Positions 1 to 64,000 of a DNA stretch of 64,000 nt are shown piece after piece (position 1 is the first letter of the stretch; the number at the start of each line of letters is the position of its first letter). A program made the translations under genes and the position numbers. Under the pieces are notes generated by a model. That model was not told the origin of the DNA. It worked only from the letters and a program-made list of their open reading frames with translations, and searched no databases. Source of the DNA: Hippopus hippopus (Eukaryota > Mollusca > Bivalvia > Cardiida > Cardiidae). The stretch is from the NCBI GenBank assembly GCA_946811185.2, contig OX328109.1, positions 12,808,255 to 12,872,254 on the forward strand, written 5' to 3'.

Positions 1-780
1 CCACATAACCTATTTTTGAACTCATCCGAGATATCATCCAGACAAACATTCTGACCAAATTTCAAGAGTTTTAGATTGAAAATGTGGCCTCCAGAGCGTA
101 CACAAGGTTTTCCTAAGATTTGACCTACTGACCTAGTTTTTGACCTGACCTGGCCCATTTTCAAACTCGTCCGAGATATCATCAAGACAAACATTCTGAC
201 CAACTTCCAGGAGTGTTGGACTGTAAATATGGCCTCTAGAGCGTACACAAGGTTTTTCTAAGATTTGACCTAGTGACCTAGTTTTTAACCCGACATGACC
301 CATTTTCGAACTCGTCCAAGATATCATCAAGACAAACATTCTGACCAACTTTCAGGAGTGTTGGACAGAAAATGTGGTTTCTAGAGCGTACACAACATTT
401 TTCTAAGATTTGACCTACTGACCTAGTTTTTGACCCGACATGTCCCATTTTCGAACTCGTCCGAGATATCATCAAGGCAAACATTCTGACCAACTTTCAG
501 GAGTATTGGACAGAAAATGTGGCCTCTAGAGCGTACACAAGATTTTTCTAAGATTTGACCTAGTGACCTAGTTTTTGACCCGACATGACCCATTTTCGAA
601 CTCGTCTGAGATTTTATTGAGACAAACATTCTGACCAAGTTTCATGAGTATCGGACTGAAAATGTGGCCTCTAGAGCGTACACAAGGTGAAAAGTTGACG
701 ACGGACGATGCACGCCGCACGACGGACACAGCACGATCACAATAGCTCCCCATGAGCACTTCGTGCTCAGGTGAGCTAAA
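1..780 (+). mobile_element. 3-prime part of tandem-core element, 145-bp monomers
   Basis: About five head-to-tail copies of a 145-bp unit (boundaries near 126, 271, 416, 561), each with GACCTAGTTTTTGACC and CAAACATTCTGACCAA. A GACGGACGATG... tail follows, then a terminal hairpin GAGCACTTCGTGCTC and AGGTGAGCTAAAA. Same type as 36383-37587. The architecture resembles bivalve pearl-type/Helentron-associated elements. Its 5-prime end is outside the window. The bases after it (781-828) look like half of a P-family MITE, so it probably sits inside one. Confidence 0.75.
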
Positions 781-828
781 AATGCTGGTAAGCTGCATTT
801 TCTCCATTTTCCAGTCTTTCCTTCCCTT

Positions 829-1060
829 TTAACCCTTTACTACACAAAAATCCTTGACTCATTCTATAATGAAAGCATTTTGTACAGGAGAAACTAAACA
901 TGATTCACATGAGATTTGTTTCTGAAAGGACAGAAAACAATTTTGGGGAGAGGAGAAAATGCTGGTTACCAGCATTTTCTCCTCTTCCCTAAATGTTTTC
1001 AAAAGCATTAGAAACTTCCTCAGGGTCATCAAAAGTCTGAATTATGTAGTAAAGGGTTAA
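829..1060 (-). mobile_element. P-family MITE
   Basis: TTAA at both ends. The central palindrome around 975 is GGAGAAAATGCTGGTTACCAG followed by its complement. Arms are partly diverged. Confidence 0.8.
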
Positions 1061-1154
1061 AGACATAAAAGTTGAACCACACTGAATTTGTCATCTACAT
1101 GACTTTGTGATCTTAATTATTTACAAGTCTGACATACAGTCTTTTGGTAAAGAG

Positions 1155-1587
1155 TTAACCCTGTACCACACAACCAATTTCTTTTTATCAAATTCAAAGC
1201 ATTTACAGAGGACAAAATAGTTATGGCTCATATGATGAGATTTTGGTCATATGATGTAAAAAACACTGGTTTCCAGCATTTCCCCTTTTCCAACAATGTT
1301 CTCAATGTTTTTGTGTGGTGTCCAAGGTTGTGAGGTAGAGCGTCGGCCTCGTAACCAGAGGTTCCCGAGTTCGATTCCCCGGAGCTGGTGTCAACTTTGG
1401 GACCCTTCATTGGCCCACAAACTCAGTGCGAGTACTGGTGTAGTTCCCAGGAAGTAGAATCGAGAGAGATTAGTATAAGTTGTAAGAACTTGTTTCTCAA
1501 TCGATGTAAAATAAATATGTTTAAACTTTTTCGAAAGGCCTCTTTCTCATAGTTGTTAAAGCTCGGGATCATGTGGTAAAGGGTTAA
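1155..1587 (-). mobile_element. P-family MITE split by a SINE
   Basis: Begins TTAACCCTGTACC and ends GGTAAAGGGTTAA. Its right arm is interrupted at about 1313 by a tRNA-derived SINE and resumes at about 1526 (CGAAAGGCCTCTTTCTCA). A partial P copy (about 1065-1158) abuts it on the left and shares its TTAA. Confidence 0.8.
1314..1525 (+). mobile_element. tRNA-derived SINE nested in a MITE
   Basis: The head carries pol III A-box-like GTTGTGAGGTAGAGCG and B-box GAGTTCGATTCCCCG at tRNA-like spacing, then a tRNA-unrelated body ending GTAAAATAAATATG. Insertion in a P-family arm makes it younger than that copy. Confidence 0.8.
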
Positions 1588-1744
1588 TACAGACAAATCT
1601 AAACTTTTGTTGCATAGTGTACACAGTATAGAACAAGATCAGACTGCAGAGAATATGTATACTGATCCTTGATCTACACTATCAACTTTGCTAAGAGCTT
1701 GTGGACAGATAAAACATAGAAATTCTATTTTTTTGAGTCAGTCA

Positions 1745-1954
1745 AGGTCCTTTACCAAATTACAAAATTTTAGACTTGTCCAAATTGAAAGGAATTAAAG
1801 AAAACAAATAAAATGTAGCTCAACTGAAGAAATTTGGCTTTGCAAGGGTAGAAAATGCTGGTTACTAGTATGTTCTCCTTTCTTTTACCACAATGTTGTC
1901 AAGGGCTTTTTTCCTCAGGCTCATTTAAAACTGGGATTGTTTGGTAAAGGGCTA
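1745..1954 (-). mobile_element. P-family MITE
   Basis: Starts with TCCTTTACCAAATTAC and ends GGTAAAGGGCTAA. Central palindrome about 1855-1890, weakened by substitutions. Confidence 0.75.
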
Positions 1955-2000
1955 ATCTGGGCTTAGCAAAAAACATCAAGAATAAGTTGATGGCCATTGA

Positions 2001-2160
2001 TTCTTTACCACACAACCCTGAATTTCAAAGCCCCTGAGATAGAAGGCTTTTCAAAACATTGTGGAAAAAGGAAAAAATGCTGGTAACCAGCAGTTTTTCC
2101 TTTTCCCACAATGTTTTCTGCTATTTCATATGTTATTTGAGCCATATTTAAAGTAACAAT
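2001..2160 (+). mobile_element. P-family MITE, right end missing
   Basis: Left end TTCTTTACCACACAACCC and the palindrome (2060-2115) are present. The right arm runs into the M-type fold-back at 2180. Confidence 0.7.
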
Positions 2161-2179
2161 AACACACAAAGGTAAACAA

Positions 2180-2484
2180 ACGGATGTTAAAATGCATTTA
2201 GATTTCAATCATACCATTCATAAGTATGGAAATTATTGTGAAGATAACAGTCTGTTATTGTAAGGTTGGTCCAAGGGTTAATCGCTGGCAGGAGAATTAA
2301 TTTCAAAACTAGGTTAAAACCTGCCAGGTTACTCTACCTTTTGTTTACTTTTTGCCTAATTTTAAAATTCATTTTTCTGCCAGTGATTAACACTTGGACT
2401 CACAGTCCAATAACAGATGGTCATCTTCACAATATTTTCCATAATTTTAAATGGTATGATTTTAATTTAAATGCATTTTAACAC
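2180..2484. mobile_element. M-family fold-back element, copy 1
   Basis: Two arms of about 110 bp pair across a short spacer: TTAAAATGCATTTAGATTTC..., TATGGAAATTATTGTGAAGA and GTCCAAGGGTTAATCGCTGG on the left. Their complements are on the right (CCAGTGATTAACACTTGGAC, TCTTCACAATATTTTCCATA, AATGCATTTTAACA). No coding. Confidence 0.75.
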
Positions 2485-2515
2485 CTGCTTTGATTGTTTG
2501 GCCACTATTGGGCCT

Positions 2516-2744
2516 TTAACCCTTTCCCAAACAATCCCTGGTTTTTACGGGTCAGGAATAGAAGCCTTTTGAAAACATTGTGGGAAAAGGAGAAAATGCT
2601 GGTAACCAGCATTTTCTCCTTTTCCCACAATGTTTTCTACCCTATCATAGAGAAAAATCATCTTTTTAGCAACTGTTAATTTGTCATCTACAAAATGCTT
2701 TCAATTTGGTCTGGTCGAAAATTTGCCGTTTGGGAGAGGATTAA
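2516..2744 (+). mobile_element. P-family MITE, near-perfect palindrome
   Basis: TTAA at both ends (TTAACCCTTTCCC and GGGAGAGGATTAA). The centre, about 2573-2638, is an almost perfect 65-bp palindrome including CATTGTGGGAAAAGGAGAAA. Confidence 0.9.
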
Positions 2745-2835
2745 GTTGTCATCTATAATTGGTTTTAATTCAGAAAGGTATAACATTTTGCATTCTGGTA
2801 AACAGTCAAAGTCCCAATAGCAGCCAAAAGTTAAC

Positions 2836-3165
2836 ACTGGGTTGTTAAAATGCATCTTCTTTTCATTCATGAATAATTTAAAGTATGGAAATTATCATGA
2901 AGTTGACCATCTTTTATTTTATAGTCAGTCCAAGTGTTAGTCACTACCAGGAAAATGAGTTTCAAAAATCAGGTAAAAAGTAAACAAAAGATAGAGCAAC
3001 CTTACAACTTTTGACCTACTTTTAAAATCTATTCCTCTGCCAGCGACCAAAACTTAGACTAACCATATTATACCAGATTATTACCTTCACAATAATTTCC
3101 ATATTTCCAAATGGATTTAAATTTTAATGCATTTTACCACACCCTTTGTTTACTTTTGACTACTA
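2836..3165. mobile_element. M-family fold-back element, copy 2
   Basis: Same arms as 2180-2484: GTTAAAATGCATCTTC, TATGGAAATTATCATGAAG and CAGTCCAAGTGTTAGTC on the left, with complements on the right ending AATGCATTTTACCAC. Overall about 330 bp. Confidence 0.75.
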
Positions 3166-3186
3166 CTGGACCTATAAAACACTTAC

Positions 3187-3275
3187 AAACAGTTGAACAG
3201 AAGCAAACTCAGTGATGCACATAAACATATTCCAATCACAGTGCTGAAAACAACCTCCATCATAACAGCATCTGT
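3187..3275 (-). CDS. Candidate exon coding a membrane segment
   Basis: 89 bp bounded by a strong acceptor (TTTTTTATTTCAG) and a consensus donor (TTT|GTAAGTG). One frame reads TDAVMMEVVFSTVIGICL and CASLSLLLFNCL, a good single transmembrane helix. A second open frame is cysteine-rich (RCCYDGGCFQHCDW). No neighbouring exon was identified, so frame and gene are unknown. A chance open segment between splice-like signals is possible. Confidence 0.3.
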
Positions 3276-4110
3276 CTGAAATAAAAAATGAAATCAAGAG
3301 AAATGAAAGTATTATCCAGGTTGGCCTTTGCAATAAAAATTAAAGGCAGGCATCCACTGATGCACAACGGACAAAGGGCCATGACATAAGCTCATTCATT
3401 ACAGAAGTAATGTAGATCTACTAAACTAATATAGATCCACTTACCATAGCCAACTTTCGCGGACATGGAAAAATCGATATCGGCCAATTTTACCTGTATT
3501 TTTTTATATAGAATTATGAAGGGCCTTGGTAAATAAACGCTTATAACTTCACCAATTTTCAGAACTGAAAATTATCTCAAGTGAGGTCAGAAAATTCAAT
3601 ATATTTTCTTTCAAATGAACTTAGTTTTAAAAATTTCGTAAAAGAAACTTTTGGTCCTTTTTTAACTTTAAAATTGTTGGTATGGTTTATATAGAATAAA
3701 GAGGAAAAATACATTTTCCGAAGTTAAAAACTGAAATATTTGTTGAATTTCCTTTCTTTGTGTTGAAAAGTCAAAATTATCTCAAGTGAAGTCATTAAGC
3801 TTATTCATTTCTCTTTCAATTGGTGTAAGTTTGATTCATTTAAAAAATTAAACTTTTGGTCCTTTTTACATTTTTTTAATGCCACTATCCTATTTTTTTC
3901 TTTTTCCGTGAACGTTCGGATTATGCCGGAATTTGCCGAGTCTTACTGTTAGATAAGCTGCCCGGGTATCTTTACTGTGTTACGTAATGTTATATTGACA
4001 AACGGGCCCCCTGCTATGTTTATGATATACATGTATCCATATGATTATGAACTTGAATTTATACCTGGGTTGTTTGATCATGACAGTATCCCCAAGATAT
4101 TTTATCATGC

Positions 4111-4290
4111 ATCTTATCGATCCAATATAAGACCAGAATTTGATATTTATGAGATTATTTCCATGGATTTGCAATCATTCCCTACGATATTTAAAATATA
4201 ACGTATCCTATAGATCTAATATAAGACCAGAATCTGATATTTATGAGATTATTTCCATGGATTTACAATCACTAAGATTAAGATTTGAAG
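4111..4290 (+). repeat. Two-copy tandem repeat, 94-bp period
   Basis: TATAAGACCAGAAT.TGATAT and TATGAGATTATTTCCATGGA recur 94 bp apart (4125 onward and 4219 onward) with few differences. No function seen. Confidence 0.75.
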
Positions 4291-4427
4291 TAAGAAAATG
4301 TGCGTTTGCTAAATTTTTTCCACTCTTCAACTTTTAGATATTAATGCCGTATCAAAAGTATTTTCTGGTGACAGCTCACAAATTCATTTTTCCTTGCTAT
4401 TTTCAAACTGGTTTTTGATCTGTCACA

Positions 4428-4618
4428 TCATATAGAAAGCCTTTGAAAACATTGAAGAAAAAGGTTTAAACGCTGGTTACCAACATTTTCTCCTTTTCTT
4501 GCGATGTTTTTAACTCTTTGAAAGATAAATTCCATCGTTTAAGTCATGATTTATTTGTCTTAAGAAAATGATTTTAATTTGAACAAGCCTGAAAACTTGT
4601 CTTCTGGTAAAGACTTAA
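4428..4618 (+). mobile_element. P-family MITE, degenerate
   Basis: Retains GAAAACATTG, TTTTCTCCTTTTCTTGCGAT and the right end CTTCTGGTAAAGACTTAA. The left end is lost. Confidence 0.6.
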
Positions 4619-5008
4619 ATAACAAACTTAACCGGTTACTGTACAAATACGGCATCTAACGACCCTGCAGTTGATTGTTTAAGATAAAATATGGAAACAG
4701 GTGACATAATTTTTTTCAAGTTATCATCTACTTTTCAAACAATATTTTCTACATCACTCAATCAGGTTCTCCTGCAAAGACTATTAACTGTAAAAAACAT
4801 GAATGACAATACTAGATCTAATAGATTAAAATTGACACAGACTATGAATATAGTGGGAAAAGGGAGTAAAATAAGCGAATTCTCCTTTACCAGTGACTAA
4901 TAGACTCAACTGCTGCATAATTATCATTTACGAGCAAGCCCCTGTAGATACATGAGATCCCGGAGAAATGGTATCATTTTGAAATTACTCTGTGGGAAAC
5001 TTAATTTT

Positions 5009-5221
5009 TTAACCCTTTACCACAAAGTCCTGAGATTTAGCGATCCTGAGGTAGAAGGCTTTTGAAAACATTGTGAGAAAAGGTGAAAATGCTGGTAACC
5101 TGCTTTTAATCCTTTTCTCGCAGTGTTTTTGATCCTTTTAGAGAAGAATTTCATTGTTTTAGTCACGAAAACAATCTAAATTTGGACAAGTCTAAAATTT
5201 TGTCGTTTGGTGAAGAGTTAA
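5009..5221 (+). mobile_element. P-family MITE
   Basis: TTAA at both ends (TTAACCCTTTACCACAAAG and GGTGAAGAGTTAA). The palindrome is imperfect at its centre (GCTGGTAACCTGCTTTTAAT). Confidence 0.85.
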
Positions 5222-5399
5222 ATAACAAATTTAACCTATTATTGTACAAATACGACTTCTGACGACCATGCAGTTGATCTTCAACTTTTCCAAACAACTC
5301 CATTTTTACATCAATCAAACAGTTTCTCCCTTCTTTCAAATGTTCCCCTTTTAACAACTTTAATATTTTAATTGTTCATTGGAAGAATTAGCCTAAATA

Positions 5400-6335
5400 G
5401 TGAGGGGCTGATTGTTGATTCTTCCATATTTAAAACGACGCAACCTGCAAAAAGCATAACAGCTTTAAGAGTGAATAATAGATAAAATTGACATAGAGTA
5501 TGTATGTAGACGGAAAAGCAACTTCTCCTTTACCAGTGACTTGAAAAGCTAGCTGCTGCATAATCATTATTTATTAGTTTCAAGAGATTGTGTTTAATCA
5601 ACCTTGATCTATCTTAGTTTGAAACCGGTTTTAACACAGCTTGCAGGTGAAATCTACCGATGATTAGTCGAAATGAGACTGTCTGCATCATACATAACTT
5701 TTTTGGAGGAAGAAATACTTTTTTATATTGATCATGCCTGTAGAGGGCGCTGGAGTGTCGTTTCAGATCAGTTCACAAGTGCTGATCTGTTATGATGCTT
5801 TCAACATGAACTTTTTCATAATTTTCTGTTGCGTCTCTAGCACACTTTTTTTCCAATTTCGGATGCAATGAAAGAAATATCAAGCATATATAATGCATCG
5901 GCAGTGTTTTTAAACTTGTGTGATAATAATAGCTTGGACCCACTTTTATGTATAAAGATGTAGTTTAGTGCATAGACAGACCCAAGTTGTTCCTAAAAAC
6001 GAAGTATGCAGCTTTTAAGACTCGCTCAAAATCAGAACATTTTATAAAACTATTGATAGCAGTAGACATTGTGAGAAAACGCGACATCGCTCATTCAGAA
6101 GCAAAAGCGTTTCCAAATAGAAATCGGTGCCACACAGTCCATGGAGTATTCGGAACAGACCATTTTCTCCTTTTTGTTTGATTAAGAGCAACTTTAAATG
6201 GATGCTTTCTCATATGCTAAATCTGTAACTTTTCGTGTTCATAAAACCACGTACATTTACTCTAATGGTTCTGAGCAGTAGTTGAAATTATTTTATGTGC
6301 TATAAATCAAAATGAGTTTTATTTCTCCGCCTTCC
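5400..6335. other. Stretch without recognised gene or repeat
   Basis: No splice-bounded conserved peptide and no family member identified. A short TAGAGGGCGCTG-like string lies near 5746. One open frame (5987-6181) looks incidental. Confidence 0.4.
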
Positions 6336-6352
6336 AAACTTTTTTTTTAATC

Positions 6353-6625
6353 GTTGGTTGGTTGGTTGGTTGTATTGGGGTTTAACGCCACTTTAACAGC
6401 TAAGGTCATATCATGGCGGTCGGTGACGCACATGTGTTTCCTGGTTTTCTCACACCAGTACTAACACAACTTTCTTTCCAAAGCCACTGACTACTTTTCT
6501 CACATGCTTCAGCAGAGGTGAGAGGCGAAAATACACCGGAAAGAAAGTTCGCCTCAACCGGGTATCGAACTCACAACCACCCGGTCATGAGTCCGACACG
6601 CTCACCACTGAGCCACCCGGGCGGG
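6353..6625 (-). mobile_element. tRNA-derived SINE with target duplication
   Basis: Read on the minus strand, it starts GCCCGGGTGGCTCAGTGGTG (A box), followed by a B box GAGTTCGATACCC, and ends in a CCAACCAACC tail. The flanks CTTTTTTTTTAATC (6339-6352) and CTTTTTTAATC (6626-6636) are the target-site duplication, differing only in T-run length. Near-identical sister at 37895-38155. Confidence 0.9.
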
Positions 6626-6724
6626 CTTTTTTAATCATAGGAAGTGGAAATTATGCAAATCAGAACAATCAAACCACACACACAAAAGACAATTACCCAA
6701 TCAAGATATAACCATTAGCTATTT

Positions 6725-6970
6725 ACTAAACGACAAAATACTAGGGTTTTTTTTTTTTAAAGCACTTGCAGACGACAAATGCGGCACATAATGAGACTTG
6801 CTTTTGAAAAGGTAGAAAACATTGTGGGAAAACAGGAATCGTAGATAACATGTTATATACGATCCCTGGGGAAAATGAGAAATTGCCTACCACAAGTATT
6901 TTCCCCTTTCCGTGTGTTTTCGAAAGCTTTCTTTCTCAGGGTTGTAAAACCATAGGATTGGTATGTAACT
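6725..6970 (-). mobile_element. P-family MITE, degenerate
   Basis: TTTACTAAACGACAAAATAC, GTAGAAAACATTGTGGGAAA and GAAAGCTTTCTTTCTCAGGG remain. The centre carries an unrelated insertion of about 40 bp. Confidence 0.6.
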
Positions 6971-7000
6971 GCAACACAAAGCATACTTTCTCGTCAATAG

Positions 7001-7233
7001 TTAAACCCGTTACCAAATGACGAAATTTTGGACACAACCAACTTAAAAGTACTTTCAGACAACAAATTAAATGCAACTCAAATGATAATGTCTGTCTTTG
7101 AAAAGGTAGAAAACACTGTGGATACAGGAGAAAATACTGGTTACCAGAATTTTCTCCCTTTCCAACAAAGCTTTCAAAAGCCTTTTCTTTCAGGTCCGTT
7201 AGACTCGTGAGTGTATGATAACTTTAGTGTTAA
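7001..7233 (-). mobile_element. P-family MITE
   Basis: TTAA at both ends (TTAAACCCGTTACCAAATGA and TTTAGTGTTAA). The central palindrome is reduced (GAGAAAATACTGGTTACCAG then AATTTTCTCC). Confidence 0.75.
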
Positions 7234-7567
7234 ACCGGTATTCTCAAAACGCCCAATTTTCTACTGAATTCAGCAACTTGTTGATTTTGCAATATCAAGG
7301 ATTTTTTTTTGTAACCAAAAGAATTTTTGATGTATAGAATCAATTAGGTCCAAGATCATACAGCTTGTTTTGTGCAGCTTGTTATAAATCTACAGTGTCA
7401 GCAATTTGCATTTGGACGGATTAAATTTTAAGATCAGACTACTTTTTTGTGCAGTTTATCAAGTTCTGGTCTACATTGTCGGCAAAAAGTGCAATTAGTC
7501 GCACAAAGCAGTTTAAGGGCCGAACAGCAGGGATCAGTTAATGTTTCAGAGAATCCAAACTTAACCC

Positions 7568-7788
7568 TTAACTCTTTCCCAAACGACAAATTTTAGACTC
7601 CTCCAAACTGAAAGAGCTTGCAGATGACAATATGATGGAAATGGGGGAAAGTTCTCCATAAGGGTAGAAAACACTGTGGGAAAAGGAGAAATTGCTCATT
7701 ACGAGCATTTTCTCCTTTTCCCACAGCGTTTTCAAAAGACTTGTATTGCAGACACGTAAAAACAAGGGCTTGTTTGGGAAAGGGTTAA
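7568..7788 (-). mobile_element. P-family MITE
   Basis: TTAACTCTTTCCCAAACGAC start and GGGAAAGGGTTAA end. Strong palindrome about 7665-7735 with loop GCTCATTACGAGC. Confidence 0.85.
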
Positions 7789-8729
7789 ACTGAGGAATAA
7801 ATTAATTACAAACCGACAAACAAAGCTGGAATATAACAATTTCAATGTTCTTTTCTTAAAAAAAATCTCGCTGTATCTGGCGGTGTAAATCCAATATTCT
7901 GTCCAGTCTAATAAGGATGCGCATTATGTGCAGTCTGATACTGATCTTCAAGGGCTACACTGTGCTGTAGCAGACAAAGGGTTAAGGTTAGAATCCGAAA
8001 AATAAAACGCCAGGGCAGATATACAGTCTAGACAAGGATTGTAAATTTGAAGCAGGCTACTGTTACGTAATGTTATGTTTCTCTTATCTTTTATCGCTGC
8101 GGGCTATCCAATATCGATTACTAGTATACACGGTTGAAGTTCGCCAAACTCCGGAAACTCCCGTATGATATCGATTATTTTCATCGATTTGTTGATATGC
8201 GAGACTGCTGGTAAGGCATGTCCGTGAAAGTTGGCTATGGTACAACGGACAAAGGGCCATGACATAAGCTCATTCATTAGAGAAGTAATGTACTAAACTA
8301 ATATAGATCTATGAAATAATAGGGTTGAAGATTTACATTATTTTTTCTCTTAGTAAGTCCCATGGGTTCTTAGGTTCAATGTGCTCAATAAAGTAGATCT
8401 TTGTGGAGTCGGTTGTATTTTTCCCCATTCTTTGTAATCCTGCAGTAAAAAAGGCAAGTAGCTGTCACTACTTGTGACTTTCGTGCCATGTCAAGCTTGT
8501 TTCAGTCTCAGACACCGAATTTCGGAGCCATATCCCCCTTTATTAGTGGGGTACTTAGTTTAGGAAGAGTATCATACCAAATAGATCTACGTACATCGTG
8601 ATTAATTTACAAAGTTAAGGAATTCGGCGTTTCAATAAAAAGGAAATGAAATTTTGCAAACATAGACGACATAACCGTAATTTCGTGATACATACCTATG
8701 ATAAACTATCACAGAATTGAGTCACGTTT

Positions 8730-9000
8730 ACTTTGCATCTCCCGCCTGGCGACATGGATTATTGCTTAATGTACACCACCTAGGCACAGAAGGCGGAGAC
8801 AAACTAATCTACCCGAAGTCCTTTGTATTGAGTTTCTCATTGGAAAAGTTGGTCCCGCCCATTGAGCTCGTAGGCTCCGTTCTCCACTGGTCTAGAAACG
8901 AGCTTATTCCACTGTCATGGTCCGGTTTCCCCCGTGCATTTGTCCCCGCGCATTAACTTTTATCTCAAACGTAGGTCTAGAAGTCTAGACTATTTATACG
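8730..9000 (-). promoter_or_regulatory. Possible minus-strand promoter and 5-prime exon
   Basis: TATAAATAG is present on the minus strand (8990-8998), followed downstream by a GC-richer stretch (8740-8960) with GGGCGGG, unusual in this AT-rich window. A GTAAAC near 8735 could serve as donor. No long reading frame or recognisable peptide follows. This rests on base composition and one motif only. Confidence 0.2.
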
Positions 9001-9272
9001 TAAAAACCTCCTCCCTTAAAGAAAATACCCGACGGAAGTAAAATCTCCTGATGCAGATTTAGATCTAGACTAGTCACAATATAAAAATAGGCAAAGCGTA
9101 TATTCAAACATAATTAGATCTAATACAATGTCTGATCAGTACAGATATTGTCACTTGACATTGCCGAGCAAATTTTCATGGCAGCACTCCTTACACCCGT
9201 GAAAAAAATATTAGATCTAGTATAGATCTAGATCTACACGCGTTGAACACGAAATATCTCTAAACATAGAAA

Positions 9273-9570
9273 GTTGATTGATTGATTGATTGATTGATTG
9301 TATGGTGTTTGACGCCGTTTTCAACATTATTTCAGTTAAATGTATCTCGCGGCGGCCAGTGCACCTACCAGCACTGTGCACCAAATTCTTTCCAAGCCAC
9401 TTTCCCTCATAACCATCGTCGAAATAATGGTCAGCGATGACAGAGAAATGAATCCTGTTGCAATGACTATCAACAATCCTCGGAAAGAAATTGGCCCAGT
9501 CGGGGATCGAACCAGCGACCCCTTGTTCTCAAGTGCCGATGTACCCTACCGACTGAGCTACCGGGCTAGA
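9273..9570 (-). mobile_element. tRNA-derived SINE with (TTGA)n tail
   Basis: Minus-strand head CCCGGTAGCTCAGTCGGTAG (A box) and GCTGGTTCGATCCCCGAC (B box). The body ends in AACACCATACAATCAATC repeats (plus strand 9273-9300). An AACATAGA repeat flanks both sides (near 9263 and 9574). Confidence 0.88.
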
Positions 9571-10012
9571 CTGAACATAGATAGAAGGCATAAAAGGCAC
9601 TTAAATATGAATATTTCAAAAATCTTTTGGGATTTAATATGAAGAGAAAAAAAGTAAAATCATCAGAAAATGCGAAAATGTCTCTTTCTGCTTTGCATAT
9701 CATGGAAAAGCAAAAATTTCAACTATAGATCTAATTTTTTTTTTTTAAGATTAGATGTTAATCATACGAAACAATCTTTGGTGTGACTGAAAAATAGTCA
9801 TGCAGACATGTAGACTATACAGCTTATGATGGGTTATACAGGGTGACGCTTACAAAATATCAAATTAGATCTAGATCTACCAATTAGTAGAAGAAAAGGA
9901 TTACCCCCATCATATTCTTTTGCTATGATGTAATAAGTCCTTGCAAATAGGCCTGCAAGAGGTCGACAGGAAAAAAGATGTCCACATTTTGACGAATCGC
10001 AATTTGCTATTT

Positions 10013-10314
10013 GGCTTGCAACACGCGAAAAGGGGCATTCGGACATCTGCGTAAAGTGTCGTCTCGGATCAGCCTGCGCAGTCCGCGCAGGCTGATCCGA
10101 AACGACACTTTCCGTTTTTATGTAATTTTCTGTTTCGCGCAAGTCTACTGTAGCACAGAATCTAATGTAGTCGTAAAGTGTCGTCTCGTATCAGCCTGCG
10201 CAGTCCGCGCAGGCTAAAGTGCCGTCTCGGATTAGCCTGCGCGGACTGCGCAGGCTGATACGAGACGACACTTTACGCAAATGTCCGAATGTCCCATTTC
10301 GCGTGTTGCAAGCC
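10013..10314. mobile_element. N-type MITE, 302 bp, with inner GC-rich hairpins
   Basis: 18-bp perfect inverted ends GGCTTGCAACACGCGAAA, with ATTT on both flanks (10009-10012, 10315-10318). Inside are two hairpins built from CAGCCTGCGCAGTCCGCGCA-type arms (about 10060-10105 and 10180-10275), joined by AAAGTGTCGTCTCG. The open frames across it are hairpin artefacts. It shares its hairpin core with the J family. Confidence 0.88.
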
Positions 10315-10750
10315 ATTTATTCGTTTGACTTATCAAAACCAAGAAGCAGGTCAAAAGTAAACTCATTCAGCGAAAACCAGTTTAGCGGTGGCTGCCTGAT
10401 AGTCCTTCTGGCGAGGTCATGTTCTCCACCAGCATCAGCCCCCTTTGCTTCTCAAATAATGCGTGAATATGTGTACATACATGTATATTGTCTGTAGCCC
10501 TGCTTACCAATTGTAAGAATCTATCAGGGTTTTTGCTTGTCTACCTCTGAATTACTTTAATACGATTAACCGTGGGTGGATCTCCATGATCTTGACAACC
10601 GGTTTTTTTTTAAATCTTGTAAGCTGCATATAGATCTATTGATATTAAAACTTAACCTACTTATCCATCTTTCTACCCATCCATCTATCAGTTCCACTTA
10701 TTTCATATTTAAATCATTTATCCATCCACCCATCCTGGATCCATTCCTGG

Positions 10751-10980
10751 GGTCCTGCGTGGCTCAGTGGTAAAGTGTAGACTCGTGACCTGAAGGCCCC
10801 GGGCTCCAGCCTCACTGAATCCACTGGGTTTTTTGTGGGAGTGACCTTGGGTAAGACACCTCAGAGCCCAAGTCTAGTACTGGTAAAACCCAGGAAATGC
10901 ATGAATATGTGAGCTGTCGCCATGATATGCAAGAAATAATATTAAAAGTGGCGTAAAACACCATTCAATCAAACTATACA
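10751..10980 (+). mobile_element. tRNA-derived SINE
   Basis: Head TGCGTGGCTCAGTGGTAAAG (A box) and a decayed B box (GGGCTCCAGCCTC). The body ends AAAAGTGGCGTAAAACACCA then TTCAATCAA, the 3-prime tail shared by the other SINEs here. Confidence 0.85.
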
Positions 10981-10984
10981 AGCC

Positions 10985-11493
10985 TCTTTATTAGCCTATG
11001 TAAAAGTTGTGTCTTGTGGGGCGGATTTTGACCCAAGGGCTATAATTTGAAGAATTTTGGTAGAGCTCAACTAGATAAATATACATGCAAAATTTGGTAG
11101 TCCTACCCATATTATTACGAATGAGAAGATTTTTAAAGTTTCTTGATATAAGCCCATGTGAAACTTGTGACTCCGTGCTCTTGGTAGAAGCATGAATAGG
11201 TGCCACGATATAACTAAAATAATGTTGAAAACTACGTTACACACAATACAATCAATCAATATTTTTCAGTTATGTTGCCATGGCAACCAGAGTTTTTACT
11301 ACAATCAAACTTTTTGAAGATATTCTGAATAGGACCATGGCAGGATCATTTCTGAGAAGTTTCATCAGAACTGGGTGGTTAGTTTGAAAGATGTTTGAAA
11401 TGAAAGTTATAGCACATACGCACGGACGGACTGACACAGAATGGACACCGCGCCATGACGTAAGTTTGCTGGCCTTTTGCCAGTGGAGCTAAA
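10985..11493 (+). mobile_element. Tandem-core element, GGCCAGTGGAG type, 5-prime truncated
   Basis: Contains GGCTATAATTTGAAGAATTT, GCCATGGCAACCAGAGTTTT, a CGCACGGACGGACTGAC tail and the terminal hairpin CTGGCCTTTTGCCAG followed by TGGAGCTAAAAA. Its head abuts the SINE at 10980. Confidence 0.75.
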
Positions 11494-11601
11494 AACTATG
11501 ACAAGATAACTTTATGAAAATATTTTATTAACATGAAATAAATCATCTAAATATACATGTATATTAAATTCTGTTCCAACATAAATATTCAACACTGAAC
11601 A

Positions 11602-12110
11602 GAACCCTTTACCACAGAATCACACAGTGACATAATTTTCCCAAAACATTTCTTTGAAAACAGAAAAGCTAAAAAATGTATCCTTACTATTTAAAAACCT
11701 AACCACAATACTCTGGTCTAGTCCAAATTCAAAGTAATTACAGACAACAAACAAAATGTGGATCAAACAGTTGAAACAGTCTTTGACAGAGTAGAAAACA
11801 TTGTGGGAAAAGGACAAACTTCTGGTAACCTGCATTTTTTCCTTTACCCACAGTGTTCTCAAGGTCCTTAAAGCTCTGGACTGTGTGGTTGACCCTTTAT
11901 CACACAACCCCAATATTTTTTTACCTTGAGAAAGAAGGCTTTTGAAAGCATTGTGAGAAAAAGAGAAAATGCATGATATTGGGATTTTCTCCTTTTCTCA
12001 TGATATTTTCTACTCTATCAAGGACAAATTTCATCATTTCGGCCACCTTTGATATGTCGTCTGCTTTCAATTTGAATCGGTCTAAAATTTTGTTGTTTGG
12101 TAACAAGTAA
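11602..12110. mobile_element. Cluster of two to three P-family MITEs
   Basis: A partial left end at 11602 (GAACCCTTTACCACAG), a copy in reverse orientation about 11690-11893, and a forward copy 11891-12110 beginning GACCCTTTATCACACAAC and ending GTTTGGTAACAAGTAA. Junctions are shared, as if copies inserted into one another's ends. Confidence 0.75.
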
Positions 12111-12224
12111 AGATATCACCAAGCCTATGTGAGACTGTTTCTTACTACGAAGTCTACACTACACAGAAAGAAAAAAACCAGAACTGTGGCAAATTTCTGT
12201 TTTTGCTAGATATTCTCCAAACAA

Positions 12225-12292
12225 TACCAAGTAGATACAAGATGAGACTACATATTCTGTGCAGTGTGATCCTGATCTACACTCATCTAATG
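12225..12292. repeat. K-family hairpin
   Basis: CAAGATGAGACTACATATTC with partner GTGCAGTGTGATCCTGATCT. Arms diverged. Confidence 0.6.
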
Positions 12293-12361
12293 ATTTTAAA
12301 AGGACTGAACAAATGTTGCATTTTGACGGCTGTAGTGACCTGTATATCTCACAGCATAGCA

Positions 12362-12422
12362 GAAAGTGTGGATCAAAGATCAGACTGTATATTTTGTACA
12401 ATGTGATCTTGAGCTACCCTAA
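12362..12422. repeat. K-family hairpin
   Basis: GTGTGGATCAAAGATCAGAC and its partner CAATGTGATCTTGAGCTACC. The second of two adjacent hairpins. Confidence 0.6.
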
Positions 12423-12488
12423 TCTAAGGATGCCCTTTGCTTACCAACTGTTGGAACTTACAACATCTGCCAGGAACTTGGTAAGACA

Positions 12489-12719
12489 TTGAACCCTTTA
12501 CCACACAATCTCGGGACTTAACGACCCTGACAAAGAAAGCTTTTGAAAACATTGTGGAAAAAGGAGAAAATGCTGGTTTACCAGCATTTTCTCCTTTTGC
12601 CACAATGTTTTCTTCCCTATCAAAGACAAGCGCTATCATTTCAGCCACATTTTAATTGTAATCTGCCAATGCTTGCGAATTGGACCAGTCTAAAATGTTC
12701 ATATTTGGTAAAAGGTTAA
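12489..12719 (+). mobile_element. P-family MITE
   Basis: TTGAACCCTTTACCACAC start and GGTAAAAGGTTAA end. Palindrome 12545-12612 with loop GGTTTACC. Confidence 0.9.
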
Positions 12720-12904
12720 AAATACTGATTTATAAAAAGAGTTTTGTGACAGCGACAGCAAAACAGTTCCATGTAAAGAATTAAGGAAAAACACGTAACA
12801 AAATAGTGACATGAAAATGATACATTTGCCAACCAAGAAGAATAAACTGCCGTAACTCATATAGCGCTATGCACTATTGACCATCAGAGCACCTTTCACA
12901 ACTT

Positions 12905-12985
12905 TAGTTACCTTAGCAACCAGTGTGGATTAAGATCAGACTGCACAAAATGTGCAGTCTGATCTTTGATCTACACTGTCTGCTT
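12905..12985. repeat. K-family hairpin, well kept
   Basis: AGATCAGACTGCACAAAATG then TGCAGTCTGATCTTTGATCT. The arms pair over about 20 bp with a tiny loop. Confidence 0.75.
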
Positions 12986-13110
12986 TGACCGTGACAATGA
13001 ATATAAAAGCAACCATGTAATTGCAATTACTTGGGTCTTACTTCTAGACATAAGAAAGTTGGGTTTATTGACGCTCTGAAGGTTGAGGTCACTTTTGCAA
13101 ACAATGAAGA

Positions 13111-13260
13111 TTTACCCTTTACCAAACAGTCACGAGTTTTAATCACCTGGATAATCACCCTGTAATCGGCGTTTTCTCCTTTTCCCATAATATTTTCTAC
13201 CTTCAAAACCCATTTGTAAAATACTGACAAAAACATTCTTGAAATGGCAGCATTTTGGGG
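13111..13260 (+). mobile_element. P-family MITE fragment
   Basis: TTTACCCTTTACCAAACAG, then GCGTTTTCTCCTTTTCCCAT and decayed right arm. Confidence 0.6.
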
Positions 13261-13296
13261 TTTTTTGCCTGATCACTTTGATTCATCTACCTCTCT

Positions 13297-13523
13297 TATA
13301 CCTTTACCACACAATCCCAAATTTTAACGACACTGAGGAAGGAGGCTTTTGAAAACATTGTGGGAAAAGGAGAAAATGCTGGTAACCAGCATTTTCTCCT
13401 TTCCCACGATGTTTTCTTACCTTTCAGAAATAAATCCAATCATTTGAGTTATATTTCATTTATTGTCTGTAAATGCTTTCAATTTGGACCAGTCTAATAT
13501 ATTGTTTTGTGGCAAAGAGTTGA
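13297..13523 (+). mobile_element. P-family MITE
   Basis: TATACCTTTACCACACAATC start. The near-perfect palindrome 13348-13412 contains GGTAACC at its centre. Ends GGCAAAGAGTTGA. Confidence 0.88.
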
Positions 13524-13564
13524 GTCAACCCTCAGCGTTCCTGTCATGACTGTGGTTTTTTATA

Positions 13565-13640
13565 TAGGCAAAGTAGATTAAGATCATACTTGACAAATGA
13601 TGAAGTCTGATCCTGGATCTTCCCTGTCTACTATGCAGAG
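13565..13640. repeat. K-family hairpin
   Basis: AGTAGATTAAGATCATACTT with partner AAGTCTGATCCTGGATCTTC. Confidence 0.55.
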
Positions 13641-13734
13641 AAATTAAAAACTCAATGTGTCCTCATGTTTGCAATTATTTAGGTCCTTTTTCCACCTAGA
13701 GAATGGCCATTTTATTTTTTTGGCACTATGAGGC

Positions 13735-13963
13735 GTCACTCTTTCCCACACGACAAAATTTAAGACTCAGGAAAATCGATAGCTTTTGCAGACGACATTA
13801 TCATATAGCTAAAACTCAGAAATTCTTCTCTGGAAGGCTAGAAAACATTGTGGGAAAAAGAGAAAATGCTGCATACCAGTATTTTCTACTTTTCCTACAA
13901 TGTTTTCAAAAGGTTTTTTACTCCGGTTCGTTAAAAGTCAGAATTGTGTGGTAAGGGTTTACT
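13735..13963 (-). mobile_element. P-family MITE
   Basis: CACTCTTTCCCACACGACAA start and GTGGTAAGGGTTTACTAA end. Palindrome imperfect at the centre (GCTGCATACCAGT). Confidence 0.8.
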
Positions 13964-13974
13964 AATTATCAAAG

Positions 13975-14354
13975 TTAACGTCAACATTTCAGCCTTGTAA
14001 AAATCGGAAGCATTTGCAGACAACAAAACAAAATTCAACATGACTCAAAAATTTAAATTTCTTTTTGAAAGAGTAGAAAACATTGTTGGAAAAGAAAAAA
14101 ATGCTGGTTAGCAGCATGGTGACCACAGGGTTTTCCCTGAACTTTCTCATATGGGGGTCATTTGACCCCCTTCAAAAGAATAACAAAAGATGAACATTCA
14201 AATTTTGGAGGATATTTGGAAAATCTGGGGGTTAAATTCAAAGAAATATGGGGTCAAGGAAAACCATATTACCAGCATCTCCTCCTACCCACAATGATTT
14301 CACGAGTCATCCTCCTCAAGTTTGTTACAACTTCTGACTGTTTGGTAATAGTCT
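13975..14354 (-). mobile_element. P-family MITE split by a CAGGG-type fragment
   Basis: The left arm (GGAAGCATTTGCAGACAACA, GTAGAAAACATTGTTGGAAA) is interrupted at about 14118. The right arm resumes at 14270 (ACCAGCATCTCCTCC) and ends at 14354. Confidence 0.65.
14122..14268. mobile_element. Short CAGGGTTTTCC-ended element
   Basis: Starts ACAGGGTTTTCCCTGAAC and ends CAAGGAAAACCAT, with GGGGGTCATTTGACCCCC inside. Same end sequence as the larger element at 29253-29940. Nested in a P copy. Confidence 0.5.
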
Positions 14355-14553
14355 AACCCTGTCTTAATGACCCTGAGATAGATGGCATTTGAAAACATTG
14401 CAGTAAAAGAAGAAAATGCAGGTAACCAGCATTTTTTGTCAGTGTTTTCCATCTTTTCAATGACAAATTCCATCCAATGATACATATCTTATTTGTCATC
14501 TGCAAATTCTTTCAAGTTCGTCAAGTCTAAAATTTTGTTTGGTAAAAAGTTAA
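14352..14553 (+). mobile_element. P-family MITE, shares its end with the next copy
   Basis: Left end degenerate (TCTAACCCTGTC). Right end GTTTGGTAAAAAGTTAA, whose TTAA (14550-14553) is also the left TTAA of the following copy. Confidence 0.75.
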
Positions 14554-14778
14554 CCCTTTACCAAACAATCCCAGGTTTTCATGACCCTGAGATAAAAGCC
14601 TTTTGAAAACATTGTGGGAAAAGGAGAAAATGCTGATAACCATCATTTTCTCCTTTTCCCACAATGTTTTCTACCCTTCCCAACCCAAATTTCAACTTTT
14701 GAGTCACATTAATTTTGTCGTCTGCAAATGCTTTCAATTTGGACTAGTCTAAAATTATGTTGTTTGGTAAAGAGTTAA
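14550..14778 (+). mobile_element. P-family MITE, intact
   Basis: TTAACCCTTTACCAAACAAT to GTTTGGTAAAGAGTTAA, 229 bp. Strong palindrome 14602-14672 with centre GCTGATAACCATC. A good reference copy for the family. Confidence 0.93.
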
Positions 14779-15125
14779 TGGAGTTGTAAATGGCACATAA
14801 TATTATGACTGAACTCCCTTACAAAAACAAGGTACATGTAATAGTTCATCAACCATGATGAAAACTGCAGGTGCTGGTGTTCCCATGGAAAGCTACCGTT
14901 AAAATTTCAGCCACATCAGCTGAAAACTGTGTTGGAGGAAGACACAAGACTGTGCACAGACATACAGATAGATGGACAACCAGATATGCAGTATTTTGTA
15001 TTACCATCCCCATCAGCATCGCTGTGGGTGGTATATTATGATTTATGAATACGTATACTATGGGTAAATATTGCAGTACTTTTAAACCCATCTTTTCTCA
15101 AGAAGGTTACCCTGAAATGAAGTAA

Positions 15126-15567
15126 TACTTTACCAAACAATCCAGTGTTTTAACAACCCTGAGGTAGAAGGTCTTTGAAAACAATTTGGGAAATGTAGAA
15201 AAACTTGAGGCCAGCATTTTCCTTTTCCCACAATGTTTTCTACACTTTTAAACAACAAACCTTAGACTCCTCCAAATTCTGCACATCTACAGACAAAAAA
15301 ATTCAAAATTAATAAAAATGTGTTAAATTTCTATGACAGACAGAGTAGAAAAAAATGTGGGAATAGGAGAAAATGCAGGTTACCAGCATTTCCTCCTTTT
15401 CCCATAATGTTTTCCAAAGCAATGCTGCTCAGGGTTGCTAAAACTCGGAATTGTGTTGTACAGGGTTCAAAATAAAAAATTTATCAATTTAGCCATTCTT
15501 AACATGTCGTCTGCCAATGCTTTTAATTTGGGTAAGTCTAAAATTGTGTTGTCTGGTGAAGAGTTAA
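15126..15567. mobile_element. Three joined P-family fragments
   Basis: Forward copy from 15126 (ACTTTACCAAACAATCC) through its palindrome to about 15256. Reverse copy to 15472 (palindrome near 15370-15410). Then a right-end piece finishing GTCTGGTGAAGAGTTAA at 15567. Confidence 0.7.
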
Positions 15568-15569
15568 TC

Positions 15570-16190
15570 AAAATAAATTCCAACATGACACGTGAATTTG
15601 GCTCTATAAATATAGTGCAGTACAAGTGTGGTAAAATCAAAGTCATCTACAGTAAGTCACCTGTGGCTGTTCCATGTCTCCACCCTCTGATATCTTATCA
15701 AGGAAAGTCACTTGACGTTAACAAATTGTCCGCTACACAACCAAGGAGGACAGAAATACTCAGGGATTTACAGATATTTACTGTTTTTGATAAAATTTGA
15801 CATTGATGCAACTATTTAAAATGTTACCAGCAAAATATGTTTAAATCATGAGCCAGTTCATGTTGAAGATTAACATCAAAATTGGCTGGTGTTGCATTGG
15901 AAATAGGATTTGAAGTGGGTGGGGTAATATTCAGCATTTGAAGTGACTGAGACTCTAATGCTTGATGATACATTAATTCTTCTTTGTCGTTTGCAATGCA
16001 GAAAATAAAATAGTATAACTGTGCAAGATTTATTGAATGTCGTCATATCTATCGACTGGCAAGTAGGGTTTTATTTTGTTTAGTAACTGGAACAGCCATG
16101 GTTTATTCAAGGGAATTAATCAACATCCGCTCTGTATACTAAATATGAACTTGTTTTCCTTTGATCAAGAGTTGGTCATATCAGAATCAA
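15570..16190. other. Stretch without recognised gene or repeat
   Basis: The tail of a 121-codon open frame (15435-15800) runs through here, but its first third is MITE sequence and the remainder shows no recognisable domain. Confidence 0.4.
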
Positions 16191-16354
16191 AATAATCTTC
16201 TATCGTGGTTTATCGTTCAATAAACCACAATAGTGAGTTATGAGGCTCACTGAAGAAACCACTCGGTCTATCACCCTCTTAGTTTATTTACAGTGCCTCA
16301 TAACTCACAATTGTGGTTTATTGAACGATAAACCATGATAGAAAGAAGATTATT
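16191..16354. repeat. Fold-back repeat, arms about 58 bp
   Basis: Left arm 16191-16246 (AATAATCTTCTATCGTGGTT, TATCGTTCAATAAACCACAA, GTGAGTTATGAGGC) pairs with 16295-16354 over nearly its full length. The loop is about 48 bp. A third partial arm (AACAATAAACCACAAC) follows at 16370. Not related to the other families here. Confidence 0.8.
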
Positions 16355-16464
16355 TCGATTTCGATTATAGAACAATAAACCACAACATAAGAAGAGTATT
16401 TCTTAAATAATCAAGTGAATGCTCCAACACTAACAAAATATTACAAATGAGCTAGGTTCTGTAA

Positions 16465-16718
16465 AAAAAGAGGATTTAATGCATCTGCAGAAGTATCAAT
16501 CCAGGTCAGCCTGCGCAGTCCAGCTGACCCAAGTCAAATGATTTTGCTGTCAGTTAATTTACTACATCTCCAGTCTACGACCTGTCTATCTCATGAATCA
16601 ATCGGTTATGAGACAAAATGGATTTTATGGATCAATGTTTACATGATGACTTGCTTGGTATAATGTATCACAAAGATACACTGAACCTCCCCTTTTGCCA
16701 GAGCATGGCTCGATTGTA
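16465..16718 (+). mobile_element. J-family MITE, degenerate
   Basis: Contains AGGATTTAATGCATCTGCAG, CAGGTCAGCCTGCGCAGTCC and the right end CCCCTTTTGCCAGAGCATGG. The inner hairpin has lost part of one arm. Confidence 0.7.
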
Positions 16719-16719
16719 A

Positions 16720-17320
16720 GAACAACACACCTGACATAGATTAATATTATGAATTCAAGTGTATCACACAATGCTACTTTATTAACATCAACATTAACAC
16801 TGAGTATGTAGCTTGCTTTTTTAACAATCCAATTGCTGAATTTTTCAAATTTTCCAGGATCTATTGCATGTAAACAAAACCAAAACTAAAACTTGTTTTT
16901 CTACAAAAAAAACAGATGTCTCCCCACTTTTTGGTGTCAGAAGGATTAATAATCCATGATAAAGTTAATAACATTTTCTCCCAGATTTCTATTGCAGACA
17001 CGAAATTGTATGTAAAATGAGTACGGGAAATAATCAAAGGGAAATAACTCGAAAAATATACAAGCCAGAGTTATCATTCTTGTGTATGACACTTCGTCTC
17101 ATGGTGCTTTACAAATGTGTGAAGTTTTATCAAAATATCTTAAAAGGTTTTCGAGCGGACACCATTTGTGATAGACAGACAGACGGACAGACGGACGCAA
17201 GGGGAAAAACAATATATCTCCTGACCCTGAAGGGGGGGAGACATAATGACAAAAATTACAAGTGTAAAAACAGACAAAAAAACCACAGATAAAAAATATA
17301 CAAGTTCAACCACAGCACTA
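16720..17320. other. Unassigned stretch with a tandem-core tail
   Basis: Mostly unrecognised. At 17155-17245 lies GACAGACAGACGGACAGACG-type tail and CTGAAGGGGGGGAGACATAA, the kind of sequence that ends tandem-core elements, without a hairpin terminus. Confidence 0.4.
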
Positions 17321-17324
17321 TCTA

Positions 17325-17640
17325 CTACCTAAGATAAATAGGATCTAGCGTAAGTTGGTATTTGAGATAGAATTTTATTTGAATAGTGTGTCTTTGCCAC
17401 ACAATCCCGAGTTTTAACCACCCTGAGGAAGAAGCTTTTGAAAACATTATGGTAAAAGGAGAAAATGCTGGTAACCAGCATTTTCTCCATTTCAAACAAT
17501 ATTTTCTACCCTTTCCCAGACAACTTTTTCCTTTCAAGATACATTTAATTTGTTGCCTTCAAACGCTTTCAATTTGGACAAGTCCAAAATTTTGTTGTTT
17601 TGTAAAGGGTTAAGTGAGCCCTTGATGAGCTCAAACCTTT
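17325..17640. mobile_element. L-family fold-back disrupted by a P MITE
   Basis: CTACCTAAGATAAATAGGAT at left and GTGAGCCCTTGATGAGCTC at right are L sequence (compare 22620-23040). The P copy fills the middle; part of the left L arm is lost. Confidence 0.6.
17389..17613 (+). mobile_element. P-family MITE inside an L element
   Basis: TCTTTGCCACACAATCCCGA start; ends TTGTAAAGGGTTAA. Palindrome 17440-17510 (GGTAACC centre). Confidence 0.85.
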
Positions 17641-18236
17641 TTTTCTTTATTAGTTTTATTAAAGTCTTATCTCCAATGACTGCTAGATTTTTTTTTATCA
17701 CATAAATTTATCTAAAAAAATTACTTGAAAATTCATTAGATCTTCATGAGAAACCTGCATACTCATGACTGACAACTTACTGCTATGACATGAGTATTTT
17801 AAGTGGAATTAACATAGTTCCAAAGATGACATATAGTTACTGGAACTTCAATTTGAAAAATAAAATAAACCTAAGTTTTACCAAAATTATCAATTTCCAA
17901 ACTGAATTGACCAGGCTATTCGTGTCGGACGTTGATTTTGCAAAACCTGACAAGAATACAATTCATTTAAAAAATTGTCACATGATGCTCCAGTGACGTT
18001 AAAAACCTTATCTCAAACATGATTGTGTTAAATAGAAAAATTCTAATGGCAATATCACATTGAAAACAATGGAGGTTGTGTAACAAATATTAATATTATG
18101 AGTTCAAGCATATCATGAATTGCTACTTTATCAACATTAATATTTAGTGTGAAGTTTAACTTGGGACCTACCACCTTGCTGCATTTTTTTCAAATTTTCA
18201 AGGATCTATTGCATGAAGACAAAACAATGACAAAAC
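17614..18236. other. Stretch without recognised gene
   Basis: AT-rich. AACATCAACATTAACACTGA-like and TTTTCAAGGATCTATTGCAT strings also occur near 16780-16870, so 18060-18230 and 16730-16890 are an old direct duplication. No coding evidence. Confidence 0.45.
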
Positions 18237-21146
18237 AAGAGGGCCATGATGGCCCTGTATCGCTCCACTGGCTATTGCACAGTGGTGATCATCTAGGCTG
18301 ATGTCTCCCAAGAAGAGGCCCTTCTCCAGCATTGGTGAAGTGTAACTATCTTATTATCCCATATTTTATCTGTCATGTAATTGACAATGAAATACCCCTC
18401 TATTTGTGGAAATCAATTCCAAATATTTCAAATGAAATCTCACAAAAAAGTTTGCAATATTTTATACTTTTCTTTTATTTAATGTTCGACACAAAGAATC
18501 ATTCACCAATGGCACTCACCCGGTACAGATTAACATATTTGAGATGGCCCTTTATACACTTACAGAAATAATAAATATAAATATGTTCTATATTGGTAAA
18601 GCAATAATGGTGTAGGGCTACTCTATGGGTACGTAATAATAAATAGATTAACCCTTTACCACACAATCCTGACTTTTAACGACTCAGAAAGCGAAAGCTT
18701 TTGAAAACGTTGTGGGAAATGGAGAAAATGCTGGTAACTTGCATTTTCTCCTTTTCTCACAATGTTTTCTACCCTATCAAAGACAAAGCTTCATTTCAGG
18801 TACATGGAATTTGTTGTCTGCAAATGCTTTCAATTCAGTTCAGTCCAAAAGTTAATTGTTTGGTATAGAGTTAACATATGAATATGGTAAGTTTTCTTGT
18901 TTTGGCAGCTTCAGTTCAAGGTTTGCATCATAGCCTTGGTCAGGCTGTCATCACCAGATTGTGCCAGACAACCATCCGTCCTAAGTTGGTCAGTTTAATG
19001 TATCATCATAGACTTGAGCAGTACATTCTTCTAGATAAAAAAAAATGTGGTTATGTCTCATTTTCAATACATTCTATCAAAAAAAGGATACACAAAGGTT
19101 ATACAACATTAATGAGTAACAACATTTACACATTTTCCCATCATAGAGCTCTCGACCTTTGACCACCAGATTAACATAAAAGATACTTGTATGTGGGCTG
19201 ATAATGGCCCCCATCCTGTATTGATTTTCAAAATTGCAGGTTGGCCATTAGATGAAATATTCAAGACATCATCATGACATCATGGCAATACAAGATGCAA
19301 TAATAAACTCTGAAAAGAACTAACCAAAGGATGATTTGTTTTCAATAACACTCTTTTCGATGTGGAGATATTCACAATTTACTTCAGACTATAAATTATA
19401 ATGTACTGGAACAGCAATGTTTTGAGTGCATTTATATTTGCATGGACAGAACAAGAGTTATTTCCTTTTATCAGTATATAAACTTAAATCATATAACCAG
19501 TTATAATCTTTAATAAAGCCAAGCCCACAGCAGCCACGTCCATTGCCAGATCAAATTTTTAGCAAAGAATCTGAAATATGTAAAGCTTAGTACCATGCAT
19601 ATGCCAATTTATAGTGAATTCCAAATTATGCTTCTGGAAAAGATTTTTAGACGTTTTTCAATACTTTTCAGTTTTGTAACCATAGCAACAATAGCTTTTA
19701 ACAGATGTTAATTCTTTGAAGACATTCTGAAGAACATCATAGCAAGATGATATCTGTAAAGTTCCGTCAAAATTGGAAGAGTGGTTTCAATAGATTTCAC
19801 TACATAAGCCCATGTAAAATTTCTGACCCCTGGGGTGGGGTCAAATTCGACCTTAGTGCTATAATTTGGGTACTCTTGGTAGAGGACCACCAAGTAAAGC
19901 CACACAAAAAATTTGGTAGTCTAACATCTGACCCCTGGGGTGGGGTCAAATTCGACCATAGTGCTATAATTTGGGTACTCTTGGTAGAGGACCACCAAAT
20001 AAAGCCACACACAAAATTTGGTAGCCCCAGGCCTAATGACTCAGTACACGGAGATTTCTTAAGTTATGTTCACAAACATTTTAAAAAGGGTCATCCAAGA
20101 AACATTTCTGTGAAATTATTTCAAAATCTGACCAGCAGTTTCAGAGAAGAAGAATTTTTAAGAATTTCTTCATTTCCCTATAGTGCTAGTAGCCCCCATT
20201 CACCAGAGCTGTGTTTCTTGACAGATCAAAATTTCACAAACAATTTTTGGAAAGGGTCATTCAAGGAACATCTCTGTGAAAATATTTCAAATTCTGACCA
20301 GTCGTTTCAGAGAAGAAGAATTTTTAAGAATTTCTAAATTTCCATATAGTGCAAGTAGCCCCCATTCACCAGAGCCACATTTTTTGACGGATCAAAATTT
20401 TACGAACAATTTTTGAAAAAGGTCACCCAAGCAACAATCCTGTGAAATTATTTCAAAATCTGACCTGCTGTTTCAGAGAAGAAGATTTTTAAAGAATTCC
20501 TTCATTTCTGTATAGTGCAAGAAGCCCCCATTCACCAGAGCCACGTTTTTTGACGGATCAAAATTTTACGAACACTTTTTGAAAAGGGTCACCCAAGGAA
20601 CAATCCTGTGAAATTATTTCGAAATCTGACCAGCGGTTTCAGAGAAGAAGAATTTTGAAGAATTCCTTCATTTCTATATGGTGCAAGAAGCCCCCATTCA
20701 CCAGAGCCACATTTTTTGACGGATCAAAATTTTACGAACAATTTTTAAAAAGGGTCACCCAAGGAGCATATCTGTGAAATTATTTCAAAATCTGACCTGT
20801 GGTTTCAGAGGAGAAGATTTTTAAAGAATTCCCTAAAAAATTCCATTTGGTTGCAATGGCAACTAGAGTTTTTGATGGAATCAAATTCTGTGAACAGTTT
20901 TTAAAGAGGACCTTCCAAGGAACATTCCAGCCAAGTTTGGTCCAAATCCGCCCAGTGGTTTAGGAGGAGTTGATGTTTAAAGAATTGTTGACGACACACG
21001 ACGCACGACGGACACCAGGTGATCCTAAAAGCTCCCCTTGAGCACGTTGTGCTCAAGTGAGCTAAAAAGTTAACATACGGATGGACGCACAACGGACAAC
21101 GGGCCATAACATAAGCCTGCTGGCCTTCGGCCAGTGGAGCTAAAAA
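18237..21146 (+). mobile_element. Large composite tandem-core element
   Basis: Head AAGAGGGCCATGATGGCCCT and ATCGCTCCACTGGC; terminus CTGGCCTTCGGCCAG and TGGAGCTAAAAA at 21146. Inside are two copies of a 128-bp unit (TGACCCCTGGGGTGGGGTCA, 19829 and 19930) and four copies of a unit of about 180 bp (CCCCCATTCACCAGAG at 20195, 20361, 20527, 20692). A second, different hairpin end lies at 21040-21066 (GAGCACGTTGTGCTC). A P MITE is inserted at 18648-18874. The 196-codon open frame at 19747-20337 is a by-product of the repeats. Confidence 0.7.
18648..18874 (+). mobile_element. P-family MITE, intact
   Basis: TTAA at both ends, 227 bp. Palindrome centre GCTGGTAACTTGC. It sits in the head half of the composite element at 18237-21146. 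Confidence 0.9.
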
Positions 21147-21269
21147 ACTTGTCTAGCACCAATCATGTATCACTGCAGCTTGATAATCAAGGGAGGTAAA
21201 TAGTAACGAACTTTATCTTTCATAAAAAGAGTTATTTCCCTTGATTAATGTTTAAATTGAAGTGACAAT

Positions 21270-22551
21270 ATTTTGAAGCCCATGTTAAACTTGCGATCCC
21301 TGGAATGAAGGCAATTTTGACCCCAGACCTACAATATGAAACTAGAATGTGTGGTTATAAACAAAAAGATTTTTTAATCTTGCCCAATAAAAAGTCATGT
21401 AAAACAAGTTTGCTGAATAAAAGGCCCTGTAAAATATGTGATCCATGACACAGGTTTATCAAGTTTTCACTATAAAAGCCAATGTAAAACTTGTGACCCC
21501 TGGTGTGGAGTCAAACTTGACCCCCAAAGTTAAAATTTGGGCCCTCTTGGTAGAGGCCCATTATATAAAGTTACATGCAAAATTTGGTAGCCCTAGGCCT
21601 AAATATGGCTATGTACAAGTAGATTATTAAAGTTTCCTTATATAAGACCATGTAGAACTTGTGACCCCTTGGGGTGGGGCTACATTTGACCCCCTGGGCT
21701 ATAATTTGGGCACCCTTGATAGAGACCCCCTAGATAAAGCTAAATGCAAAATTTGATAGCCCTAGGCCTTATAGCTAGATGCGAAAGATTTTCCTATATA
21801 AGCCCGCCCATGTAAAACATGTTTCCCCCCGGAGCGAAGTCAAATTTGACCCTCGGCTATAATTTGGACACCCTTGGTACAGGTCCACTAGATAAAGCTA
21901 CATGCCAAATTTGGTCGCCCTAGGCCCCATGGCTAGGTCAAAGAAGAATTTTAAAGTTCTCCCTATATAAGCCCATGTAAAACTTGTTATATAAGCCCAT
22001 GTAAAACTTGTTACCCCCGGGCAGGGCCTAATTTGACCCCAGGGCTATAATTTGAACAATCTTGGCAGAGGTCCACTAGATAAAGCTACATGCCAAATTT
22101 GGTAGCTCTAGGCCCTATGGCTAGGTAGAAGAGGAATTTTAAAGTTCTCCCTAAATAAGCCCATGTATAACTTGTAACCCCCGGGGCGGGGCCAATTTTG
22201 ACCCCAGGGCTATAAATTGTAGAAACTTGGTAGAGGTCCACTAGATAAAGCTACATGCCAAATTTGGTAGCCCTTGGCCTTACGGTTTCAGACAAGAAGA
22301 TTTTCAAAGATTTTCAAAATTTTTCAGTTTTGTTGCCATGGCAACCAGAGTTTTTGAAGGAATTAAATTCTTTCAAGAAATTCTGAAGAGGACCATGGCA
22401 GGATCATTTCTGTGAAGTTTCATCAAAATTGGATGGGTAGTTTCAGAGAAGAAGACGTTTTAAAAAAAAGTTAACGCACGGACGGACGGACGACGGACAA
22501 CAGGCCATGACATAAGCCCGATGGCCTTCGGCCAGTGGAGCTAAAAACTAC
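21270..22551 (+). mobile_element. Tandem-core element, GGCCAGTGGAG type
   Basis: About five diverged units of 160-180 bp, each with TATAAGCCCATGTAAAACTT, GACCCCAGGGCTATAATTTG, TAGATAAAGCTACATGC and TTTGGTAGCCCTAGGC. Then GCCATGGCAACCAGAGTTTT, an ACGGACGGACGG tail and a GGCCTTCGGCC hairpin with AGTGGAGCTAAAAA. A poly-A run (22555-22594) follows. Confidence 0.75.
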
Positions 22552-22617
22552 TAATGTAAAAAAAAAAAAAAACAACAACAAAAAAAAAAAAAACCACTGA
22601 TTAAAAAGTATGTGCAG

Positions 22618-23100
22618 CCATAGCACTTTTTACTACCTAAGATAAATAGGATCTGACATAAGTTGGCATTTGAAATGAAGTTTTATTAATCACATCAAGA
22701 AAATTTCTATTAAGAGAGCCTCTGGTGAGCTTAACTCTTTATCAAACAACAAAATTTTGGACTAGTCCAAATTGAAAGCATTTGCAGACGACAAAATAAA
22801 TGTAAATCAAAAATTGAAATTTGATTTGGGAAGGGTAGAAAACATGGTGGCAAAAGGAGAAAATGCTGGTTACCAGTATTTTCTTCTTTTCCCACAATGT
22901 TTTCAAAAGCTTTCTTTCTCAGGGTCGTTAAAAGTTGGGATTGTGTGGTAAAGGGTTAATAACATTTCTGTAGACAAGTTTGATAAGATTTCATCTCAAA
23001 AGCCAAACAATGTCAGAATCTTTTTCATCACATAACAATATTTCACAAGTTATAATCTGGATATGCAAAACCATACACATACATTTGGTTATTTCCATGA
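22618..23100. mobile_element. L-family fold-back carrying a P MITE at its loop
   Basis: Left arm GATAAATAGGATCTGACATA and right arm CAATGTCAGAATCTTTTTCA with CATCTCAAAAGCC pair. The loop GGTGAGCTTAA is split by the P copy, which leaves TTAA on both sides. The unfilled form is at 26570-26790. Confidence 0.85.
22731..22959 (-). mobile_element. P-family MITE with demonstrable TTAA duplication
   Basis: 229 bp. Left TTAACTCTTTATCAAAC, right GTGGTAAAGGGTTAA. Comparison with the empty L loop at 26660-26680 (GGCGAGCTTAATAACATTT) shows that the element plus one TTAA is the only difference. Confidence 0.93.
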
Positions 23101-23176
23101 ATCAATCCTGATTCTTTTCTCCAAAAGAAGTATAAAGTGATGTCACATATGACATCACAGACACCTAAAACATGAC

Positions 23177-23441
23177 TGAGCCATGCTCTTGCAAAAGAAG
23201 GCTTAATGCATCTCCCTGATGCATTACACCATGCAATTTATCTTATAATTTTGGATCCATTATATCAATTTTTTTCTAACAAATTACTGAGCCCTCAGGT
23301 AGAATGGTCCTTGGACAAGCAGAAAATTGACCAAAAGCAGAAAGTATTGACCCAGGTCAGCCTGCACGGACTGTGCAGGCTGACCTGGGTCAATACTTTT
23401 TTTCAGATGCAGTAAGCCCCCTTTTGACAGAGCCTGACTCA
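23177..23441. mobile_element. J-family MITE, intact
   Basis: 265 bp. Left TGAGCCATGCTCTTGCAAAA, right GACAGAGCCTGACTCA. Inner hairpin 23348-23398: GACCCAGGTCAGCCTGCACG and its complement, about 24-bp arms. Confidence 0.88.
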
Positions 23442-23613
23442 TGTGTAAGACAACAATGTAATGGGTGTCTTACAATGAAAACACAGGAGGGAACATATGA
23501 TATAGATATGTATGATAAAAATATGTGTGTAGCCTAAATTTCTGATCCATCGAATTTGACAAACTTTCAAGTTTCTATTTCATGAGGACGGCTACATTTA
23601 GTCCCATAACATA

Positions 23614-23750
23614 TCAACCTTTTACCACATACAGTTTTTACGTCTCTGAGAAATCAGGTTTTTGAAAACATTCAGGGGAAAAGGAGAAAATGGTGCTATG
23701 ATCTTTGTCTAGTTTTCAGTCTTTTTATACATCTAAACAGTAAAAAGTGC
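23614..23750 (+). mobile_element. P-family MITE fragment
   Basis: CCTTTTACCACATACAG, TTTGAAAACATTCAGGGGAA and AAGGAGAAAATGGTGC. The right arm is not recognisable. Confidence 0.5.
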
Positions 23751-23845
23751 TGAAAAGGAGTACCGTATCAAGGAAAGGAAAGCACTATGAGAAAGAAAAG
23801 GAACAATGGCATGTTAAAAGCAATTACTGCTCTTTCCCCTATAAC

Positions 23846-24327
23846 TGAGCCATGCTCTGGCACAAGGAGGCTTAACCCTTTACCACACGGCAAAATTTTA
23901 GACCAGTCCAAATTGAAAGCATTTGCAGAAGACAATTTCATAGTGGCTCAAATGACGCAACTTTTCTTTGATAGGGTAGAAAACTTTGTGGGAAAAGGAG
24001 AAAATGCTGGTTACCAGCATTTTCTCCTTTTCCCACAATGTTTTCAAAAGGCCTTTTCTTCAGGGGTGTTAAAAGGCGTCATTGTGTGGTAAAGGGTTAA
24101 AGCATCTCTATATGCATTGTTCCCATCAAGCCATCACATAATTATGGATCCATAACAGCCACTTTTTTTTTTTAAATAAATGACTGAATCATGAGGTAGA
24201 CTGGTCCTTGGCCATTCAGAAAATTGACCAATAGGGAAAAGTTTCGGCCCAGGTCAACCTGTGCAGCTGACCCGAGTCGATATTTTTGGCAGATACATTT
24301 AGCGCCCTTTTCACAGAGCATGGGTCA
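23846..24327. mobile_element. J-family MITE split by a P MITE
   Basis: TGAGCCATGCTCTGGCACAA then GGAGGCTTAA, interrupted, resuming AGCATCTCTATATGC and ending CACAGAGCATGGGTCA. Other J copies read GGCTTAATGCATCT without a break, so the site before insertion is known. Confidence 0.85.
23872..24100 (-). mobile_element. P-family MITE inside a J element, TTAA duplicated
   Basis: TTAACCCTTTACCACACGGC to GTGGTAAAGGGTTAA. Near-perfect palindrome 23978-24046. Host TTAA is present once in empty J copies and twice here. Confidence 0.95.
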
Positions 24328-24359
24328 ATTGTTTCAACAACTGTAAAGTACAGGAGTGG

Positions 24360-24528
24360 AAATAATGTTTTAACAATCAAAGCAAAAACAGATTTTGAAA
24401 ATCACTGTGGGAAACAGAGAAAACGCTGCTAGTAAGCAACTTCTCCTTTTCCTACAATGTTTTAAAAAAAAAACTTCCTCCTTCAGGTTGGCAAAAACAT
24501 GGGAATAAGGTAGCAACGAGCTAAAGAA
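24360..24528 (-). mobile_element. P-family MITE, left arm lost
   Basis: TTGAAAATCACTGTGGGAAA, AGCAACTTCTCCTTTTCCTA and a decayed right end AAGGTAGCAACGAGCTAA. It lies just downstream of the candidate P2X stop codon. Confidence 0.6.
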
Positions 24529-24578
24529 GTGTCTAGATGAATTTGATTCTTTCAATTTGTGCGCAATTTTTGTTCCTC

Positions 24579-24617
24579 TTAATGGTCATCATCTTCTGGC
24601 ATTCGTTCCGTCATTGT
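24579..24617 (-). CDS. P2X: Candidate P2X terminal exon (12 residues and stop)
   Basis: The acceptor has an unbroken T-run and CCAG. The exon then reads in phase 0, as exon 10 requires, TMTERMPEDDDH and TAA. A short acidic cytoplasmic tail is plausible for a P2X receptor. It lies 7.3 kb beyond exon 10 across a repeat-filled intron, and no other conserved tail is available to confirm it. An alternative is an unspliced read-through of exon 10 into about 20 extra codons. No clear AATAAA signal was identified just downstream. Confidence 0.5.
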   Translation of the reverse strand, partial: TMTERMPEDDDH

Positions 24618-27600
24618 CTGGAAAAAAAAAAACAACCCAAGGTATATTATGATCTACATGAACTTAACCCTTATCTTGCTGAAAAAAAGTAAAGTGATAC
24701 TTTTAAGCCGAGAGTGAAAACCCAAATTATGCCATTTCAAAGGTATTTTTTGGGGGAAAATATGTCCTTATCAGACAGTATAGATCAAAGATCAGACTGC
24801 ACATTCTGTGCAGTCTAATCTTGATCTACACTTTCCGCAAAAGGTCAGTGAGTCACACTTAGCAGCCTCAGGGTTAACTTATTTCATCCAAAACGAAATT
24901 CGCTGCAAACATCTTTGAAAATATACAGCCACACTTGAAAAACTATTGGTTATCAGCATTAATATATGACCCACCTACAAGGCAACTGACAGACATGTGC
25001 AAATCAATATAACATATAGATATACCACCTCTTATTTTAAAAAAAATTGTTTCATGATATATACATTTAAAAACATTGTGATGGGTAAACTAGAGGCGCT
25101 TGAGCGCCTGTATCGCTCCACAGGCCTGATATTTCTATAATGGCAAAAGGAAGTTTTTAACAATTATCATTCAATCCTGCATTTTAGCTCACTGAAGAAA
25201 AAGGGTATGGAAAAAACTTGTGAGAAAAGAAGAAAAAAATGGTAACCAGCCACGCACAGACGAACGGACGGACGAACGAACGGACGGACGGACGGACGCA
25301 ACAACCAGAATTCTTCATGGAACACAATTATTTGAAGGAATTTGAAAGAGGACCACCAAAGGAACATTCCTAAGAAATTTGGTAAAAATCCAGTCAATAG
25401 TTTCTGAGGAGAAGTTTTTTAAAGAAAAAAATTACGGACGCACGCACGGACGAAGGGACGGACGAACGGACGGACGACGGACACAATGCCATGACAATAG
25501 CTCGCTTGTTAAAGTGGCGTTAAACTCCAATACATCCAACCAACCAATAATCATTCAGTGACGACCGATTACAATGCTTACAGCACTTTGATTTTAAAAG
25601 GAATTTGGTAGACAACCACCATAGAAACAATTTGGTAGACAACCACCATAGGAACTTACCTGCAAAACAACAATGAAATCCAATGAATAGTTTTAGAGAA
25701 GAAATTTTTCAAAGATTTTACTTTATACCATAAAAGGAAAATGAGTCTCCCATAAAAGCAATGTTTTTTGACAGATCATTTTTTTTTTTAAGGAATTCTG
25801 TAAACCCGTATCTAAGGAACATTCCTGCAAAATAATAATGCTATCCAAATAGCGGTTTGGGAGGAGAAGATTTTTAAAGGTTTTTTACTTTGGTTGCCAT
25901 GGCAACCAGAATTCTTCATGGAACACAATTATTTGAAGGAATTTGAAAGAGGACCACCAAAGGAACATTCCTGTGAAATTTGGTAAAAATCCAGTCAATA
26001 GTTTCTGAGGAGAAGTTTTTTAAAGAAAAAGTTTACGGACGGACGCACGCACGGACGGACGGACGGACGGACACACGATGGACACAACGCCATGACAATA
26101 GCTCGCTGGCCTTTGGCCAGTGGAGCTAAAAATGGCTCACTCTTGGAGTAATTTTATTACATGAAACAATTTTTCCAAACTTGTCTGCAAAAAGAAAAAG
26201 GAAAAATCTGCAGAGGGAAATGTGATTACTATTTACCCAAAAATCCTATGTTAAAAAACTTTAAGGCTTATGAAAACATTTGACAAAAAGTAGAAAATGC
26301 TGGAAACAGCATTTTCTTCTTTTTTGCAATGTTTTCTACCCTTTCAAAGTTGCACAAACCTTGAATTTTGTTATCTGGTACAGAAATAACTCAATTTTGA
26401 ATGGATCTGCTAAATATCAGTCAGTCTGTATGTCACACAGATATTTGTCCAACTTTCAACAATAGAAACAGATCTATTCATTGACCATAGTCATTTCATG
26501 GCTGAAAGCTGTCTTTGTATTCCCTCGTTCAAATGAGTGTACTTCATTAAAGTGTTTGATATGGAATGTATCAGCTGATACAGTATATAGAATCTGACAT
26601 GAGCTGATGTTTGAGATAAAATTTGTTAAACGGGTCTAGAGAAAATGTTATTAAGCAAGCCTTTGGCGAGCTTAATAACATTTTTTGTTGACAAGTTTAA
26701 TAAAAATATATCTCAAAGGCAAACGAATGTCAGATTCTTTTTATCACATAATGATATTTCACAAGTTATAGATCAGAAGATGCAAAACCATCTATGGATG
26801 CACCCACGGTAATATCCATAAAATCCCATTCACTTCTATGAAATATGTACAAAATGACATCAAAAATGACATCACACAATTGTGATATCAAACATGTATA
26901 AGATAAGAAAAATTGTGACGGGTATATTACACTTAAAACAAAGGATGTTATGTGATAAAATGAAATCATAAAAAGCTAACATAAAATTTCAGAAAGTTGC
27001 CAACATAAACTGACTAACACTGATGAACAGAAAATAGGTGGCGTGGGTTGGGGGGAAAAGGGGAATCCTTTTTTTAAAACAAAAATTGAAAGAGAACTTT
27101 CATTTGTAGAAAAAGCAGAAATGTTGGTAACATTTCATTTTGTCTCTGCAAAAGTCTTAATGTTTCAAAAATCAACCAGTCCAAATTGTGTTATCTGAAA
27201 AAAGAGTTAGCCCTGAAAGCGCCTTTCTATTGTTGCCTACTGCCTGTAGTGTATGTAAAGATCAGACTGCACAAGCACACAGTCTGATTTTCAATCTACA
27301 CATTACTTGTTTCTACTGTTTCTATACTACAACCAAGATGTCACCTAATTTCTGCAAATTTACATTATCAGCACTATAAATAAGAATTATCCTTGACCTA
27401 AGGCTGAGAGCGAATGAGTAGAAGCTGTATACAAAGGAATGAAAACCTCTGATGGAAGCATTTTAGCCCTTTTAGGATATAAGATGTACATATATAACCA
27501 ATGCAACACAGTATATTATACTGTTGCAAACGCTTGGCTGAAGATCTGCTTTTCCAGATAAAATTCTAGGTAGATGAAGGTTCATAAATGTGTCAAAAAT

Positions 27601-30600
27601 ACGAGGATTACCCACTCCTATGGTATGGGTTCCACTTTTGATAATGAACAACTAGCATGAGTTGGAAGTAAATATCCTCAGTAATGACAGATATCAGAAA
27701 ATCTTCAAGTTTTCACATGACAACAACAGGGGTATGACAGCGTCTTATTGTTCTCTTCAAAAACTGCCCAGCTTAAACAGAATTTTGATTAATGATTGAT
27801 GAAAGCAGTTTAATCCATTTACCATACATAATGATCACAAAACAAAGTTATGATGTATATGTATTTGTTATATTTCAGGTAAAGAATACAAATAAAGTAG
27901 GGAATGAAATAAGTGCAGTTCAGGATGGTCTGGTCTTGGTTATACATATATGATACCTATGTTCAGAAGTTTCATAGTCATGATTTAAGTCCCTAGAAAT
28001 AGTCAAAGCTGTCAGGTCCTCTTGAAGCTTTAGAGAACAACAAAATGTCAACAGTTTTCTCCACCGTTTCCCAGTGGAAATATTTCACCCCTAACCAAAC
28101 AATCCTGTGTTTTAATCACTTTTAGAAGAAAAGGCTTTCAAAAAAATTGTGGGCAAAGGAGAAAATGAATTCTCTCCTTTTTCTACAATGTTTTCTAACC
28201 AGTAAAAGACAAACAGCTTGATTTGTGCCACAAATTTGATAATTATTTGATATGGTAAAGAGATAAAGGGCAGTAAAAGACTAAGACACCATATTAGGGC
28301 AAAACTCCTTTAACCCTTTCCCACACAATCCTGACTTTTAACGACCCTGGGAAAAGAGCTTTTGGAGACATTGTGGGAAAAGGGGAAAATGTTGGTAACC
28401 AGCATTTTCTCCTTTTCCCACTATGTTTTTCACTCTTCCAAATCAGGTTTCAATTTTTGAGTTGAATTTATTTTGTCTGCAAATGCTTTTAATATGGAGA
28501 AAATATAAAATTTTGTCGTTTGGTAAAGATGTGAACATTTTGGACCTCCCTATATCAACAGCATTTATAGACAACAAAATAAATGTGGCTCTAGTGATTG
28601 GATTTCTCTTTTGAATAGTAGAATACATGGTTGGAAAAGGAAAATAGGATAGTCATCTGCAGTTTCTCCTTTTCCCGAAACATTTTTGGAAGTTTTTCCC
28701 TCAGGGTCATTAAAACATGGGATCTTTTGGTAAGGAGTTAATGAAAGCATACTGACTGACTGAACACTAAAACAAATTCTTTTATATGCAATAAAATCCA
28801 GGTAAGGTCTATAAATAAACTGGGAGACTCAACTAAGTGCAGTTTGAAATATATGAAGGTACTGTCTCTGCCGGGTTAAAAAGATGTTATACCTAGGTTC
28901 AAATGTTTCATAACCATGATTCAGGTCCCCAGAAAAATTCAAACCTGTAAAATCTTCTTGAGGCTTTAGAACAAAAAAAAGATAACACTTTTCCACATGG
29001 TTCCCTGATTCAAATATATAAACTTCAATAGCAATTGTAGAAGAATGGAGTGACTGTACTTTGAAATACATATTAGTATAACCTAATCAGGGCTATGAAG
29101 ATCCACTAGATAAAATACCAATGTTGAAGTGCTTAGCTATGATTGAAATGTTGAAACCTTTAAGCAAATTTTACAACGAAAAGTACAGTTTGAAAAACAT
29201 GCACTGCACTTATTCAGGGTTAAAAAGATACTACTTGCATGTTCAAATAATTCAGGGTTTTCCATGACGCACAAATCCTGTGTCATTGACGCTATTTTAA
29301 CTCAAATGACCCCCAAAATAAATAACAGTGTGTCATCAGTGACGCAACTCTCCAAAATCTAAATCATCGAGGAAATTGAATAAAGCGTCATAAATCCAAG
29401 TCTGTTCTTTTTTCACCTACAGGGTTTATTTTAGATAAAAGTGGTTTTCCGGTAATTTATTAATAGAATAAGATCGGTTTATGCATTACTGCTGTACAGT
29501 ACATCGGACATGTGTCGTAAATATGGGCCCAGTCAAAGTCTTGGTTGGGTTCTCTGTATTTCAAAGCTTATTTCACGCGACTTCCGGTAGATAAAAGTAC
29601 ACATTATCAGTCTGTTCTGTTCGCAGAAAATACTGTCATGACGAAGTAAACTGTAGCATTCTTTTTCATCGCATGCTTCCTACAGCTGCAGATCAAGCCA
29701 CGTCAAGCAGCAATTCGGACGAGAATGTTTCGTCTGTCAAAATTTGAAATCGAGCTTTCCCTCAGAAATGAATTACAGACCCTCACTTTCTTGGAGTTTA
29801 AAGCTGACATGCATTGTAATCCGTGCTTGACAACGAAGAGACCCATTTATTTTGACCCTCTAAGTTAAGGAAATGATCCTCCACTAATGAGGCAAGGGGT
29901 CACAATGACCCCCAATTTTTAAATCTGAGGGAAAACCCTGATGATTCACTGCCAGGATTCAGATCCCCAAGCAAAATTTGAACAGGTCAACAGTTTTCAA
30001 CATGGTTCCCTAAATTAAATATTTAATTATTAAGGCAATTTTTTATGACCACTACAAGCATTCTAAAATAATGACATGTTGACAGTATCTTGCCAAGGTT
30101 AAAAAGATGTTATACCCATGTCCAAATATTAAATGTTCATTCAGAAACCCAGAAGAATTTAAAGCTGTAAAGTCTTCTTTTGGCTTTAGAACAAAAAAAA
30201 AGGTAAACAGTTTTCCATATGGAGCCTTGATTGAAAAGTTTATCTCTCAAAGTCAATCATTTATGAAATGAACTAAGTCTGGTTTGAAATACATTTCTGG
30301 CCTAGTCAGGGCTAACAGGATATAACACCTATGTTTAAATCATCTACAATCAAGATTTAGGTTCCAAAGATATATTAAAGTTCTATCTTCTGAAATCTCT
30401 TTGGGCCTTTAGAACAAAATGAATAAAATCAATAGTTTTCCACATGGTTTCCTGAGTGCAATGTTTAGAACTCTATGGCAATTAATTAGGGAATTAATAA
30501 AGTGCAGTTTGAAATACATGTTGGTTTGACTTATGGTTAAAAGATAAAATACCTATGTTCATATGATTTATAGCCATGAGTCAGGTTTCCCAGAAATATT

Positions 30601-33600
30601 TCAAGCTGTTAAGTCTTTTTGAGGCTTTAGAACAAAGAAAGATCAACAGTTTTCCTCATGGTTCCCCAATTCTTATCTGAATGCTTCCAAGATAATGATA
30701 CAACTTTAAATACAAATTTTTATTTCTGAGTATAGTCTATAAAACTGTTTGTCTTTCTCAGTTAAAAAATTATCTTAACCATTTTGCAAACAATTTCCAC
30801 TTAAAGTGACCCGAGAGAAAAGAGTATTATTTTGAGAATATTCTAAGTAAAAGAGAAAAGGAACTTATACCATTTTACCAGATTTTCTACCCTTCCAAAG
30901 ACCCATTTTACCATTTTAAAATGCATTTAGTTTGTCATCTGCAAATGCTTTCAAATTGAACAAGTTTGAATTTTTGTTGCCTAGTAAAGTGTTACAGCTA
31001 AGAGCAAAATAGTTTTTTTGTATTGTATTAAGGACCTTTTCAAAGCAATACACTACATAATTTTTTCAAGGATACTGTGTTCGCTTATTAAAACATGAAA
31101 GTGTTTAAAGATTTAATGGTTTTTGGAATAAAAGACCTATACAATGAGTTGCCTATTGTTGTAGACATTACTTATACCAAAAATCATTAAACCTATACCA
31201 AACAACTCCATGGTTTAACCCATTACCACACAATTCCAAGTTTTAGTGACCCCGATATGGAAGGTTTTTGAAAACATTGCGGGAAGAAAATGCTGGTCAA
31301 GTCGCATTTGATTGTGGTCTGGAAATACATTCAAGTAGGAGAAGTATAAAATTTTGTAATCTGGTAAAGGGTTTACAACCCTGAAGAAGAAAGCTTTTGA
31401 AAACATACTGAGAAAAGGATGGTGGTTACCTGCATTTTCTTCACCCACAAATGAGCCATGCTCTGTGAAAAGGGGGCTTAATGCATCTGCGAAAAGCATC
31501 GACTCCGGCCAGCCTGCGCAGTCCGCGCAGGCTGACCTGGGCCGAAACTTTTCGCTATTGGTCAATTTTCTGTATGTCCAAGGACCATTCTAACTTTGGA
31601 TTCAGTCATTTGTTAGAGGAAATAGATGTAATAGCTCCAAAATCATGTGATAACCTGCATGGTATGATGCATCACAGCGATGCATTAAGCCCCCTTTTGC
31701 AAGAGCATGGCTCAAATATTTTTACCCTTTTAAAAAGAAATCCCACCATTTCAGCCACAATCAAATTACCATCTGCAAATACTTTCAAAATGGACAGGTA
31801 TGAAAATTTAATTTGTTATCAGGTATATAGTTAAAAACAGAACAAACTTGCATAGCAGAAAAATATCTGTTATATCCTACCTTATATGCATCATCGCCTA
31901 CAACTTGAAGGTATTTCTTTTCTCTGTAAACATTCCTTGCTTTCAGAAAGTACAACACAAAAATATCACAGATAATGGTGGCCTGAAACCAAAGAGTTAA
32001 ATGTTAGACTTTACCGAACAATCTGGAGTTTTAACCACCCTAAGGAAGAAGGCTTTTGAAAACTTTGTGGAAAAAGGAAAAAATGCTGGTAACCAACATT
32101 TTCTCTTTTTCCTGTGATTGCTACACATCAAGAGATATTTCAGTTCTTCAGTCACATTTGTCAGCTGCAAATATTTAAGACTAACTCTTGTCCAAATTGA
32201 GTGAACTTGCAGATGACATATTAAATGTGGCTCAAACGCAAGATTTGTTTTCTAAAGAATAGAAAACGGGCCTCTTTCTCAAGGTCTTTAAAACTCCAGA
32301 TTGTTTAGCATGTTTGATATTTGGCTGGGAAAGCAGCCTGATGCTTACAAAGAATGTTGTACAAAGTACTGATATAGGAAACTCTAGGTAAGCATGGATA
32401 GTGCACTTGCCACTGTGTTACAACTGAAATAATGTTAACATTGTGTTAAATACCAAGCAAACAAACAAACAACAAACAAAGCAAATATGTGTCATTATGT
32501 TGTGAGCTAGAACACAGCTTTCTGTGTTTCAGATATGCGCATTCTCTTATCTAGGGCATCCACATAAATAAACCCACATGTACATAATCTAAAATGTCCC
32601 CTATGTGGTGACATATTTTGACACAAACTCCCTTCAAATTGCAATGCTTTGGTCCGTTTTCTTTAACCGAATAACAGAACTTTGGATTCATTCAAATCCA
32701 ATACATTTGCAGACAACAATTCAAATATGGCTTAAATGGTGGAAATTGTCTATGAAAAACTACAATACATTGTGGAAAAAGGAGAAAATACTGGTTGCAA
32801 GCATTTTCTCCTTTTCCCGCAACATTTCCAAAAGCCGTCTCTCTCAAGGTCATGAAAACTGCCAGTTGTTTGGTAAAGTTTGTTCAAGAAGGATAACTAA
32901 AGATACCTACAATTCCAAGAATGGCTAATCCACTTCCAAATTTGGTCATGAGAGGAACTATACGAAACTGTCCAGCCTGGCCTTGTAGCGTTATGATAAA
33001 CTTGATACCATAGGCTTTAAATAACGTTCTATACTCCTTACCATTTTCATATTTAAAATAATTAGCGTATCTGAAAGAAACAGTTACAAACAGTTACACT
33101 TCCTTAATTGAAAAACAAAAGGGATGAAGGAGTGGATTCAATTACTTATTTTAGACAAGGAATTGCTTTTTTCTTGTAATTTTTTCCATAATGTTAACTC
33201 TTTCACAACCAACACAACAAATTTGCCTTTTTTTAGGGCTAATGGTAGATTTCCACAGCCACTGAAGATGACCTATATCATAGTTTAATATCATGCAGCC
33301 GATGGTGAAAGTCCAAGAGCAAAGCTGTGTAAAAAATGTGAGAGTTACATGAACTTCTGCTCCAGGTTCTCCTTTGGAAAACTAACAACAAGCCAAAGTT
33401 TGACATAAATACCTTCATACATGCGAAACTGTCGAAGTTTTTTATTGACAACAACAATGCAGATGAAGACAGATGAGGAAAATACCTCAATATTTTCTTT
33501 TCATGCTTTACCAAACAATCCTTTTCCCACAATATTTTCAAAAGGCTTCTTTCATAGGGCCGTTAAAACTTGTCATTGTGTGTGGTAAATGGTTAACAAC

Positions 33601-36600
33601 CTTTCTGAAAATAGCTTAGAAAACATTATGTGGAAAGGGGAAAAGGCTAGTAACCAGCAGTTTCTCCTTTTCCCACAGTATTTTCTACCTATGAAAATGC
33701 CTTTGAAAACATTGTGGGAAAGGAAAAAATGCTGGCAAGTTTGTAACTAGCATTTTCTCCGTTTCCCGTAATGTCTTCTACCCTTTCCGGGACAAATTTA
33801 AAATATGAGTCAAATTTAATTGTCATCTGCAAATGATTTCAATTTGGAGAAGTTAAAATTTTGATGCCTGCTAAAGAGTTAAAACATAATAAAATGGAAG
33901 ACTTACCTGAAATTATAGCCTTTAGACAAAATATCTGCATCGCTATCCAGCCTTCTAAAACTGTACTTTGGGAGACATTTCTCTTCACTGTGATCAAGAT
34001 CGCAATCCCAGGTTATAATGATTTGTATAACTCCACCCTGTTTGGAAATAAAATGCTCACCCTTGAAACCTTATCACAACTTCAGTTTCCTTTCTAGCCA
34101 GTGTAGATCAAGATGAGACTGCACAAAATGTACAGTCTGATCTTTGATCTGCACTATCCGCTTTGCTGGGATATGCTGGACAAGACAAACTTGAAATTGC
34201 AATTGCATGTATTTGGGTCTTACTTCGATTGAAATGACAATTAAAAATATTATGCACTACAAGAATTACAAGTACCATGATCCAAAATTGTTTGAATGAT
34301 TTTCATGTCAATGTCATTATTATTTCAGTTATGTGATAATGGCAACTTAATTATTAAAGATACATCCTTACAGCTAGAGAGAAAAAATGCAATTAAAACT
34401 GGAAAGTTTGTAGAATGGCTCAGCTGTGCAAACATAGATAAATTACCAATACATATGGTGTAAGGGATAGAAAAACGCAAGGGGTTTGTCCTCTTCAAAA
34501 CCGTAAATGACAACAATGATTGCTTTGAAGGCCTCTAAAACATGAAATGCATTTTCTATCCGTTGTAATCTGTGCAATCTTGCGGCCATCAGGGGAAACA
34601 TTTGGAATGAAGATATAAGAATGGTTACATTTTCATAATATAAAAGATGAAATGGGTTAAAAACTGGCTGAAAACTGCGTGACAACAAGTATTGATGTAT
34701 CTTTAATAAGTAACCTGGGTTTTGACAGTACTATGCTATGGCTATGAAAAGTCTTTCATGAGGACACTTCCATGAAAAACTCAGCACCTTGAGTAAGGAT
34801 CTAACCTTGGACCTTGCAGGTTTAAAATCCTGCACCTTTAACACTGAGCCATACAGGACACCTCCATATTATATGAGCCATGCTCTGGCAAAAGGAGGCT
34901 TAATGCATCTTTGTGCAAGTCATCATATAACCATCCATAATATCCATTTTGTGTAACAACCGACTTAATCTAGAGGTAGACTGGTCTTTGGACATGCAGA
35001 AAATTGACCAAAAGCAGAAATTTTCGGCCTGTGCAGGCTGACCTAGGTAGATAATTTCTGCAGATGCACGTAGCTCCCTTTTCACACAGCATGGCTCGTA
35101 TATTTGACAATCCCTCTGTTTCTCTGTGGCTTGTATAATGCTTTACCAAAAAGGCCTGTGTTTAACAAGCTGGATAACCCTTTACCAGACGAAAAAAATT
35201 TTAACCTTGTCCAAACTGAAAGCATTTGCAGACAACAATTTCAATGTGGCTCAAATGGTGCAATTTTTCTTTGATAGGGTAGAAAACATTATGGGAAAAG
35301 GAGAAAATGCTGGTTACTATTATTCCTTTTCCCTTAATGTTTTCAAAAGGCTTCATTCCCAGGGTCCTTCGGATGAGTCTAAAATTTTTTTATCTAAAAT
35401 TCTAAAAGTTTGCGATCATGTCAAGAGTTGACTATTTACTACAATATACTGACTTTTAAGAACCCCGAGTTACAGGGCTTTTGAAACCATTGTGGGAAAA
35501 GAGGAAAATGTTGGTAAGCAGCAATTTTGCCTTTTCCCTCAATATTTTCTACCCTTTCTGGTATACATCTCATCATTTGAGCCACATTCATTGTCTGAAA
35601 AAGCTTTCACTTTAGACCAGTCTAAAATTTTATGGTCTGGTAAATGGTAAATCTGCACTGCTGTGATATATCCACTTTGGTTCCACTTAGGTAACTCTTG
35701 CAGTATTGTATTACATGTACTCCTTTAACAAACAGTCCCTAGTTTAACCCTTTACCACACAATCCCAAGTTTTAACGACCCTGGAGGAGAAGGCTTTTGA
35801 AAACACTGTGGGAATTGGAGAAAATGCTGGTAACCAGCATTTTCTCTTTTTCCCACAATGTTTTCTATCCTAAAAAAAGAAAGAAATCATCACTTGAGCT
35901 ATATTTAAAGTCTTGCCAGCAAATGCTTTCAATTTGGTCATGTCAAAAATTCTGTCATTTGGTAAAGAGTTAAACGACATTGAGAGAAAGACTTTTGAGA
36001 ACAATGTAGTAATCAGCAGTTTTTACATTTTCTTCAGTGTTTTCATCCCTTTTAAAATCAAATCCCATCCTTTGAGACATATCTAATTTGTCGTCTGCGA
36101 ATGCTTTCAAATTGGATGTAGCTAAAATATTGTCGTCTGGTAAAGGTTTCATCTACTGGGTATTGAACCTTAATGTTTTTTAATTCATTAACTGTATCAA
36201 ATTTTTCAGGACATGCAAATTTTTCAATTTAAAATCGGCCTTTTCTAGAATAAAAAGCAATAAACAGCAAACAAAAATTAATGATACACATAATTAAAGA
36301 AATCATTAACCCTTTACCACACAATCACAACTCTCAACAGCCCTGAGGATAAAGGCTTTTGAAACCTTATCAGAAAAGGAGACAAGAGGGCCATCACGGC
36401 CCTGAAGTCACTCACCTGAGCCTTTAGACCATACATGACCTATTTCCAATCTCTTCTGAGATATAATGACAAACATTCTGACAAACTGTCATTAGTATTG
36501 GACTTAAAATATGGCCTCTAGAGTATGCACAAGCCTTTTCTAGAATTTGTCTCAGTGACCTACTTTATAGCTCAACATTGCCTATTTTCAAACCTGTAGA

Positions 36601-39600
36601 AATTATCCAGACAAATGTTCTGACCACCTTTCATAAGTATTTGAAGGTTTTCAAAAATTAAACCTGGTGTCCGAGTTTTTGACCTGATGTGATCTATTTT
36701 CAATCTCATCCAAGATATCATCAAGACAAACATTTTGACCAATTTTCAAGAGTATTGTTCCGAAATGTGGCCTCTAAAGTGTACATAAGGTTTTTCTAAG
36801 ATCTGACCTAGTGACCTACTTTAGACCTGACATGACCCATTTTTATACTTGTCTAAGATATTATCAAGAAAATCATTCTGACCAACTTTTATGTGTATTG
36901 TATTGAAAATGTGGCGTCTAGAGCATACACAAGGTTTTTCAAAGACTTGACCTAGTAAGCTAGTTTTTGACCCGATGTGACCCAATTTAAAACTTGTCTA
37001 AAATATGAAGACAAACATTCTGACCAACTTTCAAGAATGTTGGACTGAAAATGTGGCCTTAGAGTGTACACAAGGTTCTTCTAAGATCTGACCTAGTTTT
37101 TGACCAAACATGACCCATTTTCTAGTTCGTCTGAGATATCATTAAGAAAAACATTCTGACCAATTTCATGAGTATTGGACTGAAAATGTGGTCTCTAGAG
37201 CGTACACAAGGTTTGTCGAAGATTTGACCTAGTAACCTATTTTTTGACCCAATGTGACTCATTTTTACATCCATCCAAGACATAATCAAGACAAACATAC
37301 TGACCAACTTTCATGAGTATTGGACTGAAAATGTGGCCTTTAGAGCGTATACAAGGTTTTTCTAAGATTTTATCTAGTGACCTAGTTTCTGACCCAACAT
37401 GACCAATTTCGAACTTGTCCCAGACATCATCAAGACAAACATCCTGACCAAGTTTCATGAGCATTGGACTGAATATGTGGCCTTTAGAGCGTACACAAGG
37501 TAAAAGTTGACAACAGACAACGCATGACAGACACAACATGATCACAAAAGCTCACCTTGAACACTTTGTGCTCAGGTGAGCTAAAAAGGCATGTAACCAG
37601 CATCTTTTCCTTTTCCCACAATGATTTCTGCCCTCCCAAGAACAAATTAATTTCAATTTTTGAGTCACATTTATTTTGTTGTCAGCAAATGCTTTCAATT
37701 TGGACAAGTCTTAAACTTTGTTGTTTGGTAAAGAGTTTAAGCCATGGATATAGATATGCACATCTATCTGTCTATCTAGCAACAAAGAAAATAATTCAAC
37801 TCTTTACCAAGCAATATAATTTCAATTGCATATGACAAACTAATGAATGGGGTTCAAATGAAGAGATTTGTCTACAAAAGGGTAGAAAACTATGTTGGTT
37901 GATTGGGGTTTAACACCACTTTAACAGCTAAGGTCATATCATGGCGGTCGGTGACGCACATGTGTTTCCTGGCTTTCTCACACCAGTACTAACACAACTT
38001 TCTTTCCAAAGCCACCGACTACTTTTCTCACATGCTTCAGCAGAGGTGAGAGGCGAAAATACGCCGGAAAGAAAGTTCGCCTCAACCGGGTATCGAACTC
38101 ACAACCACCACGTCATAAGACCGACACGCTCACCACTGAGCCACCCGGGCGGGGCAGAAAACTATGTGAGAAAGGAGAAAATAGTGCTTACCATCATCTT
38201 TTCCTTTTTCCATAACATTTCAAGAAGCTTCTCTCTCAGGGTCATTGAAACATGGTATTGTCTGATAAACAATTAACCCTGGAACCAGCTTCAGTTGTTT
38301 TTGTGGCAAGCGTAGATCAAGCTCAGAATGCACAGAACATGCAGTCTGATCTTGGTTCAACACTGTCAATTACATTTTTTTCAAATTCTAGCCAAAACAT
38401 CATTTAACTGGCAATATTCTTCATATTTCCACTTCTTGAAAAAGGTCTAATATGCCCTAAACATTATATTCAGGCAAATAATACAAAATGTACAAGAATC
38501 GGGCATTATAAATATTGCCTACATGACTTTATTTGGCATGGTTATATGTAGACAAGAGGATGGACATGCTTGTTTACACCATTGTATTTGCTAGGTACAT
38601 GTATATGAATATTATTCTGCTACCCAACCAATGACAATTCATTATTACGTTCAATATTATGTTCAAGAAAGTCATCTTCAAAATGGGTGTAAAAGCATAA
38701 AAACACTGGATAAACTGGTGATAGGACAATTGCATTTGGGAACTGCTAGGGAATCCTCCTAAGTTTACTCTATTGCATGCTTGTGCATGTATAGGATCCT
38801 GACCTGGTTACATGGCAACACAAATGATCATTCCATTGACCCTTAGTCAAGTTTTAACAACACTGAAGAAGATAGCATTTTAAAACATTGTGGATAAAGG
38901 AGAAAATGCTGGTAACCAGCATTTTCTCCTTTTCCCTCAATGTTTTCTTCCCTGCCTAGGACAGAAATCATCTTTGAGCTACATATAATTTGTCGTCTGC
39001 AAATACTTTCAATTTGTTTCGAGTCTGAAATTTTGTCATTTGGTGAAGAGTTTAAAATAAGCTTTTGAATCTTGGCTACTGCAAACCTTGCAGCATTTTC
39101 AAATAATTACCTTTATACTTAAACTAGAGAAATTTGTTACTCCACATTCGAATGCAATGTCCTTCAACACAAAAATGGGACAAAATTTATCTACTGGGTC
39201 ATCTTTGTTATACCTGCATCGACTCAGTTCCGTATCGTTTTTGAAGCCAAAAATACCCCTTCTGAAATGAATCATTAAGAATTTGGTGTCGTACAACCTT
39301 ATTTTCTCCTAAAAAAAAGTCTACTTTAAGTCTATATGTGTTTGAGCTTTTAGAATGTAAAAACCTGTCTTAGTAAACACCTATACTAAACAACAAAATT
39401 CTAAACATGTCCAAATTAAGAGCATTTGCTAACGGATTAACGGTAGATAAAGCTCAAAAATTAGGATTTGTCTTTGAAAGGGTTTAGAACATTATGGAAA
39501 AAGGAGAAAATGCTGGTCACCAGGATTTTTTTCCCCCCAAATGTTTTTGAAAGCTTTCTTCTGCGGGACCATGAAAACTTTGGATTGTTTGATAATGGGT

Positions 39601-42600
39601 TAAGCCACACACCTGTATTATGCAAGCAAATATTGAATTCCAAGAAGAGACAAATATATTGAAATGTACCTATATAGAGAATCTTACATGAGTGTTTACA
39701 TATTATCATTTTTATCAAACAAGTTGACTAAAATTGTATGACGAAGCCTTGGCGAGCGTCAAATACATTTTAGTCAACAAGTATGATGAAAATGATAATA
39801 CATAAACACGAATGTGAGATTCTATTTATCACATGAAACCAATGACAGACAAAAAATAGCATGCCTCATCACCTTTTGCCTATACACTGTCCACGGGTCC
39901 ATGTTTACAGTTGTATTTCCCTTTCAAATGTGTACATAGATTACACAAGTAGATAGCACCATGACATTTTCACCGAAAGTAGAATAAAACAGTTTCTATA
40001 GGGGAGTAAGTGCAACTAATTCAGCAATTTAGTTGCTTTTAAAAGCTCTTGCTGCATTTCTTAGTATTTATTAAACATGAAAATTAAAAAAAGTCCATGC
40101 GTATAAGCCTTAGCAACAATGACGTAATTTTTTCGTGAAACAGTGCAGTAGTACAAATTCTGGCACGTACTGTGGTTGGTTTCTCAAGCTCTCATGACTG
40201 AAAATCGATCTGAACTGGGACCCAAAAAATGGTAATACACTAGTGTATTATCAAAAATAATTCATGGGTTTAATACACTGCCAGGGGATGTTTTATGTGA
40301 TAAAGTAAGGAAGTACCTGTCTTAACCCTATACCAAACAATCCCAAGTTTTAAGGACTCCAAGAGGGTAAGGCTTTTGAAAATATAATGGGAAAAGGAGA
40401 AAATGCTAGTCACTACCATTTTCTCTTTTTCGCACAAGTTTTCAAAAGCCTTCTTCCTCAGTGTCGTTAAAACTTGGGATTGTCTGTTCTAAGTACATGT
40501 ATAATGTCCCTGAGGAAAAACTCTTTTGAAAACATACTGGTAACCAGCATTTTCTCCTTGTTCCCTAAATGTTTTCTTTTTGTCCAAAAACAAAATACCA
40601 TCATTTGAGATACAATGAATTGGCAGGTTGCAAACACTTTCAAGTTGGATCAGTCTAAAATGTTGTTGTTTGGAAAAGATTGAGACCCTTCCCAAGGAAT
40701 TCCAAGTGTGAAGGACTCCCATGAAAAAGACTTCTTTAAAACTCTGGATTGTGTGTTCTTTTAATGACCCTAAAGAAAAGTGTTTTTGAAAACATATAAG
40801 TGACTAGCATTTTCTCCTGAATTCCAAACTTTCTTCAAATACAAAAATACCATCATTCCAGATAAAATGAACTGGTAGGCTATAGATAAAGTCTTTCAAT
40901 TTGGATCAGTCTAAAATGTTATCATTTTTGGAAAAGGTTGATACCCTTACCAAGGAATCCCAAGTGGTTATGACTCCCATGAAGAAAGCTTTTGAACACT
41001 GATGGAAAGGGATACACTCTAGTAACCTACATTTTCCTTCTTTTCCAAAAATGTTTTTCTACACTCTTCTGAGATAAATTCCTTCACTAAGATAACTATA
41101 ATGTGCAAAATGAGGTTTGACCATTTACCACATAATCCCGAATTGTAATGACCCTGACAGAGAAGACTTTTGAAAACATAGTGAGAAAAGAAGAAAATGC
41201 TGGTAACCAGCATTTTCTTCTTTTCCCACAATGTTTTCTACCCTACCAAAGACAGAAATCATCATTTTAGCAATATATAATTTATCGTCTGCAAATGCTT
41301 TCAATTTGGTTCAGTCTAAAACTTTGTCGTTTGGTAAAGAGTTAATGAGTACAATATACAAGTAAAAGTTAAATAAGCTAGAAGCAATGATGCTCACCAA
41401 AATCCTGAAAAAGGTGATTTGTCTTCTCTTTTTCTACCCTTTACCAAAGGAAAAATGTTGAAACTTTTCCAAATTCAAAGGTATTGTAGGCCAGAAATGA
41501 AGTGTGATTCAATTGAGAACTTTTTCTTTTAAAACTCTTTACCAAACTACAAAATTTTAGACTTGTCCAAGTTAAAAGCATTCGCAGACGACATATCAAA
41601 TTTGGCTAAAAAAGTTGCAATGTCAGTGAAAGTGTAGAAGACCTTGTGGGAAAAGGACAAAATGTTGGTTACCAGCATTTTCTCCTTTTCCCACAAGGTT
41701 TTCAAAAGGCTATTACCCCAGGGTCCTTGAAACTTGGGATTGTGTGGTAAAGGGTTAAAACAGTAGAAAACATTGTAAGAAAAGAATAAAATACTGATTA
41801 TCAGCACTTTCATTTTTTCTTACAATGTTTTTTACCCTTTATCTTAGGTTCATCAAAACACAGGATTGTATGGTAAAGGGTTATACAGCTTTATCTGTAT
41901 TATGGTAAAATGTTCCTGAGACTAAATTTTGTATATTGATAAAACTATGGCAAATCTAAGGTGCTTCTTTTTTCAGGTTATTGTGAAACTTAATCCTTTA
42001 CCAAACAATCCCTGGTTTATATGACTCCGAGATAGAAGCCTTTTGAAAACATTGTAGGGAGAGGAGAAAATGCTGATAACCAGCATTTTCTCCTTTTCCC
42101 GTAATGTTTTCTACGCTGCTTGAAACAAATTTTAATTTTTGACCTATGTTTATTTTGTCATCTGCAAGTGCTTTCAATTTGAACCAGTCTAAAATCTTGT
42201 CCTTTGGTAAAGAGTTAAAGAAATAAATCGCCATTTTCAGAATATGTGATCCTTTACTAAACAATCTTGTGTATTAACATATCTGATGAAAAAAGGCTCA
42301 TCAAAAGATCATGGTAATAGGAGAAAATGCTGGTAACCAAAACATTTTTCACTACCCTTATCAAGACAAATTTTTTCATTCAAGCCACATAAATTCACTT
42401 TATGGTCTGCAAATGATTTCAACTTTGAAAGGTCAAAAATTTTGTTGTTTAATAAGGTTTAAATAACCACAGTGGCATCATGCACCATTTCAGATATTTT
42501 TTGTAGATAATGTAGACTAAGATCAGACTATAAAATCTGGTTCAACAATGACCAATATTCTGCGAGACATTCTGTCAAAAACAGCCTATCCATGTCTTTT

Positions 42601-45600
42601 TTACTTGATGAAAATGTACCAACTTGGCACTGCAATGATTGAAAGCATTGTAGAAATGCTGCGTACCAGCATTTTATCCTTTCTCCACAATGTTTTCAAA
42701 AGCTTTCTTCCACAGGGTCATGCAAACATAGGTAATGGGTTAAAGTTTGAATACACAGAAATGGAATAAGAAGTCTAAAACTACTTAAGGCCAGACTACA
42801 ACACTACCTCCACCTCATAATTATGATACCTGTCTAGCTATACTGCTAAAATTGCTGGAGCCTGCCCCTGCAACAATGGTCTTCAGTTCCATGATTGGAC
42901 ATTGGTCATTTGCACCAAAGTCAAAGCGGCAGCTTTTCAAATAGGATTCGTTTACGAAAGAAGGAACATTGCGTCTGTAAGCATAGGGGAAGATCAATTC
43001 TACAATCTAAGCCTTTACCAAACAATCCCATGTTTTAAGGAACATGAGGAAGAAGCATACTGATAACACTGTGAGAAAAGAAGACAATGCTGGTTATCAG
43101 TATCTTCTTCTTTTCAAACAATTTCTTCTACCCTGTCAAAGAATTTCAGTTCATTTGTGCCAATTTCAATTGTGTTGTCTTCAGATGCTATTATAAGAAA
43201 CTATGTTTTTGTACAATTTCTCCATTTTCAAAATTTTCATGACTTGTTCATTTTTTCTGAAAATGATTCAGTCCTTTCTTCAAATCTTATTTCTCACTTC
43301 AAAAATCAGTTAAACAAATCTTTTATTTATTGCAAGATGAAAGCTTTTGTAGATGACTAGTTCATTTGGTTCGAAAGATAGAAATTGCTTTTAGAAAGGT
43401 ACAAAACATTCAGGGAAAAGGCGTTAAGGCTGGTAACATGCATTCTCCCCTTTCTTTCAAAAGCCTTTTTTCTTGGTCGTTTGGCAAAGGGTTTAGAATA
43501 AGAAAATTAAAGTTGTTTTTTGGTAATGAACCCACTGTATGTAAAATTACTATCTTAACTAGAAATCTATGTCAGGACATTCTGGACTATTCCTTTTGAC
43601 TGAGAGGTTCTGTCATTAGCCAGTACCAATCTTGTTTTTTTTTTAGGCCCTGAAGAAGGGTTTATGGGAAAATGAGATAATGCCAGTTACAAGTATTTGC
43701 TCCTTTTCTTGCAACATTTTCTACCCTATCAATGAACTTCAACAAACTTATATGAATTTTGAATTTGTCATCTGCAAATGTTTACAGTTTGGAGGAGCCT
43801 TAAATGTGTTTAGGAAAAGGGTAAACTTTTAATGACAAAATTTAGACTTGTCCAAATTGAAAGCTTTTGAAGACAATGAATAAAAAATTGGTCATATTAC
43901 CATGAGATATGTCTTTGATATGGCAAAAAAGCATTGTGGGAAAAGGAAAATACCAGCACTTTCTCCTTTTCCCACAATGTTTTCAAATGCCTTTCTCCAA
44001 GGATGACATTTAAATGACAAGATTGTGTGGTATAGGATTAAGAGGAGGTACGTGTATGAACATAATCCAGATATAAAGATCTACCCCTAGGGCAAGGTTT
44101 CATAAAGTTCCATAGATTGTAGTGAGTTGTGGATTGTATTTTTTCTCTGAATTCTAGAAATGATAAAACAGTGTATAAGAACTCAACCCTTTGCCAAACA
44201 ATCTGTACTTTTAAACCAGAGGGCGATGATGGCCCTGTATTGCTCCACTGGCTAATATGTACAAACCCTACATGCAAAACATTACAATACTTGGCCAATT
44301 GGTTTCGAACTTGAGGACATACACATTTTTCTCTATAAAATCCCACCAGAAAGTAATGACCCCAGGGCAAAGCCATTTTTGACCACAGAGCTATAATTAC
44401 TTGAATCCTGGTAGAGGTCCACAAGATAAAGCCCCATACAAAACAATACAGGTCTAGAATGTGTGGTTGTAAGCAAGAAGATTTTCAAAGTTTCCTAAAT
44501 AAAAGACCCTGTCAAACATGACCCCCCTGAGACAGGGCTAAATTTAGTAGCCCTAGGTCTTATGGTAAGTAACAAGAAGATTTAAAAACTTTTCAGCATT
44601 TAAGCCATCTAAAATTTGTGACCCCCAGGGCTGGGCCAACTTTGACCCCAGGGCTGTAACTTGAGCCTATTAGATAAAGCTATATGCCAACTTTGGTAGC
44701 CCTGGGCCTTATGGTTTCAGACAAGAAGATTTTCAAAGATTTTCAATATTTTTCAGTTTTGTTACCATGGCAACTAGAGTTTTTGAAGGAATCAAATTCT
44801 TTCAAAAAATTCTGAAGAGGACCATGGCAGGATCATTTCTGTGAAGATTCATAAAAATTTGATGGGTAGTATTAGAGAAGAAGATGTTTGAAATAAATGT
44901 TAATGCATGCACGGACAGACAGAAGAACAGAGGCAGGCGGACACTGGGCTATGACATAAGCCCGCTGGCCTTTGGCCAGTGAAGCTTAAAACCTGAGAAA
45001 GTCGTCTTTTGAAATATTGTGGGAAAAGAAATAATTAACCAGCATTTTCTCCTTTTTCCACAATGTTTTCTAACCTTCCCAAAACATATTTTAATTTTTC
45101 CACCACATTTATTATGTTGTCTGCACATGCTTTCAAGTTGGACTAGCCTAAAATGTAGAAGTTTGGTTAAGGTTTTCTATCCTGCCCAAAACAAATTTCA
45201 ATTTTTCAGGCACATTTATTTTGTCGTCTATCAGTCTCAAATTTAGTTGTTTGGTACAGCTTTAAAACTCTTACCTTTTCACGCCAAACTTTGGAAACTC
45301 GATGTTGTTTTTGATAAATACGGTGAAATTTTCTGCTTCTGCAATGGCAGCAGGGTCAGGCCTAAAAGAAAAAAAGGGAAAAGATCCAATTTCTCAAGGA
45401 AAAATAAAATCTATGTCTCAAAGAGGTCTTAATCACTCCAGGATAAATACATTTCCGATACATGATACATGACATAATACACTTTTAGTAACCTATAGCA
45501 CATCAACTAATTTCTGAAATAGAAAGTATAGAAGAACAGTCTCTGTTTAATTACGTAAACTGTTTACTGTCAAAAAAAAACCCACAAGGTAAAATCAATA

Positions 45601-48600
45601 GAATTACAGTCAATACAGCAGGCTTCTCACACTCAACCACTTACCACATAATCCCAAGTTGTTACGACCCTTGAGGAGAAAGCTTTTGAAAACATTGTTG
45701 GAAAAGGACAAAATGCTGCTAACCAGCATTTTGTCCTTTTTCAACAATCTTTTCTAACCTATCACAAACAAAATCCATATTAAAGTCACATTTCATCTGT
45801 CTTTTGACAGCATTTTCAATTTTGACACTTGTAAAACGTTGTCATTTGGTAAAGACTTAAAGCATTTGCAGAAGATATACTAAACATATTTTCATGTAGG
45901 TCTTGTCTCTACATTGCTGGCATAGGAGAAAATGCTGGTTACCACCATTTTCTCTTTTGCCCACAATGTTTTTTAACCCTTTACCAGACAACACAATTTC
46001 AGCCTAATCCAAATTGAAAGCATTTGCAGACGACAATTTCAGTGGGGCTCAAATGATGCAATTTTTCTTTAACAGGGTAGAAAACATTGTGGGAAAAGGA
46101 GAAAATGCTAGTTACCAGCATTTTCTCCTTTTCCCACAATGTTTTCAGGGTCGTTAAAAGTCGGCATTGCGTGGTAAAGGGTTAAAGACCTTGTCTCTGA
46201 GGGTTGTAAAAACATGGAATCCTTTAGTAAAGGAGAAACCCTTAAACTGCTAAATAAGTAAAATAGAACTTTCAAGCCCTCAATAAAAATTCAAGTTTTG
46301 CTATTCCAAAATTATCTTTAAGAGGAAATATATCTCCTTATCGGACAGTGTAGATCCAAGATCAGACTGCATGTTCTGTGCAGTCTGATCTTGATCTACA
46401 CTGTCCACAGAAGGTCCTTGAATTGTGTTCAGTAGCCCAGGGGTTAAGAGCAGGTCAGTTAATTTACTCACGGTTTCAAGCTGCCGTCCTCTGTTGGACA
46501 CCAAGCATGTATTTCGCAACTCTTCTTTCCTGGATATCTGGTAGAGTTGATACAATTTCCAGTCATAAATCCTGCAAAACATATGATTATATTTTGAAAC
46601 ATAAGTGTTTACTGCAAAACATAAGTGGTTGTTGAAAAAAAAAAGCATCTATTTCATAAAAAAAAAAGTCTTTACTGCTATACAGTAGTGTTTACTGCAA
46701 AAAAATGAATTGTTTGTTGCAAAACCTGGGGTTTATTCACTTGAAATAAAAGTTAATTGCAAAACATAAGAGTTTATTGCAAGACATAAGTGTCTACTGC
46801 AACATATTGGTCTTTACTGCAAAACATAAGTGTGTACTCTAAAACGTAAGTTGTGACTACAAAACACAAGTATTTAATGCGTAAGAGACTTCATAACTTA
46901 CAATATTTGTTACTCATGCAATATTCCTAATTTTTGAAATTGTAAACATGCCATAAAAACTCACAACTTGACTTCTACAACATAGGGGAAAATTGGCTAA
47001 GTGTTCTACTAATGCATCTTTTTTTATATTGATTAAAAAAAAAAGATTTAGTAAATATTTATGGTTACAATTATTGATTGGTTGAGAGTTACTTAAGGCT
47101 TTTTTCAACATTATTCAGTTATATCACCATGATGGCTCACTTATACCTCTGAAATATTTATGTCTGTTCCAGAGTCAAGCCCTCTACCAAATGGTCCTGA
47201 GTTTTAACTACACTTTTTCACTTTCCTCGGTGTTCTTTTACTAAAGGTTTAATTGCAGTATAACCCTTTTCCACACAATCCCAAGTTTCAATGACCTTGA
47301 ACAAGAAGCCTTTTGAGAACATTGTGGTAAAAGGAGAAAATGCTGTTAACAGTTCTCCTTTTTCTACAATTTTTTCTACCCTTTCAGAGACAAATTTCAT
47401 AATTTAAGAATTTGTTGTCTGCAAAAGCTTTCAATTCCAGTGAGTCTAAAATTTTGTCGTTTAGTAAAAAGATAGCTATCGCTGACACTGACGTTGCATA
47501 CATACCATCTCCTGTTAAGAATGGCTGCCCCTTCACACAGATACTTTCATCATCAGTACAGTCGGCCCCAGGAACGCCAATATCCTGTAACACAAGAGAA
47601 TCACAATGATCCTAACCACCTCCAACACAAACACCACTTCTTGTTTCCCTGCAGTAAGCAGCTTTTGAAGAAAAAAAAGGGAAAAGAAGCAACTACTTGT
47701 TACTGCTCCATTTCCCACAATTTTTTCCAAACGATTTATATAAAGCGTTTCCCTCAAAAGTGTTCACTTTCATATCACTTGATGTGTCAGGGCTTAACCT
47801 ATTTTACTGGAATAAGATTGAATAGTGAAGGGTTAACCCTTTACCACACAATGACAACTTTTAACGACCCTGGGAAAGAAGTTTTTTGAAAACATTGTGG
47901 GAAAAGGAGAAAATGCTGGTAGCCTTTTCCTTCTCCTTTTCCCACAATGTTTTCTACACTATCAAAGAAAAATTGCACCATTTGAGCCACACTGAAATTG
48001 TCGTCTGCAAATGCTTTCAATTTGGACAAGGCTAAAATTTTGTTGTCTGGTAAATTTTCTTTTGATAGCAGAAAGCTACTTAGGCATCCTTCCAAATACA
48101 GTATACCATTTTACTTTTTACTATACAACAAAAGTTTGGACTGAACAAAATTGAAGTCATTTTCAGACAACAAATTTGATGTGACCCAAATGGTGGTTTA
48201 TGTCTTTTACAGGGTAGAAAACATTGTGAGAAAAGGAGATAATACTGGTTACCAGTATTTCTCCTTTTCCCACAATATTTCCAAAAGGCCTCTTTCTCAG
48301 AGTCGTTAGAACTCGAGATTGTGTGGTAAAGGGTTAAAGGGAGTTATTGATATTTTCATAATCTCACCAAACTTAAAAAAATGATTTATCCACGAACATA
48401 GTAGGGTAATTATAGGTGACAAATCATCAGTATGGCAGAAAGAAATAAGAAATGGCACATTACAGGCAATTTACAGACCACAAAAATTATATGATGCAAA
48501 TTTGTCCTTAATTCTTTTTCAAACCAATAGATTTTAAACTAGTTAAAAGCGTTCAAGACCAAAAATTACATGTGGCGCAAATGGTGAAATTTGTCTTTGA

Positions 48601-51600
48601 CAGGGTAGAAAACATTTTGCGAAAATGAGAAAATGCTGGTTACCAGCATTTTCCCCTTTTTCCCCAAAATGTTTTCAAAAACCATCTCTGTTAGGGTCAT
48701 CAGAACTAGGGATTGTGCGGTAAAGGGTTAATATGAAAGAAAACACTGATGTTGAGAATTTTCTTCTGTTCCAAAAGTGCCATTTATCCCTTTTTTTCTA
48801 CACTGTTTCAAAACTTTTCTTCCTCAGGGCTTTTAAACAAGGGGCCATGATGGCCATGTGTCGCTCAAATCATACACACTAAACATCACAATTCTAGGCC
48901 AAATGGTTTCGAACAAGAAGACCTATAAAAGCCCATGTGAAACTTTGGATCCAAGGAAGAGTCCATGTTTTACTTATAATTGCAACTTTGACCTATAATA
49001 ATGAGCAATAATTACTTGAATCCTGGTAGAGGTCAACAAGGTAAGGTTACATACTAAATAATACAGGTCTAGGGCGTATGGTTATACACAAGATTTTCAA
49101 TGTTTCCCCAATAAAAACATGAGAGGTCAGGCTTATTTCCATTCAAGGGCTAAATTTTGAACAAAATCAGAAGAAATCCACTAGATGAGGCTATGTGCCA
49201 AATTTGGTAGCCCTAGGCCTTATGTTTAGGAAGAACAAGATATTCAAAATTTTCAGGATAAAAGCCCATGCAGCTTGTGACCCCCAGGACAGGGTGAAGC
49301 TACATCCCTTTTTGGTAGCCCTAGTATATATGGTTCAGAACCAGAAGATTTTTAAAGTATTCACTATATAAACCCATGTAAAACTTGTGACCCGGAGGCA
49401 GGGCCAATTTTGACCCCAGGGCTATAATTTGAAGAAATCCAGTAGAAGTCCATTAGATGAAGCTACATGCAAAGTTTGGTAGCTCTATGCTATATGGTTA
49501 TGGACAAGAAGATTTTCAAACATTTCAAATATTTTTCAGTTTTGTTGCCATGGCAACCAGAATTTTTACTGGAATTAAATTCTTTCAAGAATTTCTAAAG
49601 AGGGCCATGGCAGGATAATTTCTTTGAAGTTCAGTCAAAATTGGACAGGTAGTTTCAGAGAAGAAGATTTTTGAAATAAAAGTTAACACACACCTGCACA
49701 GATGCACACATAGACGCACCCAAGCACGGATGCACGACGGACACAGGCCAGTGGAGCTAAAAACATTGGATTGTTTTGTATAAAGTAATACACGTAGGTG
49801 GGAAAGGGGCAAGTTGCTTGGAAAGGGTTGGCAGTAGATATTGTAGGAGTACACGGATAAATGCTCTGGATGCTGTGATATGGCTGAACTAAAGTTGAAA
49901 ACAGTGATAACAGCCAAAGCAAACAAAACAAAAACATCAGAAAGTGGTTCAATTATTGGGATGGTCCATTCTGTAGGAAAAGACACTTACCTCTTCACAA
50001 AAACCAAGGCTTTGTTGCTCTGTTATGATTAGATTGGTGATGACAAAGAATGCATTGTTTTCCTACAAAATAAAACAGACAGAGAAGTAACTATTGTGTT
50101 TCACATCCTGTTTTCTATTCTGTTTTTCACTGGCATTCACAAACAAAGCTATATAAAGCCATTACTAAACAGTCTTGTTTCACATTTTTCTGGTTTTTTT
50201 TTTCAAAAGCATTCACACAAAAAGCTACATAAAGTCTTTACCAAACAATCTTATGTTTTAATGACCAAGAGGAAGAGGGCTTTTGAAAACAATGTGGAAA
50301 AAGGAGAAAATGCTGGAAACCAGCATTTTCTCCTTTTCCCACAATGTTTTCTACTCTATGAAAGACAAACTTCATGTTACATCTAATTTGACATCTGCAA
50401 ATCTTTTCAATTTGTACAAGTCTAAAATTTTGTCATTTAGTAAAGAGTTAAATTTTACTAAAACAATCCTGTGTTTTAACGACATTGAGGAAGAGGGCTT
50501 TTGGAACCATTGTGGAAAAAGAAGAAAATGCTAGTAACCAGCATTTTCATCTTTTCCCACATTTTTTTTTTATACTTTTTCTAAAACAAATCCCATCATT
50601 TGAGTCACCATTAATCCCATTAATTTGTTGTCTTCAGTTGGTTCCAGCTTGTACTGGTCTAAAATTTTCTCTTCCCTTTTGTTAAGGAATGAAGAGAATT
50701 TTTTTTTTTCATACCTCCATGAAAACAAAGAAATTCTCTTCATTCCTTATAATTCAGTATCACAGACAACAAATATGCACATAAATAATACTAACTACTT
50801 TTTTTTTGTAAATCAAATATTGAAGTCTCTAATGCCAATTTCATTGGTATTACACAGCGAGGAAAAAAATCATGACATCATCATAGCACTGAATACTGTA
50901 GATCAATGGTGGTAGACTTAGTACTAGAAGTTCAATAAAATGGAAACAAGTTGAAGATTAGATAATTTGTACCCAGTAAACTGAAAATCAGTTTTAAGTT
51001 CTCTCTGACACTCTATGGATTTAATGATAAATCAGATATGTTTTTCATTAATGATATCCAGGGAAACTAAACTTAGCTGGCATTTGAACTTCGGACTCTG
51101 AATAAAATTAGAAAAGAAAAACAATATGAAATCTCAAAGATCTATATATGAGGGTTGTTCGATATGTAATGTGTATTGTACGATATCTCAAAAGCATTCG
51201 ACTCAAATAGTGAAATGAACATTACATCCCTTCAAAGTATTCTCTGCGGTTTGAAATACATAATTTCAATCTCTGAATCCATTTCTAAAATGCGTCACGG
51301 TATGCTGATTTAGGCTTGTCGGGACTTGTAACGACGACCAGATAAGAACTTTTTAAGTTTTGGAAAAAGGAAAAAATCGCATGGGGCTAGATCTGGAGAG
51401 TATGGTGGGTGTGGCAAGACGGTAACCTTCTCCGACTTCAAAAATTGCTTCCCAAGCTCAGATGTATGTGATGGAGCATTATCATGAAGTAGACGAACAT
51501 GCCTAAATCCTGACACAGGGCGCCGTTTAAGATAATATTTCTTGAGCTTTTTTAGTATAACATCTCGGTAATACCCACCTGTAACAATTTTGCCCTTCGG

Positions 51601-54600
51601 CACCGGAATTTGTACGGCTATACCATCACATGAGAAGAATATGCAATAAAGAACCTTCTTTGTGCTTGTGCTTCTTTTGGCAACTACAGGCCTTCTACCG
51701 TGTTTAGTTAGCCATATTTTTTTTCCCAATTTTTCTTACTGGTTTGAAATAGTGAACCCATGTTTTGTCACCAGTAACAATGTTTGCAAATTGTCTTTGA
51801 TTGAATTTGGGAAACATTTTGAGCAATTGCTTAGCGGTTTGTACTCGTACCCGTTTTTGGTCATCTCTCAATATATGAGGTATCCATCTGGCAGAAATCT
51901 TTCGTACTTTCAAAATACGCTTCAAAATAAAATGCACCCGTGATAGCGATATGCCAACAGCGTTGGTAATATCACAAATCGTGTATCTGCCATCACTTTC
52001 AATTATTTCCGACTTTTGAGACATTTGCCTTGCCTGTTAAAGTCACAGGTCGGCCAGATTTTGCTGCATTTTTGACAGACTCTGTGCCAGTCAGAAATTT
52101 CTTTCTCCAACTACGAACTGTCTCATAAGATACCTTATCAGACCCATAAACTTCCCCAATTCAGTAAAAATCTGCATTACCGAATGACCGAGTTTTGTGC
52201 GAACTTTTATATAAGCTCTAATTTCTTCAATATTCTTAATCCGTTTCCCAACCATTTTTACAACAGTGGTCAACGACTAGCTCTATTGAAATGACTATAA
52301 GTTTAAAACTATGTGGAGCTGAAGGCTCGTGTTTATACCGTTGGAAAGCGTATCATCATCCACGAAATCATGCAAAGCGTTATCGTGCTGTGGTACAATA
52401 CACATTACATATCGAACAGCCCTCGTATATGCTTGTCTACATGTATTGACAGCAAAAGTAGTTCCCACACTGCATGATTTTTTTTCATGGAGCTATAAAA
52501 AATTTTTTTCAGCCAATTAGAACTCCCACTGATGAAAACAACAAATATTGAATTATTTCTATACAAATGCTATGGACATTCTCAGTCAGTACCAGAGATG
52601 CAGATATTGCAATTTCAAAACTATTTTTGGTCAGAATATTTGGCAAAGAAGTGGACAGTGTTGATCCATTCAAACTGTCCATGTTGCCTGGACATTCCAG
52701 GTCAAAGCAAGTTTGAAATGGTAGTGATATGGGATTTATTTTCAGACTGAAAACATTTGTTGGATTGATTTAGTATGCTAAGGGTTATGGTGGCTTTTTT
52801 AGTTCTTTTACACTCTCACCAAATTTCAGGAACGATTTTTCACTAAATTATAGAAGGTGCTAGCAGGCAAACCATCAGTAAAGATGTCGGAAAAAATATT
52901 TTCAGTAGTTCTCCTTAATGGGCTATGTAGCATCTCACCTCTTTACCAAACTACAAAATTTTTTAATGCAATTGCAGATGAAAAATTGAGTGTAGAAAAC
53001 AGTAGAAAAACAAGGGAATACTGGTCCCCAGCATTTTCTCCTTTTCCCACAATGTTTTTAAATGCCTTCTTCTTCAGGTTCGTTTAAACACCAACCTGTT
53101 ACTTGAGTGCTAAATTTGCATGCGCTTTTTTACTGCATCTAACCATCTAGTCTTTTAATGTTTGCAGAGAAAAGTAAACGTAGTCCTTATCAGTGTTTAA
53201 CTCTTTACCAAACGACAAAATTATAGACTGGTCCAAATTGAAAGCATTTCCAGACGACAAATAAATGTGACTGAAAAATTGCAATTTGGTTTGGGAAGGG
53301 TAGAAAACATTGTGGGAAAAGGAGAAAATGCTGGTTACCAGCATTTTCTCCTTTTCCCATAATGTTTTCAAAAGGCACCTTCCTCAGGGTCGTTAAAAGT
53401 CGGGATTGTGTGGTAAAGAGTTAACACAAAAATTTCATTCAAAGCAAAAAATCTGAAAAGGCTACTTTGATATCTATGTTCTAAACTGTATCAAAATAGA
53501 ACAGTCAGTATGCTGTGTACAAATCTTGTGCCTTTTTTCAGACAGTGTGGCACAGGAAAAGCCTCCTGTTGCACAAAACCTTTTCAATTTTCAAGCTGTT
53601 TCCCATATTTATCAAAAGGCAAGGCCAATAAGCTCTTTTTAATTTGTCACTGGTAACAGGTGTTGACTATATTATAAGTAGCTCTGGATCAAAGATGGAC
53701 ACAAAATTACATCAAAACTAGAATTGTCCGAGACTGACAAATACCTCCCACTGGTTGCCTTGTCACTGGATCTTGAATCCCAATTAACCTTCATTACACA
53801 ATCCCAAGTTTTAACAACCCTAAGAAAGAGACTTTTTAAAAACATTGTAGGGAAAAGGAGAAAATGCTTGAAACCAGCATTTTCTCCTTTTTTCCCCGCA
53901 ATGTTTTCTACCATTTCAGAGAAAAATCAAGTCATTTGAACAACATTAACTTTGTCATTGGGAAATTCTTTCGAATCGGACAAGTCTAAAATCATGTCAT
54001 TTGTATAGAGCTAAAAGGGCAAGAACTCTTGTAACAGTCGACCAATCATAATGAAAACTTGCAGGTGCACAAGTTTCTTTGGTAGGAAGGATTCCATTAA
54101 AATTTCAGCCAAAACTGAAGGATGTTGACACTTTCACCATCAATGATAACTTGGATAGCTTTTGTGGACAGTGAAGATCAAAATAAGACTGCACAGAACT
54201 TGCAGTCTGATCTTGGATTTAAAGCTATTTGCTACCTAATACTAAAATATGACAATATTAGTCTTCAATAGCAGTGAAAATCTACCATTAGAACTTGGAA
54301 AAAAAGTGAAATTTCTGAAGTTGGTAGTGAAAGACTTAATTGATTGACTGTAAAATGTTTTACACCACTTTCAACATTGTTTCTGTCATATTTTAGTAAA
54401 AGCCCACCTTTTCATGTGTTTCCTTGGTGTCACCATATATACTATATCTTTCAAAGGCTAAGGCACAAGGTTTTTGAAAAAAGACAAATAGTAAGAAAAT
54501 GAAAAATGCTGGTAACCAAAATTTGCTCCTTGTCAAACAATGTCTTCTACCTTTCAAAGACAAGTCCAATTATTTCAACCTCATCTGATTTGTTATCTGC

Positions 54601-54815
54601 AGGTATTTTTAACATGGACAAGTCTAAAATTTTGTCATTTGGTACAAATTAGGCAGTTTACCTGTGGAGGAACAACATAATCTGCCACATCCCAGATTCG
54701 ACTACTAGTATTTGATGTTAGCCCACTAGTTTTGGCCACGCCCTTCACTTTGGTGGTCACACCCCCTTGTACACTGTCAAATTCCTGGTACCCTTTCTGA
54801 TATATGATGGCATAC
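24579..54815 (-). CDS. P2X: P2X purinoceptor gene, exons 2-11 (exon 1 not found)
   Basis: ATP-gated trimeric cation channel subunit of the plasma membrane. Exons, 5-prime to 3-prime on the minus strand: 54662-54815, 49991-50062, 47506-47584, 46472-46571, 45275-45361, one of 42830-42974 or 39111-39261, 33907-34037, 32911-33070, 31881-31982, 24579-24617. All junctions have GT/AG and matching phases, giving about 355 codons after exon 1. Seen: VTTKVKG (two ATP-binding lysines), ENFTVFIKN, the GYNFR motif, TLFKAYGIKF (last ATP-contact lysine), ten ectodomain cysteines when the 42830 exon is used, TM2 (GSGLAILGI then ATIICDIF) and YREKK (the YxxxK surface-retention motif). With a normal exon 1 the protein would be about 400 residues, close to vertebrate P2X4. 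TM1 and the start codon are not in the assembled part. Introns are packed with MITEs and hold a dead mariner. The family call is very safe; the subtype is not assignable. Confidence 0.95.
24664..24876. mobile_element. K-family MITE with TTAA ends
   Basis: 213 bp from TTAACCCTTATCTTGCTG to AGCAGCCTCAGGGTTAA, with an inner hairpin 24782-24833 (AGATCAGACTGCACATTCTG and complement). Not related to P outside the TTAACCC ends. Confidence 0.8.
25088..26131 (+). mobile_element. Tandem-core element with a duplicated module
   Basis: Head TAGAGGCGCTTGAGCGCCTG and TATCGCTCCACAGGCC. A module with CAACCAGAATTCTTCATGGA, GAGGACCACCAAAGGAACAT and an (ACGG)n tail appears at 25305-25500 and again at 25898-26105. 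Terminus GGCCTTTGGCCAG and TGGAGCTAAAAA at 26131. At 25500-25550 a SINE tail (AAAGTGGCGTTAAACTCCAA) interrupts it. Confidence 0.65.
26225..26392 (+). mobile_element. P-family MITE, shortened
   Basis: GCTTATGAAAACATTTG, compact palindrome GAAAATGCTGGAAACAGCAT then TTTCTTC, and decayed end ATCTGGTACAGAAATAA. Confidence 0.6.
26570..26795. mobile_element. L-family fold-back, unfilled
   Basis: Arms GAATCTGACATGAGCTGATG, TTGAGATAAAATTTGTTAAA and AATGTTATTAAGC pair with TTAATAACATTTTTTGTTGA, ATATCTCAAAGGC and GAATGTCAGATTC. Loop AAGCCTTTGGCGAGC. The clean empty site for the P insertion at 22731. Confidence 0.85.
26800..27245. other. Mostly unassigned intergenic stretch
   Basis: TGACATCACACAATTGTGAT near 26868 is similar to GATGTCACATATGACATCAC at 23140, probably an extension of the L family. 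A weak P-like fragment lies at 27100-27215. Confidence 0.4.
27256..27308. repeat. K-family hairpin
   Basis: AAAGATCAGACTGCACAAGC and ACACAGTCTGATTTTCAATC. Confidence 0.65.
28085..28267 (+). mobile_element. P-family MITE
   Basis: CACCCCTAACCAAACAATCC start; short palindrome GGAGAAAATGAATTCTCTCC; end ATGGTAAAGAGATAA. Confidence 0.7.
28310..28530 (+). mobile_element. P-family MITE
   Basis: TTAACCCTTTCCCACACAAT start and GTTTGGTAAAGATGTG end. Palindrome 28365-28430. Confidence 0.85.
28535..28741 (-). mobile_element. P-family MITE, adjoining
   Basis: ATCAACAGCATTTATAGACA, GGAAAAGGAAAATAGG and end TTTTGGTAAGGAGTTAA. Opposite orientation to its neighbour. Confidence 0.7.
29253..29940. mobile_element. 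hAT-like element with CAGGGTTTTCC ends
   Basis: Begins CAGGGTTTTCCATGACGC and ends GAGGGAAAACCCTG. ATAATT on the left and ATGATT on the right may be remains of a target duplication. The element splits one unit of the 210-bp array. Inside is a 47-codon ORF (about 29726-29869, MFRLSKFEIELSLRNEL...) of no recognised family. GC is slightly higher than the flanks. Confidence 0.6.
30774..30993 (+). mobile_element. P-family MITE
   Basis: TTAACCATTTTGCAAACAAT start; decayed palindrome; end GCCTAGTAAAGTGTTA. Confidence 0.65.
31215..31372 (+). mobile_element. P-family MITE, internally deleted
   Basis: TTAACCCATTACCACACAAT start and ATCTGGTAAAGGGTTTA end, with one palindrome arm missing. Confidence 0.75.
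31368..31834 (+). mobile_element. P-family MITE split by a J MITE
   Basis: TTTACAACCCTGAAGAAGAA, then GGTTACCTGCATTTTCTTCA, interrupted at 31452, resuming TTTTACCCTTTTAAAAAG and ending GGTATATAGTTAA, 46 nt past the exon 10 donor. Confidence 0.75.
31452..31714. mobile_element. J-family MITE nested in a P MITE
   Basis: 263 bp. TGAGCCATGCTCTGTGAAAA and CAAGAGCATGGCTCA ends. Inner hairpin 31506-31545 (GGCCAGCCTGCGCAGTCCGC and complement). Confidence 0.88.
31881..31982 (-). CDS. P2X: P2X exon 10 (TM2 and YxxxK tail)
   Basis: 102 bp, 34 codons, phase 0 both ends. The acceptor is GGTTTCAG and the donor ATAAG|GTAGGA. Residues ATIICDIFVLYFLKARN then VYREKKYLQVVGDDAYK give the rest of TM2 with its conserved Asp, then the cytoplasmic YxxxK motif (YREKK) that stabilises P2X receptors at the surface. 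A P-family MITE begins about 20-25 nt upstream of the acceptor and another ends 46 nt past the donor. Confidence 0.96.
32003..32310. mobile_element. Joined P-family fragments
   Basis: Forward left half (TAGACTTTACCGAACAATCT, palindrome to 32115) followed by a reverse right half (GATGACATATTAAATGTGGC to TTGTTTAGCA). It begins about 20 nt upstream of the exon 10 acceptor. Confidence 0.7.
32660..32882 (-). mobile_element. P-family MITE
   Basis: CTTTAACCGAATAACAGAAC start; palindrome 32770-32820; end GTTTGGTAAAGTTTG, about 28 nt past the exon 9 donor. Confidence 0.75.
32911..33070 (-). CDS. P2X: P2X exon 9 (last ATP-site lysine, start of TM2)
   Basis: 160 bp, one base plus 53 codons. The acceptor is TTCTTTCAG. 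The donor is GGAATT|GTAGGT, because the nearby GTAG|GTATCT would break the frame to exon 10. Residues YANYFKYENGKEYRTLFKAYG carry the phosphate-contact lysine. IVPLMTKFGSGLAILGI enters TM2, with the pore-lining GSGLA. It appears to correspond to two vertebrate exons (9 and 10) joined. A P-family MITE abuts the donor side. Confidence 0.96.
33071..33500. other. Intron stretch without recognised repeat
   Basis: Between exons 8 and 9. No repeat-family match and no conserved peptide seen. Confidence 0.4.
33505..33882 (+). mobile_element. P-family half copy and a tandem-palindrome copy
   Basis: Right half of a reverse copy ends GGTAAATGGTTAA at 33596. A forward copy follows with two palindromes (33620-33680 and 33700-33770), ending CTAAAGAGTTAA at 33882, 24 nt past the exon 8 donor. 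The duplicated palindrome is unusual for the family. Confidence 0.7.
33907..34037 (-). CDS. P2X: P2X exon 8 (WDCDLD and NFR motifs)
   Basis: 131 bp, phase 0 in, phase 2 out. The acceptor is CCAAACAG and the donor TTTCAG|GTAAGT. Residues GGVIQIIITWDCDLDHS, KCLPKYSFRRLDS and GYNF(R) are the hallmark P2X block GG..I.WDC.LD...C.P.Y.FRRLD...GYNFR. It holds the last two of ten ectodomain cysteines and the Asn-Phe-Arg ATP-contact triad, with Arg split across the junction. A P-family MITE ends about 24 nt past the donor. Confidence 0.97.
34103..34170. repeat. K-family hairpin
   Basis: TAGATCAAGATGAGACTGCA and TACAGTCTGATCTTTGATCT, about 70 nt upstream of the exon 8 acceptor. Confidence 0.7.
34770..34862 (-). 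mobile_element. Truncated tRNA-derived SINE head
   Basis: Minus strand: GTGTCCTGTATGGCTCAGTG (A-box part), then a decayed B box and loss of the tail. Confidence 0.6.
34874..35098. mobile_element. J-family MITE
   Basis: TGAGCCATGCTCTGGCAAAA and CACACAGCATGGCTCG ends. One arm of the inner hairpin is deleted (only TGTGCAGGCTGACCTAGGTA remains). Confidence 0.8.
35174..35430 (-). mobile_element. P-family MITE
   Basis: ATAACCCTTTACCAGACG start; GAAAATGCTGGTTACTATTA centre; right end replaced by a second right-end-like piece (GTCTAAAATTTTTTTATC). Confidence 0.7.
35431..35650 (+). mobile_element. P-family MITE
   Basis: CTATTTACTACAATATACTG start; palindrome 35487-35550; end GTCTGGTAAATGGTAA. Confidence 0.7.
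35744..35973 (+). mobile_element. P-family MITE, intact
   Basis: TTAA at both ends, 230 bp, strong palindrome 35795-35865 (centre GGTAACC). Its right TTAA starts the next fragment. Confidence 0.92.
35970..36150 (+). mobile_element. P-family MITE, palindrome reduced
   Basis: TTAAACGACATTGAGAG, residual centre TAATCAGCAGTTTTTACATT, right end GTCTGGTAAAGGTTTCA. Confidence 0.65.
36306..37740 (+). mobile_element. P-family MITE split by a tandem-core element
   Basis: TTAACCCTTTACCACACAAT start to AAAAGGAGA at 36382; resumes GCATGTAACCAGCATCTT at 37590; ends GTTTGGTAAAGAGTTTAA. Confidence 0.85.
36383..37587 (+). mobile_element. Complete tandem-core element, 145-bp type
   Basis: Head CAAGAGGGCCATCACGGCCC then GTCACTCACCTGAGC. 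About eight diverged 130-150-bp units (CAAACATTCTGACCAACTTT, AAAATGTGGCCTCTAGAGCG) follow. Tail ACAACAGACAACGCATGACA. Terminal hairpin GAACACTTTGTGCTC and AGGTGAGCTAAAAA. Head and terminus share an inverted match (CTCACCTGAGC, GCTCAGGTGAG). The open frames at 37122-37545 are repeat artefacts. Confidence 0.82.
37798..38276 (-). mobile_element. P-family MITE split by a SINE
   Basis: AACTCTTTACCAAGCAA start; AGGGTAGAAAACTATG, interrupted; AGAAAACTATGTGAGAAAGG, then centre and end CTGATAAACAATTAA. Confidence 0.8.
37895..38155 (-). mobile_element. tRNA-derived SINE with 11-bp target duplication
   Basis: Flanked by AGAAAACTATG at 37884-37894 and 38156-38166. Minus strand head GCCCGGGTGGCTCAGTGGTG and B box GAGTTCGATACCC. 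Very similar to the copy at 6353-6625. Confidence 0.93.
38314..38372. repeat. K-family hairpin
   Basis: GTAGATCAAGCTCAGAATGC and TGCAGTCTGATCTTGGTTCA. Confidence 0.65.
38380..38835. other. Intron stretch without recognised repeat
   Basis: AT-rich sequence between K and P elements downstream of exon 7b. Nothing coding seen. Confidence 0.4.
38838..39055 (+). mobile_element. P-family MITE beside exon 7b
   Basis: GACCCTTAGTCAAG start; near-perfect palindrome 38885-38945; end GGTGAAGAGTTTAA, 55 nt past the exon 7b donor. Confidence 0.82.
39111..39261 (-). CDS. P2X: P2X alternative exon 7b (dorsal-fin region)
   Basis: 151 bp. The acceptor is CATTTCAG and the donor ATAAAG|GTAATT. One base, 50 codons, ending phase 0. 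Residues RGIFGFKNDTELSRCRY, DDPVDKFCPIFVLKDIA and TNFSSLSIK correspond position by position to exon 7a and to P2X DPFCPIF. It keeps the two conserved cysteines and adds a third (FECG). Open frame, splice sites and cysteines survive at about 35% identity to 7a, which argues for selection rather than a decaying copy. A full P-family MITE ends 55 nt past the donor. It could instead belong to a rarely used isoform. Confidence 0.85.
39380..39603 (-). mobile_element. P-family MITE upstream of exon 7b
   Basis: CACCTATACTAAACAACAAA start; centre partly replaced by TTTTTTTCCCCCCAAA; end TTTGATAATGGGTTAA. It lies in the intron between exon 7a and 7b. Confidence 0.75.
39676..39840. mobile_element. L-family fold-back, diverged
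   Basis: Arms GAGAATCTTACATGAGTGTT, ATTATCATTTTTATCA and TTGACTAAAATTGTATGA pair with AATACATTTTAGTCAAC, ATGATGAAAATGATAAT and GAATGTGAGATTCT. Loop AAGCCTTGGCGAGC. Confidence 0.78.
39845..40318. other. Intron stretch, nothing recognised
   Basis: Between exons 7a and 7b. Searched for a third exon 7-like block (CPI motif with splice sites) and found none. Confidence 0.45.
40322..41115. mobile_element. Run of four degenerate P-family copies
   Basis: Starts at 40322 (TTAACCCTATACCAAACAAT), about 40500 (ATGTCCCTGAGGAAAAACTC), about 40690 (GACCCTTCCCAAGGAAT) and about 40940 (ATACCCTTACCAAGGAATCC). The last two share a variant left end (CCAAGGAATYCCAAGTG) not seen elsewhere, so they derive from one another. 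Confidence 0.65.
41115..41345 (+). mobile_element. P-family MITE with compensated palindrome
   Basis: TTGACCATTTACCACATAAT start and GTTTGGTAAAGAGTTAA end. The palindrome carries AGAAGAAAATGCTG on one arm and CAGCATTTTCTTCT on the other, where most copies have AGGAGAAAATG/CATTTTCTCCT, so both arms changed together. Confidence 0.88.
41529..41758 (-). mobile_element. P-family MITE, intact
   Basis: AACTCTTTACCAAACTACAA start and GTGGTAAAGGGTTAA end. Palindrome 41640-41705 with one-sided changes (GGACAAAATGTTGG). Confidence 0.88.
41755..41885 (-). mobile_element. P-family half copy
   Basis: TTAAAACAGTAGAAAACATT, loose palindrome, end TATGGTAAAGGGTTATA. Shares TTAA with the preceding copy. Confidence 0.7.
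41990..42218 (+). mobile_element. P-family MITE, intact
   Basis: TTAA at both ends (TTAATCCTTTACCAAACAAT and CTTTGGTAAAGAGTTAA), 229 bp. Confidence 0.92.
42250..42462 (+). mobile_element. P-family MITE, palindrome deleted on one side
   Basis: GATCCTTTACTAAACAATCT start, GGAGAAAATGCTGGTAACCA without the second arm, end TTGTTTAATAAGGTTTAA. Confidence 0.7.
42480..42744. mobile_element. K half-hairpin and P right half
   Basis: K arm ACTAAGATCAGACTATAAAA at 42519. P fragment 42640-42744 (GAAAGCATTGTAGAAATGCT to GGTAATGGGTTAA), about 85 nt past the exon 7a donor. Confidence 0.55.
42830..42974 (-). CDS. P2X: P2X alternative exon 7a (dorsal-fin region)
   Basis: 145 bp. The acceptor is GCTTACAG and the donor GACAG|GTATCA. 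One base finishes an Arg codon, then 48 codons, ending phase 0. Residues RNVPSFVNESYLKSCRF, NDQCPIMELKTIV and SSNFSS match the P2X block KRNILPN..YLKTC..DPFCPIFRLGKIVE. It has two conserved cysteines and two sequons (NES, NFS). It is homologous to exon 7b at 39111-39261 (about 17 of 48 positions identical). Including both would shift the frame (145+151 is 2 mod 3 where 1 mod 3 is needed), so the two must be alternatives. Confidence 0.9.
43010..43830. mobile_element. Cluster of degenerate P-family pieces
   Basis: Left end at 43013 (CCTTTACCAAACAATCCCAT) with centre GAAGACAATGCTGGTTATCA; second piece 43360-43500 (AACATTCAGGGAAAAGGCG); third 43640-43830 (TTTATGGGAAAATGAGATAA). All in the intron upstream of exon 7a. 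Confidence 0.6.
43830..44041 (-). mobile_element. P-family MITE
   Basis: GACAAAATTTAGACTTGTCC start; palindrome with short loop (GGAAAATACCAGCACTTTCTCC region); end GTGGTATAGGATTAA. Confidence 0.75.
44185..45265 (+). mobile_element. P-family MITE split by a tandem-core element
   Basis: CAACCCTTTGCCAAACAATC to TTTTAAAC (44215); resumes CTGAGAAAGTCGTCTTTTGA at 44992. The right end is duplicated (TTTGGTTAAGG at 45165 and TTTGGTACAGCTTTAA ending 45265), the latter 9 nt from exon 6. Confidence 0.75.
44216..44991 (+). mobile_element. Tandem-core element, GGCCAGTGGAG type
   Basis: Head AGAGGGCGATGATGGCCCTG and TTGCTCCACTGGC. About three units (GACCCCAGGGCTGTAACTTG, TTTGGTAGCCCTGGGC). GTTACCATGGCAACTAGAG. 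Tail with GCACGGACAGACAGAAG. Terminal hairpin CTGGCCTTTGGCCAG and TGAAGCTTAAAA. Complete at both ends and wholly inside a P copy. The 128-codon ORF at 44038-44424 crosses it and is spurious. Confidence 0.82.
45275..45361 (-). CDS. P2X: P2X exon 6 (ENFT motif)
   Basis: 87 bp. The acceptor is CTTTTAG and the donor AAAAG|GTAAGAG. It has one base, 28 codons and two bases (phase 2 out). Residues PDPAAIAEAENFTVFIKN and NIEFPKFGVK match the P2X block EAENFTLLIKN..PKF. The threonine of NFT is an ATP base contact in solved P2X structures. The outgoing phase (AG) needs a downstream exon beginning with one base, which both candidate exon 7 copies provide. Confidence 0.96.
45640..45860 (+). mobile_element. 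P-family MITE with compensated palindrome
   Basis: CAACCACTTACCACATAATC start and CATTTGGTAAAGACTTAA end. Arms read AAGGACAAAATGCTG and CAGCATTTTGTCCTT, a paired change from the family AAGGAGAAAATG. Confidence 0.88.
45855..46185 (-). mobile_element. P-family fragment plus intact copy
   Basis: Fragment 45855-45972 ends in a palindrome half. The intact copy 45973-46185 runs TTAACCCTTTACCAGACAAC to GTGGTAAAGGGTTAA with a near-perfect palindrome 46078-46145. Confidence 0.88.
46242..46447. mobile_element. K-family MITE with TTAA ends
   Basis: CTTAAACTGCTAAATAAG start and AGTAGCCCAGGGGTTAA end. Hairpin 46351-46408: CAAGATCAGACTGCATGTTC then TGTGCAGTCTGATCTTGATC. It lies 24 nt past the exon 5 donor. 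Confidence 0.8.
46472..46571 (-). CDS. P2X: P2X exon 5 (head domain, cysteines 4-6)
   Basis: 100 bp. The acceptor is TTTTGCAG and the donor CC|GTGAGTA. Two bases finish the split glycine, then 32 codons, then two bases of a proline codon. Residues FMTGNCINSTRY, KSCEIHAWCPTEDGS match the P2X pattern TGRC...KTCEVAAWCPVED. It carries three cysteines of the head domain and one sequon (NST). A K-family MITE (46242-46447) lies about 24 nt past the donor. Confidence 0.95.
46588..46872 (+). repeat. Irregular minisatellite TTTACTGCAAAACATAAGTG
   Basis: About ten imperfect copies of a 20-30-bp motif (TTTACTGCAAAACATAAGTG) just upstream of P2X exon 5, with drift such as TTTATTGCAAGACATAAGTG. No coding. 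Confidence 0.75.
47258..47475 (+). mobile_element. P-family MITE beside exon 4
   Basis: TATAACCCTTTTCCACACAA start; shortened palindrome (GGAGAAAATGCTGTTAACAG); right end GTCGTTTAGTAAAAAGATA, about 30 nt past the exon 4 donor. Confidence 0.78.
47506..47584 (-). CDS. P2X: P2X exon 4 (head domain, cysteines 2 and 3)
   Basis: 79 bp, 26 codons plus one base. The acceptor is TGTTACAG and the donor GATG|GTATGTA. The peptide has GADCTDDESICVKGQPF, giving two cysteines of the cysteine-rich head domain. It starts in phase 0 and ends in phase 1, and exon 5 supplies the other two bases of a glycine codon. A P-family MITE (47258-47475) ends about 30 nt past the donor. Confidence 0.93.
47600..47835. mobile_element. 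P-like remnant
   Basis: CTCCATTTCCCACAATTTTT and CAAACGATTTATATAAAGCG suggest a very decayed copy. Confidence 0.35.
47833..48058 (+). mobile_element. P-family MITE
   Basis: TTAACCCTTTACCACACAAT start; palindrome with altered loop (GGTAGCCTTTTCC); end GTTGTCTGGTAAATT. Confidence 0.85.
48110..48337 (-). mobile_element. P-family MITE
   Basis: TTACTTTTTACTATACAACA start; GAGATAATACTGGTTACCAG centre; end GTGGTAAAGGGTTAA. Confidence 0.82.
48505..48731 (-). mobile_element. P-family MITE
   Basis: TTTTTCAAACCAATAGATTT start; palindrome 48610-48675; end GTGCGGTAAAGGGTTAA. Confidence 0.82.
48731..49795 (-). mobile_element. P-family half copy split by a tandem-core element
   Basis: TGAAAGAAAACACTGATGTT to CCTCAGGGCTTTTAAA (48835); resumes CATTGGATTGTTTTGTA at 49764. 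Confidence 0.65.
48836..49763 (+). mobile_element. Tandem-core element, GGCCAGTGGAG type
   Basis: Head CAAGGGGCCATGATGGCCAT and GTGTCGCTC. About four diverged units (TTGACCCCAGGGCTATAATT, GAAGCTACATGCAAAGTTTG). TTGCCATGGCAACCAGAATT. Tail with GCACCCAAGCACGGATGC. End GGCCAGTGGAGCTAAAAA, having lost the first hairpin arm. The 133-codon open frame at 49585-49986 overlaps its end and is spurious. Confidence 0.78.
49991..50062 (-). CDS. P2X: P2X exon 3
   Basis: 72 bp, 24 codons, phase 0 at both ends. The acceptor is TTTTGTAG and the donor GAG|GTAAGTG. The peptide contains ENNAFFVITNLIITEQQ and GFCEE. It corresponds to the P2X segment NSLFVMTN followed by the first conserved ectodomain cysteine. 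Splice sites are close to consensus. Confidence 0.95.
50234..50451 (+). mobile_element. P-family MITE upstream of exon 3
   Basis: GTCTTTACCAAACAATCTTA start; perfect-arm palindrome 50285-50350 (centre GCTGGAAACCAGC); end ATTTAGTAAAGAGTTAA. Confidence 0.88.
50448..50690 (+). mobile_element. P-family MITE sharing the previous TTAA
   Basis: TTAAATTTTACTAAAACAAT start; palindrome AGAAAATGCTAGTAACCAGC; right end decayed (CCCTTTTGTTAAGG). Confidence 0.75.
50690..51146. other. Intron 2 stretch without recognised repeat
   Basis: A small fold-back, GAATGAAGAGAATT (50688) and AATTCTCTTCATTCC (50731), is the only structure. AT-rich otherwise. Confidence 0.45.
51149..52425 (-). mobile_element. Mariner (DD34D) element with intact inverted ends
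   Basis: 1277 bp flanked by TA on both sides (51147-51148 and 52426-52427). Terminal inverted repeats of about 32 bp (GAGGGTTGTTCGATATGTAA and on to GTATTGTAC) differ at only one or two positions. It sits in P2X intron 2 (between exons 2 and 3) in the same orientation as the gene. Length, TA target and coding content fit Tc1/mariner. Confidence 0.93.
51200..52265 (-). pseudogene. Broken mariner transposase
   Basis: Reading on the minus strand, the start lies near 52255 (MVGKRIKNIEEIRAYIKVRT). The frame shifts near 52160-52145. An open block 52024-51704 follows, with the helix-turn-helix part and TGDKTWVHY (first catalytic Asp). A second shift falls in a T-run near 51715. Block 51729-51310 holds LLHDNAPSHTSE and YSPDLAPCDFFLFP. 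Exactly 34 residues separate the second and third Asp, so DD34D. The C-terminus is damaged after YKSRQA by a small deletion, shift and in-frame stop, then KWIQRLKLCISNRREYFEG. At least four lesions make it non-functional. Confidence 0.9.
52440..52935. other. Intron 2 stretch without recognised repeat
   Basis: Two open frames here (52329-52520, 52532-52750) have no splice-bounded conserved content. Confidence 0.4.
52940..53115 (-). mobile_element. P-family MITE, shortened
   Basis: ACCTCTTTACCAAACTACAA start; one palindrome arm reduced (AATACTGGTCCCCAGCATTT); right end lost. Confidence 0.65.
53197..53424 (-). mobile_element. P-family MITE, intact
   Basis: TTAACTCTTTACCAAACGAC to GTGGTAAAGAGTTAA, 228 bp. 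Near-perfect palindrome 53300-53370. A good reference for the reverse orientation. Confidence 0.95.
53784..54014 (+). mobile_element. P-family MITE
   Basis: TTAACCTTCATTACACAATC start; palindrome with expanded T-run (CCTTTTTTCCCCGCAATG); end ATTTGTATAGAGCTAAA. Confidence 0.78.
54168..54232. repeat. K-family hairpin
   Basis: GAAGATCAAAATAAGACTGC and TGCAGTCTGATCTTGGATTT. The K-like left end lies near 54050 (AATGAAAACTTGCAGG), also seen at 14854. Confidence 0.6.
54455..54652 (+). mobile_element. P-family MITE, left end lost, beside exon 2
   Basis: AAGGTTTTTGAAAAAAGACA, GAAAAATGCTGGTAACCAAA and right end GTCATTTGGTACAAATTAG. Its end lies about 10 nt from the exon 2 donor. Confidence 0.7.
54662..54815 (-). 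CDS. P2X: P2X exon 2 (start of ectodomain)
   Basis: 154 bp. The acceptor reads TTTTCAG and the donor CAG|GTAAAC. One leading base completes a codon from exon 1, followed by 51 codons. Residues include YQKGYQEFDS, VTTKVKGVA and RIWDVADYVVPPQ. These match the start of the P2X ectodomain, where the two lysines of TKVKG contact the ATP phosphates. It ends in phase 0, joining exon 3. An N-glycosylation sequon (NTS) is present. A P-family MITE fragment ends about 11 nt past the donor, and three decayed copies of this exon lie just upstream (54886-55285). Confidence 0.95.
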
Positions 54816-54885
54816 CTGAAAACAAAGCAAACCTACAATCTGTAACATAAAGTAAAAGCTAGGTTCTATATTCAACAAGTGTCAT

Positions 54886-55285
54886 TTGATGTAAGCTTGC
54901 AGGTCACAAGTCTTTGTACATTGTCAAATTCTTGGTACACCTTTTGATATAATGGCATACCTGAAAACAAAGAAAAACTACATCCTATCAAACAAGGTAA
55001 AGCTACATTCTTTTTTTCAAGAACTTGTTTTTGATGTAAGCTTGCAGGTCACACCCCCATGTACACTGTCAAACTCCTGGTACCCCTTCTGATATAACAA
55101 GTTCTCATATATATAATGGCATATATGAAAACAAAGCAAAGCTACAACCAAAATTTAACTAAATTCTACTTGTTCTGACCACACCCCTTTGTTTGGTGGT
55201 CACACCTACTGGGAACAATGTCAAAGTCCTGGTGCCCCAGCTCTGATATATAAGGGTGTAACAGGAGACAAACTAAAACTGCTAT
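54886..55285 (-). pseudogene. Three decayed tandem copies of P2X exon 2
   Basis: Three imperfect copies of the exon 2 start and its acceptor flank sit upstream of the real exon: about 54886-54976, 55030-55143 and 55170-55285. The first keeps the GAAAACAAAG acceptor flank, CATACCTG, and the CTGGTAC/TTTGATAT core of the exon, but its 3-prime part is replaced. The second has an insertion (AACAAGTTCTCATAT) and a damaged acceptor. The third is the most diverged. All lack an intact donor half, so they are unlikely to be used. Spacing of about 130-145 bp suggests local tandem duplication of exon plus flank, followed by decay. Confidence 0.7.
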
Positions 55286-55569
55286 CTTTATTTTTAGAGT
55301 TCAGTTTCTTGTTAATTGGAGATAAGCCCTTGGGTCCTCAGTAAATCCTGGGCAAGCCAACCGTATTGTACAACGGGGCTTAATTTATACAAAAAGTGAA
55401 TTTTCTTGTAAGGTTTTATTTACTGTAAAATTCTCAATATTCTTGGGTAAATTCCTCCAATCTGTGGAGCACTCTTATTTGAGAAATTTCTGTCCAGGGT
55501 TGTTGATTATTCAATAATCTGTTTTTTTTTTTAAACTTTCAAACTATGGTGTTTCATATACAGTATATG

Positions 55570-55819
55570 TGAGCCATGCTCTGACAAAAGAGGGCTTAAT
55601 GCATATCCGTGATCCACGATACCAAGCAAGTCATCAGATAATTATGGATCCATAATAGCCACTTTTTTAAACAACCGACTTAATATGAGGTAGACTGGTC
55701 CTTGGAAATACAGAAAATTGACCAAGAGCAAAAAGAGCAAAAGAGCAGACTGTGCAGGCTGACCTGGGTCGATACTTTTCGCAGATGCATTAAGCCCCCT
55801 TTTCACAGAGCATGGCTTA
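55570..55819. mobile_element. J-family MITE
   Basis: TGAGCCATGCTCTGACAAAA and CACAGAGCATGGCTTA ends. The first arm of the inner hairpin is replaced by an AAAAGAGCAAAAGAGCAGAC slip. Second arm TGTGCAGGCTGACCTGGGTC intact. Confidence 0.82.
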
Positions 55820-55833
55820 TATATATATGTTAT

Positions 55834-56089
55834 TATGAGCCATGTTCTGGGAAAAGAGGATTTGATGTATAACTGTGATCCATTATACAAAGAAAGTCAT
55901 CACTTAATTATGGATCCATAAAGTCCAATTTTTTCAACAACTGGCTGAATAGATCAGTTCTTTGACATGCAGAAAATTGACCAATATCAAAAAGGTTTGG
56001 CCCAGGTCAGCCTGCACAGACTGTGCAGGCTGACCTTGACGATAGTTTTTGCAAGAGCATTAGACCTCCTCTTCACAGAGCATGGTTCA
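55834..56089. mobile_element. J-family MITE, adjacent second copy
   Basis: TGAGCCATGTTCTGGGAAAA and CACAGAGCATGGTTCA ends. Inner hairpin 56000-56040 (GCCCAGGTCAGCCTGCACAG and complement). Confidence 0.85.
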
Positions 56090-56159
56090 TATACATGTGC
56101 TTGTTATTATAAATACACATATCTGATTCATTGGGAAGATTGAGGTAGAGTGAAAGAGT

Positions 56160-56390
56160 CAGATTCAAGGAAACCTGGTATGATCTTCTTCAAATAGATT
56201 CCCCTGGGTCTTCTACACTCTCCAAATAAAGCATCAATACATGCAAGGCTACCTCTGGGTTTCTAACCAATTCACCTCTTGATGGGTAGGAAACACTAAG
56301 TGTCTCAAACATCCTCCCAGACTGGGGATTGAATCCCTGACCTTCAGACTGACAGTCCAGCATATTAACCACTAGGCTACCTCTCCACCC
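56160..56390 (-). mobile_element. tRNA-derived SINE
   Basis: Minus strand head GGAGAGGTAGCCTAGTGGTT (A box) and TCAGGGATTCAATCCCCAG (B box). Body ends near 56165. Confidence 0.8.
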
Positions 56391-56395
56391 ATGTG

Positions 56396-56488
56396 ATTCA
56401 ATACACCATATGAAGCCCTGGAATGTTCAATACACCATATGAATCCCTGGAATGTTTAATACACCATATAAAGCCCTGGAATGTTCAT
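56396..56488 (+). repeat. Three-copy 29-bp tandem repeat
   Basis: TACACCATATGAAGCCCTGG and AATGTTCAA recur at 56402, 56431 and 56460 with one to two changes per copy. Confidence 0.9.
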
Positions 56489-56564
56489 GCCCATTGCTGA
56501 CATGAATGTCTTAATGCATCAATGCAGAAAGTTCACTTCAGAGGGACCATTACAAAATGACAAA

Positions 56565-57390
56565 ATAGACATAGTCTCAAACAGTTGGATTTCCTTTTGA
56601 ATGGGTAGAAAACATTGTGTGAAAAGGTAGAAAACAATTTGGGAAAAAAAGAAAATGCTGATTACCAGCATTTTCTCCTTTTCCCATATTGTTTTCAAAA
56701 GGCTTTTTCCTCAAGCTGTTGCATAGCTTTGCAAAATGGGATTGTTTAGTAAAGGATATAATCTTCAACAGACACTTGAAGTATTGGTAATTAACTGGAT
56801 CAATTATGTAATCCTGTCGTCTCTCAACCAGATGACAAATTTTTCAGACATGTGCATAGACTGAAAGCATTCTCAGACAACACATGCTGAGTTTTATCTT
56901 TGGAGGGGTATAAAACATTGTAGGAAGAAGAGATTTTTTTTTCAATCATAACCAGCATTTTTTTAAACATTTTCTGTGATGTTTTCAAAAGCTTTCTTCC
57001 TCCTGGAAGTAAAAAGATGAAAGGGTTTGGTAAAAGTTTAAGGCCAGAAAAGGAAGACCTCATACTACAGTCAGTTTCATTTTTTACCAGACTGAACCAA
57101 CAGGGTCTGAGCTTTATATACCTTTTTTTCCTGTTCCACTCAACTGAGGATGAAATTTCAAAGTTGTATAAATGTTACTTGATAAGCTTGAAAACAAGTA
57201 CAGGTGTATCTTTAGTGAGAGCATTTGCAGACAACAACATAGATGTAAATGTGTCAAATTACGCAATTTGTGTGTGAAAGGGTAGATATTTTAAAACACA
57301 TTGTGGGATAAGGAGAAAATGCTGGTTACCATTTTTCGCACCATATTTTCAAAGGCCTTCTTTTTTTACAAAAGCTTAAAAGACAGCAAA
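56565..57390. mobile_element. Three degenerate P-family copies
   Basis: Reverse copies about 56565-56765 (GAAAATGCTGATTACCAGCA palindrome; TTTAGTAAAGG end), 56820-57035 (AACCAGATGACAAATTTTTC start; GGTTTGGTAAAAGTTTAA end) and 57215-57380 (AGAGCATTTGCAGACAACAA; right end lost). Confidence 0.65.
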
Positions 57391-57569
57391 AATCTAATCT
57401 AGGGGAACAATTTGAAAAATGGGGGGTCAAAATTCAAGGAAATCAGGTGATTTAAATCCTCTAAAGCACTATTTCAATTCATCAGTCACACTATTTCTGT
57501 CTGATGACTGTTGCAGACATGACAAAATGAAAGCTGTGGGTTTATTTTTTCACTGCTGAAATAAGTAAA

Positions 57570-57730
57570 CCCTTCAGCAAACAATTAATGACCCTAAGGA
57601 ATAAAGCTTTTGAAAACATTATAGGCAATTGAGAAAATGCTGGTAACCAGCATTTTCTCCTTTTCCCACAGTGTTTTCTACCCTATCATGGAACTAAAGC
57701 TCAGTTGATTTGTCTAGAATTTGTTATGTA
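57570..57730 (+). mobile_element. P-family MITE, right part lost
   Basis: ACCCTTCAGCAAACAATT start; palindrome 57612-57675 with centre GGTAACC; then unrelated sequence. Confidence 0.7.
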
Positions 57731-57865
57731 AACATGTAGTTTCCTTCAATATTAGTCCCCATTTTGTCCTATAGATGAGAATGGATTGATTCCTTTTTTA
57801 GCTGTCTAACATATAATGCATCAGCCATTGGAGAGTCTTTTTGGCCATGATTTAGAACCAAGTAG

Positions 57866-57925
57866 CAGATAGTGTAGATCTAAGATCAGACTGTGCTTGT
57901 CTGATCTTGATCTGCATCATTTGTG
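57866..57925. repeat. K-family hairpin
   Basis: GTAGATCTAAGATCAGACTG and GTCTGATCTTGATCTGCATC with a very short loop. Confidence 0.7.
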
Positions 57926-57947
57926 AAAGGGATTAAACTAAGTGCCT

Positions 57948-58171
57948 GGACTCTTTACCAGAGGACAGAAATTTTGCACCAGTCCTTATTGATAGCATTT
58001 GTAGACAAAAATCCAGATGTGGCTCATGGGATTCATCTTGGCAAGGGTACAAAACATTGAGGGAAAAGAAAAAAAATGCTGGTTACCAGCATTTTTCCTT
58101 TTTCCACTATGTTTTCAAGGGTCTAATTCTGCGGCATTGTTAAAACTTGGGTTTGTTTTGTAAAGGGTTAA
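57948..58171 (-). mobile_element. P-family MITE
   Basis: GACTCTTTACCAGAGGACAG start; palindrome AAAATGCTGGTTACCAGCAT; end TTTGTAAAGGGTTAA. Confidence 0.82.
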
Positions 58172-58294
58172 CCACAAGGGTGAATGTAACATGACCATCC
58201 TGTTACGAGATAAACAGTCCTTCCTTCCTCTCAAGTCTTGAGATCAAATCCTACAGCTATAACAATATGATTATCCCATCCTAGACAATAGGCA

Positions 58295-58740
58295 AATGAG
58301 ATTTTGAAAACATTGTGGGAACAGGAGAAAATGCTGGTAACCCCATGGCAATAATTTAAACAATCTTGGAAGAGGTTTCCATGCTACATATCAAACATTA
58401 CAATCCTAGGCTATAATTTTATGGTTTGGAACAAGACAATATATAAAGTTTTCTCCATAAAAGCCTTTAGATGTGGCAGTTGTGACTCCCTGAGTAGGAC
58501 CAGTTTTAACCACAGGGGTATATTAGATTAATCCTGGTAGATGAAGCTACAACCACATATCAGGCTAATTGGTTATGAACAGGAAGATATTTAAAGCTTC
58601 CATAATAAAAGCCCCTGAAAAACATGTGACCCCTTGAGAAGGGCCAATCTGACCCAAGGGCTAAACTTGGTAGTGATCCACTAGATGAAACTATGTGCCA
58701 AATTTGGTAGGATTTATAGTTTAGAACAATTTGTTAGTCC
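58295..58740 (+). mobile_element. P-family half joined to tandem-core remnant
   Basis: TTGAAAACATTGTGGGAACA and GAGAAAATGCTGGTAACC, then CCATGGCAATAATTTAAACA and units with AAGCCCCTGAAAAACATGTG and TGCCAAATTTGGTAGG. No hairpin terminus. Confidence 0.6.
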
Positions 58741-59640
58741 TAGGTCTTGGAAAAATCCTCAATTGTTTTATTTCACTTAATGATTTCGATGAAATACCCA
58801 ACTTTTTGACACCCCATCACAAATGTAAACAAAAAGCTGTCACTTTTTCCTTTCAGTTTAGTCTTGAGATTTATTTACACAAGAAATGACAAAGCAATAA
58901 CCAATTTCTCATCATATCTTCTCCTGGCCAAGATTGGAGACAAGAAGTGACTTCTCATGAAACCAATTAGATCTAGTTCTTGTGACAATAATGACAAGCT
59001 AGTTGGACAGAGACCATGATCCATCACAAATAAAAAATACTAAATCTAATTATTTACAAAGGCAGAGGACTATTTTGAAATTTAGTGAGTATTACTATAT
59101 CTAGCAGTCAACCAAGCTGCCCCTAGTTTTTGAAATTACCCCTTTTTCAAAGGCAGGGAGATTCCACCTCCACTTTCTGTTTTTTTTTTTTCAAATTCTA
59201 GAATAAATACAGCTCAGGGTTATGAAAACACAGGGCTTTTTGGATAAGCTTAAAAATGATTTTGATCTTTCTTTCAGCTGGTTTTAGACATCTTTATACT
59301 CTTTGATCATTTTACAAATTAACAAGAATAGAAAGATGAATTATTAATCAATAACAATCAAGTTTACTGATTAACACGCCGGGGCGCCATACCAACAGGG
59401 CGCTCTTATTCCATTTCCCGAAATTTCAGTGCTGTCACACTGAGTAAGTACTTTGAACCAGGTTTTAGTTGGTCTGTGTGCAAAGTGACCGTCATTTGAA
59501 AGACCCATTGTATTAATGCAGAATATCAATTTTACCACTGATCATGATTCATTTGGACATGAAAAACCATTCACGATTAATGAATACTAGTGTTAATGGG
59601 ACACTAGTATTCGATTATTCACTTTCTTAATTTTTTTTTT
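58741..59640. other. Stretch without recognised gene or repeat
   Basis: No family member and no conserved peptide seen. A slightly GC-richer patch with GCCGGGGCGCC lies at 59379-59405. Confidence 0.4.
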
Positions 59641-59779
59641 TAGTTAGTTGACAAATTTTGTGCTACAGGAAGTTTATAATGTTACTGGAAGTATACCTAT
59701 ATTTGGATAGTCAGGTGTTATTGACATTGATCTGTGAAGTAATTTGGATTATGTTGATGCCGCATCGTAAGTTTATTTA

Positions 59780-59886
59780 TCAAATACTGGTCATCAATGA
59801 ATTTCATCAGTCTGCGTTTGGAATGTTTTCGTGAAGTTATCTTGCATAAATTTGGAAGTTTGTCACTCAAGTCGCCGACTTTCAGG
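59780..59886 (+). other. Possible 5-prime exon ending in a donor
   Basis: TCGCCGACTTTCAG|GTAAGG ends near 59886, with another GTAAGT at 59767. If used, this would be a non-coding leader for the plus-strand ORF at 61764. The splice link is inference only. Confidence 0.2.
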
Positions 59887-61458
59887 TAAGGTCAGGTGTG
59901 GGTGAGGGTTGACCAGAGGCCTATGGAGTAAGTGAAATTGTGGAGGGCGTTACTATTAGGGAGGGAATTAATTACATGAAATATGGTATATTGTTAAGAA
60001 TAGTTGTACCGAATTCATTTACATTTCGTTTCTCTAGAAGAAACCTAAGTATTAGCCTGTTAGGTATACAGGGCTCTAACCTCTCACACTGAAGGTCCTC
60101 TATCAAATCCCATGAACAGCAGGATTGGTGCTTGGAACAACCAACACCCTGGTGCATGAAATTGTAACGTTACACATTGATTCTATGCAGTAGGGGCAAT
60201 ATTTACAAATACGATGTCGCCAGCCAAATGCATAAAAGGTGGTATGGTAAAATCATGTTTAAACATATTTTCCAAATAAGACAACATTCAAGTCATTACA
60301 TAAAACGTTACAAATTATTTGAAACAACATAATACCCAAGCTGTATCGCCAAATATACCCCTATCCCTAGTGATTTTACCTGTCACCAGCGCACCATTGC
60401 TGTGTCGAGTATGCACTTTATTTCATTTTCACATATGGCAACACAATTTACACAATGTTTAGTTTCTACAAACATTGTATAAACATAAGAAGAATAAAAT
60501 TACACCGACAATTGTCGAATGCCTTGGCCATATTCACAAAGGGGATGTCACCAAAATCAGACCAGATACGTTACAGCCAAAAGGTGCACGGAAAAGAGAT
60601 CGATACAGATGGAATGGGGAAGTAATATATAAGTAATTTTCAAGAATCATATATGCTTGTATTAACATATAAAATCTGGGTTAGCTGGAACTATTACAAA
60701 AATTCCCCAGGGTCATGAATCCTCTGTGCTGACATGTTACGCTAAAAATAAACAGATACGTTACCAACCTTAGTTCTTATTTCGGACCGTATGAAATCAA
60801 TGTAACAACTTAAATGTATGCCTTATAACTTAGCCAAAAAAGTGTAACTATTAATTTCAACCGGGTTGACTGATGTTCAATGTTAAGAAAATATGCACTG
60901 GAAACCGTTTTTGGAACCAGATACGTGACCCAACCAGATACGTTACTGTGACATTTTAACTCTGATGTTAGGAGCGCATTTTACACTTTTTTATTACGTC
61001 ATTGTACTCAAACTACACCATATGCCTCGTTTTCTTTCCTGGAAATGACGCAATAGTTCTCGCCATTTTATTTGTCGTGTAATCAAGTATAATCAAGTGT
61101 AATCAACCTTTACGTAAAAGGTATGTTGTAATTTTGTCCGTTTTACCAAACCATGGACGCATTTAGTCAAGTTTTCTGTTGACATTCTTGAACTATTATA
61201 TTTTGCTAGTCAAAAAATACAAATTCAATGTTATTTTTTAATATATCAGTCTGTATACTTTCCAGTAGAAACGTATCTGATCCCGTTGTATAATCTCTTT
61301 TTTCCCAATAGGTGTATGCAAACAGAGTACAAACCATAGTGCTTACCTGTTCCATGGACCCTTTCATGCGTTTGTCATGCACACTTTAAATTACATCAGC
61401 ATGAAATAGTATTGTGACGTATGATTGATAATTACACAGTATGCATGCCTAAATGTAC

Positions 61459-61645
61459 ATATATGACGCAGTAATTCGGTGTGTTAATGCAATACATTTG
61501 TGACTAGATCTCCATATTGTATACAGATCTTGTTACAACGGCATTGCACCATATATATGACGCAGTAATTCGGTGTGTTAATGCAATACATTTGTGACTA
61601 GATCTCCATATTGTATACAGATCTTGTTACAACGGCATTGCACCA
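61459..61645 (+). repeat. Exact 94-bp tandem duplication
   Basis: 61459-61552 and 61553-61645 match essentially base for base (ATATATGACGCAGTAATTCG, GTGTTAATGCAATACATTTG and on). Identity points to a very recent event or an assembly duplication. Confidence 0.92.
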
Positions 61646-61763
61646 AGCATGCGATTAGCTTTCATGCCTGATGTTTAAACATACTACATGTATAACAGTA
61701 CTACAAATGCATATATAATGTCTAATACATTTGACTAACACACTTCCATTATATTTGCAGGGA

Positions 61764-61856
61764 ATGGGAAAAACGAGGGCAGAAGTTCAAAAGGCCTACT
61801 GTTTTAGTTCGAAAATGGTATTCGTTACATATGAAGACTGTTCTGACATGTTTTAA
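61764..61856 (+). CDS. Short ORF after a splice acceptor, MGKTRAEVQKAY start
   Basis: An acceptor-like ATATTTGCAG|GGA precedes ATG by three bases. The ORF has 30 codons, beginning MGKTRAEVQKAYCFSSK. The first twelve residues resemble the start of small basic proteins of unknown function predicted in many bivalve and fish genomes (T/S-RAE-x-QKAYR-x-R), but the basic continuation is missing. A GTATTC after codon 18 could be a donor. Family recall is from memory and the similarity short. Confidence 0.3.
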   Translation: MGKTRAEVQKAYCFSSKMVFVTYEDCSDMF

Positions 61857-62579
61857 AGTTCACCAGCATTCAATTTTGCCTTAGCATAGTTAACATAAAA
61901 CAGGAAAGGGGGGGAATTGTGCTATAAAATCCAGTTCAAACTGTTTTAATTTGCTGTTTATTAAACTATTCATTAAAGCAACCATCTCAGTTACTTCATA
62001 GTTTACTGTTTTTGGATACGCTTTACATTATAGTAAAAGTACGTGCATTTGTATGATAGTAGATAGCTCAAACATGCAATACTTACCAGATTTCTGATCG
62101 ACGGTTTTTTTACCAGATATGTTACCAACTGACTCAGTCAATTTACATGCCAATTTAACAGTATTATACATGCATATCTTGATAAAACACTTCATTTTAG
62201 TGGAAAGGATATATAAAAGTTGTCACGAAAGGAACAAAGGTGCCGCACATCATGGCTTTCTTTGACACAATTTAAAAAGATACTTTTAGTTATAATGGAT
62301 TTTTCTAGATGTCAGTTGCAGTGATTTCGTTCCCATCCTTGTATGACGGGTCTATTCTGCATTGCCATTATCAAATTGTCCTAAATGGCACTGCAGTATC
62401 TCATTTTCAGGTTTGCGTATAGCATTTGTGACAAAAACATTGTATTACCATACTGATTTGATGTTAATAGGGTATGTGTATGGTAACGTATCTGGTTTTC
62501 TCAAAATCTACATGTCCTTTTCGAACCCAAAATGTGCAAAACTGACAAGTTAGCAAAGGCGCCCTTGTTTATTTACATG

Positions 62580-63370
62580 TCAAGTTGGTGTCAAACTATC
62601 ACATAATCCCATATAAATGTTGATTCGCCATAGTTCATTTTTCAGCATTTACGGCTTGAAAAGTTTCCCCTACTGCATAGAATCAATGTGTTAGGCTTAC
62701 ATGAAATAATCACAACAAAAATTATTCATAAAACTTGCAGATTTTTTTTTCATTCCTTTTTCACACAATCTTCTGTTTTTAAAACCTATAGAAAGATGAT
62801 GTTTGAGAATACTGTGCATCTTTTCAGAAAGTCCACATTATTGCCTCAAAAAATAAAAGGCTGTCACAACAAAATTAATACATTGCATGTTCCTTGACCC
62901 CATATAAAACAGAACCAAATAGTTACATAAAAGATTAAGTCAACTGCTATATCTTTTAAGATTGTCAAGTTTATAACTGAAGAATCACTATCTACCACTG
63001 AATTATTTGTTTACACTGTAACAGTCTAAACTGCAACATTTTTCTATGTGACATCACTGTCATCTCACCTATATTACTGTATGAAATCCATACTAACTTT
63101 CTGTCCATGTTTTAGACCCTGCTTGGTCATAGTCTCTGACTTGCTGGACCAATCAGACTGACAGATGACAAAATTTCTATGAAGCCAATGTTTTTACCTT
63201 TTACCTTTAATATAACACTGTCATATAAAACTTTTAGCATTATGTGACACCTACATGGGGGAACAACATGTGGACAAACAATTAAAAAGTTAAAGACCAT
63301 GACCCTTAAAATTTCTGAATGATCCCCAAAACTCTAAAAGTGGAGTCACAGATGACCTCCAAAACTAATG
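62580..63370. other. Stretch without recognised gene or repeat
   Basis: AT-rich with no splice-bounded open frame of note. Short ORFs here look incidental. Confidence 0.4.
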
Positions 63371-63379
63371 AGCAGAAAC

Positions 63380-63520
63380 GCTGATTGTCAGAAAAGGACA
63401 AAACCAGCATTTTGTCTCTTCTCTATTCTAATTCAGTTTGGTACTCTTTCAAACAAAACTTAAGCAACATGTGTTGTCTGCAATTACTTGACATGTCTAA
63501 AACTCTCTCATCTAGTAACG
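63380..63520 (+). mobile_element. Decayed P-like fragment
   Basis: GATTGTCAGAAAAGGACAAA, CCAGCATTTTGTCTCTTCTC and a right-end-like TCATCTAGTAACGATA. Confidence 0.45.
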
Positions 63521-63602
63521 ATAGCCAATGTAAAATAAATAGGTAGATCTACATAGCAATGTAACCAGTTGGTCCTCCAGTGAAATAGTACAATAACTCT
63601 AC

Positions 63603-63651
63603 CTGAAGGCAATTTTGACTTTTGGCTGGTCGCCTCCGGGTACAGAGACAA
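63603..63651 (-). CDS. Candidate 49-bp exon of an unidentified gene
   Basis: The acceptor has a T-run and TTCACAG; the donor is TTCAG|GTAGAG. The only frame open end to end with compatible edges reads VSVPGGDQPKVKIAF(R). It lies upstream of P2X exon 2 on the same strand but does not resemble the P2X N-terminus or TM1, so it may belong to a neighbouring gene. Small size makes chance possible. Confidence 0.3.
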
Positions 63652-64000
63652 CTGTGAAAAAAATAGTTGAAATCTCCACACAGATTTTGTGTGCAAATTT
63701 GAACTCTCATAATTTAACAAACAGAGCTCAAAACTAGGATTTTAATATACCTGTTGCTTGCATATTTAATAACCCTTTGTTTGAAATACAAATATTTTTA
63801 ATTTAAATGCTAAACATATGAAAAAACATTTTATTTCATATGTTACTCAAGGTGTTTAGGTTTCCGAAAACAGACACAAAATGGCCGCCACATGTGATAA
63901 ATTTTGTCAGGTTTTTTTTTTTTAGTTTTACATGTTACAAAACTATTTCTACAAGCACTTTAGGTAATAAAAAGTTTAATCATTTGTCTTTGGTCATGTC

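Follow-up and report, generated by a model that had tools for sequence, protein, structure and literature searches.

A putative pair of mutually exclusive dorsal-fin exons in a P2X4-like gene of Hippopus hippopus and other molluscs

Can a single P2X gene supply two different ATP-gated channels by exchanging one exon? The window, a stretch of 64,000 nucleotides of Hippopus hippopus DNA, carries a P2X4-like gene on its minus strand with two versions of exon 7, termed 7a and 7b. Ten exons were placed, all bounded by GT-AG.

54662..54815, minus strand: exon 2, end of TM1 and start of the ectodomain
49991..50062, minus strand: exon 3
47506..47584, minus strand: exon 4, cysteine-rich head
46472..46571, minus strand: exon 5, cysteine-rich head
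45275..45361, minus strand: exon 6, with NFTVFIKNN (ATP-contact strand) and a terminal AG of an Arg codon that 7a or 7b completes
42830..42974, minus strand: exon 7a, an a-type dorsal-fin exon of 145 nt (RNVPSFVNESYLKSC...SIARQ), clustering with bivalve and gastropod exons of the a type
39262..42829, minus strand: intron between 7a and 7b, 3568 nt
39111..39261, minus strand: exon 7b, a b-type dorsal-fin exon of 151 nt (RGIFGFKNDTELSRC...LSIK), clustering with bivalve, gastropod and cephalopod exons of the b type
33907..34037, minus strand: exon 8 (GGVIQ...YNFR), the 3' partner shared by both versions of exon 7
32911..33070, minus strand: fused exon 9/10 (YANYF...KAYGIKF...), reaching the start of TM2
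31881..31982, minus strand: exon 11, completing TM2 and entering the C-terminal tail

Exons 5 to 8 match P2X chains of solved structures (P2X receptor, PF00864) with a best E value of 5.2e-40 when 7a is used and 2.5e-37 when 7b is used. NFTVFIKNN is present in exon 6 and NFR ends exon 8, and alignment places TM2 in exons 9/10 and 11. Exon 1, encoding most of TM1, and the last exon were sought in the window, including by tblastn with clam P2X proteins, and were not found there. Partial copies of exon 2 lie within the same gene (76 to 94% DNA identity over the aligned parts). These are young and dead, being truncated and broken, and were rejected as additional alternative exons: two of the three aligned copies are gapped and the third runs into a stop.

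The homology of 7a and 7b, put at about 17 of 48 residues in the first-pass annotation, is borne out: 18 of 48 residues are identical (38% protein identity), and the alignment score of 73 compares with a shuffle mean of -22.9 (sd 9.2) and was reached in 0 of 5000 shuffles. The splice phases of the two exons are identical: each supplies one initial base to finish the Arg codon begun in exon 6, and each ends in phase 0. The coordinates, lengths (145 and 151), phases, good splice sites and conserved cysteines previously given for the pair all match the gene model. Inclusion of both exons or of neither had been said to break the frame, and either case gives an early stop: after 17 codons of 7b when 7a and 7b are joined, and seven codons past the junction Arg codon, in the shifted exon 8 frame, when both are skipped. 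Exclusion by too short an intron is unlikely, as the 7a-7b intron is 3568 nt long. G at donor position +5 is absent from both alternative exons versus one of eight constitutive exons; the U1 consensus match of the 7a and 7b donors (6 and 7 of 9, versus 5 to 9 of 9 elsewhere) is not weaker overall.

The same pair was found when P2X genes of other bivalves were searched, and is represented across molluscs by isoform pairs in seven species and by five tandem gene models. Each of the seven species has two listed proteins that lie on contigs of equal size and differ in exon 7. The difference is confined to exon 7 in six of them (Mya, Dreissena, Pecten, Argopecten, Mytilus edulis and Elysia crispata), and the Mizuhopecten pair differs in exon 7 plus the C terminus. 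These same-gene pairs, for which a shared contig is inferred from equal contig sizes, make up 7 of 12 other-species comparisons; no same-gene pair was obtained in the other five, namely, Candidula, Biomphalaria, Patella (two species), Nucella (different contigs) and Sinanodonta (P0009/P0012). The isoforms compared are mostly gene predictions, and the five models of other species that hold a and then b in tandem are taken as mispredictions. Among the matches listed (the best 120 of 820 and the best 120 of 1497), many species show a single type: b in Octopus, Argonauta, Solemya and Pinctada, and a in Crassostrea virginica, Ostrea and Saccostrea echinata. A region search with P0035 (284-356, chosen by eye as the presumed exon 7b) returned five proteins and added nothing.

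The exon 7 set comprises 68 of 140 listed proteins (55 mollusc and 13 other); P0133 and P0137 were not extracted by the pattern. In a tree of the 55 mollusc rows, 27 a and 28 b exons part once, with support of 99/99, and bivalves and gastropods occur on either side. The rows were drawn from 72 extracted segments after exclusion of 13 outgroup rows and of P0034, P0067, P0072 and P0135. The a and b labels derive from the exon-start motif (human P2X4 205-206), with P0053 and P0076 labeled by hand, and the tree is independent of them. The same division was found in six genes whose exons were labeled by position in the gene only: the best other-species match was at the same position for 12 of 12 exons, and the true labeling ranked 1 of 32. 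Scored against window 7a and 7b only, the gastropod a exons P0025, P0056, P0057, P0063 and P0076 are nearer 7b. Rooting of the a/b duplication with 13 non-mollusc rows (49 columns, bootstrap unsettled) yielded no firm root and is compatible with an origin before or within molluscs. As the pair occurs in both bivalves and sea snails, a single gene has probably provided these animals with two distinct ATP sensors from early mollusc history onward.

The isoform pairs, the tandem models and the single a/b split strongly support the original proposal of mutually exclusive exons in the P2X dorsal-fin region. As far as sequence can tell, 7a and 7b are very probably ancient, tandem-duplicated, mutually exclusive exons of a P2X4-like gene that gives two ATP-gated channels. 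After exon 6, the spliceosome would take one of the two versions, 7a or 7b, and continue with exon 8, and transcripts with both or neither exon 7 would meet an early stop and be removed or give no channel. The two resulting subunits would differ only in a stretch of 48 or 50 residues comprising the dorsal fin and the segment that connects it to the lower body. This part of the ATP jaw contacts ribose and adenine and is driven upward upon ATP binding. Both exons are presumably used in this clam, and their use may differ by tissue or stage. The two channels may differ in ATP sensitivity or gating, as first suggested, and the swap could tune ATP potency, kinetics or subunit mixing.

The residues of the swapped segment bear on whether the exchange matters for function. 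The segment had been described as the dorsal fin; it does lie in that region but extends further, over what we take to be residues 203 to 249 of human P2X4, in our own numbering of the human sequence. Human L214 and I229 correspond to zebrafish L217 and I232, described as ATP contacts in the relevant part of an earlier report (PMC3874471). Among the mollusc segments, a exons have Leu at the L214 equivalent in 24 of 27 cases and Ile at the I229 equivalent in 23 of 27, b exons have these residues in 26 of 28 and 28 of 28 cases, respectively, and the two disulfide cysteines (C217 and C227 equivalents) are present in 55 of 55; both window exons have all of these residues. The predicted structures of the a and b forms of Mya have the P2X fold, with an identical order of helices and strands across exon 7. 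Mutually exclusive splicing could be real and the swap functionally near neutral, the pair serving expression control. This possibility is compatible with the exon pair proposed here, but we consider it rather doubtful, because several positions keep type-specific residues in bivalves and gastropods alike, a pattern that would not be expected from drift between equivalent exons. The two types differ consistently at positions adjoining the disulfide and the ATP contacts. At position 206, the a/b contrast involves some circularity, the labels being drawn from the 205-206 motif.

Two other features had been put forward as functional marks, an extra cysteine and a changed sequon pattern, and neither is retained as such. 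The cysteine is real in window 7b but occurs in 1 of 55 mollusc exon 7 segments. The sequon pattern is unchanged, N-x-S/T sequons occupying the same two aligned columns in 7a (NES and NFS) and 7b (NDT and NFS).

It is very unlikely that 7b is a relic, i.e., a duplicated exon that is open by chance and is no longer spliced in or acts only as a poison exon. Such a fate might be suspected from the gain of the cysteine, from Gly in window 7b where the other 54 exon 7 segments keep Asn (human N204), from an end branch in the 55-row tree that is longer than that of 7a (0.57 and 0.44, respectively; median, 0.31) and from the dead partial copies of exon 2 in the same gene. However, those copies are young and already broken, whereas 7b, with 38% protein identity to 7a, has kept an open frame and splice sites. 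Furthermore, b-type exons are conserved at least as much as a-type exons across the species compared (a common set of 36 species pairs gave mean identities of 0.44 for 7a, 0.50 for 7b and 0.65 for the exon 8 segment), and window 7b is typical of them, its mean identity to 11 other b exons being 0.50 and the own means of those exons 0.43 to 0.52. The nearest row to window 7b within the b side is the sea slug Elysia rather than a clam, and species order is thus not recovered by the tree on that side.

A division of 7a and 7b between two P2X genes that are nested or overlap is scarcely credible: Candidula, Biomphalaria and Sinanodonta (P0009/P0012) do have more than one P2X protein, inexplicable by a swap in one gene, but tblastn with clam P2X proteins (mostly nearly whole; N-terminal queries from P0003, P0006 and P0007) gave a single match in the window, at an E value of 0.01 or better, for every placed exon apart from 2 and 7, exon 2 having the copies described above, and both types lie on equal-sized contigs in the seven other species, with the remaining sequence identical save for the Mizuhopecten C terminus.

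With 7a and 7b as mutually exclusive exons of one gene, we lean, on balance, toward a splice switch in the P2X ATP jaw that has been kept since before the bivalve/gastropod split and that would provide a-channels, b-channels and mixed trimers with different ATP responses. If so, it would be for molluscs what the P2X gene families are for vertebrates, and the dorsal-fin swaps would be an evolutionarily curated set for testing how this element links ATP binding with pore opening. P2X subtypes are usually compared across genes, with everything differing at once; a/b pairs would offer subunits that differ solely in the dorsal fin and lower-body link, replicated in several species. Even in a small number of species, recordings from such pairs would give a direct readout of the share of this element in ATP potency and gating. 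The pair also bears on whether molluscs control purinergic signaling via splicing.

Vertebrate P2X4 (human 9bqh and zebrafish 4dw1) resembles the clam gene in the sequence of exons 5 to 8, in the retained ATP contacts and disulfide and in its fold, which is that of the predicted Mya a and b structures. To our knowledge, vertebrate P2X4 has a single exon 7 only, and vertebrate P2X receptors diversified by gene duplication instead. Tandem-duplicated, mutually exclusive exons are reported for the oyster alternative oxidase (PMC5589949) and for human genes (PMC9741552 and PMC5740500). In the sections of those reports drawn on here, homologous adjoining exons of one gene are used singly, as proposed for the clam P2X gene; unlike in those cases, the swapped segment in the clam belongs to the jaw with which an ATP-gated channel binds its agonist.

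The first-pass annotation was aware of no such exon pair in a described P2X gene. This holds for a conserved pair, judging from the relevant sections of two earlier reports, but splice forms have been reported in Lymnaea (PMC3510196) and Aplysia (PMC7943599), and both fit, and would be explained by, an a/b swap of exon 7. In Lymnaea stagnalis, the cloned LymP2X and the assembled contig FX193730 differ over 150 nt (50 amino acids) and were assigned by the authors to one gene (PMC3510196). Exon 7 of the Lymnaea protein examined here is b-type, with 50 residues, and the 150-nt alternative region is presumably exon 7. Unlike the present reading, the relevant section of that paper gives the difference one sentence, locates it in the head domain and describes no duplicated exon pair or its spread (PMC3510196). 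In Aplysia californica, one gene gave two cloned forms, AcP2X and AcP2Xb, that are 92% identical and differ over 147 bases, and each produced ATP currents in oocytes (PMC7943599). The passages concerned term the variation a deletion/insertion and do not identify it as mutually exclusive dorsal-fin exons. The Aplysia protein examined here is b-type, with a 49-residue exon 7, and the second Aplysia form is presumably a-type.

The putative alternative exons 7 of the P2X4-like gene lie where the first-pass annotation had placed them:

42830-42974, minus strand, exon 7a (145 nt)
39111-39261, minus strand, exon 7b (151 nt)

Ten exons were placed, running from exon 2 (54815) to exon 11 (31881), with consistent phases and GT-AG sites; a search of the window for exon 1 and the last exon did not find them. 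In a sequence search, exons 5 to 8 match solved P2X receptors, whichever exon 7 is included. The proposed homology of 7a and 7b holds, with 18 of 48 residues identical and an alignment score reached by none of 5000 shuffles. Translation also bears out the proposed frame break: joining both exons puts a stop 17 codons into 7b, and skipping both leads to a stop seven codons past the junction Arg codon. Regulated choice of one exon 7 is likely, as is removal of the frame-breaking products that contain both exons or neither. The intron separating 7a from 7b is 3568 nt long, which argues against exclusion by intron size. Both are GT-AG exons, and their donors, like one of the eight others, lack G at +5. 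Matches to the U1 consensus are 6 and 7 of 9 for these donors and 5 to 9 for the others; they are not weaker by total match, which leaves little case for weak, regulated donors.

The same pair is present in other bivalves, where the first-pass annotation proposed a search for it, and also in gastropods. Searches with the predicted proteins containing 7a (isoform a) and 7b (isoform b) returned 820 and 1497 proteins, respectively, and the best 120 of each were listed; among the named proteins in these lists, the nearest relatives were Ruditapes (69%, isoform a) and Mercenaria (69%, isoform b). The window is therefore probably that of a heterodont clam, and the lists held no protein nearly identical to its own. 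Seven of 12 other-species comparisons yielded same-gene pairs, and the remaining five gave none. Protein pairs whose contigs are equal in length differ solely at exon 7 in Mya, Dreissena, Pecten, Argopecten, Mytilus edulis, and Elysia crispata, and at exon 7 plus the C terminus in Mizuhopecten. Gene models of Sinanodonta, Mytilus coruscus, Batillaria, Mya, and Saccostrea cucullata contain both exons, a then b. Isoform pairs and tandem models together give 11 species with both types besides the one studied here; most isoforms from these other species are predicted gene products. Two proteins, P0011 (409 amino acids, 1260-nt contig, b-type) and P0060 (430 amino acids, 1483-nt contig, nearer a), probably represent spliced transcripts, because their contigs are too short for introns. 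Several taxa have a single exon type among the matches listed, which may reflect the lists.

Two analyses address the origin of the pair. When exons of six genes (the window's and five others) were labeled by gene position alone, the best other-species match lay at the same position for 12 of 12 exons, and the true labeling had the top score among 32. In a tree of 55 mollusc exon 7 segments (49 columns), picked from named proteins and built independently of the a/b labels, which denote a motif at the exon start, one branch parted 27 a from 28 b segments (support, 99/99; recovered in 100% of 200 bootstraps). Each side holds both bivalves and gastropods, the chiton Liolophura falls with a, and two cephalopods fall with b. 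Resolution inside each side is low with 49 columns, and window 7b adjoins Elysia, not a clam. By plain similarity to the window's two exons, a poorer guide than the tree, five gastropod a exons are nearer 7b. Rooting with 13 outgroups did not resolve the position of the root. From these sequence comparisons, we conclude that the a/b duplication is older than the bivalve-gastropod split.

Over the same 36 species pairs, identity averages 0.44 in a segments, 0.50 in b segments, and 0.65 in one segment of exon 8. Window 7b averages 0.50 identity against 11 other b exons (their own means, 0.43 to 0.52). Counted against constraint on 7b are its long end branch in the 55-segment tree (0.57, versus 0.44 for 7a and a median of 0.31), a Gly where the other 54 segments have Asn, and a third Cys. 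What an unused duplicate looks like is shown in the same gene by the following:

54816-55260, minus strand, three tandem copies, incomplete and broken, of the 5' portion of exon 2, directly upstream of intact exon 2, period about 145

These copies share 76 to 94% DNA identity over the aligned parts and are truncated; two are gapped, and one runs into a stop. Further elements were recorded in the window:

51313-52036, minus strand, mariner-like transposase remains within the exon 2-3 intron
41193, 42066, and 39506 (examples), whole window, palindromic GAAAATGCTGGTnACCAGCATTTTC element, 45 matches with up to 4 substitutions, counted with no chance control
3-688 and 36674-37501, two tandem arrays far apart in the window, built of similar units of 144-145 nt, the second in the 7b-8 intron

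Within the transposase remains, 51313-51735 matches DDE_3 and Transposase_1 (Pfam); 51707-52036 has no Pfam match, and its attribution and the name mariner were assigned by eye. The GAAAATGCTGGTnACCAGCATTTTC element, with six of its 45 matches inside the 7a-7b intron, looks like a miniature inverted-repeat element.

Exon 7 corresponds to residues 203 to 249 in human P2X4 numbering, taking in L214, C217, C227, and I229. By offset, these four are zebrafish L217, C220, C230, and I232. According to PMC3874471, L217 touches the ribose and I232 the adenine of ATP, the C220-C230 bond makes the dorsal fin rigid, and ATP binding moves the dorsal fin up, which in turn pushes the lower body outward. Leu occupies position 214 in 24/27 a and 26/28 b segments and Ile position 229 in 23/27 and 28/28, and both Cys (217 and 227) are kept in 55/55. 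The consistent a/b differences adjoin the ATP contacts and the disulfide. Position 213, beside the ribose contact, is Tyr/Phe in 26/27 a and Glu/Gln/Met/Ala in 25/28 b segments; Arg218 is found in 28/28 b and 14/27 a; and position 234 is Thr/Ser in 26/27 a and Asp in 24/28 b. Pro206 occurs in 25/27 a and 0/28 b, a difference that is partly circular, as it lies inside the labeling motif. AlphaFold monomer models of both Mya forms have an equal strand/helix order through exon 7 (block pLDDT there, 79 to 95), and their top structural matches are P2X4 structures, a likeness of fold only. We infer that the swap may alter the coupling of ATP to gating by the jaw.

Among the matches listed in the open-licence literature, titles and abstract openings describe no conserved mutually exclusive dorsal-fin exon pair in P2X, and the available portions of PMC3853471 and PMC9329894 hold nothing on such a pair. 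Two molluscan reports are close. In Lymnaea, LymP2X and contig FX193730 differ over a 150-nt (50-amino-acid) region, for which PMC3510196 suggests an alternative exon and which it places in the head domain. We take this region to be exon 7, because exon 7 of the Lymnaea protein examined is b-type and exactly 50 residues long. In Aplysia, two cloned P2X forms are 92% identical with a 147-base deletion/insertion, and the second gives similar but much smaller, unstable currents (PMC7943599). The Aplysia protein examined is of the b type, its exon 7 being 49 residues long. The 92% identity fits exon replacement, because a and b forms are identical at 406/434 columns in Elysia and 369/399 in Mya.

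More than one divergent P2X protein was also observed within species: Candidula P0133/P0135 (210/399 columns identical), Biomphalaria P0073/P0094 (272/453), and Sinanodonta P0009/P0012 (335/494). This suggests P2X gene duplication in land snails, pond snails, and a unionid, in contrast to the single gene described by the Lymnaea and Aplysia papers.
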